Assembly (NCBI GenBank): GCA_034620365.1
Contig: JAQGEQ010000063.1
Location: 34,512 to 98,511 of the forward strand
From: Pegea sp. RAD2-039
Lineage: Eukaryota > Chordata > Thaliacea > Salpida > Salpidae
DNA length: 64,000 nucleotides
Direction of reading: 5' to 3'
Of this stretch, positions 1 to 64,000 are shown piece after piece. Under the pieces are notes generated by a model. It worked only from the letters and a program-made list of their open reading frames with translations, had not been told where the DNA came from and made no database searches. Each line of letters opens with the position of its first letter. Position 1 is the stretch's first letter. Both the position numbers and the translations under genes were made by a program.

Positions 1-290
1 TGAAGATGAAGATAAGATGAAGATGAGGATCAGGTGAAGATGAGGATCAGGTGAAGATGAGATGAGGATCAGGTGAAGATGAGGATCAAATGAAGATGAG
101 GATCAGATGAAGATGAGGATCAGATGAAGATGAGGATCAGGTGAAGATGAGGATCAGGTGAAGATGAGGATCAGGTGAAGATGAGGATCAGGTGAAGATA
201 AGGATCAGATTAAGATGAAGATCAGATGATGAAGATGAGGATCAGGTGAAGATGAGGATCAGGTGAAGATGAGGATCAGGTGAAGACACA
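1..290. repeat. 17-bp tandem array in TEC-kinase intron
   Basis: Tandem copies of gatgaggatcaggtgaa with single-base variants run off the left edge. On the gene strand the array begins about 25 nt inside the 5' splice site of the SH2 exon (gt at 314-315). The same 17-bp unit, in the same orientation relative to transcription, fills a DNAAF3 intron at 48411-49196. Confidence 0.95.
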
Positions 291-3278
291 GATGAAGATT
301 TTAAGATCAACTCACGTTCCTCCTCTAGAAAGAACCGATAAAGTAAATTTCCCTGGTTCTTGTACCGACTTCCTGACCAGGAAAGATCCTTCTCTGTCAT
401 CATGTAGTAGAAACCGCTCAGCGTCAGGTCGCGATACGTCACCAACAAACCATCTAAAAAAGTTTGAAAGAAAAACTTCAAAAGTCACTTTTCACTTTCC
501 AACTTTTTCTAACTTTTCATTTTCAAATGGTTTGAGTTGTCTGAGGAAATTCTCTGGAACAAAACCTTCGTGACCTTTTGAGTTTTGGACCTGCCACCAG
601 TGTGGTCTCGAACTGTCCAGGACTTTGTAGCGTTCACCTTCGACTAGTTCCAGGTCTAATTCAGCTTCAGGCTACAAGAAAAATGATGAGGATCAAGTGA
701 TGAAGATCAAGTGATGAAGATCAAGTGATGAAGATCAAGTGATGAAGATCAAGTGATGAGGATCTAGTGATGAGATTCAAGTGATGAAGATCAAGTGATG
801 AAGATCAAGTGATGAAGATCAAGTGATGAGGATCAAGTGATGAAGATCAAGTGATGAAGATCAAGTGATGAATATCAAGTGATGAAGATCAAGTGATGAG
901 GATCAAGTGATGAGGTTCAAGTGATGAAGATCAAATGATGAAGATCAAGTGGTGAAGATCAAGTGATGAAGATCAAGTGATGAAGATCAAGTGATGAGGA
1001 TCAAGTGATGAGGATCAAGTGATGAGGATCAAGTGATGAAGATCAAGTGATGAAGATCAAGTGATGAAGATCAAGTGATGAGGATCAAGTGATGAAGATC
1101 AAGTGATGAGGATCAAGTGATGAATATCAAGTGATGAAGATCAAGTGATGAGGATCAAGTGATGAGGTTCAAGTGATGAAGATCAAATGATGAAGATCAA
1201 GTGATGAAAATCAAGTGATGAGGATCAAATGATGAAGATCAAGTGATGAAGATCAAGTGATGAAGATCAAGTGATGATGGATCAAGTGATGAAGATCAAG
1301 TGATGAAGATCAAGTGATGAGGATCAAGTGATGAGGATCAAGTGATAAAGATCAAGTGATGAGGATCTAGTGATGAGGTTCAAGTGATGAAGATCAAATG
1401 ATGAAGATCAAGTGATGAAGATCAAGTGGTGAAGATCAAGTGATGAGGATCAAGTGATGAGGATCAAGTGATAAAGATCAAGTGATGAGGATCAAGTGAT
1501 GAAGATCAAGTGATGAAGATCAAATGATGAGGATCAAGTGGTGAAGATCAAGTGATGAAGATCAAGTGATGAGGATCTAGTGATGAGGTTCAAGTGATGA
1601 AGATCAAATGATGAAGATCAAGTGGTGAAGATCAAGTGATGAAGATCAAGTGATGAAGATCAAGTGATGAAGATCAAGTGATGAAGATCAAGTGATGAGG
1701 ATCAAGTGATGAGGATCAAGTGATAAGGATCAAGTGATGAAGACCAAGTGATGAAGATCAAGTGATGAAGATCAAGCGATGAAGATCAAGTGATGAGGAT
1801 CTAGTGATGAGGTTCAAGTGATGAAGATCAAATGATGAAGATCAAGTGGTGAAGATCAAGTGATGAAGATCAAGTGATGAGGATCTAGTGATGAGATTCA
1901 AGTGATGAAGATCAAGTGATGAAGATCAAGTGATGAAGATCAAGTGATGAAGATCAAGTGATGAGGATCAATTGATGAAGATACCTTGAAGTTATACATC
2001 GCAATCATTTCTTGCAATAGATGAGTAACTGGTTGAGGTTGATCACTTAACTGTCTCGCTGAAACAAAAAGACATCAAAAAAATTAAAGAAAATCACTTT
2101 AAAATTACCAGGTGGTAAAGGGGGTGGTTTATCACTGACAGGAATTGGTGGTAATGGTTTCAATTGTGTATTTGAATGGTAATTAACTGGTTGAATTGCT
2201 GGTGAATCATCTTTACATCCAGGATCATTCTTATTAACTGAAAGACAACATTGCCATTTGCCGGTGCTGTAAATTCGGGGGTGGTAACTGGTCTTCAACT
2301 CTTGTTTAACTTCTGCACAAGCTGAAAAGTTGATGATTAATTTGTATTTGTCATCATACGCAGGTTGGTGTAGAAAGTTGGAATAAAAGATTATGTCATC
2401 AAAACTGATTTGTTTCAAAAATTCAAAAAGTTTATAATTTTATAGAAGTTAGTTGAAGATCAAATATTTATAGGTAAAAATCTTAAGTACAAATACAACT
2501 TTCTTTAACTAACTCATAAATTATTTCAATTTATGAAATTAATAAACAAAATTAATGAATTCTTTCACTAAAATTTATTTTTTTTTATATAAAATAGAAA
2601 CTTTGACAGTTCAAGATGTTAAATTGATAGAAATAATTTTTAATGATTCATAAACTATCATCAAAATAATCAAACCATCTTTAATAGCTTTTATCCAATC
2701 TTCTCTATCTTGCTTCGATCTTGCACAACAATATAGATAATACCCATCATGTAAGATCTAGAAAAGATTTGTTCATAAAATGCTTCATTTTCAATCTAAT
2801 TACTTGAAAAGCGCTGGTCCTGTTTAAAGCGTCATCTCCAAGTTCTCCAACATAAGATACTTGACTCAGACGAAAACTTCCTTTAATTTTTCCCCTTTTC
2901 TAAGAAATAAATTTAAAAGTTTAGAATCAATATTTTGTTTATCTGTAAAAAGTTAAAAATTTTAGTAAAGAATATCTCAAAAAAAATTATAATTTAAACT
3001 TTTTTAACCTTACTGACTATTAATTAAAAATTTTATTTTTTTACTAATCATTTATCAAAAGCAAATAAACAAAATACTAATAAATGACTTAATAAAAAAA
3101 CTAATTAAATTATTAGTTAATAAATTACTTCAACTGTTCCTTCATAATAAGAAATCTTTGCACAAGTTAAAACAAAGACACGGTCTTTAAAATTAGTTGG
3201 ACTAAATGTTTTCATTTTCTGTGAACGTTTTGTAATCATTCCAACTTTCAGTTCTTTTTCAACTTTCCAATCTTCCAT
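1..3278 (-). CDS. TEC-family cytoplasmic tyrosine kinase, N-terminal part (runs off left edge)
   Basis: Non-receptor tyrosine kinase of the BTK/ITK/TEC type, which relays signals from membrane phosphoinositides. Exons read on the minus strand: 3129-3278, 2804-2899 and 2676-2757 (PH domain, with KRSQKMKTFSPTNFKDR as in BTK); 2109-2321 (BTK zinc motif: His of YHPR, Cys-Cys of GKWQCC, Cys of DPGC, then proline-rich KPLPPIP and KPPPLPP); 1985-2058 and 496-671 (SH3: ELDLELVEGERYKVLD, PHWWQVQNS, VPENFL); 316-453 (SH2: WFVGDVSRPDAERFL, GSFLVRKS). All phases join cleanly. The catalytic domain must lie left of base 1. The PH plus BTK-motif order separates TEC kinases from SRC/CSK kinases and adaptors. 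The start is the first ATG after an AG acceptor-like site (ctattttag) about 28 nt upstream. Two introns are filled with tandem repeats. The family call is firm; the orthologue is not resolved. Confidence 0.9.
686..1984. repeat. 14-bp tandem array filling a TEC-kinase intron
   Basis: About 90 copies of gatgaagatcaagt, with some variant copies (gaggatctagt, gaggttcaagt) recurring in blocks, which suggests a higher-order repeat. The intron is 672-1984 and the array occupies nearly all of it. On the gene strand the donor gtatcttcatc runs straight into repeat sequence, and the last unit lies about 12 nt from the acceptor ttttcttgtag. It splits the SH3 coding region between MYNFK and PEAELDL. Confidence 0.95.
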
Positions 3279-5645
3279 TTCAATTACAATAAAGATAACA
3301 TGCTAAAATAGATCTTCATAAATTTCATAAATTTGATATTTTAAAGTGCTGGTCTGTAGATGAAATTATTAATTCTAGTTTTTTGGTAAACATTAATGAT
3401 TCATAAATTGTTTTTAAAGTTTAATAATTTTGTAAAAAAGTTTTTATTGAAAAAAATTGTCAGAAATTTTTATTAAATTTTATTAAAAGATTTTTTTCAA
3501 CTAAATATTTAAATTAATTAAATATTTAATTATTAAATTTAAAATTAAATTATAGAAATTATGAATTAAATAAATATCCTTTAAATAATGAATTATATTA
3601 AAAATAAAGAAACAAAAAAAATTAAATTTTTAAATTAAATTTTTACTGAATAAAAATCTTAGGAAAAAAAATTTATAAATTTCTAAAAAAGCAAAATTTA
3701 AAAAATAATAAATTATAAAAAATAAGAATTTTATGAAATTTTGAAGTCTAAAGTCCTTAAAAACAAAAATAAATTCTAAAATTAGTTTCTTTAAAGCTTT
3801 TAATAGTTTAAAAATCAACAAATATTTTGCAGCTTAAGTTAAAAAAGTAAATAAAAAAGTAAATAAAAAAGTAAATAATATATATTAAAAATTAGATTTA
3901 TTCAAACTAAATAAAAGAATAACTTTAAAAATTCTAATAAATTAGTTTTAATAATATAAAAAATTCAAATAATAAATATAAAAGAAAAAACAGATTTCTA
4001 TAAAATCAAAAAATTCTGATTTTCTGATCATCATAATAAACAACTGTAATTTTACAATCAACAAAATTACAGTTTCGCCCAATTAAGTCATCCTATAAAA
4101 AATCGAAACAAAATATGCAAACTAAAAAGTAATTTATTAAATGAGTTTTCAAAAGTATTTTTAAATCTATTTTTAAATAAAAAGAAAATAGCTCAACGAA
4201 TTTTCAATTTTCGTTTATAATGAAAATTACTTTAAGAAACTAAAACTTACTCTTGAAATTAAAATATTAAAAAAAAATAGACAAAATTTAAATTTAACTT
4301 TTTTAAAAAATAGTGAGACATTTTTTAAACTTTTATGGGATTATTTTTTTCTTAATAAAAACATTCTGCAAAAAAATTTATTCTTAATAATATTTATAAA
4401 ATTAAAAACTATAGAAAGATTGAAAATTTTTTAATCAACTATTATTATTTAGATATTTTATTTATCAGAAAAATAAGTTGATTTTTACCAATTATTTTGT
4501 AGCTGCTTACTACATTTCTAGCAAGTTAGTAAAAGCAATAATAAAAGCTGATGAAAAAGGGAGTTTATTTCGAACGAATTATTATCATTTTTTTGATGTT
4601 TAAGATCGAGTATTGAATATGCGAAGCAAAAAAGTACATCGATCTGGAAAATAGGAAAACTAAAAAAGTTCCAATTCAATAAATCTTTATTTAAATCTTT
4701 ATCTTAAATCAAAAGTCAACTTTAAACAAAAATTTGAACATTTATTTGATATATTCTAAGTTTAACTAAAAGATTATTATTTTTAGTAAAATGTTGTTTA
4801 TATAGAGGCTACTGCTAAAGATGAAACATTTGCTGCGCAGTTTTCTTGGAGTTTCTTGGGTTATCTAAATAAACTTTCTTTTACTTAATTTCGTTGAAAT
4901 TATCAGTTGTAAAAAGTTGTTTAAATACATTTTGTATAAAAGTTTTTCTTAACTTGTTCTTCATACATAGATGATTTTATTTTAAGAATGATATTTTTTA
5001 CTGTAACTTCTTTTATACGGCTTTTTTTACTTATTAAGTTCAAACAATTTCTTTATTAACATTTTTGATAAAAATAAACATCAAAAATAATTATTATTTA
5101 AAATATTAAGCTGACTAAAACATTTCTACAACTCAATAAGTTATTAAAAACATTTTCTCCTAATATTTAGATTTTTAATCAAATCTAACTAAAATGGGTT
5201 TTTCAACAAAATCCCAGATTAGATAAAATCAGATATCTTGGAGTTGTCCGAAATGCTCGGAGGTTGAAAGACTCAAAGTCTTCAAAATTTTATCATCAAA
5301 ATGAAGATTCTTTTATCACTAGAAAGCTATGAAGCTGATTAAATAGAAATTAAAATTTTGATGAGTTCTAAGAATACTTTCTATATTGTAGAAAGTTCAG
5401 AAGTTACAAAAAACTCAGTTCCAATATTTATTAATAATATTTATTAGTATTTACAGAATTACAACAAAAATAAACAAAAAATACAAAGAAATAAGAATAA
5501 TGAAGCAGCTGAAGATGTTTCCAACAATTTAGAACCAGATATAAAACCATTTTTCAATTTTATATTCCAGTTTTCAGTAACTGAAGTTTCTGTTGTCACA
5601 AAAATTACAACTTTCAAATCACAAATGATTACAACTTTCAACAAG

Positions 5646-5698
5646 GTATGCAGCTGGCGTCGCAGGAGCTGTCACAACGACACTGACAAGCTGCATAC
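5646..5698. repeat. Short inverted repeat (10-bp perfect arms)
   Basis: GTATGCAGCT at 5646-5655 and its exact reverse complement AGCTGCATAC at 5689-5698 flank a 33-nt loop. It sits in a locally GC-rich island inside very AT-rich DNA. It could fold as a hairpin or be termini of a tiny element. I see no tRNA or snRNA signature. Confidence 0.6.
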
Positions 5699-5765
5699 GA
5701 GGCTCCAACTCCGGTTTTAAACTCAGAGTTTTGTGTCTTCTAGAAGTTGTTGTCTTACGACTTAC

Positions 5766-5790
5766 AAGGCCCTTCTACCCGGGTTTTTAT
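5766..5790 (+). repeat. Dispersed 25-bp element with ACCCGGGT core (copy 1)
   Basis: Reads AAGGCCCTT-C-TACCCGGGT followed by TTTTAT. The reverse complement of 56147-56171 is nearly identical. A GC-rich 25-mer shared at two sites in such AT-rich DNA is unlikely by chance, so it is probably a trace of one repeat family or a shared regulatory element. Confidence 0.5.
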
Positions 5791-6266
5791 GGACTTTTTG
5801 ACCCACAAATAAACCAATGACTGAAAAGCAAATCTTATATGACTTTATACTTTTAAGGCTACATTTATACAGATAAACGCAATTGTCTTTCTTCTGTTAT
5901 TAGCTTCGTCAGTTCTGAGTTGCTTCATAAAATATGAACTTTTAATATCTAGCTGTTTAAACGAGAATCTTATTATAAATCTACTCATTTTTTTGAAGTA
6001 ATTTTGTTTGTAAAATCAGATAGGTGTTATTTATTTATTTTGTCTCGAATATTTTAAGCAGTTTAGTATTTTGTTGTTGTAACAAAGAATTGTATCTTTA
6101 CCACCGTAGCTTGCTTCTGTTTGAATTTATTTATTATTTAAAAGTTACAAAAATTATAAATTCCAAAATGATTTTTAATTTGATGAAAATGAAGATATTA
6201 TTTTTGTGGATTTTTAAAACATAATTTTTTTATGTTATGAAGAATTGTATTTTTATAGTATTTGGG

Positions 6267-6459
6267 ATGAACGGTTATTTTTCTACTGTAAAGATGACTA
6301 AATCAAGTGAGTGGGAACTAAATCTGGGTAATGAGCCAATTGAAAGTTCTAAAAACTAATTTTAGAGAATAATTTTTCGAAATTTCAGATAAATATTTTG
6401 ATGAAGAATTTATTTACTTGAAAAGAGAAATCAACAATTTTCTTCAAGTTAACAAATAA
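6267..6459 (+). CDS. Small unrecognised two-exon protein (43 aa)
   Basis: Proposed exons 6267-6327 and 6389-6459 are joined across a 61-nt intron with good signals (gtaatgag and cgaaatttcag), giving 43 residues ending FLQVNK. The peptide is hydrophilic with a possible helix (EEFIYLKREINNF). An AG site (tttttatag) lies 8 nt before the ATG, the same arrangement as other genes here. I do not recognise the product. It may be an independent short gene or the 5' end of a longer one that continues into the frame at 6475. Confidence 0.35.
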
Positions 6460-6474
6460 ACTTTTTAATCTTAA

Positions 6475-6681
6475 ATGACAACTGTTTCAACTAATTCTGA
6501 TTTTCTAGATTTTTGTGAAGTGATTTTTAAAGACTTTTATGAAGATCTTGATGATCGATCATCAACAAGTTTGGTGTTTAATTTGATCAATTCGTTTAAT
6601 CCTGAATTAAGGAGCAAATGTTGGGACTTTGTGTCCAACACAACAACAAGTATCAACTTAAAATTTAAATTTGAACTTTGA
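6475..6681 (+). CDS. Unrecognised 68-aa reading frame
   Basis: Begins 16 nt after the stop of the 43-aa frame. Its first ~50 residues look protein-like (FLDFCEVIFKDFYEDLDD, NSFNPELRSKCWDF), with acidic/aromatic composition unlike the Lys/Asn/Ile/Phe-rich translations of non-coding DNA here. The last ~12 residues look random, so the true exon may end earlier, for example at the donor-like aacaa|gtatcaac near 6650. No family recognised. It could be an exon of the preceding gene. Confidence 0.3.
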   Translation: MTTVSTNSDFLDFCEVIFKDFYEDLDDRSSTSLVFNLINSFNPELRSKCWDFVSNTTTSINLKFKFEL

Positions 6682-7297
6682 TAAAATTTTCTGTTGCATT
6701 TTCTTTTAGTTTAATATTTATTTCTAATTTGAATATTCAGAAAGATCAGAAGATCTAATATCGGATTTTTTATATTTTTCTGATTAATTTCTCGTTTCCG
6801 TCGAATTATTGACAAAAATCTTCTTTTGAAAACTTCTAATTTATTTCTCATCTCACAAAAAAGAGGTTTTAAACTTCAATTTGAAGATCTATCTCTTCTT
6901 AATCTCCTCTTTCTAAAACTTTTCTTCTTAATTTGCTGAAAAATTTGACAAAAAAAAATTCCTTAAATTTGTCAATTTAATAAAAATCTGAAAATCATTT
7001 TAATTTGATTTTTCAAAAGAAACAAAATATTAAAAGTAAAAATAAAAACTTTTTAAACTTTATTTATCATCTCAAAAACTCATAATCGTCAAAAAACTTT
7101 CCGATTTTCAGTCAGTTAACAAAAGAAAAACTTGGCGAGCTCTCATCAGTGCCACCTAGCGGTTTAAAAAATTTCCAAAAAATCCATTCAAGGATTTGTT
7201 ACAAAACATTAAACTAACTACAAAGATGCCACTTTAAGTTGGTCCCGTTTTTCGTGTATGATTCGATTTTTAATATGCAAATAACGTCATCATGTGA
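6682..7297. other. Intergenic stretch 3' of ARID2
   Basis: AT-rich, no reading frame supported. It probably includes the ARID2 3' UTR (minus strand). A CTCF-like motif sits at 7149-7162. Confidence 0.5.
7149..7162 (-). promoter_or_regulatory. CTCF-like motif, near match
   Basis: On the minus strand this reads CCGCTAGGTGGCAC, which fits the published CTCF core CCASYAGRKGGCRS except G for A at position 3. It lies about 140 bp beyond the ARID2 stop codon. A motif match alone does not show binding. Confidence 0.3.
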
Positions 7298-10200
7298 CTA
7301 TCTCTCCAACTCGTATAGAAGTTTAGCAAGCATAGGAGAGCAGTCCATCGTACTCATCGATAATTCGATAATTTTGTGTTTATGTGTTTGCAGGAAACTA
7401 AAAATTGAAAATTAATATTTGGTTTGTTAGAAGAGAAGGAGGGTCACCTTTTCCCGACTTCTGAAAACTTCGCGATGTTTGTAAGGATCAGGGTAGATGT
7501 GAGACGGATACTGACACTGAGAGCATCTTCATTTTGATCCTAAAACTTTTTTTTAAGCAAGAGCGCCATCTAGTGGTGACTTACCGTGAAATCAGTAAAA
7601 TCAGGTTTACCGCAATTCCGATAAAGAACCATAATCGAAGCATCAGCAGCCATTAGATCGATTTGAGCGTTCCCGCGGTTATGTTGTGTCTTCACGTGTG
7701 GCTGGAAACCAACTTTATGAGGTGAAGGGAGACACCCTGGACCACGTGGTTGGTTTGGAAGCAGATGACGTGATGTGGGAGGTAGACGGGAATGGGAAGG
7801 TCTTGGAGAGGTGATTTGGACTGATATGATTGGATTAGAAGTTTCCTGAAGAATTTTTGTTGTGAGAAAATGAAATTTTTTGATGAAAACTAACTTTTGG
7901 TGGTTGTTGATTTGTTCCATTAAATATAGCGGTTCCTACTAATACACGATTGTTACAAATCTTATTATTAAGAGATACTTCTAAAGATTTGATCTTCTTT
8001 TCATCTTTTAAATCAACTCCATTTGTTAGATGATCAAAACCATTTGATAATCTCACATCTTCATCAAATTTTAATTTCTTTTTCACTATCTTCTGATCTT
8101 CATCTAAATCTCTACAAACAAATCACGTGACTAACTGACATCTATCTCGACCTTAAACTTACTTGTCTCCGTTTACTTCACAATTGAAACCATTGACAAG
8201 AGGTTTCAAATCCACTTGCTTCGGTTTCTTGTTCGGGGGTTCCTCGATGACGTCATCGTGATTTCGTTTCAAGTTTTGTGATTTATCACCAACAGAAGGT
8301 CGTAAATCACTACGAAGTTGATAACCGGGTACAGGTAAAGGTGTCCGACGCCGTTTGATTCCTTTCAAACGTTCGTTTGTATTTGCAGCTTGTTGGCTTT
8401 GTCTGCAAAGACAGAAAAAAAAATTCAAAATTCGATATTCAAAAAATTCAAAATTCGATATTCAAAAAAAAAATCAAAATTTGATATTCAAAAAATTCAA
8501 AATTCGATATTCAAAAAAAAGTTCAAAATTCGATATTCAAAAAATTCAAAATTCGATATTCAAAAAGTTCAAAATTCGATATTCAAAAAAATTCAAAATT
8601 CGATATTCAAAAAAAAGTTCAAAATTCGATATTCAAAAAAATCAAAATTCGATATTCAAAAAATTCAAAATTCGATATTCAAAAAAAAGTTCAAAATTCG
8701 ATATTCAAAAAAATCAAAATTCGATATTCAAAAAATTCAAAATTCGATATTCAAAAAAATAGTTTCAAATTGACATCTTTAGCTTATTGACAAAATAGTT
8801 CCTAAAATATTCGATTTAAATACAATTAATTTAGACAATAAATAATTGAATCACTAAAATTAAAATCATTATAACTAATTATACATCGATAATATGCAAA
8901 TTAGATAATCTTACCGGACAATAACTTTGGGGAAGATCTCGACCAAGCAAGCGAGGAAAGGACTTGATTCCAAACCGACATTAGAATTAGTTTCATGAAC
9001 AACAACAGCCTCTTTATATTCATTATAAAGATTTGAATATAACATTCCTTCGGCTTCAGCATCTTCACATAATTCCAAAGTCGCCCATAACCTTTTACAA
9101 GTTAATATAATTTGTTGAAGTGGTAGACGAGCTTCTAATTACCATAATTTCGTGAAAGATTCCAGACTTTGATCAATTTTGATATCAGAAGGTGGTGCCG
9201 GCATGTAATGAAATACAGGTGGTGCTGTTCGTAGCTCACTGTGTGTGTACATGCGACCCACACCTGATGGCTTGGACAGGACCATTGTTGGCCATTGTGG
9301 GGCGTTTGTGGTGGTCGTGGGCGGGTGTGAGTGAGGTGGGGGTCGGTTTGTAGGTGGTTGCGGGACAGGTGGTTGAAGGACAGGACCATAAGGGGCAGAA
9401 CTATGTGGGACAGGTGGTTGGTTTGATTGCTGGACAGGTAGTTGAGGTTGTGGGACACGAGGGGCCGGACCATAGGAAACAGGTACACGGGGGGCCGGAC
9501 CATGGGAAACAGATGGTTGAGGGACAGGTACATGAGGGACAGGTGGTTGAGGGACAGGTGCGTGGGCGATAGGTGGTTGAGGGACAGATGGTTGATGGAC
9601 AGGTACATGGGGGACAGATGGTTGGTGGACAATTGGTTGAGGGAGAGGTGGTTGAGGGACAGGTGGTTGGTGGACAGGTGCGTGGGCGATAGGCGGTTGG
9701 TGGACAGGTGGTTGGTGGACAGTTGGTTGGTGGACAGGTGGTTGGTGGACAGGTGGTTGTGGGACAGTTGGTTGAGGGACAGTTGGTTGGTAAGGCATTG
9801 GTGAAGTTATTTTTCGGTGTGGGGTAAAACGTTCATATATTGGAGTTTGAGGTTGATAAATCGCTTGTTTCACTACTGCTCGATACATCGGTCGCGGCGT
9901 CGTCATTATTGGTTGCTTAGTTACCACGTGACGTTGTTCAGATGGATTAAAAGTTCGTGTATGATCTGGTGTAGCTGTTGGTACTAAAAAATTGAGATTA
10001 GATGATGTTGATGGTAGATGAAATAACTTTTCTACCTCTGTGAATAGTTGATGGGACTTTTGGTGGAATTTTTCGAGCTAAACGGATATTTGCAAAACTT
10101 TCCGATCGAAACATTCGAACATTTAATGTTACTAAGCACATAAAAATATCTAGAAAGAAAAGTAATCAGTAAACAGATGAGATTTTCAACGTTTGAACAT

Positions 10201-13200
10201 CAAACCTATACTGCCGTTAATTAAAGCTAGTCTTGTGCATATATCTGTAGTTCCTAGTTTAGTTAGTCGATATAACATTTCAAGAGAAGCAAGTACAAGT
10301 TCAATGTCAGTTAAAACCAATGAATTGATAGCAGTAGTGAAGACTTCATCTTCTAAATGAACACACATTAGATTGAGATTACTTTCACGTCGACACAAGT
10401 TGCCAAGGATTTCAAAACCTAAAAATTGAATAAATTAGTTTGGAAATTGATTAGTAAACTTATAGATACCTCGAACTATTTGAAATTTATCCGAAGATGA
10501 GATGCAATTAAGTAGAAATTCGTAAAGGAGATCGTTCATTTGTCGTGAAAGAACATGAAGATCAATCTATGTAAAGTTTTGTGATTTAACTTTTCAAGAT
10601 TTTGATATTCGCTTACATGAACTGAAATATTACTGAAAATGTCAAGACCGGTTTGTTTCAAAGCTGAGTAATCTGAATGTAAACACAGAAAGACGAAATT
10701 AATCATCGGTATATTCTTTGCTAGAAGTGTCACGTTGAAATGTTCGAATGAAAGGTTCAATAAAACCATCGCAATCTGCAAATAAAAAAACTTCTGTTAA
10801 TGTTGATAAAATTGTATTTGTGAAATTATTTCAGTATTTTTAAGCTGGTTTGTTAATTACGAATTGAATTTGTCAAATTGTAATCGACTACGTCTGCTTA
10901 AAGCACCTTCAACCACTGGTGGTCGAGGAGTTTTTACAAGTCAAGGTGCTAGAAGCAAGTGAGTCTTCAGCAACTTCAACCACCAAACACAGGATTTGTT
11001 TACAAGACAAGTTATTATTGACTTGGTGTTGGTGGTCGAGGAGTTTTTACAAGTCAAGGTGCTAGAAGCAAGTGAGTCTTCAGCACCTTCAGCCACCAAA
11101 CACCAGATTTGTTTGTAAGACAAGTTATTATTGACTTGATGTTGGTGGTCGAGGAGTTTTTACAAGTCAAGGTGCTAGAAGCAAGCGAGCCTTCAGCACC
11201 TTCAATCACCAAACACAAGGTTTGTTTGTAAGACAAGTTATTATTGACTTGATGTTGGTGGTTGAGGAGTTTTCACAAGTCAAGGTGCTAGAAGCAAGTG
11301 AGTCTTCAGCACCTTCAACAACCAAACACAAGATTTGTTTGTGAGACAAGTTATTATTGACTTGATGTTGGTGGTCGAGGAGTTTTTACAAGTCAAGGTG
11401 CTAGAAGCAAGCGAGCCTTCAGCACCTTCAATCACCAAACACAAGGTTTGTTTGTAAGTCAAGTTATTATTGACTTGGTGTTGTTGGTCGAGGAGTTTTT
11501 ACAAGTCAAGGTGATAGAAGCAAGCGAGTCTTCAGCACCTTCAACCACCAAACACAAGATTTGTTTGTGAGACAAGTTATTATTGACTTGATGTTGGTGG
11601 TCGAGGAGTTTTTACAAGTCAAGGTGCTAGAAGCAAGCGAGCCTTCAGCACCTTCAATCACCAAACACAAGGTTTGTTTGTAAGACAAGTTATTATTGAC
11701 TTGATGTTGGTGGTCGAGGAGTTTTTACAAGTCAAGGTGCTAGAAGCAAGTGAGTCTTCAGCACCTTCAACCACCAAACACAAGATTTGTTTGTAAGACA
11801 AGTTATTATTGACTTGTTGTTGGTCGAGGAGTTTTTACAAGTCTAGGTGTTAGAAGCAAGTGAGTCTTCAGCACCTTCAACCACCAAACACAAGATTTGT
11901 TTGTAAGACAAGTTATTATTGACTTGGTGTTGGTGGTCGAGGAGTTATTACAAGTCAAGGTGTTAGAAGCAAGTGAGTCTTCAGCACCTTCAACCACCAA
12001 ACACAAGATTTGTTTGTAAGACAAGTTATTATTGACTTGTTGTTGGTCGAGGAGTTTTTACAAGTCAAGGTGCTAGAAGCAAGTGAGTCTTCAACACCTT
12101 CAACCACCAAACACAAGATTTGTTTGTAAGACAAGTTATTATTGACTTGGTGTTGATGGCCGAGGAGTCTTTACAAGTCAAGGTGCTAGAAGCAAGTGAG
12201 TCTTCAACACCTTCAACCACCAAACACAAGATTTGTTTGTAAGACAAATTATTATTGACTTGGTGTTGGTGGTCGAGAAGTTTTTACAAGTTAAGGTGTT
12301 AGAAGCAAGTGAGTCTTCAGCACCTTCAGCCACCAAACACCAGATTTGTTTGTAAGACAAGTTATTATTGACTTGGTGTTGGTGGTCGAGGAGTTTTTAC
12401 AAGTCAAGGTGCTAGAAACAAGTGAGTCTTCAGCACCTTCAACTACCAAACACAAGATTTGTTTACAAGACAAGTTATTATTGACTTGGTGTTGGTGGTC
12501 GAGGAGTTTTTACAAGTCAAGGTGAATTTATCCACAACTTTTACGACAGATGGAAATAAGGTTAGAGGTTGTTACCTGAAGTACTCGTTGTCCTTCATAT
12601 TCCTGAACACCTTCAGCTCGACTTGGTCGAAACAAGAGATTCCTGTTGTAAGGGGGCGTGTGTTGATCTCTACAAGAGCCAGGGAAAATTGCTTCGAGTA
12701 ATCGACGATTAGAAACAGTTTCATTCCAGAACTTTTCAAAGTCATGACCAGTGGACTTCTTCCAGTGCAGACCAATTTCCTTAAGCGACCCTACATCTAG
12801 TAATTTAACAAATTCATCTTCTAATCCAACAACAAATCATCAAACTGACCATCTGATACAATCCCAGCATGTAAGAGCAAAGCATCAAGGATATGTGGAC
12901 AGTTAGGAAGTCGTAGTACATGGCGTGACTCGCCAGACAGTAAGGTGCAGGCGTTGATAGCAAAGTCTACTTCATTAGGTAGACAGGAGATGAGAGCATG
13001 AACTAGCTTGCTATATGAACGTTCATGGGTTGTTGGTTTGTTTTTGCGCCATGTTAGTGAAGAATAGTTTCGATCTGAAAATGAGATCTTGAGATATGAT
13101 GAGGATTAGATGATGATCTGACCGTGAAAGACTCGATAGCGGTTTGAGTCGTGATGACGCGATAGTTCTTCTTCACCGAAAAAGTTAATTCGTTCAAACT

Positions 13201-15199
13201 TTTCGAGATATCTGAAGTCAATAAAAAGTTTTGGTCAAAAATATCATTTAAATAATTTAATTAAGTTGTTAAGTAGTTGAAATAGTTAATCCTCAGCAAC
13301 TTCAACCACCAAACACAAGATTTGTTTGTAAGACAAGTTATTATTGACTTGGTGTTGGTGGCCGAGGAGTTTTTACAAGTCAAGGTGCTAGAAGCAAGTG
13401 AGTCTTCAGCACCTTCAACCACCAAACACAAGATTTGTTTATAAGAGAAGTTATTATTGACTTGGTGTTGTTGGTCGAGGAGTTTTTACAAGTCAAGGTG
13501 CTATAAGCAAGTGAGTCTTCAGCACCTTCAACTACCAAGCACAAGATTTGTTTACAAGAGAAGTTATTATTGACTTGGTGTTGTTGGTCGAGGAGTTTTT
13601 ACATGTCAAGATGCTAGAAGCAAGTGAGTTTTCAGCACCTTTAACCACCAAACACAAGATTTGTTTGTAAGACAAGTTATTATTGACTTGATGTTGGTGG
13701 TCGAGGAGTTTTTACAATTCAAGGTGCTAGAAGCAAATGAGTCTTCAGCACCTTCAACTACCAAACACAAGATTTGTTTGTAAGACAAATTATTATTGAC
13801 TTGGTGTTGGTGGTCGAGGAGTTTTTACAAGTCAAGGTGCTATAAGCAAGCGAGTCTTCAGCACCTTCAACCACCAAACACAAGATTTGTTTGTAAGACA
13901 AGTTATTATTGACTTGGTGTTGGTGGTCGAGGAGTTTTTACAAGTCAAGGTGCTATAAGCAAGTGAGTCTTCAGCACCTTCAACTACCAAGCACAAGATT
14001 TGTTTGTAAGACAAATTATTATTGACTTGGGGTTGGTGGTCGAGAGGTTTCTACAAATGAAGGTGCTAGAAGCAAGTGAGTCTTCAACACCTTCGACCAC
14101 CAAACACAAGATTTGTTGGTAAGACATGTTATCAGTGACTTGATGTTGTTGGTCGAGGAGTTTTTACATATTAAGGTGCTAAATCAATTAATGTAGGTTC
14201 ACAAATACATTTTGCAGGTTTTTAAATTACATGAAACTTTAAATCTCAAAATAGTTTTTATCAAATATAGTTCTTCATTTAAAGTGATATAAATATCAAC
14301 TTTGTAGAATAAAAAGATTCAAGATATATTATATAATGCTAGTTTTTTAAAACTTAGAAACAAATTTGAAAATTACTTGTGATACAGATTTCGAAGACCA
14401 TAACTCAAACTTGCTCCAGATGAATTAAACTTTTCATAGACAAACTCTTCCCATAATTCTTGTTTACAAACCTAACAAGAGATTTTAAATCAAACAAACT
14501 ATCAACTACAACAAGTACTTATGTTTAAAATAAGATTTTTTATATTTGCTGTAAAATAGAAAACTTACTTTTGCATAACCTCCATAAGAAATTACTTTAT
14601 GATATAATTCATGAAGGTCTATTGGTTTGCCGGCTAAGTTTGGATAAAGTGGGTAATTTTTTCTGAAAATGTAATTAATGAAACATTTATAGAAGCTAAT
14701 TAATAAGATTATATGAAAAAATATAAATTAAAAAATAGAAACAGATTTTTATGAAAATAAAAAGAATTAGTTTTAATTATAATTGAATCAATTTAAATTA
14801 GATATATTAAAATCACAAAACTAAATCGATATTAAAAAAGAAGTTTATAAAGTAAAAAATGGAACACCTTAATTTAATGAATAGTTAGAAAGTAAATAAT
14901 ATTTATTGAAAATATAACCAAAAATAGTTATAACAGAATATAAAACAAAATACATTTCAAAAATTATAAAACCCTGATAGATTTTACAAAAACTTTTAAA
15001 GTAATTTCAGTTTATAATTACATAATTCAACAATTATCATTAAATTCTAACATTTTTAATTTCAATCAAATGAAATTTAGTTGGTAAAAATTAAGATCTT
15101 TAAAATACCCAACAAAAAAACACATTTAGTGAAAACTCACCCAGAAGAATGAAGATATTGTTTAAGCTCTTCTAAAAATGAGGCCTTTTCACTGTCCAT
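7298..15199 (-). CDS. ARID2: ARID2 homologue (PBAF chromatin-remodelling subunit)
   Basis: ARID2 is the DNA-binding signature subunit of the nuclear PBAF (SWI/SNF) remodeller. Exons on the minus strand, in order: ARID domain at 15141-15199, 14569-14662 ([19 protein letters not shown]), 14377-14471 and 13133-13211 ([15 protein letters not shown]); armadillo-like region from about 13075 to 12576 ([16 protein letters not shown], ending EGQRVLQ) and in exons near 10775 and 10400; proline-rich exon about 9140-9980; RFX-type domain about 8915-9085 (LYSNLYNEY); then [10 protein letters not shown] at 8402 downward. The C-terminal exons near 7830-7585, 7540-7455 and 7400-7298 match the family end ([29 protein letters not shown]). 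I do not find the pair of C2H2 fingers that vertebrate ARID2 has before this end. A 5'-UTR acceptor (cttgtttcag) lies about 50 nt upstream of the ATG. Confidence 0.93.
7563..7576 (-). promoter_or_regulatory. CTCF-like motif, exact consensus match, in an ARID2 intron
   Basis: The minus strand reads CCACTAGATGGCGC, a full match to the CTCF core CCASYAGRKGGCRS. It begins about 10 nt inside the 5' splice site of an ARID2 exon. Bilaterian CTCF recognises this core; whether this organism has CTCF is unknown. Confidence 0.4.
8421..8762. repeat. Tandem array next to an ARID2 intron acceptor
   Basis: About 14-15 copies of a 22-25-bp unit (ttcaaaattcgatattcaaa plus a variable run of a). It lies in the 512-bp ARID2 intron 8403-8914. 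On the gene strand the array ends in the pyrimidine tract of the acceptor (tttctgtctttgcag). Open frames across it are fortuitous. Confidence 0.93.
9500..9800. repeat. In-frame coding minisatellite (proline-rich) in ARID2
   Basis: Tandem 15-bp units in the ARID2 reading frame encode repeats such as [15 protein letters not shown] and HAPVHQPPV between the armadillo-like region and the RFX-type domain. Because the unit is a multiple of three the frame is preserved. Vertebrate ARID2 also has a low-complexity segment before the RFX domain, but not this repeat. The open frames on the opposite strand are shadows. Confidence 0.85.
10885..12525. repeat. 113-bp minisatellite in an ARID2 intron (about 14.5 copies)
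   Basis: The unit is about 113 bp and contains ggtggtcgaggagttttt, caaggtgctagaag, cttcagcaccttcaacca and cacaagatttgtttgtaa. It lies in intron 10776-12575, which separates EGQRVLQ from [10 protein letters not shown] of the armadillo-like region. Each unit can fold: aggtgct-a-gaag pairs with cttc-agcacct across a 9-nt loop, enclosed by ttggtggt and accaccaa. The recurring 60-codon frames cross unit boundaries with identical starts and stops and are repeat artefacts. Confidence 0.95.
13290..14185. repeat. Same 113-bp minisatellite in a second ARID2 intron (about 8 copies)
   Basis: Identical unit and orientation to the array at 10885-12525, but inside intron 13212-14376, which interrupts the ARID domain between the exon ending at 14377 and the [11 protein letters not shown] exon. 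Several exons of ordinary sequence separate the two arrays, so the unit moved or was copied between introns of one gene. Confidence 0.95.
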
Positions 15200-18100
15200 A
15201 ATTTCCACTACCACATTTCAACAATAACAAAAAAGCTTTAATCTTCAATAATTGCTGAAACAAGAAAGTTAAATGAGTTTACTAAAGTGTAAAAGATAAA
15301 ACGAAAGAATAAGGTATTAAATTAAATAACTATTTAGTTATAAAGTTTAAAATATAATTTATTTTATCAACCATAGACTTGTAATTCTCTAAAGGTTCTA
15401 ATTAGCTAATGTAATAAACTGTTTTTTTACAACAAAATCAGTTTTAAAATTTTATTAAAAAGTAATAAGAAGAAATTAAAAGGATTTATAATGGAAAAAA
15501 AGTACTTTAAGTTTAAAATAATTGTTTTAAATTCTAGATTTTTCAATTCTTAATGTTTATTACATTTTATTTATATTGATTTAACCTTAAAACAAACAAA
15601 CAAAATTATTAGGTTTAAAAATCTTTAAATAAAATTATAAGAAAATGTAAAAAGTAAATTAGTTAATCAAAAATATTTTGATATTTGAAGAAATTGAATA
15701 AATAGTTTGAATATTGAATAATTAAAGAGAATGAATTATTTTAATGCATAGTAACATTATAAAAGAGAAAAGAAAAAATAGTTACAAAAGAAAAAATAAA
15801 TTGATCAAATACAAGACCCAAACAAATTGATTAGAAAAAAAAATACTATGTTCGTTAACATACAACATTAGCAAGCTAATGATAAAACCATTTAAATTAA
15901 ACATATATGTCATAAAAAGCTACTTTAAATAAGCTGCTAGAAGCTATTCAATCAGCAATTGATACTACTACTATTTCTTGATTATGTTTTGACTGAAATA
16001 TATACAAATATACTGGATTTAAACCAATTTATCTAGTAAAAATCAAAGTTTTATACCTTCAAATGGACTAAATGAAGTTTATGATGAAGATATAAAATGA
16101 TATTGAGAAAAAATATATTCTAAATAATAAAAAGATGAAAAAAAAATCATTTTCACAACTTTAAAAAGCAATATGTTTTAAATAAAGTGTTTACTAAACT
16201 TTAAAAAAAAGTTTTTTATTTAATTACAGTTACATGTTATTTTTATAACACATGAAAAAGATATAAACAGCTATAAGACAATAGAATGAAAAATATAATC
16301 GATATTATACCTTAAAAATCAAAATTATATTCTATTTGAAATGTATGAATAATATTAGAGAAAAACAAATGTTATAAGCAAGCAAATTGTAAGAAATACA
16401 ACAAAAACTGCTTTTTACAATTAATTATTTATGTTATAAAATTTGAAACACATTAAAAACATAAATGTAATAATTGTTTAATAAATTAATATTTCATTTA
16501 AATTTTAAAATGAATATATCTACCCTAACTAAACCAAAAAAATTTAAAATAAAAATATAATCTAAATGTAAAATAATTTTCTAAAAAGCAAACAATGCAA
16601 GACACATTTTACTAAAACAAATACAAAAAAAATAAAATATTTAAAATTATAATTACTTATCAATAAATAAAAAATGCAAAAAAAGATATTAATTAAATTA
16701 TTTAAACAATAAAAAATATCAGATTATATCAAAAATAGTTAAGGTGATTTTATTAAAGTTTTTATTTAAAACAAATAATGGAATAAATTAATTTTTCAAT
16801 CAATATAAAAATTATGAAACAAAAGCTCATTATATATTTTAAATTGATCTAATTGTTTCTTGTTTATGTAGTAAAACAGAAACTAAATCATTTAAAAATA
16901 ATTTAATATATTAGTTATTAAAAAATATATAAAATGTTATATATCTGATATAAAAAACTCTAACTTTTTATATAAATTTATCCTAATAAATTGATAATAA
17001 ATGTAACTTATAGAATAAATCAATACAATAAATACAAAAAGATAAGTTTAGAAGTAACAAAAGACAAAGTATAAAATTAATAATCTATCCGACATGCTGA
17101 ATGTGGTTGAAACTTCATAACCTTTTTCCACAGAAAAATTAATCAATTAGTTTTTAATAAACGTTTTTCTATAAAAAAAAGAAAATATCTGTTAAAAGTA
17201 ATCAAATTGTAAGATATAAATAAACTATTTTTTCAAATATATAGAATACTTACTAAATAACTTTAAAGTTAAAATTTCTATAAAAAAGAAAATATTAAAA
17301 AGATTAAATTTGTAAATATATTTAGAAAAGAAAACTAATTCATACTTGAAAAAAAACTTACAATAAATTTACAAGTTTAATAATTTAATAATAATTAATT
17401 GTGAATTTCGATAAATTTAATTTTAAAAAAAAGTCTTAATCAACATTTTATTTAAATTTAAAACCCAAATAAAATTAAAAAAAATAGAAATAATTTTATT
17501 TTATAATTTAGTTAAAAATTTAGAATATATAAACGGCAATAATATAAAAAGAATAAAAAATAAAACTTTCTTATTTCTAAAAAACATTAAATTTTTATAT
17601 CAAATAAAAACTTTATAATAAAAAAACAATTTACAACAAAAAAATTAAAAAAAAATTAACTTCAGAAAGTAAAGAATAAAAAAATAACCCGCTAAAGTAA
17701 AACTAATTGTACAGACGATTGTGATAAATAAGTAAAGCACTAAAAAATATACGTATTTATACTATGCACACTTTAACAGACTAGAAAATGGAAAAATAAA
17801 TTCCTCGAATACAACAGGTAGAATTTGCCGCTGACAAAAACGCTTTTCAAATTTTGCTTACAATAATCTGGTGGTAGTAGAAAATATTTCTGGCCTAGTT
17901 AAAGTTAAATCGCAATTCTCGTCACGCCTCACTGCGCACGCTTCACTTAAAAGAAAAACTGTGAGAAACAAAATCTCTTTTACTCGCCTTAACTGGCGGT
18001 GCTACTTTTTATTAAGATTCAGTAAGCGCTCTTAATTTAATAGTTGCAAAAGAAGTTCTCTTAATAATATCTAAAGTAATTTGACCGCTATGCAAATTTT

Positions 18101-20805
18101 TAGATGAAAATTTAGTAGTTGTTAGAAGTTATTAAGGAACTATTTTTTCATACTGACGTCATCAAGAAATGTTTTCAGGGCGGCTATCTTTTCTAGACTG
18201 CAACAACATGTTAAACTAACCACTTTTTAATTTACTTCATTTGTTAATTTATATTTTACAATATCGAAATAAAAAATAATTTTTTTTCAGCCTTGCTGAA
18301 ATTTATATAATTTAAAAATTTATTTTAAAAAGAATTAACTTTTTATTATGATAAAAACTTATTCATCTTTATATTGACACCGATTAAATTTATTGAAAAT
18401 TGTGTCTTATAATTTTCTTTTTTTTTTTAAAGTAGAATTATGAGAATGCAGTTTCTAGTTTGAATAAGCAGAAGGCATTCTCGCAAAGCCTTTTCTCTCT
18501 CTCTTATTCATGAACTCGTCATTGACACTAATACAAAGTAAAACAAATAATGAATTCGCTTGTATTTGTCATTTACTATTTCCGAATGATCCGCCATACT
18601 TGAAAATCTTTAAATAAATAATTTTGTTTATTTTTATCGTTTTACTATTTGAAGATGTTTCTTAAAATTTAAAGTTTTAAATAATCGATTAAATTAAAGA
18701 AAACATTTTTAACAAATTTAAAAGTTATTCATATAAACGTTAAATCAAAACGTAATTTTTATTCACAATATAAATACCATTTATATATAAAGTTATGAAA
18801 AATGTTTATTTATTTAATCTATCTTGTTTATCTATAGAAAGACTTCTTAAAATTATTACAAAAAATTTAGTATTAAAATGAAAATTCAATTAATTACACC
18901 TTTTATAAATTTTAAAGTTGTTATAATTTGATAAGAAAAACAACAACAAAAAACAAACTACAAAAGACAAGATGACAAACTTAAATATAAAGTTTTAAGT
19001 AATTGTAGAACTGTTCTATAAACTTCTAGATATAGACTTAATTTAGGTCAAGATTTAATTCGTTCTTTATAATTTTGATTAACTTATAAACCTTTAAAGC
19101 TATCAATTTTAAACTAATTTATTTCTAAACGTTTCTAAATCATTTTATAATTATATCAATAAATTAAAATAGAATTTACTTCAAGTTTAGAAAAGTATAT
19201 CATTTGATAACAAATACTAATAAAACTGGAATCACATTTTAGTAAAGTGTTTTAAATAAATCCATATTATAGGTAAATAAGCAACAAAAAATTGTTTAAT
19301 GTTTTCTCTATCTACTCAGGAATTTGTTCTTAAACTTTATAGTAAAATTATCAGCATTTTACTTAAAGTTAAGTGACATAAGTTAAACGGTTTTTGAAAC
19401 TTTGTCAAATACAATTATGTTTGCTTTATAGTTCATGAACCACACCAAGCAAAAGATTTTTTGATTTTATTTATTGAATAAACATTAGAATCTACTATAA
19501 GTTACAATACTACTAACAAGTATTCATTTTTCAAATAACTTTTATTAACTCATAATAGTTAAAATGCATATTTAACTTGCATTTAAACATTTTATTTTAA
19601 CTTAAATGATTTATTCTACGACTTTATACCAAATACAATAACTTTAGCTACTTAAAAAAAAACTAAATAAATTTTTGTTTGGATGCATTTACAAAAAAGG
19701 CTTAAAAATAATTCAAATAATCATTTTTAAAACTGTATTAAATTCATCAAAAATTGTTTCTTTAAAGCTAATTAAATTATTATTTTATCTGTAATTGTAA
19801 AAAGTGTTTATAGTTATCAAAAGAATGTTTTTAAAAATTAAAAGTTTAATTTTTCTTTCCACGATTTTTGTTAGAATTTTTTACAGATACTTAAACATAT
19901 GTTTCTTTTCAAACTAAGTATTTCAATCATCTAAAACTTGATAACAAAAGTGAATCACATTAAAACAAAGCTACAATCGGTTGTAATAACTTATTTTTGT
20001 AGAAAACTGTTTAATATTTAGTTTTTATTAACAACTAGTAATAAACTTTTAAACTTAACTCATTTAAAAACTTTTTCTTGATATTTTAAATTACTAATTA
20101 AATATTAAGAAACAAAATAGAAATATTAACTCAATTGATTTATATTCTTTATATAGCAAAAGTGAGTTTTTTTGTCAAGTTTTAGAGAATTTAGATCTTA
20201 AAATGTGATTTTAATTTTATAGCTATTTGATGTAGAGGTTTATAATTGAAGATTACCTTTTGTACAAAAAACTTTGTCTAAAACAAAATATTTTAAATAT
20301 GAATATCAAACTTTTTTTAATTTTTATCAAGAATCTATCATATATATCAAAGTTTTATTTCTACATTTTTAAAAAACTTTTAATAGAGTTTAATTTGTTT
20401 TAATTTCAAACAAACTTAAATAAAACTATTAGATCTTTCGATTTTAACAAATTTGAGTTTTTTGTTTACCTAAATTATCTTATATTCAAACTTATCTAAA
20501 AGCACGTGACAAAAAAGCCCCTTAAATACAAGCTTGTTGAATTTTATTCAAATTTTAAAAAGAAAAAAGATATTGTAGATCCTGTTGTATAGAGAAAAGA
20601 GTTTTAAAAGGTATTAGAGTAATTTAATTAAAATAAAAAGTAAGTTTAAAAATTAAATAAGAATTATTATAACATTGAGCTCATTTAAGTATAAAGATAA
20701 AAATAAATTTAAACTTATCACCAATAATTTCATTTTAAATCTAATTTAGCTAATCAAAATTGTTCAAAAAGATCTTAAAAACCAAATTTCAAAGACTAAT
20801 ATGTA
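15200..20805. other. Long AT-rich stretch upstream of ARID2
   Basis: No convincing gene. A GC-richer patch at about 17700-18200 may hold the ARID2 promoter and a distant 5' UTR exon: on the minus strand a donor-like attatt|gtaagc lies near 17865, matching the acceptor about 50 nt upstream of the ATG. A palindromic TGACGTCA (ATF/CRE-like) is at 18154-18161. The rest is AT-rich with many homopolymer runs. The last few bases border the left inverted-repeat arm. Confidence 0.5.
18154..18161. promoter_or_regulatory. CRE/ATF-like palindrome TGACGTCA
   Basis: Perfect TGACGTCA near the only GC-richer patch upstream of ARID2. It is a candidate promoter element by motif and position only. Confidence 0.25.
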
Positions 20806-22975
20806 AATTTACAAAATAGTATTAGAAATATTTGTTTGATTTTTACTGTTTCAAGAATTTCAAGCTACAAAAATTAATAATAAATTATTTGTAGGTGTCT
20901 ATAGTTAAGTAATTTTTTATACTAAATTGTTGTTGTAGTAAGAAAAGTATTTATTTTAAATGAAACATTAAATCAAAAACTTTTAAAACATTTTAATAAC
21001 TATAATTTAAAAAATATAATCAGTTCATTAATTCTGAATTGTGAAAACTGTAATCTTAAACTATTTGCTTGAAAAATAATTTAAGTCACATGATCAACAT
21101 GTGCTTAAGATAGCGACTAAAAAACGTTGAGTTTTATAGTACACATTAATTCAGAATTTTCTTGGAATTGTGAGTTTGAAACTCAACCAATTTCTCAATA
21201 CAAATTGACTTAATTTAAATTAAATAAATTATATTAAAAGGTCGACGATTGACTGTTGATATTCAAAATATTGATTTTTAAAGTTAGAAAATATTTATAA
21301 AGATTATTATATAGTTTTATTAAATATTTGTTTCTAATAATTTTTGCAAATTGAGAAGCTAGTTGCAAAACTTAAATAAAAAAAACTTCAAACTTTTTCC
21401 TTGTTCAACACCTTATAAATATATTCTTGAATAATTAAAAATAATTTCTATAAAGATGAAAGTAACAAATTACTTAGAAACTTTTAAGAAAACTTTTTTC
21501 ATCAAAAATTATTTCTTCATTGTAATGTTTAAAAACTTTTTAATCTTTTTGAACTAGTAGTTTTTCAGTTTACAATATTTCGAAATTCATTTATTTTATT
21601 CAACAAATTGCTCCCAATATAAAATTCTAATAGCTAACAAACAATACTAGCAACAGAAAGATCTTACAAACAAACCAAAGTCGGGAAAGGATGAAGATAG
21701 AATCAAAAGAAGATGTTTAAAGTCTCTCAAATAACTTTTGGAAGTTGATCAAAAGGTTCGATTTATTTCTAGAATGATGGTTTGTGATTTCCACCTTTGT
21801 TGAGCAAACAAGTAACTTGTATTGAGTCTTAGTAAAGAATGTTGATGAAATCCAAACAGTTTCAGATATTCCTGTTTTATTTTAGAATTCAAAATCATTA
21901 AATTGTCTTTCAAAAGATTTAATCAGATATTCTACAACGAAAATGGGCTAAAGTAGAAGAAATAAGATTGTGAAAGAAGGAACATTTGTTCCAACCTTGT
22001 AAGCTAATTGAAGTGGCAAATGTAGAAGACTTTATCTGAGGTAGATCTCTCTGTGTTAAAAGACATCTATACTGTAGAAAGATGGAGAAATAGTTTAGAT
22101 AGAAATAAGATTGTCGAAAAATTCAGTTTTTCTTCTTATACTTTCATAAAAATATTTTTAGTTAAAATCAGCTGATAAGAATTCTACAAAATTGGATTCC
22201 TGAAAAGTTGGAACTTATTTTTCATCATAGAAAAGTTCTTTAACTTCAGAATATTCTTTACTTGTTCATAAAGACAAAAGTTTTAAATCAAGTAGCAAAA
22301 TTCAATCTGTGTTTCCACTAACAACAATTTAATAAATATTAAAGCTTCTGTATGTTTCCGAAACTTTTTCTAATAAATTTTAAGAAATTTTCTTTTCAAG
22401 CAATCTAGCAAAAAGTCTATAAAATCTCTAAATTTGAATTTTTAAATATCAACGAATGTTTTGAAAATTTCATCTTTTTAATCTTCTTTTAAGATCAAAA
22501 GATTTATGAGTTCAAAAAATTATTCAGAAATTCCAGATTTTTTGCGTAAATATATTTTTATCATTTTTAATTAAAAACACAGATGGTCTTATTAGCAAAC
22601 TAATTTACAACTCTCTCTAAAAACAGATTTATTTAAATTTATAGAAACAGAATCTCGTAAAAAGGTTAATTAGTTTGAATAAAAAACGAAACAAACTTTA
22701 ATCAAAAATCACTGAATTTTTAGATAAATGGAAATTTCTTAAATTTCTTGAAAGATAAAAATAAAAAATATCCAAAAATGATATTAAATTATGCTTTCCT
22801 TTATTTATAGATTTTTTTATTAATTTAATGATTATATTGATATACTTTTTACTTCGTCTATTGACTCATATAACAGTTTTATTAAATTTACAAATCAAAT
22901 GATTTATCTTAACTTAATCACATCAATACTTCTGTTATTTACACCAATAATATTTCAATATTCTCATCAACACTA

Positions 22976-23301
22976 TGTCCGTGTAATCACTGGTATAAAT
23001 GATGGCATCAGTTCATTTCATATTAATTAAACTTCTAATAAAATATTCGTTTCTAGATTATTAAATCAAACTAATTGAAGATAGCTGAAAGACTTTTAAT
23101 CAAAAGTTGTGGGCATCTAAAAGAAAACATTTTTCTGAACAAAATATATAAAGTTGAGATATTCAATTGGCTTTGTGCTGAGGAAACTCCATATTGTTTG
23201 TGAAGAAACAAAAGTGTGAAAAAGACTTCCTCTGAGAAGTAAAGACATTCGTATCATGATATTGTGTCCGTACTATGACCACTGGTATAAATGATGACAT
23301 C
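22976..23301 (+). repeat. Pair of TATA-containing direct repeats upstream of HAUS6 (left arm)
   Basis: 22976-23009 and 23265-23301 share TGTCCGT followed, after a short variable spacer, by CACTGGTATAAATGATG and ACATC/GCATC. The copies are in the same orientation about 290 bp apart. Both are conserved in the other arm (around 43262-43230 and 42972-42937). They contain TATAAAT and could be duplicated core-promoter elements, but lie about 0.9-1.2 kb from the HAUS6 ATG. Function unknown. Confidence 0.45.
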
Positions 23302-23355
23302 TGCAATGGTCGTTAACATAGAAAGACTGATATTAACAACAAGCGTCTAAATGAT

Positions 23356-23459
23356 CCAAAACTCCTGAGAATGTGTGTTAGTGGGATGTGCTCTCTTTAG
23401 GCATCCCTTCGCATTTATATATATAAAATAAAAAATATAAAATAAAAAATATAAAATAA
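23356..23459 (+). mobile_element. Truncated non-LTR retrotransposon 3' end inserted in left arm only
   Basis: gaatgtgtgttagtggg ... ctctctttaggcatccc ... ttcgca resembles the reverse complement of the 3' end of the LINE at 57168. It ends in an A-rich tail of ataaaataaaaa repeats. aaatgat stands at 23349-23355 and again at 23460-23466, and the other arm has a single uninterrupted copy of this site. This is a target-site duplication from an insertion made after the arms duplicated. Confidence 0.75.
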
Positions 23460-24164
23460 AAATGATGATATTTTATTCAATCATTAAAGTAAAAAGTTAT
23501 TAGTTGAGACTGATTAAGTTTATTTCCATTATTTTATTTGTTAATAGTTTCTTTATTAGTGAGTATTTGATAACTTTATTTATATCTTATATTAATTATA
23601 TTTATTTTAGATCACCAAAAAAATTTTTTTAATTTAAAAAAACTTTTTGAAAATTTGAATTATTATTTAAATTATTTGATGACAATTTCACGAAAATGTC
23701 TTTTTTGGCGTTTTTTATTTTCTGCCGTTTCGCTTCACTACTCGCGGCATAAATAAATTTTAAATTTTCGAACATGCATTTAAATAATCTTAATTTATCT
23801 ATTTTTATTAATTAAGTTTATTTTGCTTTTATTTTTTAAATGTTTTTTAATAATATCAAAGTTTATTTATTTAGTATTTAAAATATATTAAAAGTAACAA
23901 AACGAGTTTTTATAAATTATTTTATTTAATTTAAAGAATTTATAAAAAATGTTTAAAGTTTTCTTTACTTAATTTATTTTTTTTAAATTGTTTTTATTTT
24001 TGTGATTTCCACTTTATTAAATATTTTAAAATTGAATAGAATTAGTTTTCTGTTAGTTGATGTTGTTTTAGAATTAAATAAATCTTTTTATATTTTTTTG
24101 ATTTAAAAAATTATTTTTATGAAATTATAATTTTCATTTATTTTCTATCTTCTCAGATTTATGG

Positions 24165-26573
24165 ATGAAAATGGAATCAATTCAAATGAAATCTCAATTA
24201 AAATTCAATCTTTTAGCTTTAGGATTTGATTTTAAATCTATTTCAAATTCTCAAAATTTTACTTTTGACATTTTAGAAAAACCCAGCAAAAAGATTTTTG
24301 AAATTGTAATTCATTTCATCATTTGCAAAATCAAACCATCTCTAGCTACTAAAAGACTAATACCAAATTGTTCTGATAAAGAAATAGGTGATAGATTTAG
24401 AAAAGCTATTGAAGGAACTCTAACAAATTTAAGAGATGAATTCTCAGATTTTCTAATTCCTAAATTTTCTAAAACACTTCTAAAATCTCCAAAAGGACCG
24501 CCAGTTATTGAACTTTTATTTCAACTTTCTATTTTAGCTCTTTTTCAAAGCTTAGGTGGATATAAAGATTCAAGTATTTTGGTGCCTGTTAAGTTAGATT
24601 CTGACTTGGTAGTTGAACAACTTCATACTTATAAGCTTGCAGCGCTTTCTACTTATAATAATCTGTGTTTTGATATAAAAGAAAATAAAAAAAACCAAAA
24701 TAAAATTAAAAAGTTTCTTGAAGAACAACTTGATAAAAAAAATCAACTTTTGGTGAAGAAATTGAAACTAGAAGAAAGATATGAAAGATCAGTTGAAAGA
24801 AGAGAAGATAAAGTTTTATTGAGTGGAAATGAAATCGAAAAGTTGAAAGAAATTGTTCAGAATTACTGGAATCAAGTTATTGGTGCTGTTGGTTCTACTA
24901 AAAACAAATTTGGAATATTTCAACGAGCTTTAGATGTTTATAAAAGTAAAAGAGTATTAGATGGTGAAAAATTAGTTCCTAAAATTCCTTCAATATTAAA
25001 AGAGAAATTTGAAGTTGAATTATATACAGAAATTGGAGATAAATTCCTTGAAAATGGTTTTGTAGATTTAATCAAGTTACCTTTGTTGTGTAATTATGCT
25101 TTAAAAATGATGAAGAATATTATAGAAGAAACTAATTTTTCTTCTTTATCTTCTAAACCTAATAACTTAGAAGAAGATTTGAAGCAAGGAAGTTATGAAG
25201 TAGATCTTCTTACAAAGATTTTAAAAGATTTAAAAGATCAATTAGAAGATTATGAAGAAAATTCAGAAGCTTTGAAACAGAAACTGGATCATATTTATTC
25301 TGAATCTTATAAACAACTTCAAATGAAATCTATAAATAATTTGAGTAAATCATTTGATCTTTTACTTGTAGATGATCCAATTGATGAAGATGTTGTTAAA
25401 GATGAATATTTTGAAAGTGAATCTTTTAAAGAATCATTAAAAGAGATTGTAGTTGCTCCTGATCAACAAAAATTGTTGGAATATTTAAAAGCATCTGAAA
25501 AAGTAGAAGCTGCTGATACTTTCATGTTCAAGGACTCTGATCTTTCAGAAGATGAATCTGAGCCCTCTAAAACTGATCTCTCTAAAACTGATCTCTCTAA
25601 AACTGATCCTTGTAAAACAGATCTCTCTAAAACTGATCTCTTTAAAACTGATCTCTCTAAAACTGATCCTTGTAAAACTGATTCCTCTAAAACTGATCTC
25701 TCTAAAACTGATCTCTCTAAAACTGATCTCTCTAAAACTGATCTCTCTAAAACTGATCTCTTTAAAACTGATCTCTCTATAACTGATCTCTTTAAAACTG
25801 ATCTCTCTAAAACTGATCTCTCTAAAACTGATCTTTGTAAAACTGATCTTTCAGATGAGGATCTCTCTGATAAAGATCTCTCTAATGAAGATCTCACTGA
25901 TGAGGATCTCTCTGATGAAGATCTAGATGAATTAAAACTTCTAAAAGATGATTTAGAATCTTCATTTAAAGGATGCAGACATCCAGATAATTCATCAGAA
26001 AGATCTTCATCAATCTCTTTAAATGATTTCTCTTCTAAAGATGATCTTTCTTCCTCATCACGTGATAAAGATCGCAAAGACGCGGCTATGAACAAACTAG
26101 CTGATATGATCGTCGAATCGACGTTGAACGATGACGTCACTGATGATAGTTGGTTGCTAGGCGACGTCGAAGGTCTTTATGACGAGGAAGCTTTTAAGAC
26201 TAAGAACAAAATTGAAAGAACTCCGGAGCAGAAATCTTGCTCTTCAAAGATCATGGATCCTTTGATCTTTGAATCATTTGATCAGAAAATTGATCTTCCG
26301 GAGGTTGGGAGCTTATTAGATGATGAAGATTACACTTTTATGGAAGAAGTCTCTTTATCTTCTCCAGAGGAAGTGAACAAAGATGTAGAATCTTGTGAGG
26401 ATGCTCCTTTGATCTTCTTTGACTCCCCTCCAAGCACAAGTCTTGCGTCTGAAGATCAGGATAAAGTATCTTTTGAAAATTGGAAGAAATGTCAAAAAAA
26501 GATTAAATCTAAAAAAGTATCTCGAATTTCGTGGTATAATATTGTACCTGACTCCTGGCATGATAAACAATAA
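24165..26573 (+). CDS. HAUS6: HAUS augmin-like complex subunit 6, copy A (802 aa)
   Basis: Augmin is the eight-subunit complex that recruits gamma-tubulin to spindle microtubules for branching nucleation. Residues 6-110 match the HAUS6 N-terminal domain (LLALGFDFKS, KPSKKIFEIVIHFI, a basic middle, then SPKGPPVIELLFQLS, like SPGGPKFIHLMYHF in human). Residues about 160-400 are charged and helical, probably coiled coil. Residues about 467-565 are tandem LSKTD pentapeptides, then acidic DEDLS repeats and a disordered C-terminus. One uninterrupted exon. A strong acceptor-like tract (tctatcttctcag) lies immediately upstream, then ATTTATGGATGAAAATGG. I chose the in-frame ATG; the slightly earlier ATG is in another frame. 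AATAAA lies about 30 nt after the stop. The gene is duplicated at 39867-42185. Confidence 0.88.
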   Translation: MKMESIQMKSQLKFNLLALGFDFKSISNSQNFTFDILEKPSKKIFEIVIHFIICKIKPSLATKRLIPNCSDKEIGDRFRKAIEGTLTNLRDEFSDFLIPKFSKTLLKSPKGPPVIELLFQLSILALFQSLGGYKDSSILVPVKLDSDLVVEQLHTYKLAALSTYNNLCFDIKENKKNQNKIKKFLEEQLDKKNQLLVKKLKLEERYERSVERREDKVLLSGNEIEKLKEIVQNYWNQVIGAVGSTKNKFGIFQRALDVYKSKRVLDGEKLVPKIPSILKEKFEVELYTEIGDKFLENGFVDLIKLPLLCNYALKMMKNIIEETNFSSLSSKPNNLEEDLKQGSYEVDLLTKILKDLKDQLEDYEENSEALKQKLDHIYSESYKQLQMKSINNLSKSFDLLLVDDPIDEDVVKDEYFESESFKESLKEIVVAPDQQKLLEYLKASEKVEAADTFMFKDSDLSEDESEPSKTDLSKTDLSKTDPCKTDLSKTDLFKTDLSKTDPCKTDSSKTDLSKTDLSKTDLSKTDLSKTDLFKTDLSITDLFKTDLSKTDLSKTDLCKTDLSDEDLSDKDLSNEDLTDEDLSDEDLDELKLLKDDLESSFKGCRHPDNSSERSSSISLNDFSSKDDLSSSSRDKDRKDAAMNKLADMIVESTLNDDVTDDSWLLGDVEGLYDEEAFKTKNKIERTPEQKSCSSKIMDPLIFESFDQKIDLPEVGSLLDDEDYTFMEEVSLSSPEEVNKDVESCEDAPLIFFDSPPSTSLASEDQDKVSFENWKKCQKKIKSKKVSRISWYNIVPDSWHDKQ
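25561..25855. repeat. 15-bp coding minisatellite in HAUS6 copy A (about 19 units)
   Basis: Units of ctctctaaaactgat encode LSKTD, with variants LFKTD, PCKTD and LSITD. The other arm carries about 13 units, which accounts for the length difference of the two proteins (802 and 772 aa). The antisense strand is also open here (repeated ERSVL), a shadow frame. Confidence 0.93.
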
Positions 26574-28030
26574 ATTCATTTAATTTCTACTTTTTCTAAA
26601 TAATAAAAACATTTGAAATTTGTCTTTTAAAATCTTGTTGAAAAGTTTTGTTTGTAACAATTACAAGATATTCTTGAAGTTTTTATTTTTTTAAATTATA
26701 AATTATTTGATAAAAATCAGTTAGAAAATAATTTGAGAATTATTCAACAAATTGAATTTAGTTTTAAACTTTTTTCGATTTTAGAAAGTTTACTAAAGTA
26801 GCAACAAAATTAACATTTTTTAACAAACTGATCAAGTTTGTTTATTACAAATAATTTCAGATAAAAGCCTAATAACCAGAAGTAGATAACGTCTTTACTG
26901 TTGATGCAGAGGCAACAGCAGCATCTGACGGTAAAATTTATTTTCAAAATTTTGTTAGTTACTTCACTTGTAAGATAATTTGTATTTATAAAAATTAAAA
27001 TCTTTAAATAAGAATTATTCACAAATTTTTCATCTCTAAATAAAGAAGTTTTTAAATTTACGAAATTTTTTCACCAGATTCTTGGTGAGTATCATTTTGG
27101 TCATTTTCTGATTGGTTTAAATTACTTCTGGAAACTTTTTAATAATAAACTGATTACCAAAAATACTTTTGAAAATAACATCTTATTTCTGATTTGTAAC
27201 CAAATTGTTTTTAGTTTTAATAAAATAAAAAGTTGTTGATGTTTCAGTTTAATCTATTTTCTACTTGTTCCATTTCATGAATTAATATTTTTAAATAATT
27301 GTTTGAAAGATTTTTCTGAATATCCAATTTACTTTTAGTTATTTATAGAAACCTCTTCTGCGAATAACAAGTCAATTTATTCTCATTTGAAAACACTTTC
27401 TTCATTCAGTTTGTTTGTTCAGTTTTCTATCTCTTATTTTTGATGTTATTAAAACTTTTATAATTTTATTATACTTCCTTATTTTCTTATTACTTCATTT
27501 TTTAAATTTACTTTATCATAAATAGTTTTATTTTATCAAAGTCTTGCAAAAAATTCAAACAAATAAAGTTAATTCATTTATTTTGATCTTCTTATATTTA
27601 TTTCTAATCTTCACATTAAAAAAACTATAAAATTCATTTTGTTCATCACTTCTTCGGCCACCAAATTGTATTATTTCTATCTATCTTACAATCGTGAAGT
27701 ATATATATTTGTAATTTAATATAAATCTTTTGTGACAAGTTTGATTATTAAATCCAACTTTACAAAAAACCTAAATTTATGATTCTAAATTCATTCTAAA
27801 TAGAAATTGTAAAAATCCAATTTAGTTTTATGAAACTTTTAGTAAAAATGAAATTGTTGAACTTTCACTTTGAAACTGATTTTTCTAAAGTTTTTAAAAA
27901 TGTTGTTATTTCTAAACTTTTATTAATTTGTTAACTAAAACCAACAATTAATTTCAATTTTAAAAATCTTTAAATCTTAAAAAACAATTTTATTGAAAGA
28001 AAACCAACAGAATTAGGAAATGAAATCGAG
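26574..28030. other. Convergent intergenic stretch between HAUS6-A and NDC80
   Basis: AT-rich. To about 27356 it is still inverted-repeat arm (3' flank of HAUS6), and beyond that single-copy spacer. I see no supported gene. The short frame at 26810-27022 has the composition of random AT-rich DNA and is not preserved as an equal frame in the other arm. Confidence 0.5.
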
Positions 28031-31000
28031 TCAAGAGGTTTCATCTTTTTTTACATTACTGACGATATAATCTAAAAGTTCTTTTTCTTCATCATTTAAT
28101 TTACAAGCTTCTTGTGTTTTCTTCACCATCTCTTTAAGTTGTTTTTCAGTTCCTTCTAAATCTATCAAATCCATTTCTTTCTGTTTCTTCTCATTTTCTT
28201 TAATTGAATTCTTTAAAAACAATGAAATTTAAAACTCGAAATTAAAAACTTCTACTTCAACCTCCAGTTGCTGAGTTTCTTGAGCAATTTTTTCAGAAAA
28301 TCTCAATTTTTCCTTTTCTATCAGCTTCATCTTTTCATCTGCAATCTTTTGATGAGAGATCAACATCTCTTCCATCTCTTTCTTGTTTTCATCAGCAATT
28401 ATTTCCACCCTGAGATTTCCTTTATATAAAACAATTGAGTTTTTTGTTTCAGAAACAAACTCTGTTTTTAATTCTTTCAATTCAAGCTCTGCCGCATCAA
28501 TTTTGATCTTTCCATCTTCCAAACATCTTTCAACCTCTTTCTCTTTCATCTTTATCTTTCGCGTCATTTCTTTAGTTTCTTGATTAGCTAATTCTAATTT
28601 CTAACAAGCAACAATTACAATTTCATCAAATCATCATCACAACTCACTTTCTTTTCTTCTTCATTTTTAACCATCAATTCTTTCTTCAATTCTTCTTTCT
28701 GTCTAATCGCGATTTGATCTTCTATGACCTTTGAACTCGACTAAAAGCACTAATGAGTAATCTAATAACTAATAAAAGAAACAAACCTCGTGTAGTTGCT
28801 CGTGTTTCTTTGTAATCTCTTGTAATACTTCATCAGATTTTCGAATATAAAATAAATTTGCTTCATCCACTAACGACTGTAGAAATTATTTTTAAAACAT
28901 TTTATTTTGAAATAGAAAACTTGCCATGAATTTTGTGACAGTTTTTAAGTTGGTTTTAACATCTGCTTCTATTTTAACTAAATAATCCTGAATTTTATGA
29001 TTTTCTAGATTAAAATCAATCGCAATTAACTTGTCGAAGAATTCTTCTATCTTTTTATTGAGGTCAACATGATATCCTTTTATCTAAAAAAATATATTCA
29101 GTAAAAATGAGAAGTTGAAAAGTTGAAGATACCATTTCTTGAAGCTTCTGATTTTTTGAATTATATCGATAATTCTCCTCAACAACACTCCCAATTTCTT
29201 TTTTTACTTCTTCTATTTTCTCAGCTAATTCCTTCACTTCTTTAGACATTCTTTTGACATCATCAGAATTATATTTCTACAAATTTTATTCTGTGATTTT
29301 ATTTTTCGAATATTTATCTTACTTGAAATGAAACTGTGGATTTTATCGACTGTAATCTCTTTTCTTCAGATTTGATTTCCGTTTTCAATTCATTTAAATG
29401 CTTCCGACGTTCAGACATCATATTCTGACAATACCAAAATACTCAATTTAGAAAATAAACATCACAAATGGATTCTACCTCCTTTTTCGACAAATATTCC
29501 TTCATATCAAGAATATATTTGTCCATCTCTTCAATATTTTCATTCATCTCTTTTCTGGATTTAATTGAATGTTCGATTTTTTTCTGAGATTAAATTAGTT
29601 TGAAGAGCTTTTTATTGTTACCAGATAATAAACTGACTTTTTCTTTAACAAGTTCTTCATGTTCCTTCTTAACTTCTTTTAAACGATTTGATGAATCTGC
29701 AGCCTCATCAATCAAATCTTTATTTTGCTCATCTGGAATAGAAATAATTTGTTTTATCAGTTTTTGAGAGAGTTTTTTAGATTTGTAAATAAATAAAAAG
29801 TTATTAGCTTGATAATAAAGTAAATATAAAATTATATTTATTTAAAAAGTCACAAAACTAAACCCAAAAGTCAATAAATTTAAAATTTAAATAAAGTTTG
29901 GAATAATATAAAGACATTTTTAAAACTAATAAACAAATATTAGTTAGAAAATAGAATAATTTATGTAAAGAACATTTTAAAACTGTTGAAACTTATTATA
30001 TTTTAAAGTTTTATGAATAATTCTGTTTAATAAATCATTATTTACTGATAATTTTCTCAGCTTTTGCAAGTGCTTCATCATAAGGGCCATCGTTTCCTTT
30101 CATATACTCCATATAACATTCTTTTAGATATAAATGTTTAGTCTGAAAAACAGTTGTAAGAAAAAAATGGAATAATAATAAAGAACTTACTTCTAAACAA
30201 GAGTCCTTTTCTGATAGTTTAAAAAGGCAGTCTGGGTTGGTTACAAAGTTTAAATTTATCTGGAAAAAGAAACAATTTCAAATTTTCATAAAATATAAAT
30301 TAGATTTGAATTTACTTTAATCAGTTTCATCAACCAATCTAGTACACCAAGTGCATGTGGCCAAGAACTCAAAGTTCCAACGTTATGAAGATGACTTTTA
30401 GTAATCATGAAAGGATATCTACAAAATAATCATTTAAACCAAACATTAAAACATTTTTCAAGTCATACCCATAACAGTTTAGGAAATTCAACATACACTC
30501 TTCAGGCTTTCCAATAATTTTGAATTCATTGTCAATAAAATTCGCCAAAAAAGTGAAAATGTTGATAAACAATCTATTAGTTGGTGGGTTCATTGTTTGA
30601 GGTGAAAATGTATGTTGGCTGACATTATTGAAACCTTGTTCTATCAAAAACTGAAAAATATTATTTTAAATAATTCAAAATTTAGTGGTTTAAGTGATGC
30701 TTACATGGAATAATTTATTTATTGACTTTTTCATCATACTTTTATTTTCAAGTTGTCTAGGATCCTTCTTTTTTATACCTACAGAAGATAATCGATCTGC
30801 TGGAGTGGCACAAGTTGATTTTCGTGGAAATCCTACAATTTAAAAGATCAAAAATATGAAAAAGATGATTAAAAGACTGACTTCCATAAGTTGAAAGCCT
30901 TGAAGTAGATGGAGTCGCTGAAGAAAGTCCTAAAATGAATTAATTTAAAAAACTTTTTTCAAAACTTTTAATTCAACAAACTTTGAGCAAAATTTGGTCC

Positions 31001-31099
31001 AGGAGTCACAAAGCTCTTTTTTGAACTTGAGGGTTGAGGAATATTTGATTTTCTTTTATTAGTTATCAAACTTTTCCTATTAACATTTGAAGATTCCAT
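28031..31099 (-). CDS. NDC80: NDC80/HEC1 kinetochore protein homologue
   Basis: NDC80 is the outer-kinetochore subunit that binds microtubules through an N-terminal calponin-homology domain. The gene is split into many small exons on the minus strand. The first (31099 downward) is a basic tail (MESSNVNRKSL, KRKSNIPQPSSSKKS). Next comes KKKDPRQLENKSM and the CH domain: FLIEQGFNNVSQ, NIFTFLANFI, CYGYPFMITKSHLHNVG, SWPHALGVLDWLMKLIK (human: [22 protein letters not shown]). The remaining exons from about 30060 to 28031 encode lysine/glutamate-rich coiled coil, ending NVKKDETS. An acceptor (atttttcag) lies about 34 nt before the ATG. Domain order and residues make the family clear; exon limits in the coiled coil are less certain. 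It lies between the two HAUS6 copies. Confidence 0.88.
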
Positions 31100-33255
31100 A
31101 ATATCCACAAAAAATTTATACAAAACCTGAAAAATAATTTATTTACTTTTTTAATATTATTGCTATAAGTATATTTATACAAATTTAAGATTTTTAATTT
31201 TATTAAACATAAAAATATTGATGCAAAACTACTTTTTATAAAAATAAATAAATATTATTTAAAATTTTTATAGCAGAATACTAATAAAAAATTAAAATAA
31301 TTTAATTTTATTTAAAATAAAATATAAAAAAATTAGAAAGAAAATTTATAGCAAATTTATTGAACAGTTTTAATTCAATATTTACAGGAAAAAAAAATAA
31401 AATTTAGAAACATAAAATAGAAGAAAAACACTTTCAGAAAATGTAAAATATTCAACCAACTCATATCCTAGTTTATTTATTGATATATAGACATCATAAA
31501 AATACTAAATTTGAAATAATAAAATTCACAGAAAAAAAAAAATACTAAAGTGAATATTTAAATGAAAGCAAACAATATAAAGTAAAAATTATTAAATGCT
31601 AGAAGACAACTTTTATTATAAAAAGTACCGCGAAAGTAATCAAAAATATTTTTGTTTTAAAAAGAAAACTTTTTGTTTAAAAGCCATTTTTACTCATTTT
31701 TACTGTGATTGATTTCTAAATAATATAATGATTTTACATTTAAATAAGCTGAAAAGTATTAATATTCTTGAAGTTTTAAAAATAAATAAATGTTTTGATC
31801 AATTGGTTGTTCAGTTCTTGGCAGTTTTATTACTTTTGCAAGAATATAGTTGATGCATTAGAACAAAAATTACTTAAAATAAAGATTTTTACGGCAGTAG
31901 GTATTTTCTTTTATTTTATGATGTTTAGCTATAAAAAATCTATGTATGACCTACTCTAAAATTATTTTTATTATTTTATTCATTTATTATTTCAGTCAAA
32001 TAAATTCATGAGTTTTAAGTTATACATAGACAATATACGATCATTTTTAATAAGTTTCTTCTGGCCGTTTTATAAAAAAAATTTTCAGTTGCTATAAAAT
32101 ACTGGAAAAAAAATAAAGAATAAAACTTTTTTAAATTAATGTTTGCAAGGTATTTTGAAATACTAACTATACGAGGCCTAGACATTTTTTTCTCCAAATT
32201 AAATTGATTTATCATTGTTTAAAAAATGATCAAAAATTAAAAAAAATTAAGATCACAAAATAATTGATAAAAATCTCAAATCTTTTCTTTAGATGCTAGA
32301 CAAAAAAACACCGGTAAATGTAAACATTAATATAAAATTTGTTTGCAAATATATCAGTGATTAGTTGTTAGCTTTTGTTTAGACTATTTACTTATTGGTA
32401 AATATACAAAAAGATTATAATTATTTTGGACATCTGTAAAACAATTAACTAATTGAATAAACTACTAATATCTATTCTTTTGAAAATAAGTTCTGATACA
32501 AAAAAGAAAAGGTAATTTATAAAAAAACCAAATTGTGATGGTTTGTCGCAAAATTATACACCTTGCAAAGGTTTAGGGGTTTCAGTTTCGAAATGTTGTT
32601 TATGTTTTTAGGAAAATCAGTTTGTTGATTCCAATATATTTTATTGTTTCTATTTTTTGTGTTATTTCAGAAAATGATTTTTTATTACTTTATTTAAAAT
32701 ATTTGTTAAATCTATTTGTTATTTATTTTTATTAAATGAAACTTTTTTTTCTTTTTTATTTGTCAAGTTTTAACTATTTAAATTTTTGTTTATAGCTAAA
32801 ATAGGTTTATTATTGTTTTTTTATCTAGACTTTTAATTAAAAACAGAAATGCTTTTATTTTTTGTTAAATATTTTTATTGTTAATTTGATATTTTAGTGT
32901 TTTAGTATAAGATTTATTTTTTTATTAATTTTCTGTTGTGTTTTTTTGGTGACTTGACATTAAAATAAAATTTTATTTTAATTAATATCTTGGTAATTTT
33001 TTATGATAATTTTTATATTTATTTAAAGTATAAAAATTATACTAATATCAAGTTAGGAATAATTTTATTTTTTTAGTAATTTAACAAAATTATATTTTTT
33101 TTATAATTTTTATATAAGAAATCATGTTTTTGAATATAATAGATAATTATCTTAAATATTTTTTTATATAATATCAAAGTTACAAAATTTTATTTCCTCA
33201 TAATTTAAACTAAACATTTTCAGTTAAATAGAACAATTTTTTATGAATAAAAATC
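31100..33255. other. Divergent intergenic stretch between NDC80 and PICK1
   Basis: Very AT-rich, with no supported gene. It should contain the promoters of NDC80 (leftward) and PICK1 (rightward), but I see no specific element. An acceptor-like aaacattttcag near 33224 precedes the PICK1 ATG. Confidence 0.5.
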
Positions 33256-34425
33256 ATGTTTGAGGCGGATGAATATGTGATGGAAGAGGATAAGTTAGGA
33301 ATGACAACTTTATCAGGAACAGTTACCTTAAAAAAAGATGAAAAAAACTTAGTTGGTATCAGTATAGGTGGTGGTTCACCAAGATGTCCATGTTTATATA
33401 TTGTTCAAGTCTTTGATAACACACCAGCAGCTGTTAACGGTCAACTTGCTTCTGGAGATGAAATTGTTTCTATTAATAATAAATCAGTTAAAGGATTAAC
33501 TAAAAGTCAACTTGCAAAAATGATACAAAGTAGTAAAGTTGAAGTGAAAATTAATTACAATAAGCTTCATGCTGACCCAAAACAAGGTAAAACTTTAGAT
33601 ATTGTTTTAAAAAAGATCAAGCATCGGTTAGTCGAGCAAATGGATTCTGGAACAGCTGATGCCTTGGGCTTGAGTCGCGCGATTCTGTGTAATGATGTAC
33701 TTGTCAAACGATTACAAGACATGGAACGAACTGGGCAGGTTTATAGAGGTCTTATGCAGCATGTTAAGAAGATTTTAAAGTCTTATTTTGGTTTGTGTAA
33801 AGTTCATAGGGAATTTGGTGATGTATTTTCAGTTATTGGTATCCGTGAACCACATGAAAATGCCAGCGGGGCTTTTTTAAAGTTTAGTGAATCTCATAGA
33901 GACTTTGAAAAAGCTGGATTTAAACTTCTAAAGACTCTTAAACCGATGCTTAGTGATCTTAACACATATCTCAATAAAGCAATCCCAGATACGAAGTTAA
34001 CAATCCGAAAATATGCTGATGTCAAATTTGAATATCTTTCCTACTGTCTTAAAGTAAAAGAGTTAGATGATGAAGAATATAGTTACGCTGCTCTTCAAGA
34101 ACCTTTATATCGAGTTGAAACTGGTAATTATGAATACAGATTAATTTTAAGATGCCGCCAGCAAGCAAGATCACAATTTGCTAAATTGAGAAAAGACGTT
34201 ATGGAAAAATTAGAGCTTTTAGACAACAAACATGTTCAAGACATTGTCTTCCAACTACAACGTTTTGTGTCGGCTGTTTCTGATTATCATAATGATTGTC
34301 ATAAAAGTATTAGTACAAGTGATGTGTTCCCGATTGAAGTTGATCTTTCAAGCTCTACTTTTGAATATGAAAAGAAAGATCGATTTGATGACCCTGAATT
34401 TGTTGAAAATAATGAAAATTATTGA
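33256..34425 (+). CDS. PICK1: PICK1 homologue (PDZ-BAR protein, 389 aa)
   Basis: PICK1 binds C-termini of receptors and kinases through its PDZ domain and curved membranes through its BAR (arfaptin-type) domain, acting in vesicle traffic. Residues about 20-105 are the PDZ domain with the carboxylate-binding loop LVGISIGGG and CPCLYIVQVFDNTPAA. Residues about 140-355 are the BAR domain (GTADALGLSRAILCND, FGDVFSVIGIREP, TYLNKAIPDTKLTI, VKFEYLSYCLKVKELDDEEY, GNYEYRLILRCRQ). All of these closely match vertebrate PICK1. The protein stops at ENNENY, without the long acidic tail of mammalian PICK1 (415 aa in human). One exon. A short upstream frame (ATG at 33243) overlaps the start and could damp translation. 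Confidence 0.97.
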   Translation: MFEADEYVMEEDKLGMTTLSGTVTLKKDEKNLVGISIGGGSPRCPCLYIVQVFDNTPAAVNGQLASGDEIVSINNKSVKGLTKSQLAKMIQSSKVEVKINYNKLHADPKQGKTLDIVLKKIKHRLVEQMDSGTADALGLSRAILCNDVLVKRLQDMERTGQVYRGLMQHVKKILKSYFGLCKVHREFGDVFSVIGIREPHENASGAFLKFSESHRDFEKAGFKLLKTLKPMLSDLNTYLNKAIPDTKLTIRKYADVKFEYLSYCLKVKELDDEEYSYAALQEPLYRVETGNYEYRLILRCRQQARSQFAKLRKDVMEKLELLDNKHVQDIVFQLQRFVSAVSDYHNDCHKSISTSDVFPIEVDLSSSTFEYEKKDRFDDPEFVENNENY

Positions 34426-35015
34426 TGTCTTTTGGAGCTTGTTTGGATGTTATACAGAACTATTTGTTTAAATGTTAGCTTCTTTTTTATCTTTTATTTT
34501 TAAATTGAAATAATTTAATATTTTATAATTTTCATCTAATATATTTACTGGTAAGTTATCTGATTTTAACTTTTATGAAATTGTTATTTGGATTTTATTC
34601 ACTTTATCATTGGAAAATATTTCATGATTTACAATTTATTCAGTTTATTTTCAGTTTATTCATTTATTTTATTACTTGTTTGTTTCTAAAATTATAATTT
34701 TTAATCAGAAATTTTATTTCTAAATCTGCATGTACTTTATATTTTTATTAGCTTATTCCATTATTCAGACTGTTTATTGTACTTTGGATGTTATATATAT
34801 TGTACTAGTTGTTGAAATTATTTTGCACATATTTAGTTGTCATTAAATAGTGTTAATATTTATAAATGTTTATTAATTAACCAATCATTAAATTAATTTT
34901 TATCAACAATTCTGCAATAACTTAAAAATTATTTATATTGGTGTAAATCATAATATAAATTATTCCAAATGTTGTATTTAGAATATCAATAAGTTTCAAC
35001 AGAAACTTGTAAAAT
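34426..35015. other. Intergenic stretch between PICK1 and TBCK
   Basis: 590 bp of AT-rich DNA between two genes on the same strand. Nothing recognised beyond an acceptor-like gtttcaacag at about 34995-35004, 11-12 nt before the TBCK ATG. The close same-strand spacing would also fit polycistronic transcription resolved by trans-splicing; no direct evidence. Confidence 0.45.
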
Positions 35016-37535
35016 ATGGTTAATAAAGATGGTTGTTTATTGGCTCGTACCTCATTTGTTGCTACTTCAACCCCCCATAACGAATGTGGATCAAACGGTT
35101 TACCTTTAACACCAAATTCCACTAAAGCATTGGGTTTTGGATTGGAATTATGTGCTTATAACCACCCTAACATTTGTCCATATATTGATTTCAAATGTGG
35201 AAGAGATGGAAGAGTTTTTGGAGTATCTCAATTTCATAAATACTCATTAAAAGATTGGATCTTGAAAGGAAGACCCTCGTTTATATCTCTAACTCAATGG
35301 ACCAATCAATGTTTATATGTCACAAAGTCAATTTTTGAAGGTTTGGATTATCTAAACTTTAATAATAACAGTCATTTAGCTTTAGAACCCAGCAAAGTAT
35401 TAATCAATCGACTTGGAATTCCTAAAATTTCCAACTTTGGTATGTTTCATGTAACAGATTGTAAAACTTTAGTTGATTTTCCATTATCTGTTCCTAAATA
35501 TGCTTCACCAGAAACAATTTTATCAAGTTTTCACAACAAGGTTTCAGGTTTAAACGAACAGTTCTTTAAATCCGATGTTTGGACAGTTTGTTTGATGATA
35601 ATTGAATTATTTTATGGAAAAGAGTTGAATTTTGGGAATAATATTCCAGAAATTTTCAAAAATATTCTCTCCTTGACATTATTAGAACCTTCAGATGTTT
35701 TTAATAAAATTTTATCTTATTTAAATATTGATGAGGTTGAAAATATGGATGATTCTTTAAGAAATCTTTTGGAAAAAGGTCTTGTGGTGAATATAAACAA
35801 CAGATACAGTTCTAAGATGATGTCTTCATCATCTTTATTAGCAAATATCAATGATTCTGTATTTAACATGTATACAACACTTTCAAAGGATAAGTTTGAA
35901 TCAAATGAATTAAATTTTCTTCAAGATTCTGATGGTAAAACTGTTTGGCATTTATGGAATCTAGCTGGTGGAGATCTTTCAACTCTTTACGCCTCAAATT
36001 CAGGTGCTAAAACGCCTCCTATACAAATTCTACCTCGCCATATAACTAAAGAAGGAAATATGTTTGGACAAAGTGGATCTCCTGAAAATTTATATGATCC
36101 TTCACTAACAGAACTCTCATTAACAACAATACAAACTCGACTACAAGTCAACTACAACAACATCAACATGACTTATCCTCTAATTAGCAAAACGTTTGAA
36201 GTTCAAATGATGAAAGACACATCAAAACTTCCTCTAGTAATTCGTGAAAATGATTTCGATTATCAAGTATACAGAATGTCATTATGCAAATTAGTCCTTC
36301 AATCATACCCTTACATCAAAGACATGCTCTGGAAGACCACAAAGATCGATATCCCTCCAGTTTACAGAGGTGAATTATGGAGTCATCTTCTTGATGTAGG
36401 AATCAATGACATTGCATCTAGATATTGTGATATCGACAAGGAGACGCCGACAATTACTGACCGGCAATTAAGCGTTGATATCCCGCGATGTCACTCTTAT
36501 AACAAGATCATGTCTTCACCAGCCGCTCATAAGAAGTTGAGACGAATTTTAAAGGCTTGGTTGAAGACACATCCTGATCTGTACTATTGGCAGGGTTTAG
36601 ACTCTCTATGCGCTGTCTTTGTTTATTGGAATTTTGACAACGAAGCGCGCGCTTTCTTCTCACTTTCAAATTTCATTGATAAATACATGTTCGGATTATT
36701 TCGAAAGATCAACACGGATGTCTTGGAAGAATATCTCGCTGTCTTCTCCCTCCTTCTCTCTTTTCATGATCCTAAACTGGCAGTCCACATGAAGGACATC
36801 GAGTTTGGACCTAACTTATTTGCGATCCCCTGGTTTCTGACCATGTTTGCGCACGTCTTCCCGCTTCATTCTATCGTGCATCTTTGGGACACACTGCTCC
36901 TTGGCAACTCTTCTTTCCCTCTTTGTGTTGGAGTCGCGATCTTGTATCAGCTCCGTTCTGACATCTTGTGTTCGGATTTTAATGAGTGTATCCTCTTCTT
37001 TTCGGAGCTTCCACAGATCAATATTGATCTTGTGATGGAGAAAGCCATCAACATCTTCTGTCAGACTCCTCGGAGTTCAACGATCCGAAGACACACTAAA
37101 GATGCAGAGAATCCGGAAGTGATGAAGAGTCTTGAAGATCTTCCGGATGTTGCAGAGCTAAAAGAGCTCCTCTGTTGTCAAATATCTTCCAAAGACCTCA
37201 TCAATCTGTGTAATTTACAAGGAGCAAATGGGACCTCCAAAGCTTACATCAGTGTCATCGACATCCGGTCATCAAAAGAGTTTCAACGAGGTTCTGTCCC
37301 CGGAAGTCACAATATTCCCTACACAGAAGGACCTAAAGTGCCCCAGTTGCCAATTGAGAAGAAGAAGCCGAGCTTGGTGGTCATCATCGGTTACAGTGGT
37401 TCAAATGAGGACCAGTTGTTTGGTTGGACTTTGGTCAAACTTGGACTAAAAGGAGTTTGTGTCTTAAGAGGAGGAATTGAAGTTCTCAAACCAATTGGAG
37501 TTTTGACGATTCCAAATCAGAGAAGGAAAGATTAA
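35016..37535 (+). CDS. TBCK: TBCK homologue (kinase-like, TBC and rhodanese domains, 839 aa)
   Basis: TBCK is a pseudokinase with a Rab-GAP (TBC) domain and a C-terminal rhodanese domain, linked to endosomal traffic and mTOR signalling. Residues about 1-280 are the kinase-like domain (HNECGSNGLPLTPNSTKALG as in human; no glycine loop or HRD motif). Residues about 450-680 are the TBC domain, with VDIPRCHSY near residue 486 (arginine finger) and YWQGLDSLCA near 523 (glutamine finger), then AIPWFLTMFAHVFPLH and HLWDTLLLGNSSFP. Residues about 730-835 are rhodanese (VIDIRSSKEFQRGSVPGSHNIP) with no active-site cysteine (VVIIGYSG), as in the family. Both TBC fingers are present, so GAP activity is plausible. 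One exon, slightly shorter than human TBCK (893 aa). A tandem array starts about 18 nt after the stop. Confidence 0.97.
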   Translation: MVNKDGCLLARTSFVATSTPHNECGSNGLPLTPNSTKALGFGLELCAYNHPNICPYIDFKCGRDGRVFGVSQFHKYSLKDWILKGRPSFISLTQWTNQCLYVTKSIFEGLDYLNFNNNSHLALEPSKVLINRLGIPKISNFGMFHVTDCKTLVDFPLSVPKYASPETILSSFHNKVSGLNEQFFKSDVWTVCLMIIELFYGKELNFGNNIPEIFKNILSLTLLEPSDVFNKILSYLNIDEVENMDDSLRNLLEKGLVVNINNRYSSKMMSSSSLLANINDSVFNMYTTLSKDKFESNELNFLQDSDGKTVWHLWNLAGGDLSTLYASNSGAKTPPIQILPRHITKEGNMFGQSGSPENLYDPSLTELSLTTIQTRLQVNYNNINMTYPLISKTFEVQMMKDTSKLPLVIRENDFDYQVYRMSLCKLVLQSYPYIKDMLWKTTKIDIPPVYRGELWSHLLDVGINDIASRYCDIDKETPTITDRQLSVDIPRCHSYNKIMSSPAAHKKLRRILKAWLKTHPDLYYWQGLDSLCAVFVYWNFDNEARAFFSLSNFIDKYMFGLFRKINTDVLEEYLAVFSLLLSFHDPKLAVHMKDIEFGPNLFAIPWFLTMFAHVFPLHSIVHLWDTLLLGNSSFPLCVGVAILYQLRSDILCSDFNECILFFSELPQINIDLVMEKAINIFCQTPRSSTIRRHTKDAENPEVMKSLEDLPDVAELKELLCCQISSKDLINLCNLQGANGTSKAYISVIDIRSSKEFQRGSVPGSHNIPYTEGPKVPQLPIEKKKPSLVVIIGYSGSNEDQLFGWTLVKLGLKGVCVLRGGIEVLKPIGVLTIPNQRRKD

Positions 37536-37551
37536 GATCTTCTTCCAAAGA

Positions 37552-37912
37552 CTCCCTAGCAACTAATTGACTAGCAACCAAGTCCCTAGCAACTAATTGC
37601 CTAGCAACCAAGCTCCTAGCAACCAAGTTCCTAGCAACTAATTGCCTAGCAACCAAGTCCCTAGCAACTAATTGCCTAGCAACCAAGCTCCTAGCAACCA
37701 AGTTCCTAGCAACTAATTGCCTAGCAACTAATTGACTAGCAACCAGGTCCCTAGCAACTAATTGCCTAGCAACCAAGCTCCTAGCAACTAATTGACTAGC
37801 AACCAAGCTCCTAGCAACCAAGTCCCTAGCAACTAATTGACTAGCAACCAAGTTCCTAGCAACTAATTGCCTAGCAACCAAGTTCCTAGCAACTAATTGC
37901 CTAGCAACTAAT
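37552..37912. repeat. 15-bp tandem array just after TBCK (probable 3' UTR)
   Basis: About 24 units of ctagcaaccaagtcc and variants (ctagcaactaattgc). Every unit holds AGCAAC, a perfect RGYAAC half-site of the RFX X-box. Further TTAGCAAC copies are scattered to about 38070. It starts about 18 nt after the TBCK stop and is therefore likely transcribed in the 3' UTR. The frame open on the minus strand (VARQL repeats) follows from the 15-bp period and is not a gene. Confidence 0.93.
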
Positions 37913-38861
37913 CTTTGCTCTCAAATAATCTTCGTTTAAAATTGATTTCTTCTTCAGCCGATATCTTCCTTATGAAGATCAAGAAGTAAATGCGACCGAC
38001 TCCAGCAACTACTTCTTACAGCTTTCTTAGCAACCGATTGTAACCTGGTAACATATTTCTTAGCAACTTTCAATCTCTTCACCAACTAGTCACGTGGTTG
38101 TCGACTAAATTGTTGATTTTTTGTCTAATTTTGATTAAATGAAGCAGATATTCTTTTATTTTTTTCTTTTTCTGAGAAACTCTCTTTGATGAAATGAATT
38201 TGTGCAATTTTAATTTTATTAAATCTTTTTTTTCAAGTACTTCTAATCATTGCCAAAATAGAATCCGACCATATTAGTCGAAATATCTATCTTCTTATTC
38301 ACTCTTATTTCAAATATTTAATTTTTTGCTTAAAACTTTCAAATTTTTGCCTTTTTTCAAAATTATTTGATTTTTTTGTTCGAATATTTTCATTTTATGA
38401 AAAAATAAATCAAACTTTTATTTATTTATTCAATTTTGTGATAAAAGCTAAATGATTTAAAATTTCACTGAAATATCAGCTAAAAAATAAAAACTTTTAA
38501 TAAAAATCAACCAACAATTATAAGAAATAAATTTTTGAATTAAATCTTTACAACTTTAAATTATCTTGAAGATCCTTAAAAGGAATAAAATATGAACTTG
38601 TTTATAATTCAAAATTTATAGAAAAATTCTATAATCTCAGTTAAGTTGAATCAAAAATTTCTGACAAAAAAACAATTCAGGTTTATTTGAATATATTCTT
38701 TAATTATTAGAACTTTTATTTCCTAAAAATTCAAAGATTTAAAAACTTGTTATCTGCAGCTTAAAAAAAATGAAATAAAAATTTGTTGAAATTAATATCC
38801 GGCTTTATTCACAGGATATTTTAAGTTTTTTATTTTATTAAGTTTATTTATTAATTAAATA
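37913..38861. other. Intergenic stretch between TBCK and right arm
   Basis: AT-rich with no gene supported. It includes scattered tagcaac motifs up to about 38070 and presumably the TBCK polyadenylation region. The inverted-repeat arm begins near 38862. Confidence 0.5.
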
Positions 38862-39866
38862 AAGGTTTCTATAAATAACTAAAAGTAAATTGGATATTCA
38901 GAAAAATCTTTCAAACAATTATTTAAAAATATTAATTCATGAAATGGAACAAGTAGAAAATAGATTAAACTGAAACATCAACAACTTTTTATTTTATTAA
39001 AACTAAAAACAATTTGGTTACAAATCAGAAAGAAGATGTTATTTTCAAAAGTATTTTTGCTAATCAGTTTATTATTAAAAAGTTTCCAGAAGTAATTTAA
39101 ACCAATCAGCAAATGACTAATTAATTTGTGGATCAAATTATTGATAAAGTTTTGAAAATTAAAATAAAGAGTTTTTAGCAACAAGCAAATGATACTCACC
39201 AAGAATCTGGTGAAAAATTCGTCAGTTTAAAAACTTCTTTATTTAGAGATGAAAAATTTGTGAATAATTCTTATCTAAAGATTTTAATTTTTATAAATAC
39301 AAATTATCTTACAAGTGAAGTAACAAAATTTTGAAAATAAATTTTACCGTCAGATGCTGCTGTTGCCTCTGCATCAACAGTAAAGACGTTATCTACTTCT
39401 GGTTATTAGACTTTTATAAATAAAATCTAAACTGTTAAAACTCAAATTAAAAAAATTCTAACTTACAATTTATCATCACTCAGAAAAAACCAAACTGGAA
39501 ACCAACAAAACTAATTATAAAATGGATTTTTCATATCTACTTGACAAATTTGTGAAATAATTTGTTTAATTTTACATCTGAAATTATTTGTAATAAACAA
39601 ACTTGATCAGTTTGTTAAAAAAAATGTTAATTTTGTTGCTACTTTAGTAAACTTTCTAAAATCGAAAAAAGTTTAAAACTAAATTCAATTCGTTGAATAA
39701 TTCTCAAATTATTTTTTAACTGATTTTTATCAAATAATTTATAATTTAAAAAAATAAAAACTTCAAGAATATCTTGTAATTGTTACAAACAAGACTTTTC
39801 AACAAGATTTTAAAAGACAAATTTCAAATGTTTTTATTATTTAGAAAAAGTAGAAATTAAATGAAT

Positions 39867-42185
39867 TTATTGTTTATCATGCCAGGAGTCAGGTACAATA
39901 TTATACCACGAAATTCGAGATACTTTTTTAGATTTAATCTTTTTTTGACATTTCTTCCAATTTTCAAAAGATACTTTATCCTGATCTTCAGACGCAAGAC
40001 TTGTGCTTGGAGGAGAGTCAAAGAAGATCAAAGGAGCATCCTCACAAGATTCTACATCCTTGTTCACTTCCTCTGGAGAAGATAAAGAGACTTCTTCCAT
40101 AAAAGTGTAATCTTCATCATCTAATAAGCTCCCAACCTCCGGAAGATCAATTTTCTGATCAAATGATTCAAAGATCAAAGGATCCATGATCTTTGAAGAG
40201 CAAGATTTCTGCTCCGGAGTTCTTTCAATTTTGTTCTTAGTCTTAAAAGCTTCCTCGTCATAAAGACCTTCGACGTCGCCTAGCAACCAACTATCATCAG
40301 TGACGTCATCGTTCAACGTCGATTCGACGATCATATCAGCTAGTTTGTTCATAGCCGCGTCTTTGCGATCTTTATCACGTGATGAGGAAGAAAGATCATC
40401 TTTAGAAGAAAGATCATTTAAAGAGATTGATGAAGATCTTTCTGATGAATTATCTGGATGTCTGCATCCTTTAAATGAAGATTCTAAATCATCTTTTGGA
40501 AGTTTTAATTCATCTAGATCTTCATCAGAGAGATCCTCATCAGTGAGATCTTCATTAGAGAGATCTTCATCAGTGAGATCTTCATCTGAAAGATCAGTTC
40601 TGCAAAGATCAGTTTTAGAGAGATCAGTTTTAGAGAGATCAGTTTTAGAGAGATCAGTTTTAAAGAGATCAGTTTTAGAGAGATCAGTTTTAGAGAGATC
40701 AGTTTTAGAGAGATCAGTTTTACAAGGATCAGTTTTAGAGAGTTCAGTTTTAGAGGGATCAGTTTTACAAAGATCAGTTTTAGAGAGATCAGATTCGTCT
40801 TCTGAAAGATCAGAGTCCTTAAACATGAAAGTATCAGCAGCTTCTACTTTTTCAGATGCTTTTAAATATTCCAATAATTTTCGTTGATCAGGAGCAACTA
40901 CAATCTCTTTTAATGATTCTTTAAAAGATTCACTTTCAAAATATTCATCTTTAACAACATCTTCATCAATTGGATCATCTATAAGTAAAAGATCAAATGA
41001 TTTACTCAAATTATTTATAGATTTCATTTCAAGTTGTTTATAAGATTCAGAATAAATATGATCCAGTTTCTGTTTCAAAACTTCTGAATTTTCTTCATAA
41101 TCTTCTAATTGATCTTTTAAATCTTTTAAAATCTTTGTAAGAAGATCTACTTCATAACTTCCTTGCTTCAAATCTTCTTCTAAGTTATTAGGTTTAGAAG
41201 ATAAAGAAGAAAAATTTGTTTCTTCTATAATATTCTTCATCATTTTTAAAGCATAATTACACAACAAAGGTAACTTGATTAAATCTACAAAACCATTTTC
41301 AAGGAATTTATCTCCAATTTCTTTATATAATTCAACTTCAAATTTCTCTTTTAATATTGAAGGAATTTTAGGAACTAATTTTTCACCATCTAATACTCTT
41401 TTACTTTTATAAACATCTAAAGCTCGTTGAAATATTCCAAATTTGTTTTTAGTAGAACCAACAGCACCAATAACTTGATTCCAGTAATTCTGAACAATTC
41501 CTTTCAACTCTTTGATTTGATTTCCACTCAATAAAACTTTATCTTCTCTTCTTTCAACTGATCTTTCATATCTTTCTTCTAGTTTCAATTTTTTCACCAA
41601 AAGTTGATCTTTTTTATCAAGTTGTTCTTCAAGAAACTTTTTAATTTTATTTTGGTTTTTTTGATTTTCTTTTATATCAAAACACAGATTATTATAAGTA
41701 GAAAGTGCTGCAAGCTTATAAGTATGAAGTTGTTCAACTACCAAGTCAGAATCTAACTTAACAGGCACCAAAATACTTGAATCTTTATATCCACCTAAGC
41801 TTTGAAAAAGAGCTAAAATAGAAAGTTGAAATAAAAGCTCAATAACTGGCGGTCCTTTTGGAGATTTTAGAAGTGTTTTAGAAAATTTAGGAATTAGAAA
41901 ATCTGAGAATTCATCTCTTAAATTTGTTAGAGTTCCTTCAATAGCTTTTCTAAATCTATCACCTATTTCTTTATCAGAACAATTTGGTATTAGTCTTTTA
42001 GTAGCTAGAGATGGTTTGATTTTGCAAATGATGAAATGAATTACAATTTCAAAAATCTTTTTGCTGGGTTTTTCTAAAATGTCAAAAGTGAAATTTTGAG
42101 AATTTGAAATTGATTTAAAATCAAATCCTAAAGCTAAAAGATTGAATTTTAATTGAGATTTTATTTGAATTGATTCCATTTTCAT
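39867..42185 (-). CDS. HAUS6: HAUS augmin-like complex subunit 6, copy B (772 aa)
   Basis: Second intact HAUS6 gene, mirror image of 24165-26573, with the same start context and domains: N-terminal augmin domain (LLALGFDFKS, SPKGPPVIELLFQLS), long charged helical middle, LSKTD repeats, acidic C-terminus. Substitutions against copy A are few (for example QIKELKG for EIEKLKE near residue 223, ELYKEI for ELYTEI). The main difference is fewer pentapeptide repeats. No frameshift or stop has appeared in either copy, so the duplication is young, both copies are under selection, or gene conversion is homogenising them. The two genes converge on the spacer holding NDC80, PICK1 and TBCK. Confidence 0.88.
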   Translation of the reverse strand: MKMESIQIKSQLKFNLLALGFDFKSISNSQNFTFDILEKPSKKIFEIVIHFIICKIKPSLATKRLIPNCSDKEIGDRFRKAIEGTLTNLRDEFSDFLIPKFSKTLLKSPKGPPVIELLFQLSILALFQSLGGYKDSSILVPVKLDSDLVVEQLHTYKLAALSTYNNLCFDIKENQKNQNKIKKFLEEQLDKKDQLLVKKLKLEERYERSVERREDKVLLSGNQIKELKGIVQNYWNQVIGAVGSTKNKFGIFQRALDVYKSKRVLDGEKLVPKIPSILKEKFEVELYKEIGDKFLENGFVDLIKLPLLCNYALKMMKNIIEETNFSSLSSKPNNLEEDLKQGSYEVDLLTKILKDLKDQLEDYEENSEVLKQKLDHIYSESYKQLEMKSINNLSKSFDLLLIDDPIDEDVVKDEYFESESFKESLKEIVVAPDQRKLLEYLKASEKVEAADTFMFKDSDLSEDESDLSKTDLCKTDPSKTELSKTDPCKTDLSKTDLSKTDLSKTDLFKTDLSKTDLSKTDLSKTDLCRTDLSDEDLTDEDLSNEDLTDEDLSDEDLDELKLPKDDLESSFKGCRHPDNSSERSSSISLNDLSSKDDLSSSSRDKDRKDAAMNKLADMIVESTLNDDVTDDSWLLGDVEGLYDEEAFKTKNKIERTPEQKSCSSKIMDPLIFESFDQKIDLPEVGSLLDDEDYTFMEEVSLSSPEEVNKDVESCEDAPLIFFDSPPSTSLASEDQDKVSFENWKKCQKKIKSKKVSRISWYNIVPDSWHDKQ
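40585..40795. repeat. 15-bp coding minisatellite in HAUS6 copy B (about 13 units)
   Basis: Reverse-complement form agatcagttttagag encodes LSKTD with variants PSKTE, PCKTD and LFKTD. It is shorter than the array in copy A and has different variant order, so the arrays have changed independently since duplication or since the last conversion. Confidence 0.93.
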
Positions 42186-45100
42186 CCATAAATCTGAGAA
42201 GATAAAAAATAAATGAAAATTATAATTTCATAAAAATGATTTTTTAAACCAAAAATATATAAAAAGATTTATTTAATTCTAAAATAACTTCAACTAACAG
42301 AAAACTAATTCTATTCAATTTAAAATATTTAATAAAGTGGAAATCACAAAAATAAAAACAATTTAAGAAAAATAAATTAAGTAAAGAAAACTTTAAACAT
42401 TTTTTATAAATTCTTTAAATTAAATAAAATAATTTATAAAAACTTGTTTTGTTACTTTTAATATATTTTAAATACTAAATAAATAAATTTTGATATTATA
42501 AAAAACATTTAAAAAATAAAAGCAAAATAAACTTAATTAATAAAAATAAATAAATTAAGATTATTTAAATGTATGTTCGAAAATTTAAAATTTATTTATG
42601 CCGCGAGTAGTGAAGCGAAACGGCAGAAAATAAAAACGCCAAAAAAGACATTTTCGTGAAATTGTCATCAAATGATTTAAATAATAATTCAAATTTTCAA
42701 AAAGTTTTTTTAAATTAAAAAATTTTTTTGGTGATCTAAAATAAATATAATTAATATAAGATATAAATAAAGTTATCAAATACTCACTAATAAAAAAACT
42801 ATTAACAAATAAAATAATGGAAATAAACTTAATCAATCTCAACAAATAACTTTTTACTTTTAATGATTGAATAAAATATCATCATTTAGACGCTTGTTGT
42901 TAATATCAGTCTTTCGATGTTAACGACCATTGCAGATGTCATCATTTATACCAGTGGTTATAGTACGGACACAATATCATGATACGAATGTCTTTACTTC
43001 TCAGTTTAAGAGGAAGTCTATTTCAAACTTTTATTTCTTCACAAAGAATATGGAGTTTCCTCAGCACAAAGCCAATTGAATATCTCAACTTTATATATTT
43101 TGTTCAGAAAAATGTTTTCTTTTAGATGCCCATGACTTTTGAGTAAAAGTCTTTCAGCTATCTTTAATTAGTTTGATTTAATAATCTAGAAAGGAATATT
43201 TTATTAGAAGTTTAATTAATATGAAATGAACTGATGCCATCATTTATACCAGTGATTACACGGACACAGTGTTGATGAGAATATTGAAATATTATTGGTG
43301 TAAATAACAGAAGTATTGATGTGATTAAGTTAAGATAAATTTGTTGATTTGTAAATTTATTAAAACTGTTATATGAGTCAATAGACGAATATTTATTACT
43401 ATTATATTTATTAAATTAATAAAAAAATCTATAAATAAAGGAAAGCATAATTTAATATCATTTTTGGATATTTTTTATTTTTATTTTTCAAGAAATTAAA
43501 GAAATTTCCATTTATCTAAAAATTTAGTGATTTTTGGTTAAAGTTTGTTTCGTTTTTTATTCACTTTTTTTGAGATTCTGTTTATTTAAATTTGAATAAA
43601 TCTGTTTTTAGAGAGCGTTGTAAAATCAGTTTGCTAATAAGACCATCTGTGTTTTTAATTAAAAATAATAAAAATATATTTACGCAAAAAAATCTGGAAT
43701 TTCTGAATAATTTGTTGAACTCATAAATCTTTTGATCTTAAAAGAAGATTAAAAAGATGAAATTTTCAAATCATTCGTTGATATTTAAAAATTCAAATTT
43801 AGAGATTTTATAGACTTTTGCTATATTGCTTGAAAAGAAAATTTATTAAAATTTATTAGAAAAAGTTTTGGAAACATACAGAAGCTTTAATATTTATTAA
43901 ATTAATGTTAGTGGAAACACAGATTGAATTTTGCTACTTGATTAAAAACTTTTGTCTTTATGAACAAGTAAAGAATATTCTGAAGTTAGAGAACTTTTCT
44001 ATGATGAAAAATATGTTCCAACTTTTCAGGAATCCAATTTTGTAGAATTCTTATCAGCTGATTTTAACTAAAAATACTTTTATGAAAGTATAAGAAGAAA
44101 AACTGAATTTTTCAACAATCTTATTTCTATCTAAACTATTTCTCCATCTTTCTACAGTATAGATGTCTTTTAACACAGAGAGATCTACCTCAGATAAAGT
44201 CTTCTACATTTGCCACTTCAATTAGCTTACAAGGTTGGAACAAATGTTCCTTCTTTCAACAATCTTACTTCTTCTACTTTAACCCATTTTCGTTGTAGAA
44301 TATCTGATTAAATCTTTTGAAAGACAATTTAATGATTTTGAATTCTAAAATAAAACAGGAATATCTGAAACTGTTTGGACTTTATCAATATTCTTTACTA
44401 AGACTCAATACAAGTTACTTGTTTGCTCAACAAAGGTGGAAATCACAAACCATCATTCTAGAAATAAATCGAACCTTTTGATCAACTTCCAAAAGTTCTT
44501 TGAGAGACTTTAAACATCTTCTTTTGATTCTATCTTCATCCTTTCCCGACTTTGGTTTGTTTGTAAGATCTTTCTGTTGCTAGTATTGTTTGTTAGCTAT
44601 TAGAATTTTATATTTGGAGCAATTTGTTGAATAAAATAAATGAATTTCGAAATATTGTAAACTGAAAAACTAATAGTTCAAAAAGATTAAAAAGTTTTTA
44701 AACATTACAATGAAGAAATAATTTTTGATGAAAAAAGTTTTCTTAAAAGTTTCTAAATAATTTGTTACTTTCATCTTTATAGAATTTATTTTTAATTATT
44801 CAAGAATCTATTTATAAGGTGTTGAACAAGGAAAAAGTTTGAAGTTATTTTTATTATTTAAGTTTTGCAACTAACTTCTCAATTTGCAAAAATTATTAGA
44901 AACAAATATTTAATAAAACTATATAATAATCTTTATAAATATTTTCTAACTTTAAAAATCAATATTTTGAATATCAACAGTCAATCGTCGACCTTTTAAT
45001 ATAATTTATTTAATTTAAATTAAGTCAATTTGTATTGAGAAATTGGTTGAGTTTCAAACTCACAATTCCAAGAAAATTCTGAATTAATGTGTACTATAAA

Positions 45101-45427
45101 ACTCAACGTTTTTTAGTCGCTATCTTAAGCACATGTTGATCATGTGACTTAAATTATTTTTCAAGCAAATAGTTTAAGATTACAGTTTTCACAATTCAGA
45201 ATTAATGAACTGATTATATTTTTTAAATTATAGTTATTAAAATGTTTTAAAAGTTTTTATTTTAATGTTTCATTTAAAATAAATACTTTTCTTACTACAA
45301 CAACAATTTAGTATAAAAAATTACTTAACTATAGACACCTACAAATAATTTATTATTAATTTTTGTAGCTTGAAATTCTTGAAACAGTAAAAATCAAACA
45401 AATATTTCAAATGTTATTTTGTAAATT
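42186..45427. other. Non-coding part of right arm upstream of HAUS6-B
   Basis: AT-rich, mirrors 20806-24164. It contains the conserved pair of TATA-like repeats (about 42937-42972 and 43230-43262) and an uninterrupted atcatttagacgctt site at about 42880-42897 where the left arm carries an insertion. No gene seen; the short frame at 42585-42845 looks like random AT-rich translation. Confidence 0.5.
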
Positions 45428-45429
45428 AA

Positions 45430-45625
45430 TAATTGCAACCAATCAGCAACCATCTACCAACCAATCAGCAACCATCTACCAACCAATCAGCAACCATCTA
45501 TCAACCAATCAGCAACCATCTAACAGCCAATCAGCAACCATCTACCAACAAATCAGCAACCATCTAACAACCAATCAGCAACTATCTACCAATCAATCAG
45601 CAACCATCTAACAACAAATCTAGAC
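45430..45625. repeat. 22-bp tandem array with CCAATCAGC boxes
   Basis: About 8-9 units of accatctaccaaccaatcagca, starting at the outer edge of the right inverted-repeat arm. Each unit holds AACCAATCAG, a full match to the NF-Y consensus RRCCAATSRG. The left arm's outer flank has no such array, so the array marks the junction with unique DNA. Confidence 0.9.
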
Positions 45626-47554
45626 GTCAAACAAAGTAACTAAAGAAAAATTTAAGTTTATTTAGAAGTTCTGAACCTTATGAATATCGATCATCAAATT
45701 CTAGTAAACTTTTGATCTCTATAAATGCTCTTTTAAAACATCAAGCTTGACCAGAGGTACCGCTGATTTGAAATCGCTTAACATCAGTAATTGGAAGGAT
45801 ATCGCAGCAGATCGCTCCGAAAAAACGTTTTTTACTCCGCAGTAAATGAAGAAAATCCAACATCAAAGAAAAGGATGAAACTCTTTTTTAACTTTTCTAT
45901 TTGTTTTTCACCTTACCGCTTTTCAACGCGATTTTCGATAAAAATTTAGATAAAATCTTCAAAATAATTTATATTTTTTCTGATTTATAATTTCTGAAGT
46001 GCAAATAAATTATCTTTAATTAATTTTACTTTTTACTGATATCATCGCAGTAAGCGTAAAATGTTTAATTTCGTAAATTGAATAAAACTGATATCAATAA
46101 AAAAGAAATAAAAAAGAATTTTTAAATTTTTAGATTTTATATTCAAGAAAATTTTGTTTTATGTAATTAATATTGTTTTTCTGTGCTAAAATTGAATGTA
46201 ACTAACTTTGTTCGAGATATTTTTATGTAAGTTTACAAAAATTTATGTTGTTAGTCACATATTGATCATAAATCGTTTCTAAAATTAGTGAAAAATTCTT
46301 TTCAAACAATTTAAACTTCAATTCTAATTTTATTCAAATAATGGTTGTTGTAAAAGTCGTGAAACTTACAGATAAATGCTTTAAATCTAAATATTATTAA
46401 ATAATTTATAGTAATCTATAAACTTAAAGGTGTTAAAACAGAAGAAACTATAGACTTGTTACATGACTCGCAGAAGATCTTATCTTTATGTAATGACTTA
46501 ACTAATGATTAAAATGATTTAATCAATAATTTTTTAACATTTTTTACTTTGTTAAGTGTAATGTTAAACTTTTGTTGATAATAAATTATCTTTAAATTTA
46601 ATTTTAACAAAAAATTTTTTTCAAAAATTCTCTAGTTGTATTTAATTTTAAAATTTTCTTCAAATTGAACTAAAATGTCTTTTTGTCAAAAATCCTCAAA
46701 TTGTTTGAGGTTCTAACTTGCTTTTTTATCGATTAATAGATTTTGGAAAAAAACAAAACAAAGTTTTTAAACGAATTTTCTACTAAATATTGATTTTAGA
46801 TTATTTCAGTTAATTTTAAAGATTAATGTGACTTTAAATAGATTGAACTTTATCTATGTAAGCTTCAACTTGACAATTAATTTACAAAATTAACTTTTCA
46901 CGAATAAAACTCACGAATAGAAAATATTTGAAAACAAACTACTTTTTTAATAAAGAGCATTTTGCACAAACAAGCAGATTATCTTACATAAGAAGTTGTT
47001 AGAATAATAGATAGTTGAATGAATTATTATCAGATTTAGAGTTCAACTCAGTAAAAAAAGCACCTAAGAAGTTGACAAACAGAAATGAGATAATAAGTTG
47101 TTTGATTGTTGGTAAAATTTTCTTATTTTAAAATGAGATTGAACTTAAAAATAAACGAGAGTTTGTTTTATCGACTTTTAACAAACGAGTTTTGATAAAA
47201 CGTTTTTTGAAGTACATTTAAATTAAGTTTAAGAGAAACACTTTTTAACACAACATGTTTTTAGTACGAAGCATTTTTTTTTGGAATCTTAATTTAGAAT
47301 TGAGGGAAATTTGAAAATGAATCTTCGAGCTTGTTCAGATTTGAAATATTTTTTCTACAATCGAATATTTGTACAAATCAAAAAGTAAACAATAAAATAG
47401 ATAATGAGGTGACGGTGAAAGCATGCAGAAAAATTAGAAAAGTTTTCAAATGTAAATAATACAATTTTCTAAAAGAACATTTTTATATAAAAACACGAAA
47501 ATTCCTTAACTTAGGGGACTAGTTGTCAAGAAATCGTTAAAAGCGATGTTAGTT
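45626..47554. other. AT-rich intergenic stretch
   Basis: No gene supported. A slightly GC-richer patch at about 45750-45930 has no frame I can defend. Confidence 0.45.
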
Positions 47555-47925
47555 TCCATGGAAACGATGCTTGGTTGGCAACAAGCAACCGTGGTTTCCA
47601 TGGAAACGGTGCTTGGTTGACAACAAACAACCGTGGTTGCCATGAAAACGATGCTTGGTTGGCAACAAGCAACCGTGGTTGCCATGGAAACGATGCTTGG
47701 TTGGCAACAAGCAACCGTGGTTGCCATGGAAACGATGCTTGGTTGGCAACAAGCAACCGTGGTTGCCATGGAAACGATGCTTGGTTGACAACAAGCAACC
47801 GTGGTTGCCATGGAAACGGTGCTTGGTTGACAACAAACAACCGTGGTTGCCATGAAAACTTTGTCTAGTTGACAACAAGCAATGTGGTTGCCATGGAAAC
47901 TTTGTCTGGTTGACAACAAGCAAAA
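47555..47925. repeat. 42-bp tandem array of X-box-like palindromes
   Basis: About 8-9 units, each with GGTTGCCATGGAAACG and TTGGCAACAAGCAACC. GTTGCCATGGAAAC differs by one base from the palindromic RFX X-box GTTGCCATGGCAAC, and GGCAAC and AGCAAC are perfect half-sites. The array lies 300-670 bp beyond the stop of DNAAF3. Frames open across it on both strands are repeat artefacts. Confidence 0.92.
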
Positions 47926-48071
47926 CTAGAAACTTATCAGATAAATGAAAGATGAAATATAAAAAAAATTGCTATTTAAGAGGTAAAAGTAGACCTAAAA
48001 GCTGATTGGAGCACCAAACTGAAAAATAGAAAAGAATCTTTATCAGAAAACATCACGTGTTAGGTGAGAGG

Positions 48072-48095
48072 CCTCTTCGAGAGGTGATGACGTCA
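48072..48095. promoter_or_regulatory. Stem-loop beside a TGACGTCA palindrome, 3' of DNAAF3
   Basis: CCTCT-TCG-AGAGG at 48072-48084 is a perfect 5-bp stem with a 3-nt loop, followed by TGACGTCA (ATF/CRE-like) at 48088-48095. It lies about 130 bp beyond the DNAAF3 stop, so it could be in the 3' UTR or between the gene and the X-box-like array. Role unknown. Confidence 0.3.
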
Positions 48096-48225
48096 CTACA
48101 AGTCTCACAACAATTGAAGGAAGATAAATAAGAAAGAATTATGACATCTAGTGGTATAAATGGTTTAATTGATAAATCTGCTGGTTGTTAAGGATGTTTC
48201 ACAGTGTAATCAATTTGAATGGTTG

Positions 48226-51200
48226 TCAGGGTTCGTTACTAACTAATAAGAATTTAGCATAGCAACCAGTTGTAGATGGTTGCTGAGTGGTTTCTGTTTG
48301 TTGAAGTGGTTCGAAGCCGACTTGAGCCGCCATCTCTGTGATCCGTTCTTCGAAGTTTTTGACTTTAACTTTACTAAGATCCAAAATATATCTGCAAAAG
48401 ATGAGGTTAGAAGATGAAGATCAGAGGATCAGGTGAAGATGAGGATCAGAAGAAGATCAAGATCAGATGAAGATCAGATGAAGATCAAGATCAGATGAAG
48501 ATGAGGATCAGATGAAGATAAGGATCAGGTGAAGATGAGGATCAGGTGAAGATGAGGATCAGATGAAGATGAGGATCAGGTGAAGATGAGGATCAGGTGA
48601 AGATGAGGATCAGGTGAAAATGAGGATCAGATGAAGATGAGGATCAGGTGAAGATGAGGATCAGATGAAGATGATGATCAGATGAAGATGAGGATCAGAT
48701 GAAGATGAGGATCAGGTGAAAATGAGGATCAGATGAAGATGAGGATCAGGTGAAGATGAGGATCAGAAGAAGATGAGGATCAGGTGAAGATGAGGATCAG
48801 ATGAAGATCAGAGGAAGATGAGGATCAGATGAAGATGAGGATCAGGTGAAGATGAGGATCAGGTGAAGATGAGGATCAGGTGAAGATGAGGATCAGGTGA
48901 AGATGAGGATCAGATGAAGATGATGATCAGATGAAGATGAGGATCAGGTGAAGATGAGGATCAAGTGAAGATGAGGATCAGGTGAAGATGAGGATCAGAT
49001 GAAGATGATGATCAGATGAAGATGAGGATCAGGTGAAGATGAGGATCAGGTGAAGATGAGGATCAGGTGAAGATGAGGATCAGGTGAAGATGAGGATCAG
49101 GTGAAGATGAGGTGAAGATGAGGTAAAGATGAGGATCAGATGAAGATGAAGATCAGATGAAGATGAGGATCAGATGAAGATGAGGATCAGATGAAGACTC
49201 ACTTGACTAATTCAACTGTAAGTGTTGCTTTTGGTGAAATAATTTCTTTGAGGTTAGGTTGAAGAGCAACAGCCATACTAGAAGATATGAAATTAAAAAA
49301 ATATCAACCAATCACAAGCAACCAATCACAAGCAACCAATCACAATCAACCAATCACAATCAACCAATCACAAGCAACCAATCACAAGCAACCAATCACA
49401 ATCAACCAATCACAACCAACCAATCACAATCAACCAATCACAAGCAACCAATCACAAGCAACCAATCACAAGCAACCAATCACAATTAACCAATCACAAT
49501 CAGCCAATCACAATCAACCAATCACAATCAACCAATCACAATCAACCAATCACAATCAACCAATCACAATTAACCAATCACAAGCAACCAATCACAAGCA
49601 ACCAATCACAATCAGCCAATCACAATCAACCAATCACAACCAACCAATCACAATCAACCAATCACAATCAGCCAATCACAATCAACCAATCACAATTAAC
49701 CAATCACAAGCAACCAATCACAAGCAACCAATCACAATTAACCAATCACAATCAACCAATCACAATCAACCAATCACAATCAACCAATCACAATCAACCA
49801 ATCACAATCAACCAATCACAAGCAACCAATCACAATCAACCAATCACAAGCAACCAATCACAAGCAACCAATCACAATCAACCAATCACAATCAACCAAT
49901 CACAATCAACCAATCACAAGCAACCAATCACAATCAACCAATCACAACCAACCAATCACAATCAACCAATCACAACCAACCAATCACAAGCAACCAATCA
50001 CAAGCAACCAATCACAAGCAACCAATCACAATCAACCAATCACAAGCAACCAATCACAATCAACCAATCACAACCAACCAATCACAATCAACCAATCACA
50101 ATCAACCAATCACAAGCAACCAATCACAATCAACCAATCACAAGCAACCAATCACAACCAACCAATCACAAGCAACCAATCACAAGCAACCAATCACAAG
50201 CAACCAATCACAAGCAACCAATCACAATCAACCAATCACAACCAACCAATCACAATCAACCAATCACAATCAACCAATCACAATCAACCAATCACAAGCA
50301 ACCAATCACAATCAACCAATCACAATCAACCAATCACAAGCAACCAATCACAATCAATCAATCACAATCAACCAATCACAATCAACCAATCACAAGCAAC
50401 CAATCACAATCAACCAATCACAACCAACCAATCACAATCAACCAATCACAACCAACCAATCACAAGCAACCAATCACAAGCAACCAATCACAAGCAACCA
50501 ATCACAATCAACCAATCACAAGCAACCAATCACAATCAACCAATCACAACCAACCAATCACAATCAACCAATCACAATCAACCAATCACAAGCAACCAAT
50601 CACAATCAACCAATCACAACCAACCAATCACAATCAACCAATCACAACCAACCAATCACAAGCAACCAATCACAAGCAACCAATCACAAGCAACCAATCA
50701 CAATCAACCAATCACAAGCAACCAATCACAATCAACCAATCACAACCAACCAATCACAATCAACCAATCACAATCAACCAATCACAACCAACCAATCACA
50801 ATCAACCAATCACAACCAACCAATCACAAGCAACCAATCACAAGCAACCAATCACAAGCAACCAATCACAATCAACCAATCACAAGCAACCAATCACAAG
50901 CAACCAATCACAATCAACCAATCACAAGCAACCAATCACAATCAACCAATCACAACCAACCAATCACAATCAACCAATCACAACCAATCACAATCAACCA
51001 ATCACCTTGCAGATACAAAGACATGATTGAAGAAGTTTTTAAATCTGCTTCTTTCATGAAGTTGTCCAAATGAACTTCCAGGTAAGAAATGAACGCAGAC
51101 TTCTTCACAGGGGATCGGCGCTATGATTGGACGAAAGAATTTCAATTTCAACCAATCACAGACGAGATATACAAACCATAAAACTCTCTACTTCCAGCTT

Positions 51201-52763
51201 TTTTAACAAACTCTTCATCGTGATCTTTATCATCAACTTCCATTCTTTTTACATCTTCTTCATCTTCTGATGACCCTTTATAAGGTAGTTGAGTTGCTAG
51301 CTCATAAAACATCGACATCAGATTATGTGAAGTGATACTTGTAGCTGACTAGAACGTTTCTGATTGGTTAATTCGAATCGTCGAGTCTTACTAACATGAA
51401 TCGGTTTCCCGTTGGCAGTTTTTAGAACTTCTTTATCATCTGACTCGACGCCAAAAGCGATATATGGACCAGTAACCATATCACCATAGTAACCACGGTA
51501 ACTAACGCGTTCACCATTATGCTGTAAATATCAATAAATGGAAGTTTTTGTTGTTTCAAAACAACTAGCAAATCAAATGCAGACTTTGAAACTTGTGCAA
51601 ATAACAACCAACCGATTTAATAGTGACATCTGTGGCTAATGTCTTGTTGATTTGATCATATACTCCCTCTCTTGTTTCAAATGATATTCCCTTTTCTCTC
51701 CATCGAAGGTATTCGGGTTTAGTAATCATGGTTGCCTGTGAAGAGCCACAATAACATGTTTGTTTCTAGCGGTTGTTGTCGACAAAACAATTGGATGAAA
51801 AAAAAGCTTTTTGTGGTTGGTAGTAATGAGCATGACGTAGACAAACGCGAATAGAGGGCAGACAAAACAAATATTTTTCGCGTTGAAAACGCGATGAAGT
51901 GTAACGCGGTTACAAACCCCATTTTCATGAAGTTTCATCATTAAATCCCAATCAAAAGAACCGTTTCTACAATCATAACGACGAGCTAGATATTTCCGAA
52001 GTCGATTATCCCATAAATTCAAGATGTTGAAGTTATCTGGGGTCCTTGTCCGCCAGAATTTGAACAAATTTTCTAAATTATCGCGTTCTTTGAACTGTAA
52101 AGGTCACGTGGTTATTTAAAAAAGCTTCTAGAAGCTTCTAACTAACTTTTAATTGGGACAGGTTTATGGTTGGCATGCGTTCGTCAGCATAATCTAAATC
52201 CGTGATCATTTCAATAAACAAATTGGATTTTTCTTCTAAATATTTCATGGTGTTGTTTCGAATTAGGGTATTTCCGTATAATTCCATAAATAAATCAACT
52301 TTTTCTATTAATTAAAAATCAGTAATTTGGGTTTTTTTTCGATTTTTTTAGTTACCTTGTAATCCAATTTTTTTAGGAGGTTCTAACGCGAGAGTTAGAA
52401 GAAGAAGATGACGTCCGATTAGCTCAAAGTTGTTCTCGACAACGTAAATCTGCGAAGAGGTTGTTTTTTGCGAAAATATGCAAATTAGGGTAATTACTGA
52501 CGTGTATTTTTCGTTTTTTGTGTCTTGATCTCTGAGCCATAGTCTTGAGGATATGACGACAGTCTCCAGCTCCTATCATAAGGATGTTGATGACATCTTC
52601 TTCTTCTTCGGATACATCCTTAGAATGTTGTGAGATGATATCTGAGAAGTTTTAATGAAATACTGAAATATGATTGGACGAAATTACCGTTTTGAAAGTC
52701 AAGGGCGGGACTAAACCCCCACAAAGTCGCGCTGCCCCACCCGTCGCAATTCGGAGTAGACAT
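48226..52763 (-). CDS. DNAAF3: DNAAF3 homologue (axonemal dynein assembly factor)
   Basis: DNAAF3 (PF22 in algae) acts in the cytoplasm to preassemble axonemal dynein arms, so the organism makes motile cilia. First exon 52688-52763 encodes MSTPNCDGWGSATLWGFSPA (human: GSVSWWGLSPALD). Later exons carry INILMIGAGDCRHILKTMAQ, YVVENNFELIGRHLLLLTLA, KKIGLQ, NILNLWDNRLRKYLARRYD and SFDWDLMMKLHENG, all matching the family. Downstream exons include 51006-51120 (CEEVCVHFLPGSSFGQLHER), 49203-49277 (ALQPNLKEIISPKATLTVEL) and 48226-48391 (YILDLSKVKVKNFEERITEM to the stop). Introns at 51121-51191 (71 nt) and about 51 nt upstream are tiny, whereas 48392-49202 and 49278-51005 are filled with tandem repeats. 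An AG (acgtgatcag) lies 8 nt before the ATG. Confidence 0.93.
48411..49196. repeat. 17-bp tandem array filling the last DNAAF3 intron
   Basis: About 45 units of gatgaggatcaggtgaa with variants. The intron is 48392-49202 (811 bp). On the gene strand the donor gtgagt is followed at once by cttcatctgatcctc, which is repeat sequence, and the array ends in the acceptor region cctcatcttttgcag. Same unit as at 1-290. Confidence 0.95.
49305..51004. repeat. 14-bp CCAAT-box array filling a DNAAF3 intron (about 120 copies)
   Basis: Units of aaccaatcacaatc with variants caagc, caacc and caatt. The intron is 49278-51005 (1728 bp). On the gene strand the donor itself is repeat-like: gtgattggttgatt equals one unit. 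Each copy carries AACCAATCAC, a 9/10 match to the NF-Y motif. The 579-codon open frame on the plus strand arises because 14-bp units give a 42-bp reading cycle with no stop, and it lies inside an intron of a real gene on the other strand. Confidence 0.96.
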
Positions 52764-52937
52764 AAGTACGTCTGATCACGTAGTTGAGAGATTTGATGGT
52801 GATGTTAAAAAAGCAAAAATATTTACATAAATACAAAAGCAATTAAAATGTTCTAGAAAATGAACTGTTGAATGAAATATGAATTATTTTGACTCGTTAC
52901 TTTCATAGAGTCAACATCACGTGACATTTAATAATCA
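52764..52937. promoter_or_regulatory. Probable DNAAF3 promoter region
   Basis: Between the DNAAF3 start and a retrotransposon fragment. It contains two CACGTG/CACGTA-like E-box cores (near 52776 and 52918) but no clear X-box. Assigned by position only. Confidence 0.25.
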
Positions 52938-53185
52938 AATAATTTATTTATTTCAATAAATGCGAAGGAGGGCGCTTGAAGAGAGCACCTCTCGCTAACA
53001 CACATTCTCACAAATAACATCTATTTAGCCAAAAATATAGAAAGCAAAAGATGTAACACATGGTGTTTCGATATCACTCAAAGCATATAACAGTGAACAA
53101 TTACATGGAATGTTAATAATATAAAAAATCACAGTTTAGAAATGATAATTGTTGGTAATATTAAAACGGTTCAACTTCTGGTAAA
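52938..53185 (-). mobile_element. 5'-truncated LINE fragment (3' end only)
   Basis: Matches the 3' end of the element at 57168-57390: aaggaggg, gagcacctctcgctaacaca, cattctcacaaat, tcacagtttagaaatg. The orientation is the same, with atttatttattt tail sequence on its left. Truncation at the 5' end is typical for target-primed reverse transcription. The sequence has diverged internally. Confidence 0.8.
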
Positions 53186-56009
53186 AAATCAAAAATATTA
53201 AATCAAGTCTTTTGCTTTTGAGATTTTTGCAAAGGGGTAAGCAACCAGTTACTTGAAACACGATTTCATGTGATAACAACAAAAATGTAAAAAATAAAAA
53301 TAGTTTAGAAATGACCAACTTATGATAGAAGGAATGATGTTAGTAAGATTGTTGTGATCAAAAACTACTTGGAAAGTAATAAGCTTACTGAAAATTGACT
53401 TTAAATAATTGCTAATTATGGTTAGAAATCAATTTATAATTTACTTAGGAATCAAATAAAAGGTTTTATAAAAAGATTAATTGAAAAATTAAATTAAAAA
53501 AACATAAAAAATTAACTTGTCAAGCTGCTAAATTATCACTTAACATTAAGATTATTTATCAGTTTTTAGTAAAAAACAAATCAAATAAAACATCTGACCT
53601 TTCTCTAATATTCTTAACAAATATTTGTGACCTAGATAAAAAAAATTAAGTAAACAAAAGTAGAGAACTGAAAATAAAGTTATAAGGTGAATTACTTCTG
53701 TGGGTTCAATGACAAAAAAATCAATAAAATTTCTTGAATGAAGCAATTTTAAAGATGTTAAAGTTAAAGAAACATGTAAAAAAAATCAATATTTTTAAAT
53801 AAAAAAAAGATTTACTGAAATTTACATAAATGAATTATTCAATCAAGAAAATAAAATTTATAAAAGTTTATAGATTCAATTTTAAAAACTTTTTTATTGT
53901 TGTTGAATTTGGTATAAAAAAATTCATTTTCAAATTTCATGGTTTGAAAACAAGTTAAAAAAAAACATTTTTTTCTTCAGGTAAATTTTGATAATAACAT
54001 GAATAATCTCTTAAAAAATCGATTTAATTTAATCGAGCAACAATAAATAATTTTAAGAAAATGAACAAACAAAAAAACACCTCAATAAATACAAAATGTT
54101 TCATGAATTTGTATTTTTAAAATGTTCTAATTTCAGAACTTATATTTTCAATCACATGTTGCAAAATAAATTGGAAAAAACAACTATAAGAAGCTTTCAA
54201 GCACAAAAAGAGATAATATAGCATAAAATTGAGGTGAAACGAGTTTAATAAGTTGAAAACACATATAATGACAGAAAAAAAGTGAAAAATATTTTATGTG
54301 TCATTAGAGGTTTTGTTTTTCGAGTAAATTTATGAAAACTATAAATAAAAAAAAATCGATACAAAAGTTAAAGGTTAGAGAGTTTCACCATTTATGTAAG
54401 TTTGTTTATTTTTAAAATATTACCAAAAATAGATTAAAAATAATTTTGAAAATAAAAACACGGTCACTAATAGAAAAAAAAATAATTTGTTGTTTTTATA
54501 AGTGATTTGAAAAGGTCAATACTAAAATAATTCTACATATATTCTTATTTCTAATCATAATATCTCATAATAGTATTTTAAAAATCAAACAAAACATCCT
54601 TAATTAATTATATTTATGTATATATGATATTATATTATAATATTTAGTTATAAGAAATACAAGTAGTTTTTATTATTTTAATAATTTATCTGAATATCAT
54701 TATTTAAATAAAAAAAGAAATATTTTTATTCTAAAATCAAACAGAATAGATAAAAGAACAAAGTACAGTAGTTAATGATGTATATTACATCAATTTAAAA
54801 GTAATTAAATTCACTAATTAGAAAAGTAAAAGTATATTATTTAATTTTATGGTGTCTATATAAACAATAAGATACAAGAACAATATTTCAAACAAATATT
54901 CCTACAAAATTTTTGTTAAATCAAAGCTAATTATGGAAACAGAAAAATTATGCTGCATCATTATAAAGATATTTATAAATCAAAAAAACTTTTTAAAATA
55001 TGAGAAAATAATTAATAAATTTGCAAATATATTTAGTCATAATACTTTCACAGCTCTAAAAATAGGATTTTTATGATTAAGAAATGATTTATAATAAAAC
55101 TATTCATATTTTTAAATAAAAACAATTAAATAAATTGTAATTTTTATTCCAAATGACTTCATATACATATACAAAAGACTAAAAATAAAATTTAAATCTA
55201 AATCAACTGAAAATTGATTTAATAAAGAAAATTATAAAATGTAAATAACAAAAATATCACATTGAAACATAAACAATTATATTTAAATATGTAAAAATGT
55301 AAATAAATAATAAAAGTGGTTAATAATTTATTTCTTTTTTTTTATTATACTTAAAATACATTTATTTATTATTTTTTATCAAAAATAAACACAAGAAAAA
55401 ATTTACAACAAAAACAAACAAAATACTTCAAATAATTTGAACAAAAAAAATAAAATTACAAACAAATAAATAATAAAAAATTCCATGAATCCAAGAAAAC
55501 ATAAAATAATTATTAATCAACAGAAATAGAAGTTTTAAAACACATAACAGATGAAAATGTGAAGTTTAAAAATTCAAAAAAACCATTACTTGAAAAAATA
55601 CCACAACAAACCGTAACTTTAGAGAATAGAATATATCAGTATCTATATACTTCAACAAATACTGTTAAAATGCCCGCAAAATGCTAAAGCAACTATTTTG
55701 GTAGTAATCGTTGCAAGGCGTTGCCAACGTAAAAAATAATAATTCTTTTATTTGAAGTAATAAAAATGTTTAATTACAAACAGTTTGTTAAATTAAAAAT
55801 TTGATATTTATTTTAATGATTTTTTAGCGTGAATTTTGGGAAGTTAAACTTTTTATGTTTTATTTGATTAGTTTTATTGTTTAGGTGATTTGTTTAGAAG
55901 CTTATCTGGCGATGAGATAGTGATTAAGTTTATATCTGGTTTTAAAGATCTCTTCATCATCTAGATCTCTATTTTTTCACCTACCTCTGAGATTAATCAT
56001 CTTTTCCAA

Positions 56010-56150
56010 ATGTATCTCCCAAAAGGTGACCCTTTGATTCCTGATGAAGAACAAAGACTAAAAAAGCAATTACCACACCTGCCTATCAAGCAGGTGGTCC
56101 AGGACAATCTAAGATGGGCAAATATTAATGGCAAGATAAATTCTATATAA
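56010..56150 (+). CDS. Possible 46-aa protein, unrecognised
   Basis: The frame MYLPKGDPLIPDEEQRLKK ... QVVQDNLRWANINGK has a composition unlike the surrounding AT-rich DNA and looks like real protein. A pyrimidine-rich acceptor-like tract (tcacctacctctgag) ends 18 nt before the ATG, as for the real genes here. It may be an isolated exon, a short gene or a decayed gene. The opposite strand is also open (81 codons), but its translation reads as a shadow. I do not recognise a family. Confidence 0.3.
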   Translation: MYLPKGDPLIPDEEQRLKKQLPHLPIKQVVQDNLRWANINGKINSI

Positions 56151-56171
56151 AAACCCGGGTAAAAGGGCCCT
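56147..56171 (-). repeat. Dispersed 25-bp element with ACCCGGGT core (copy 2)
   Basis: Minus strand reads AGGGCCCTTTTACCCGGGT then TTTTAT. It is near-identical to 5766-5790 and overlaps the stop of the 46-codon frame. Confidence 0.5.
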
Positions 56172-56389
56172 GTTAGTCTGATAAGAGCGATAAAATCTAC
56201 TATCAGTTGATTTTGATGTCTCAAGTCACTGATGCAGATCATTCAACTGAAGATTCAAAGAGTTTATTTTTGACTATAATCAAATAAAATGCAAGAAGTA
56301 TGAAACCTTAAAACACCTTAAAAGTTCGCGATGTTGGCCGACGATAACATTAATAGTCATAGTTCCTATTTACTTACAGGTGGTTTACC

Positions 56390-56403
56390 GTTGACATGGA
56401 AAC
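56390..56403. promoter_or_regulatory. Solitary X-box-like motif GTTGACATGGAAAC
   Basis: One base different from the repeated GTTGCCATGGAAAC at 47555-47925 and two from the RFX palindrome. No gene is clearly associated. Confidence 0.2.
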
Positions 56404-57325
56404 GACATCAGCACCTAGCAGCAAAAATAAATTTTAATAATTCAAACTATCAGATATATTCGTGTTAGTTAATATATAAATAACAAATAATTTTAAGTTA
56501 AGAAAATACAATAACCGAAAAAAACTAAGCTTTTTCTTGAAATATTAGTAACTGTAAAATATCTGGCATATTTTAAGATACAGTTTCTAGTATATGTAGT
56601 TATATATGTAGATTGCTATGGGTTAGCAGATGTGGTTAGAAAATATTTTATTGTCAACTACTATATCCAACAAAAATCAACTAACTTTTTACAAAAGATT
56701 TCAGTTGGATAAAAGTTAAATGAACTTCTATTAATGAAATTGCTTTAATTTTTAACCATAATATGATAAACTAATTTCATAACCTGAATTGTTTTACTTG
56801 TACATCTACAATTTTGTAACCTTATTGAATAATTTACAGTATTTTTCTATTAAACTGAATAATTTCAAAACTTTTTAAAAGTTTTAACATCATTTAATTG
56901 TAAAATAAAATGATCGATTTATACAAAACCAGTTAAAACTTGCTTTAGAACTAACTTAATCGGGTTTAATTATTTCCGCTAAGTGGCGCTAAAGTTTATA
57001 AAATTGTATCAGCTATTATCAGATTAAACCTCGAAAAGAAACTCATTTATAAAGATATTATTCAGTTAGAATAATCACTTTTTATAGTAAATAATTAAAT
57101 CGTTTATCTTATAAGTTTAATTAGTAGATTAATTAAATACAAGATGACACTTGAGTTTTGAAATTTATTTATTTATTTATTACAATAAATGTGAAGGAGG
57201 GTGCCTAAAAAGAGCACCTCTCGCTAACACACATTCTCACAAATTAGATCTATTTGACGTGTAAACGAAAAAGCATATGACAATGAAGAACTGCACAGAA
57301 TCATAGTATTGTAAAAGAGAAAAAT

Positions 57326-59257
57326 TCACAGTTTAGAAATGGCAATGTTGGCGATATTATAACAATTCAGCTTTTTCTTGAACAGCATAAGTGATTTTGA
57401 CATGACAATCTCTGATGGCAGATTGTTCCATGTACTGATTATGCGGTATGAGAAAAAACTTAATCTGGTTAACGTAGCTGGTGGAGTGGGCTTATTAAGA
57501 TGTAATTTATGTCTTCTAAGTTGATATAACTTGAGGGAGGGACTAATGGAGAAAAAGTCATCAAACTGAAGATCAATTAGGTTGTGAATAATTTTAAAAA
57601 TCAGAATAAGGTCGTATTTGATTCTTCGGATTTCCAAAGAATCTAGATTGAAGAAGCTGAGACGATGGTTATAACTCCCGTATTTGATATTAAGTTTCCT
57701 GCAAACCAATCTCGTAAATGTTGCCTGAACAGATTCGATTTTTCTGATATCACCAACTTGATATGGCATCCATGCACTGATATTGTATTCAAGAATAGGG
57801 CGTATGTACAGTTTGAAAAGGTTGACGAAAAACCATGGATCTTTAGAATTAAAAGTCTTTATGATGAGGTGGACAAGCTTGATAGATTTTCCAAAGATTC
57901 TGGAAACATAACTGTGCCATTTGAAGTCAGATGTCAGAGTAATGCCGAGGTCTATGACTGAGGATACTCGTTCAAGAATGGATCCATTGATGTAGTATTG
58001 GTTGCTGAAGTTGGCCGCTGGCTTACGGGAGAATGTTATAACTTCAGACTTTGTTGGCTGGATTTTAAGTTGCCAATTCGCAGACCAGTTTTCTACAATG
58101 TTTAGTGCAGTTTGGAGTTTTGAGTGAGAACCAGATAATAGCTTGATGTCATCTGCATACACAAACACACTGACATTGTCTACTGTTATTAGTCTTCTGA
58201 TGAGGTCTTCAATGAAAATCAAAAAGAGAAGTGGACCCAGGACGGAACCTTGAGGAACGCCGCTGGTGACTTTACTAGGAGTAGATAAAGATCTTTCTAC
58301 ACGGGTTCGTTGGGTTCTACCTGATAAGAAATCTTCAATCCATTTTAAGATAGAGTTGCTGATTTTTATGTTTTTCAATACAGTAATGAGCTTGTTGTGT
58401 GGAACAGAATCAAACGCTTTAGCAAAATCAAGGTATATGATGTCACATGGAGTATTACTTTCGTAATGAGCTGTAAGCTCATTGAAAAAAGTGAGATGTT
58501 GAGTCAAAGAAGATCTTTGCTTAACAAAGCCATGCTGGGCATCAGATATTAGATGATGCTCCGTCAAATGGCTAGTTATATGGTTGTGAATGATATGTTC
58601 TTGAGTTCTGCAAATAACCGAAGTCAGCGAAACTGGTCTGTAGTTAAGTGCAGTGTTTCTGGGACCTTTCTTATAAATTGGAGTAATAATAGCATTCTTC
58701 CAAATTTGTGGAAGTCTTCCCCGCTTAAGAGTCATGTTAAAGAGTAGCGATAAGGGTAGCGCTAAAGAAGAAGTACTTTTTCTTAAAAACAAAGCTGGGA
58801 TTTGATCTGGGGTGTTGGAAACTGTTGATTTTAGAGAAGAAATAGCCTTAGATACTATATCAACTGTTATGTCTAGATCTACCATCTCAGAGATATTTGA
58901 AAGGATATTGGAGTAGGAAATAGTAGGAGTATTGCCATCATCGGTTATAAAAACCTTTTCAAATTGTTTGTTTAGCAATTCAGCTTTATTCTTTGGTTCC
59001 ATCACCAGCTGATTGGCGTTATCAAGCAAGGGAGGTAGATGAGATCTCGCCTTAAGCTTGTGATTAATGAAGCCAAAAAACGTTTTCTTGCTAGGTGAAG
59101 ATAAGATTGCACTTTCTTTTCCTAAATAGAGGCTATAAACTGATTTCTTGTAGACTAGACAAAGATCTTTGTATAGAGGTTTGATGGAAGGATCTGCTTT
59201 AGTTTGTTTGTATAAGAGGTTTTTCAAATGCTGTAAATTCCTTAAATATCTTGGCAA
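57326..59257 (-). pseudogene. LINE ORF2, reverse-transcriptase part (643 codons)
   Basis: Copies element RNA into DNA at the nick. Visible RT motifs: LPQIWKNAIITPIYKKG, NYRPVSLTSV, DIIYLDFAKAFDSVPH, SGVPQGSVLGPLLFLIF and FVYADDIKLL with the catalytic YADD. The C-terminal part has RPILEYNISAW and PSEIVMSKSLMLFKKK before the stop. All key RT residues seem present. The open frame starts inside the former ORF2 because an upstream frameshift separates it from the endonuclease. Confidence 0.9.
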
Positions 59258-60372
59258 GTGTGGTTTTTTGTTGACTCTATATAAAGGTATGAACTTTTTA
59301 ACTGACTCATTAACAATGTTAGTAAACCTTGAGTAGATATCATTGATGTCTTCGGTAGAGTTGAAAACAGAAATCCAGTCAACACCTGATAAAACTTGTT
59401 TATACTGTTATAATTTCCACGATAAAAGTTCCGTATGCTTGGAGTTTTAACGTTCGTAGAAAAAGTTTGTTGGAGCTTGAATTCAATCATGTTGTGATCG
59501 CATGTCAGAGCAAAAGGTTCATTTTGATCAACGTAGATAACGTTATCAGGTTTTGACGTGATGAGAAGATCCAAAGTATTACCACTAACTTGGGTTGGAA
59601 AAGTAACCATCTGAGATAGATTATTGGCATCAAGGAAGTTTACAAAGACATGACTCAGATTGGCTAAATTAGTTTTGTCTCCATTCAAATTAAACATTTT
59701 TCCATTGAATGCTAAATTTGGGTTATTCCAATCAATTCTACTAAAATTAAAATCCCCGAGAATATACATCTCAGGACAAACAAGGCTTTTCAGAACCTTC
59801 AATAAGGCCTTAATAGTAACCTCATCGTTAACTTTAGACGGTGGTAGGTAGGTACATATAAAGCGGGAAAACTTAGACTTTGAGTAATGAAAATTGAAGG
59901 CAATAATCTCAAATCCTGGGCAATCAATGGTATCTATCTTAATTCTTGAAATCATGGGTGCCAGTGATGTTTTATAGATTACACAAACACCGCCGCCTCT
60001 ATCAAACAGTCTATCACAGCGCAAAGCACGAAAAAGATCACTGTCATCCAGAAAGGAGTCAGGATAAAAGGGTTTCAACCAAGTTTCGGTAATGAAAACA
60101 AATGTAAAATCTTGAGAAAGCAAAAGAGCTTTCAATTCGAAAATTTTGTTGACAATTGACCGTGCGTTGAAAAGCATACCTAATATAAAAGAAAAATTGT
60201 CTTTTTGACACTTGTAAGATTTGGTGGTAGTCTTCTGTGTACTGTTATCTTGGGCTGGAAGCATAGTATTAATAATTTTGTGCGAAGAGAGGTTGAATAA
60301 GGGTGATGTGGGTCCAGTGGTTATTTTGCACTTCCGTTTTTTGAAAAGACCTTCACAATCTGTAAAGCCCAT
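59242..60372 (-). pseudogene. LINE ORF2, AP-endonuclease part (376 codons, frameshifted end)
   Basis: Endonuclease/exonuclease/phosphatase fold that nicks target DNA. Motifs: MLFNARSIVNK (Asn), FVFITETWLKPF (Glu), MYILGDFNFSRIDW (Asp, Asn) and LTCDHNMIEF (Asp, His). After about residue 330 the frame no longer resembles the family, and the next reading frame carries the expected sequence, placing a small indel near 59400. It overlaps the end of ORF1. Confidence 0.88.
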
Positions 60373-60893
60373 GGTGGACCTCGAACTTTGTATTTGAAAT
60401 CAGTTGGTTGCTCTTTCTGATTTCGGCTGTACGCCTCTTTTAGAAGACGCTTATTTTCTACGCGATCGTCTTCACACATATCATGTGCTACTCTGATGCC
60501 CTGGAATTTTTCGTCCTGCTTAAGTTTATACAGCTTAGCAAGAAACTTACGTTTGTCCCATCTTTCCTGAAAGGAAACTTTTAACGGTCTTTTATGATTT
60601 GATCTTTTTGCCCCGAGTCTGGTCATTGAAACTTTTGGAGTGTCCACAGCACCAAGGCCTTGAGTGCACATTTGATTAAAAGTCTTGATGTCATCGTCTT
60701 TATCAGTCTCAGGGACACCAAAGATGATGACATTGTTTTCTCTATCCTCCCGGTCCAGAGTAAGTTTCTTGTGCGTGTCAGTAACCTTCTTGGCAAGAAG
60801 TTGCACCACGCTAGTACCCTTTTCGGATCCAGAATTACCAACAACTGAGGCCCACGTGAGAGGCTTCTTTGTGGAGGCCTCCAGTTCATCCAT
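60321..60893 (-). pseudogene. LINE ORF1, 5'-truncated (190 codons)
   Basis: Nucleic-acid-binding ORF1 protein. RENNVIIFGVPETDKDDD, VSMTRLGAKRSN and RPLKVSFQERWDKR are typical of the RNA-binding ORF1 proteins of CR1/L2-like elements. Compared with the copy at 62590-63350 it lacks the upstream zinc-finger segment. Coding similarity continues a little upstream of the first Met (to about 60945), so this Met is probably not the natural start. Confidence 0.8.
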
Positions 60894-60955
60894 AGATTTG
60901 GATAAGATAGAAATCTTTTCATTTAGATAATTTCGAATATTTTCATTTCAATAAT

Positions 60956-62589
60956 TTACTTCACAACAAAAAATATAAAATATTTTTATTAATCTAAAAA
61001 TATCAGCTTCAAACACAAAATAGGTCTTTCAACTGAGAACGTGGGTAAATATTGAATTGTGGGGAATAGTATGACTGCTTTGAGTTTGATATTAAAACTA
61101 GTTGTGAGTATTCATGCAGCAAACACAGGAAAAAATCCAAAGTATATTTTCAGATTGGAGCTTCCACTTTTTCCTATCCAAGAAAAACATTTTCTTAATA
61201 AGTATGTTTGCTAATCGATAAAATTCTATAACTTCATCTTTTAGCTTTCATAACTCTTGAAATTCTATAAATATATGTCATCTTCTACCAACTATAACAA
61301 TTCAAGCACCCCAAAGTTTTGAACCAGGATAACTCATTGGAAGTAAGATTAAAGTAACTCCTTATTATACATTTGGCTTATCATTACAAATAACAATTAT
61401 ATAAAAAATATTTTAAATGTAAGTCACCTTAATATGTAATAAAATTGTTGCTTCCAAGTAAAACTTGAAACAAATTAATAGTATAATTAAAACACTTACA
61501 AATCATATAAAAAAATTATCCGTCAAATTATGAATTATTAAATTAACAATAACATAATTTTATTTAGTAAAATAAAAAAAAATCTTCTTAAGATATATTG
61601 TTTTTCCAAAATAAATACTTATTGATTTATATTTATTTTGAAACAAAAAATTCCTTAAAGTAGGCTTTTATTTAAAAAAACACAAATCTATCTATGAATT
61701 TTGAAAAACGATTAAAAAATATTGACTATATTGAAAAGAAAATTAAATAACAGATAAATATCTGGAGAAAACATATAAGGTAAGATGATGAAAGTTACAT
61801 AACAAATAGATTTATTTAAATATTTGTGTTTAGTTATCATTTGAAAAAAAAAAGAAGTTAAAAGCCATAATTCAAATTTGTTTTTACCAATTATATTTTT
61901 TTATTATCTTATGTACTATTATACATCAAATATAGTTTATGAAATTAATTTTAAAAGAATAAATGCAATAAAACTAAAAACTATATGATAGCACAAAATT
62001 GAAAACAGTTTACAAGGTACCATAATATATATAATTTGTTTGTTTTTTAAATTTACATATATTTTTAGAGTTACATTTCCTACACTGTTTTTCTATTATA
62101 AAAAATAAGTAAATAGTAAATATCATAGTCAAAAATTAAACTTCTATAAACTTTTGAAAACAAATTTAAATTATTTCTAGAAAGTATCTATTTATTAGAG
62201 CCTGAAATATAATTTACAAAGCTTAGTTTTAAAACATTATTAAAACTTATTATAATATTGTCTTTAAGCTTACTATAAATCTTTGAAAAAGTATATACAA
62301 AAACGTTGCTAAATAGAAGTTAGAAAAAAAGATTCAGCTGTAAAATGCCGCATAAAAAAGTTGGTAAATACCTCCAATGTTTTATAGTAGTTTTATGTGA
62401 AACAGTTGATTACTTTGATGTGCATTACACATAAAATATCAAAGGATGTAGAGGTTGATAAATTTATTCAAATAAATTCTTGTTATCGATTTCTACAATG
62501 ATTTTTCAATTATTATAAACGATATGCTGACTCAAAAGTGTATTTTTGATTTAAAATTACTATTGAAAATTTACTGTTTACTGTTAAGG
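60956..62589. other. AT-rich stretch between two retrotransposon copies
   Basis: No gene, repeat array or RNA gene recognised. Composition is very AT-rich throughout. Confidence 0.5.
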
Positions 62590-63400
62590 TCACTTTCAAC
62601 GGTTTTTAACGATGTGAGCTTTTTGCTCCAAGTCTAGTCATTGATACCTTTGGAACGTTCAAAAAATCAAGGCTTTAAGAGCACAATTGATCAAAAAACT
62701 TACTGTCATCATCTTTATCAGTCTCATAGACATTAAAGATGATGAAATCGTTTTCTCTGTCCTCATGGTCTAAGGTGAGTGTTTTGTGCGTATCGGTGAC
62801 CTTCTTGGCAAGAATCTGCACCATACTAGCATTTTTGTTGGAACGGGAATCACCGACCACCGAGACCCATGTGTCTGGTTTCTTTGTAGGGGCATTCAGT
62901 TCGTCCACTGATTTAGACAAACTAGAAAATTTCTCACTGTTCATGGCATCATCGTTGCCAATTTCCGATTTAAATTTGGCTAATTAAGCAGATACAGATC
63001 TGCTGATGTCTGATAATAGGTTTTCATCAGAATTGGTTGAGGGAGCTGTTGTGTTCATGGTTATTCATTTAATGCAGAACTATTTAAATCCCATTTGCTT
63101 CATTTGGTTTTTATCAAACATATCATAAATTTTCTTGCTCACATCACTACAGGTGAGATGAAAGCAGAAGAGACATTTAAAGCATTCTATTACCGGATCT
63201 TCACCAGAATAAATTTTTTGCAGGATTGGCAATTGCAAGCTTGCTTTGATGAAGTCAGTTTTCAGGAATTTTCTATACAGTTGACCGTAAAGTCTTGCCA
63301 CTTTTATTTGGATCCACCAGTTTTCATAAAAGATTTTTACTGTCACCAATCACAATATATAATATACAAATCACTTCTGATAAATAACTTATTCAGATAG
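62590..63400 (-). mobile_element. Decayed ORF1 fragment of the same LINE family, with PHD-like finger
   Basis: 62675-62944 encodes SSLSKSVDELNAPTKKPDTW and RENDFIIFNVYETDKDDD, clearly homologous to ORF1 of the 60 kb copy. Upstream, 63080-63349 in another frame encodes VIECFKCLFCFHLTC, preceded in a shifted frame by CNCQSCKK. This is the Cys/His pattern of a PHD-type finger found in ORF1 of some CR1-like elements. Stops and frameshifts break it. Similarity ends near 62590 in mid-ORF1, so everything 3' of this, endonuclease and RT included, is missing here. Confidence 0.78.
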
Positions 63401-64000
63401 AATGTTTGTGTTTGCATTTTTATAATTTTATCAGTATTGCTTTTTGTAAAATAAGATATTATTAAATTTTCTACTTTTTTAATTTTGCAATTTAACTGAT
63501 TAGAGGGATAATACAATTTGAAAAAGATAATTGAAAGTTATTTAAATTATTATTTTATTTTTACTTTAGTGTTTAGAAATTTCTTTTAGGTTGACTATTT
63601 TTTATTAAACTAATTAATAATTAATATTTGTAAACTTTTAATTAAAAAATTAATTATGAAATATTTAACTAAAATAAATTTTTTCGATTATACGATGGTA
63701 ATTTCTAAATTTATATAAACAAGAATATTTTGATATTTTTCCTTTTATTACCATTTATTACTTGCAATTATTGTGTCTAGATAGCTTCTATTAATTTTTT
63801 CGATTAGTTATATTTTATTTTGGTTTTGAGAAGTTTAAAAAAGTTCAATTCTAAATTTTTATTAACTTTTGAACTATAAATTATTTTCATTAAATTAAAT
63901 GAATGGATTGTTTTCTTGAAATAATATTAAAGATTATAAAATAAATATTATCCGAATAGATGTTTATAAACAGTAGAATTAAAAGAAAATTTTTATAACA
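63401..64000. other. AT-rich right edge
   Basis: No feature recognised in the last 600 bases. Confidence 0.5.

Follow-up and report, generated by a model that had tools for sequence, protein, structure and literature searches.

Two genes of this locus carry long segments made almost entirely of a single minisatellite, which raises the question of whether such segments are introns and, if they are, how a tandem repeat came to fill them. We analyzed a stretch of 64,000 nt (the window; C66:34512-98511 of a 105.7-Mb, 387-contig assembly) with a GC content of 28.2%, in which arrays occupy 8.7 of 64 kb, a richer content than that of nine 10-kb stretches. All four arrays named in the original prediction (684-1982, 48424-49197, 49303-51005, and 1-286) were recovered by Tandem Repeats Finder.

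Table 1. Repeat arrays and introns of the window, numbered from its first position unless contig C66 is named
Feature	Position	Strand	Basis
Donor side of array intron within SH2 domain	1..315	minus	SH2 complete once joined
17-nt array at the left edge of the window	1-286, on to C66:33947	minus	Tandem Repeats Finder
Tiny intron between SH3-SH2 exons, 60 nt (alternative donor 495 gives 42 nt)	454..513	minus	Candidate sites; SH2 match begins at junction
Array intron within SH3 domain, BTK/TEC-like kinase gene	donor 1984, acceptor end 672	minus	SH3 continuity and candidate sites
14-nt minisatellite, sense unit CTTGATCTTCATCA, 92.7 copies, 91% matches	684..1982	minus	Tandem Repeats Finder
113-nt array, probably in an intron of an ARID-domain gene (tentative)	10917..12524	minus	ARID E 2.1e-7, hand-joined ORFs
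Second 113-nt array, between ORFs of the ARID-domain gene	13293..14181	minus	Tandem Repeats Finder
DNAAF3 array intron	48392..49202	minus	PF14740 across junction
17-nt minisatellite, sense unit ATCTTCACCTGATCCTC, 45.9 copies	48424..49197	minus	Tandem Repeats Finder
DNAAF3 array intron, donor GTGATTGG inside first repeat unit	49278..51005	minus	PF14740 across junction
14-nt minisatellite, sense unit TGTGATTGGTTGAT, 121.9 copies	49303..51005	minus	Tandem Repeats Finder
DNAAF3 upstream tiny or short introns, candidates of 52, 182, 91, 47, and 56 nt	51121..52146	minus	Best-scoring pairs; alternatives exist

The six array introns of the BTK-like and DNAAF3 genes rest on protein homology. On the minus strand, the exons on both sides of 672-1984 make up one SH3 domain, and those around the left-edge array make up one SH2 domain (PF00017, profile positions 1-77 of 77). 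To the left of the window (locus L037), the BTK-like gene has two further array introns, with 21-nt and 27-nt units. The exons around the 27-nt array form one kinase domain (PF07714, profile positions 1-257 of 258), and the fourth array intron of the gene has the acceptor CTTCATCTGTAG, followed by GACTCG from the SH2-kinase linker, with the frame open. The joined SH3-SH2-kinase chain gives one unbroken alignment to BTK over residues 2-441 (4xi2_A, 422 bits, E 2e-125), ABL1 being the runner-up family at 351 bits. Likewise, DNAAF3 exons joined over both long introns match the DNAAF3 C-terminal domain (PF14740) from position 8 to 302 of 303 (E 6.7e-98). Domain continuity in the predicted proteins confirms the segments of both genes as introns.

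In intron 1984..672, AAG precedes the donor GTATCTTCATC, the array runs from +2, and the acceptor TTCTTGTAG lies 12 nt past it. A spacing of about 12 nt before the acceptor had been proposed; it holds here but not for the other introns, where the array ends 25 nt (DNAAF3 intron 51005..49278), 32 nt (DNAAF3 intron 49202..48392, donor gap 5 nt), and 36 nt (BTK-like intron 315..-600, acceptor about -600, donor gap 29 nt) from the acceptor. The claim that the donor of DNAAF3 intron 49278-51005 is itself a repeat unit was borne out. Candidate small introns in these two genes are tiny, as expected, but spread beyond the proposed 51-71 nt, measuring 42-106 nt according to the pair chosen, with one of 182 (or 152) nt. 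All six introns of more than 200 nt resolved in the two genes are arrays, and four unit lengths (14, 17, 21, and 27 nt) are represented.

Other repeats and genes of the window provide the setting. A 42-nt array of about nine copies adjoins the DNAAF3 3' end (47552-47923); its unit begins with GTTGCCATGGAAAC, which we take to resemble the RFX X-box consensus, and it stands beside a cilium-assembly gene. A 22-nt minisatellite of the CAACCAATCA type, akin in sequence to the DNAAF3 14-nt unit, occurs on three contigs (45436-45620 of the window, L019 14-224, and L041 3-458). For the 113-nt array at 10917..12524, a candidate donor, GTAACA, lies about 51 nt off. Two long ORFs, 24123-26570 (plus strand) and 39870-42227 (minus strand), are inverted and alike in sequence; the former matches HAUS6_N (E 4e-16) and contains a coding 15-nt minisatellite (pentapeptide repeats) with CTGATCT. 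Non-LTR retrotransposon-like ORFs for an endonuclease and a reverse transcriptase lie at 57329-60399 on the minus strand, and pieces like 52.9-53.2 kb and 57.2-57.7 kb were found again in other loci. Long single ORFs are also present, PDZ-arfaptin (PICK1-like) at 33247-34422 and kinase-TBC-rhodanese (TBCK-like) at 35013-37532, and these intron-poor genes neighbor the repeat-filled ones. Low GC and such long single ORFs might hint at a glass sponge, since Aphrocallistes vastus is rich in single-exon genes (12 409 of 19 578), but this is no more than a lead.

To describe how full such introns are, 27 array introns were curated, with the donor placed in 26, the acceptor in 24, and both in 23. The array takes up 88.3-99.5% (median, 98.2%) of the 23 introns with both sites placed, in line with the original description of introns filled to their splice sites. 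As these introns were picked for plausible splice sites near array ends, the gaps are bounded by the search: 0-40 nt on the donor side (median, 8; 26 introns, 7 of them with a gap of 0-4 nt) and 2-36 nt plus one of 148 nt on the acceptor side (median, 13.5; 24 introns). The unique residue, donor and acceptor gaps together, has a median of 21 nt in 23 introns and is below the shortest candidate tiny introns (42-47 nt), which implies that the array supplies or replaced part of the intron and was not just added to it. When the introns are removed at the chosen sites, the frame stays open in all 22 testable cases, compared with 20% of random GT/AG pairs; the 23rd begins too close to the end of its locus for the frame test and showed no open frame.

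An edge test that is independent of this curation used 63 arrays of at least 150 bp, with 110 usable edges, from loci that were fetched by array similarity and so are not random, together with the nine 10-kb stretches (chosen at round coordinates) and L037. A strong outward donor lies within 20 nt of 19 of the 110 edges (P = 6e-10), the background being 2.4% at random positions (n = 14,890) and 2.9% in the flanks (n = 7,484), so that for these array-fetched loci the expected clustering of array edges near donors is upheld. Strong donors per 10-nt bin from the array edge number 10 and 9, then 0-5. Leaving out the window, L037 (the BTK-like gene), and one duplicate haplotype gives 13/76 (P = 3e-7). 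The nine stretches (90 kb) contain four arrays of at least 100 bp, one of which fills an intron (L035 6552-8479); the other three, with periods of 18, 18, and 36, are probably coding.

The repeat families are common to many unrelated genes. Arrays akin to the query array lie on many contigs (at least 73 matches), and related matches in the assembly number 47 for the DNAAF3 14-nt array, 31 for the 21-nt array, and 19 for the 27-nt array. In the main family, characterized by the 11-nt core TGATCYTCATC, splice sites were recognized at one or both ends in 18 of 27 arrays examined. Its host genes, identified by flanking exons, include an amino-acid permease, a MYST acetyltransferase, a dynein heavy chain, a plexin, PPIP5K, and a helicase, as well as a WD40 protein (L014; HIRA-like by eye, below the Pfam cut-off) and a Ser/Thr kinase (AKT-like by eye).

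The main family also has a preferred orientation. For 12 main-family arrays from 10 genes, including the BTK-like gene and DNAAF3, strand could be taken from Pfam or domain continuity, and in all 12 it is the coding strand that is T-rich (P = 5e-4 per array, 0.002 per gene). The same orientation is seen beside PARP-like (L018) and fn2 (L016, just below cut-off) neighbors. Genome-wide, GTAAGT is followed by the core within 16 nt in 87 sense and 40 antisense cases, with none in backward controls. Among these, 25 of the 87 sense matches are one identical string and 18 of the 40 antisense matches look like array interiors; without both, the ratio is 62:22. The repeated string, GTAAGTTTGATCTTCATC, a multicopy element that combines a donor with the array core, is found mostly on small contigs (C172, C179, C376, and C377, among others). 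For the core followed by TTTCAG within 20 nt, there are 132 sense matches (places taken from the first 100 of 132) and 39 antisense, with 3 sense and 194 antisense in backward controls; as this last count exceeds the 39 matches, the antisense search appears to meet an unrelated repeat. The orientation bias is thus strong but not absolute.

Per kilobase, main-family arrays have medians of 0 AG and 58 YTRAY in the sense orientation, compared with 142 AG and 0 YTRAY in antisense. This does not extend evenly to eight arrays of other families, where the sense strand has fewer AG in five and more in three. Counts of AG are 8 in 26.7 kb of main-family intron arrays and 5 in 8.1 kb of those without recognized splice sites, plus one degenerate array with 31; in arrays without homology, strand was set by splice scores, which themselves favor pyrimidines. 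Selection against AG inside intron arrays was set aside, as arrays without recognized splice sites are equally AG-poor, the degenerate one excepted. As these too are nearly AG-free, a filter on orientation when arrays were established is a simpler reading than continuing selection.

One array has been copied from one gene to another. On C221, a 21-nt array that is 91% related to the array of a BTK-like intron lies beside 108 nt (96% identity) comprising the end of that intron plus 48 nt of the next coding exon, and C220 has 57 nt of the copied segment at 100%. Since the copied exon part encodes the conserved SH2-kinase linker, the copying went out from the BTK-like gene; the genome-wide search found the segment in no further place. 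In the host gene, a donor, GTGAGT, follows a TPR-like exon (consensus TPR 6e-7; Hsc70-interacting protein 2e-4), although this 34-residue exon has no Pfam match, and the acceptor at C220/C221 was not seen. The array measures 2256 nt on C220 and 1284 nt on C221. As their flanks are 95-100% alike, the two contigs are taken as one locus and presumed to be haplotypes. This is the one copying event found; other arrays of one family have no shared flanks. An all-against-all comparison of array-masked loci revealed shared flanks only for the BTK-like/TPR-like segment and for dispersed-repeat pieces. Those pieces recur in the window and in the nine 10-kb stretches, and transposon flanks at arrays were discarded as an explanation.

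To probe where the units come from, we compared the arrays with tiny introns, of which 126 were predicted (median, 54 nt); the predictor returned 130 against 24 in reversed sequence, or about 18% decoys. In these 126, GATCYTC occurs 11 times in sense and once in antisense (0.3 expected), at a median of 20 nt from the acceptor, and CTTCATC occurs 15 times in sense and never in antisense (0.7 expected). The core of the 27- and 33-nt families, TGACGTCA, which we take to be a CREB-type palindrome, is present in 11 of 126 and is among the commonest words. The enrichment stems mainly from genes fetched for their arrays: CYTCATC is found in 13 of 67 of their tiny introns versus 1 of 41 in an unbiased sample (window plus the nine 10-kb stretches), and GACGTCA in 12 of 67 versus 1 of 41 (P = 0.016 for each). 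The core words are rare in the unbiased sample, where GATCYTC has 3 sense and 0 antisense occurrences (0.22 expected). Those 41 tiny introns lend no support to a general role for the array core as the branch site in this species, and YTNAY is hardly enriched in predicted tiny introns (208 versus 189 shuffled). Some predicted tiny introns carry two or three core copies (two in one of 52 nt, for example), which is what early array stages should look like. Unit lengths (14-17 nt) vary by gene, and so do the linkers after the 11-nt core; the varying linkers favor repeated birth of arrays from a shared core.

We suggest that these are ordinary spliceosomal introns, originally of about 50 nt, in which a minisatellite would have taken over the interior. 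Some short motif resident in tiny introns, TGATCYTCATC in the main family, would duplicate in tandem, the array then growing, presumably by slippage or else by unequal exchange, and some arrays with their neighborhood would be copied as DNA between introns of different genes. Growth and homogenization would stop at the bases required for splicing, namely, the donor hexamer and, at the other end, the final 10-30 nt including the AG, and halting at the donor hexamer would make the array appear to begin at the donor. The main family may be tolerated in sense because its unit is pyrimidine-rich, AG-free, and resembles a branch site, a role it might also play; being AG-free, the array could reach any length and still introduce no false acceptor. 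A reversed array would bring in about 140 AG per kb along with purine-rich, enhancer-like words. Selection would be the cause of both orientation and boundaries. We consider this account probable, if only just: slippage makes arrays grow out of motifs in the intron, DNA copying spreads them, and splicing sets their limits and orientation. A bolder version, in which copied seeds and arrays form a self-spreading, orientation-locked intron filler of splicing-neutral, AG-free modules, selfish in nature and setting intron size in a compact genome, is conceivable but rather doubtful.

The original prediction held instead that each tiny intron expanded independently by tandem duplication seeded at its own splice donor. 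In 7 of 26 introns, the donor is part of the array or no more than 4 nt away, the donor of DNAAF3 intron 49278-51005 is a perfect unit, and donor 12-mers match their own array best (means of 8.27/12 versus 7.25/12 for other arrays, P = 5e-5); acceptor 12-mers resemble theirs weakly (P = 0.07), and exon 12-mers do not (6.23 own versus 6.24 other, P = 0.59). The donor signal, however, comes from those introns in which the first unit overlaps the donor (start within 4 nt, 7 of 26). Among the 19 introns whose donor gap is wider (at least 5 nt), the non-array bases on the donor side resemble their own unit no better than others (0.598 versus 0.582, P = 0.15), and seeding at the donor, which may apply to about 7 of 26 introns, was rejected as a general rule. 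Seeding does not predict the same families in many genes or a copying event with flanks, and the core words of tiny introns lie about 20 nt from the acceptor. We therefore regard independent donor seeding as unlikely.

Introners are related sequences that lie flush with splice sites in many genes and in one orientation. The arrays share these properties, reaching up to the donor and the acceptor in many unrelated genes. They could be repeat-bearing mobile elements of this kind, which bring splice sites along when they insert and so give rise to new introns. Yet beyond the one copied segment there are no shared flanks, terminal sequences, or conserved full-length element, and comparison of the array-masked loci turned up no near-identical introns that recur from gene to gene with ends of their own. 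The gene-to-gene variation in linkers and unit lengths likewise points to array growth, not insertion of a unit intron. In addition, two BTK-like array introns apparently lie at positions where human BTK also has introns, which would make them old introns. An introner-like origin is consequently improbable. To much the same degree, we doubt that a function preserves the arrays, for instance that of splicing enhancers, many-branch-site buffers, or expression timers. Orientation bias and AG-free, branch-like units would suit such roles, but several families with unlike units fill introns alike, array length differs nearly twofold on two near-identical contigs, and a filter against the harmful orientation accounts for the bias without any benefit. 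General abundance of minisatellites, some in introns by chance, is very improbable, for although 9 of 27 main-family arrays examined lack recognized splice sites and probably coding arrays of period 18 or 36 occur too, it is contradicted in this sample by the edge enrichment, the homology-backed cases, and the orientation bias.

On the favored account of motif duplication, copying, and limits set by splicing, these genes would provide a concrete route from introns of about 50 nt to introns of 1-3 kb without transposons, and the boundaries and orientation of the arrays would make splicing constraints legible in DNA. Given the nearly twofold length difference on two near-identical contigs and the copying between genes, the process could be followed within one species. 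Gene prediction may fail at repeat-filled introns in such genomes.

The original prediction knew of no named class for such introns, which is not correct, as two close precedents are already in print. In amphioxus, genes that are intact (Adh3, the globins BflGb6 and BflGb9, and PGBD5) carry mirages, tandem repeats of minisatellite type at their splice boundaries, with splicing reported as normal, units of 10-72 nt in Adh3 and of 150-160 nt in the globins, and length varying by haplotype (PMC3087553, PMC3902484). The arrays here are similar in adjoining the exon-intron boundary (7 of 26 start no more than 4 nt from the donor) and in differing in length between presumed haplotypes at one locus (2256 versus 1284 nt). 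As described there, however, mirages duplicate the boundary with exon sequence in the unit, whereas here exon bases are unlike the unit (P = 0.59); the arrays here, moreover, make up nearly the whole intron, belong to families found in many genes, and have a preferred orientation. As the defining exon content is absent, we do not file the feature as a mirage, though it works much alike.

The second is sequence stuttering on avian dot chromosomes, in which tandem blocks locally fill introns between intact exons, simple repeats reach a median intron coverage of 7-93%, splice sites can fall inside blocks, and length varies; the chromosomes are GC-rich, and a local and partly exonic origin is reported for the repeats (PMC12954441). 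Here too, introns are mostly tandem repeat and exons are intact (88-99.5% array; frame open in 22 of 22). Unlike stuttering as so described, the window has 28% GC, the units are short, common to many genes, and non-exonic, and 12-mers of adjacent exons match their own array no better than other arrays (P = 0.59). With regard to the local origin reported for stuttering, shared families and the one copying event argue against it here, while differing linkers and two-copy tiny introns argue for it. The literature searched, which left out most subscription papers, did not contain the exact pattern, and three things look new relative to the known systems: repeat families common to many unrelated genes, the preferred orientation of the main family, and the copying of an array, along with BTK-like intron and exon sequence, into a TPR-like gene where its length differs between presumed haplotypes. 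The feature is real, and amphioxus mirages and avian stuttering are its nearest relatives.
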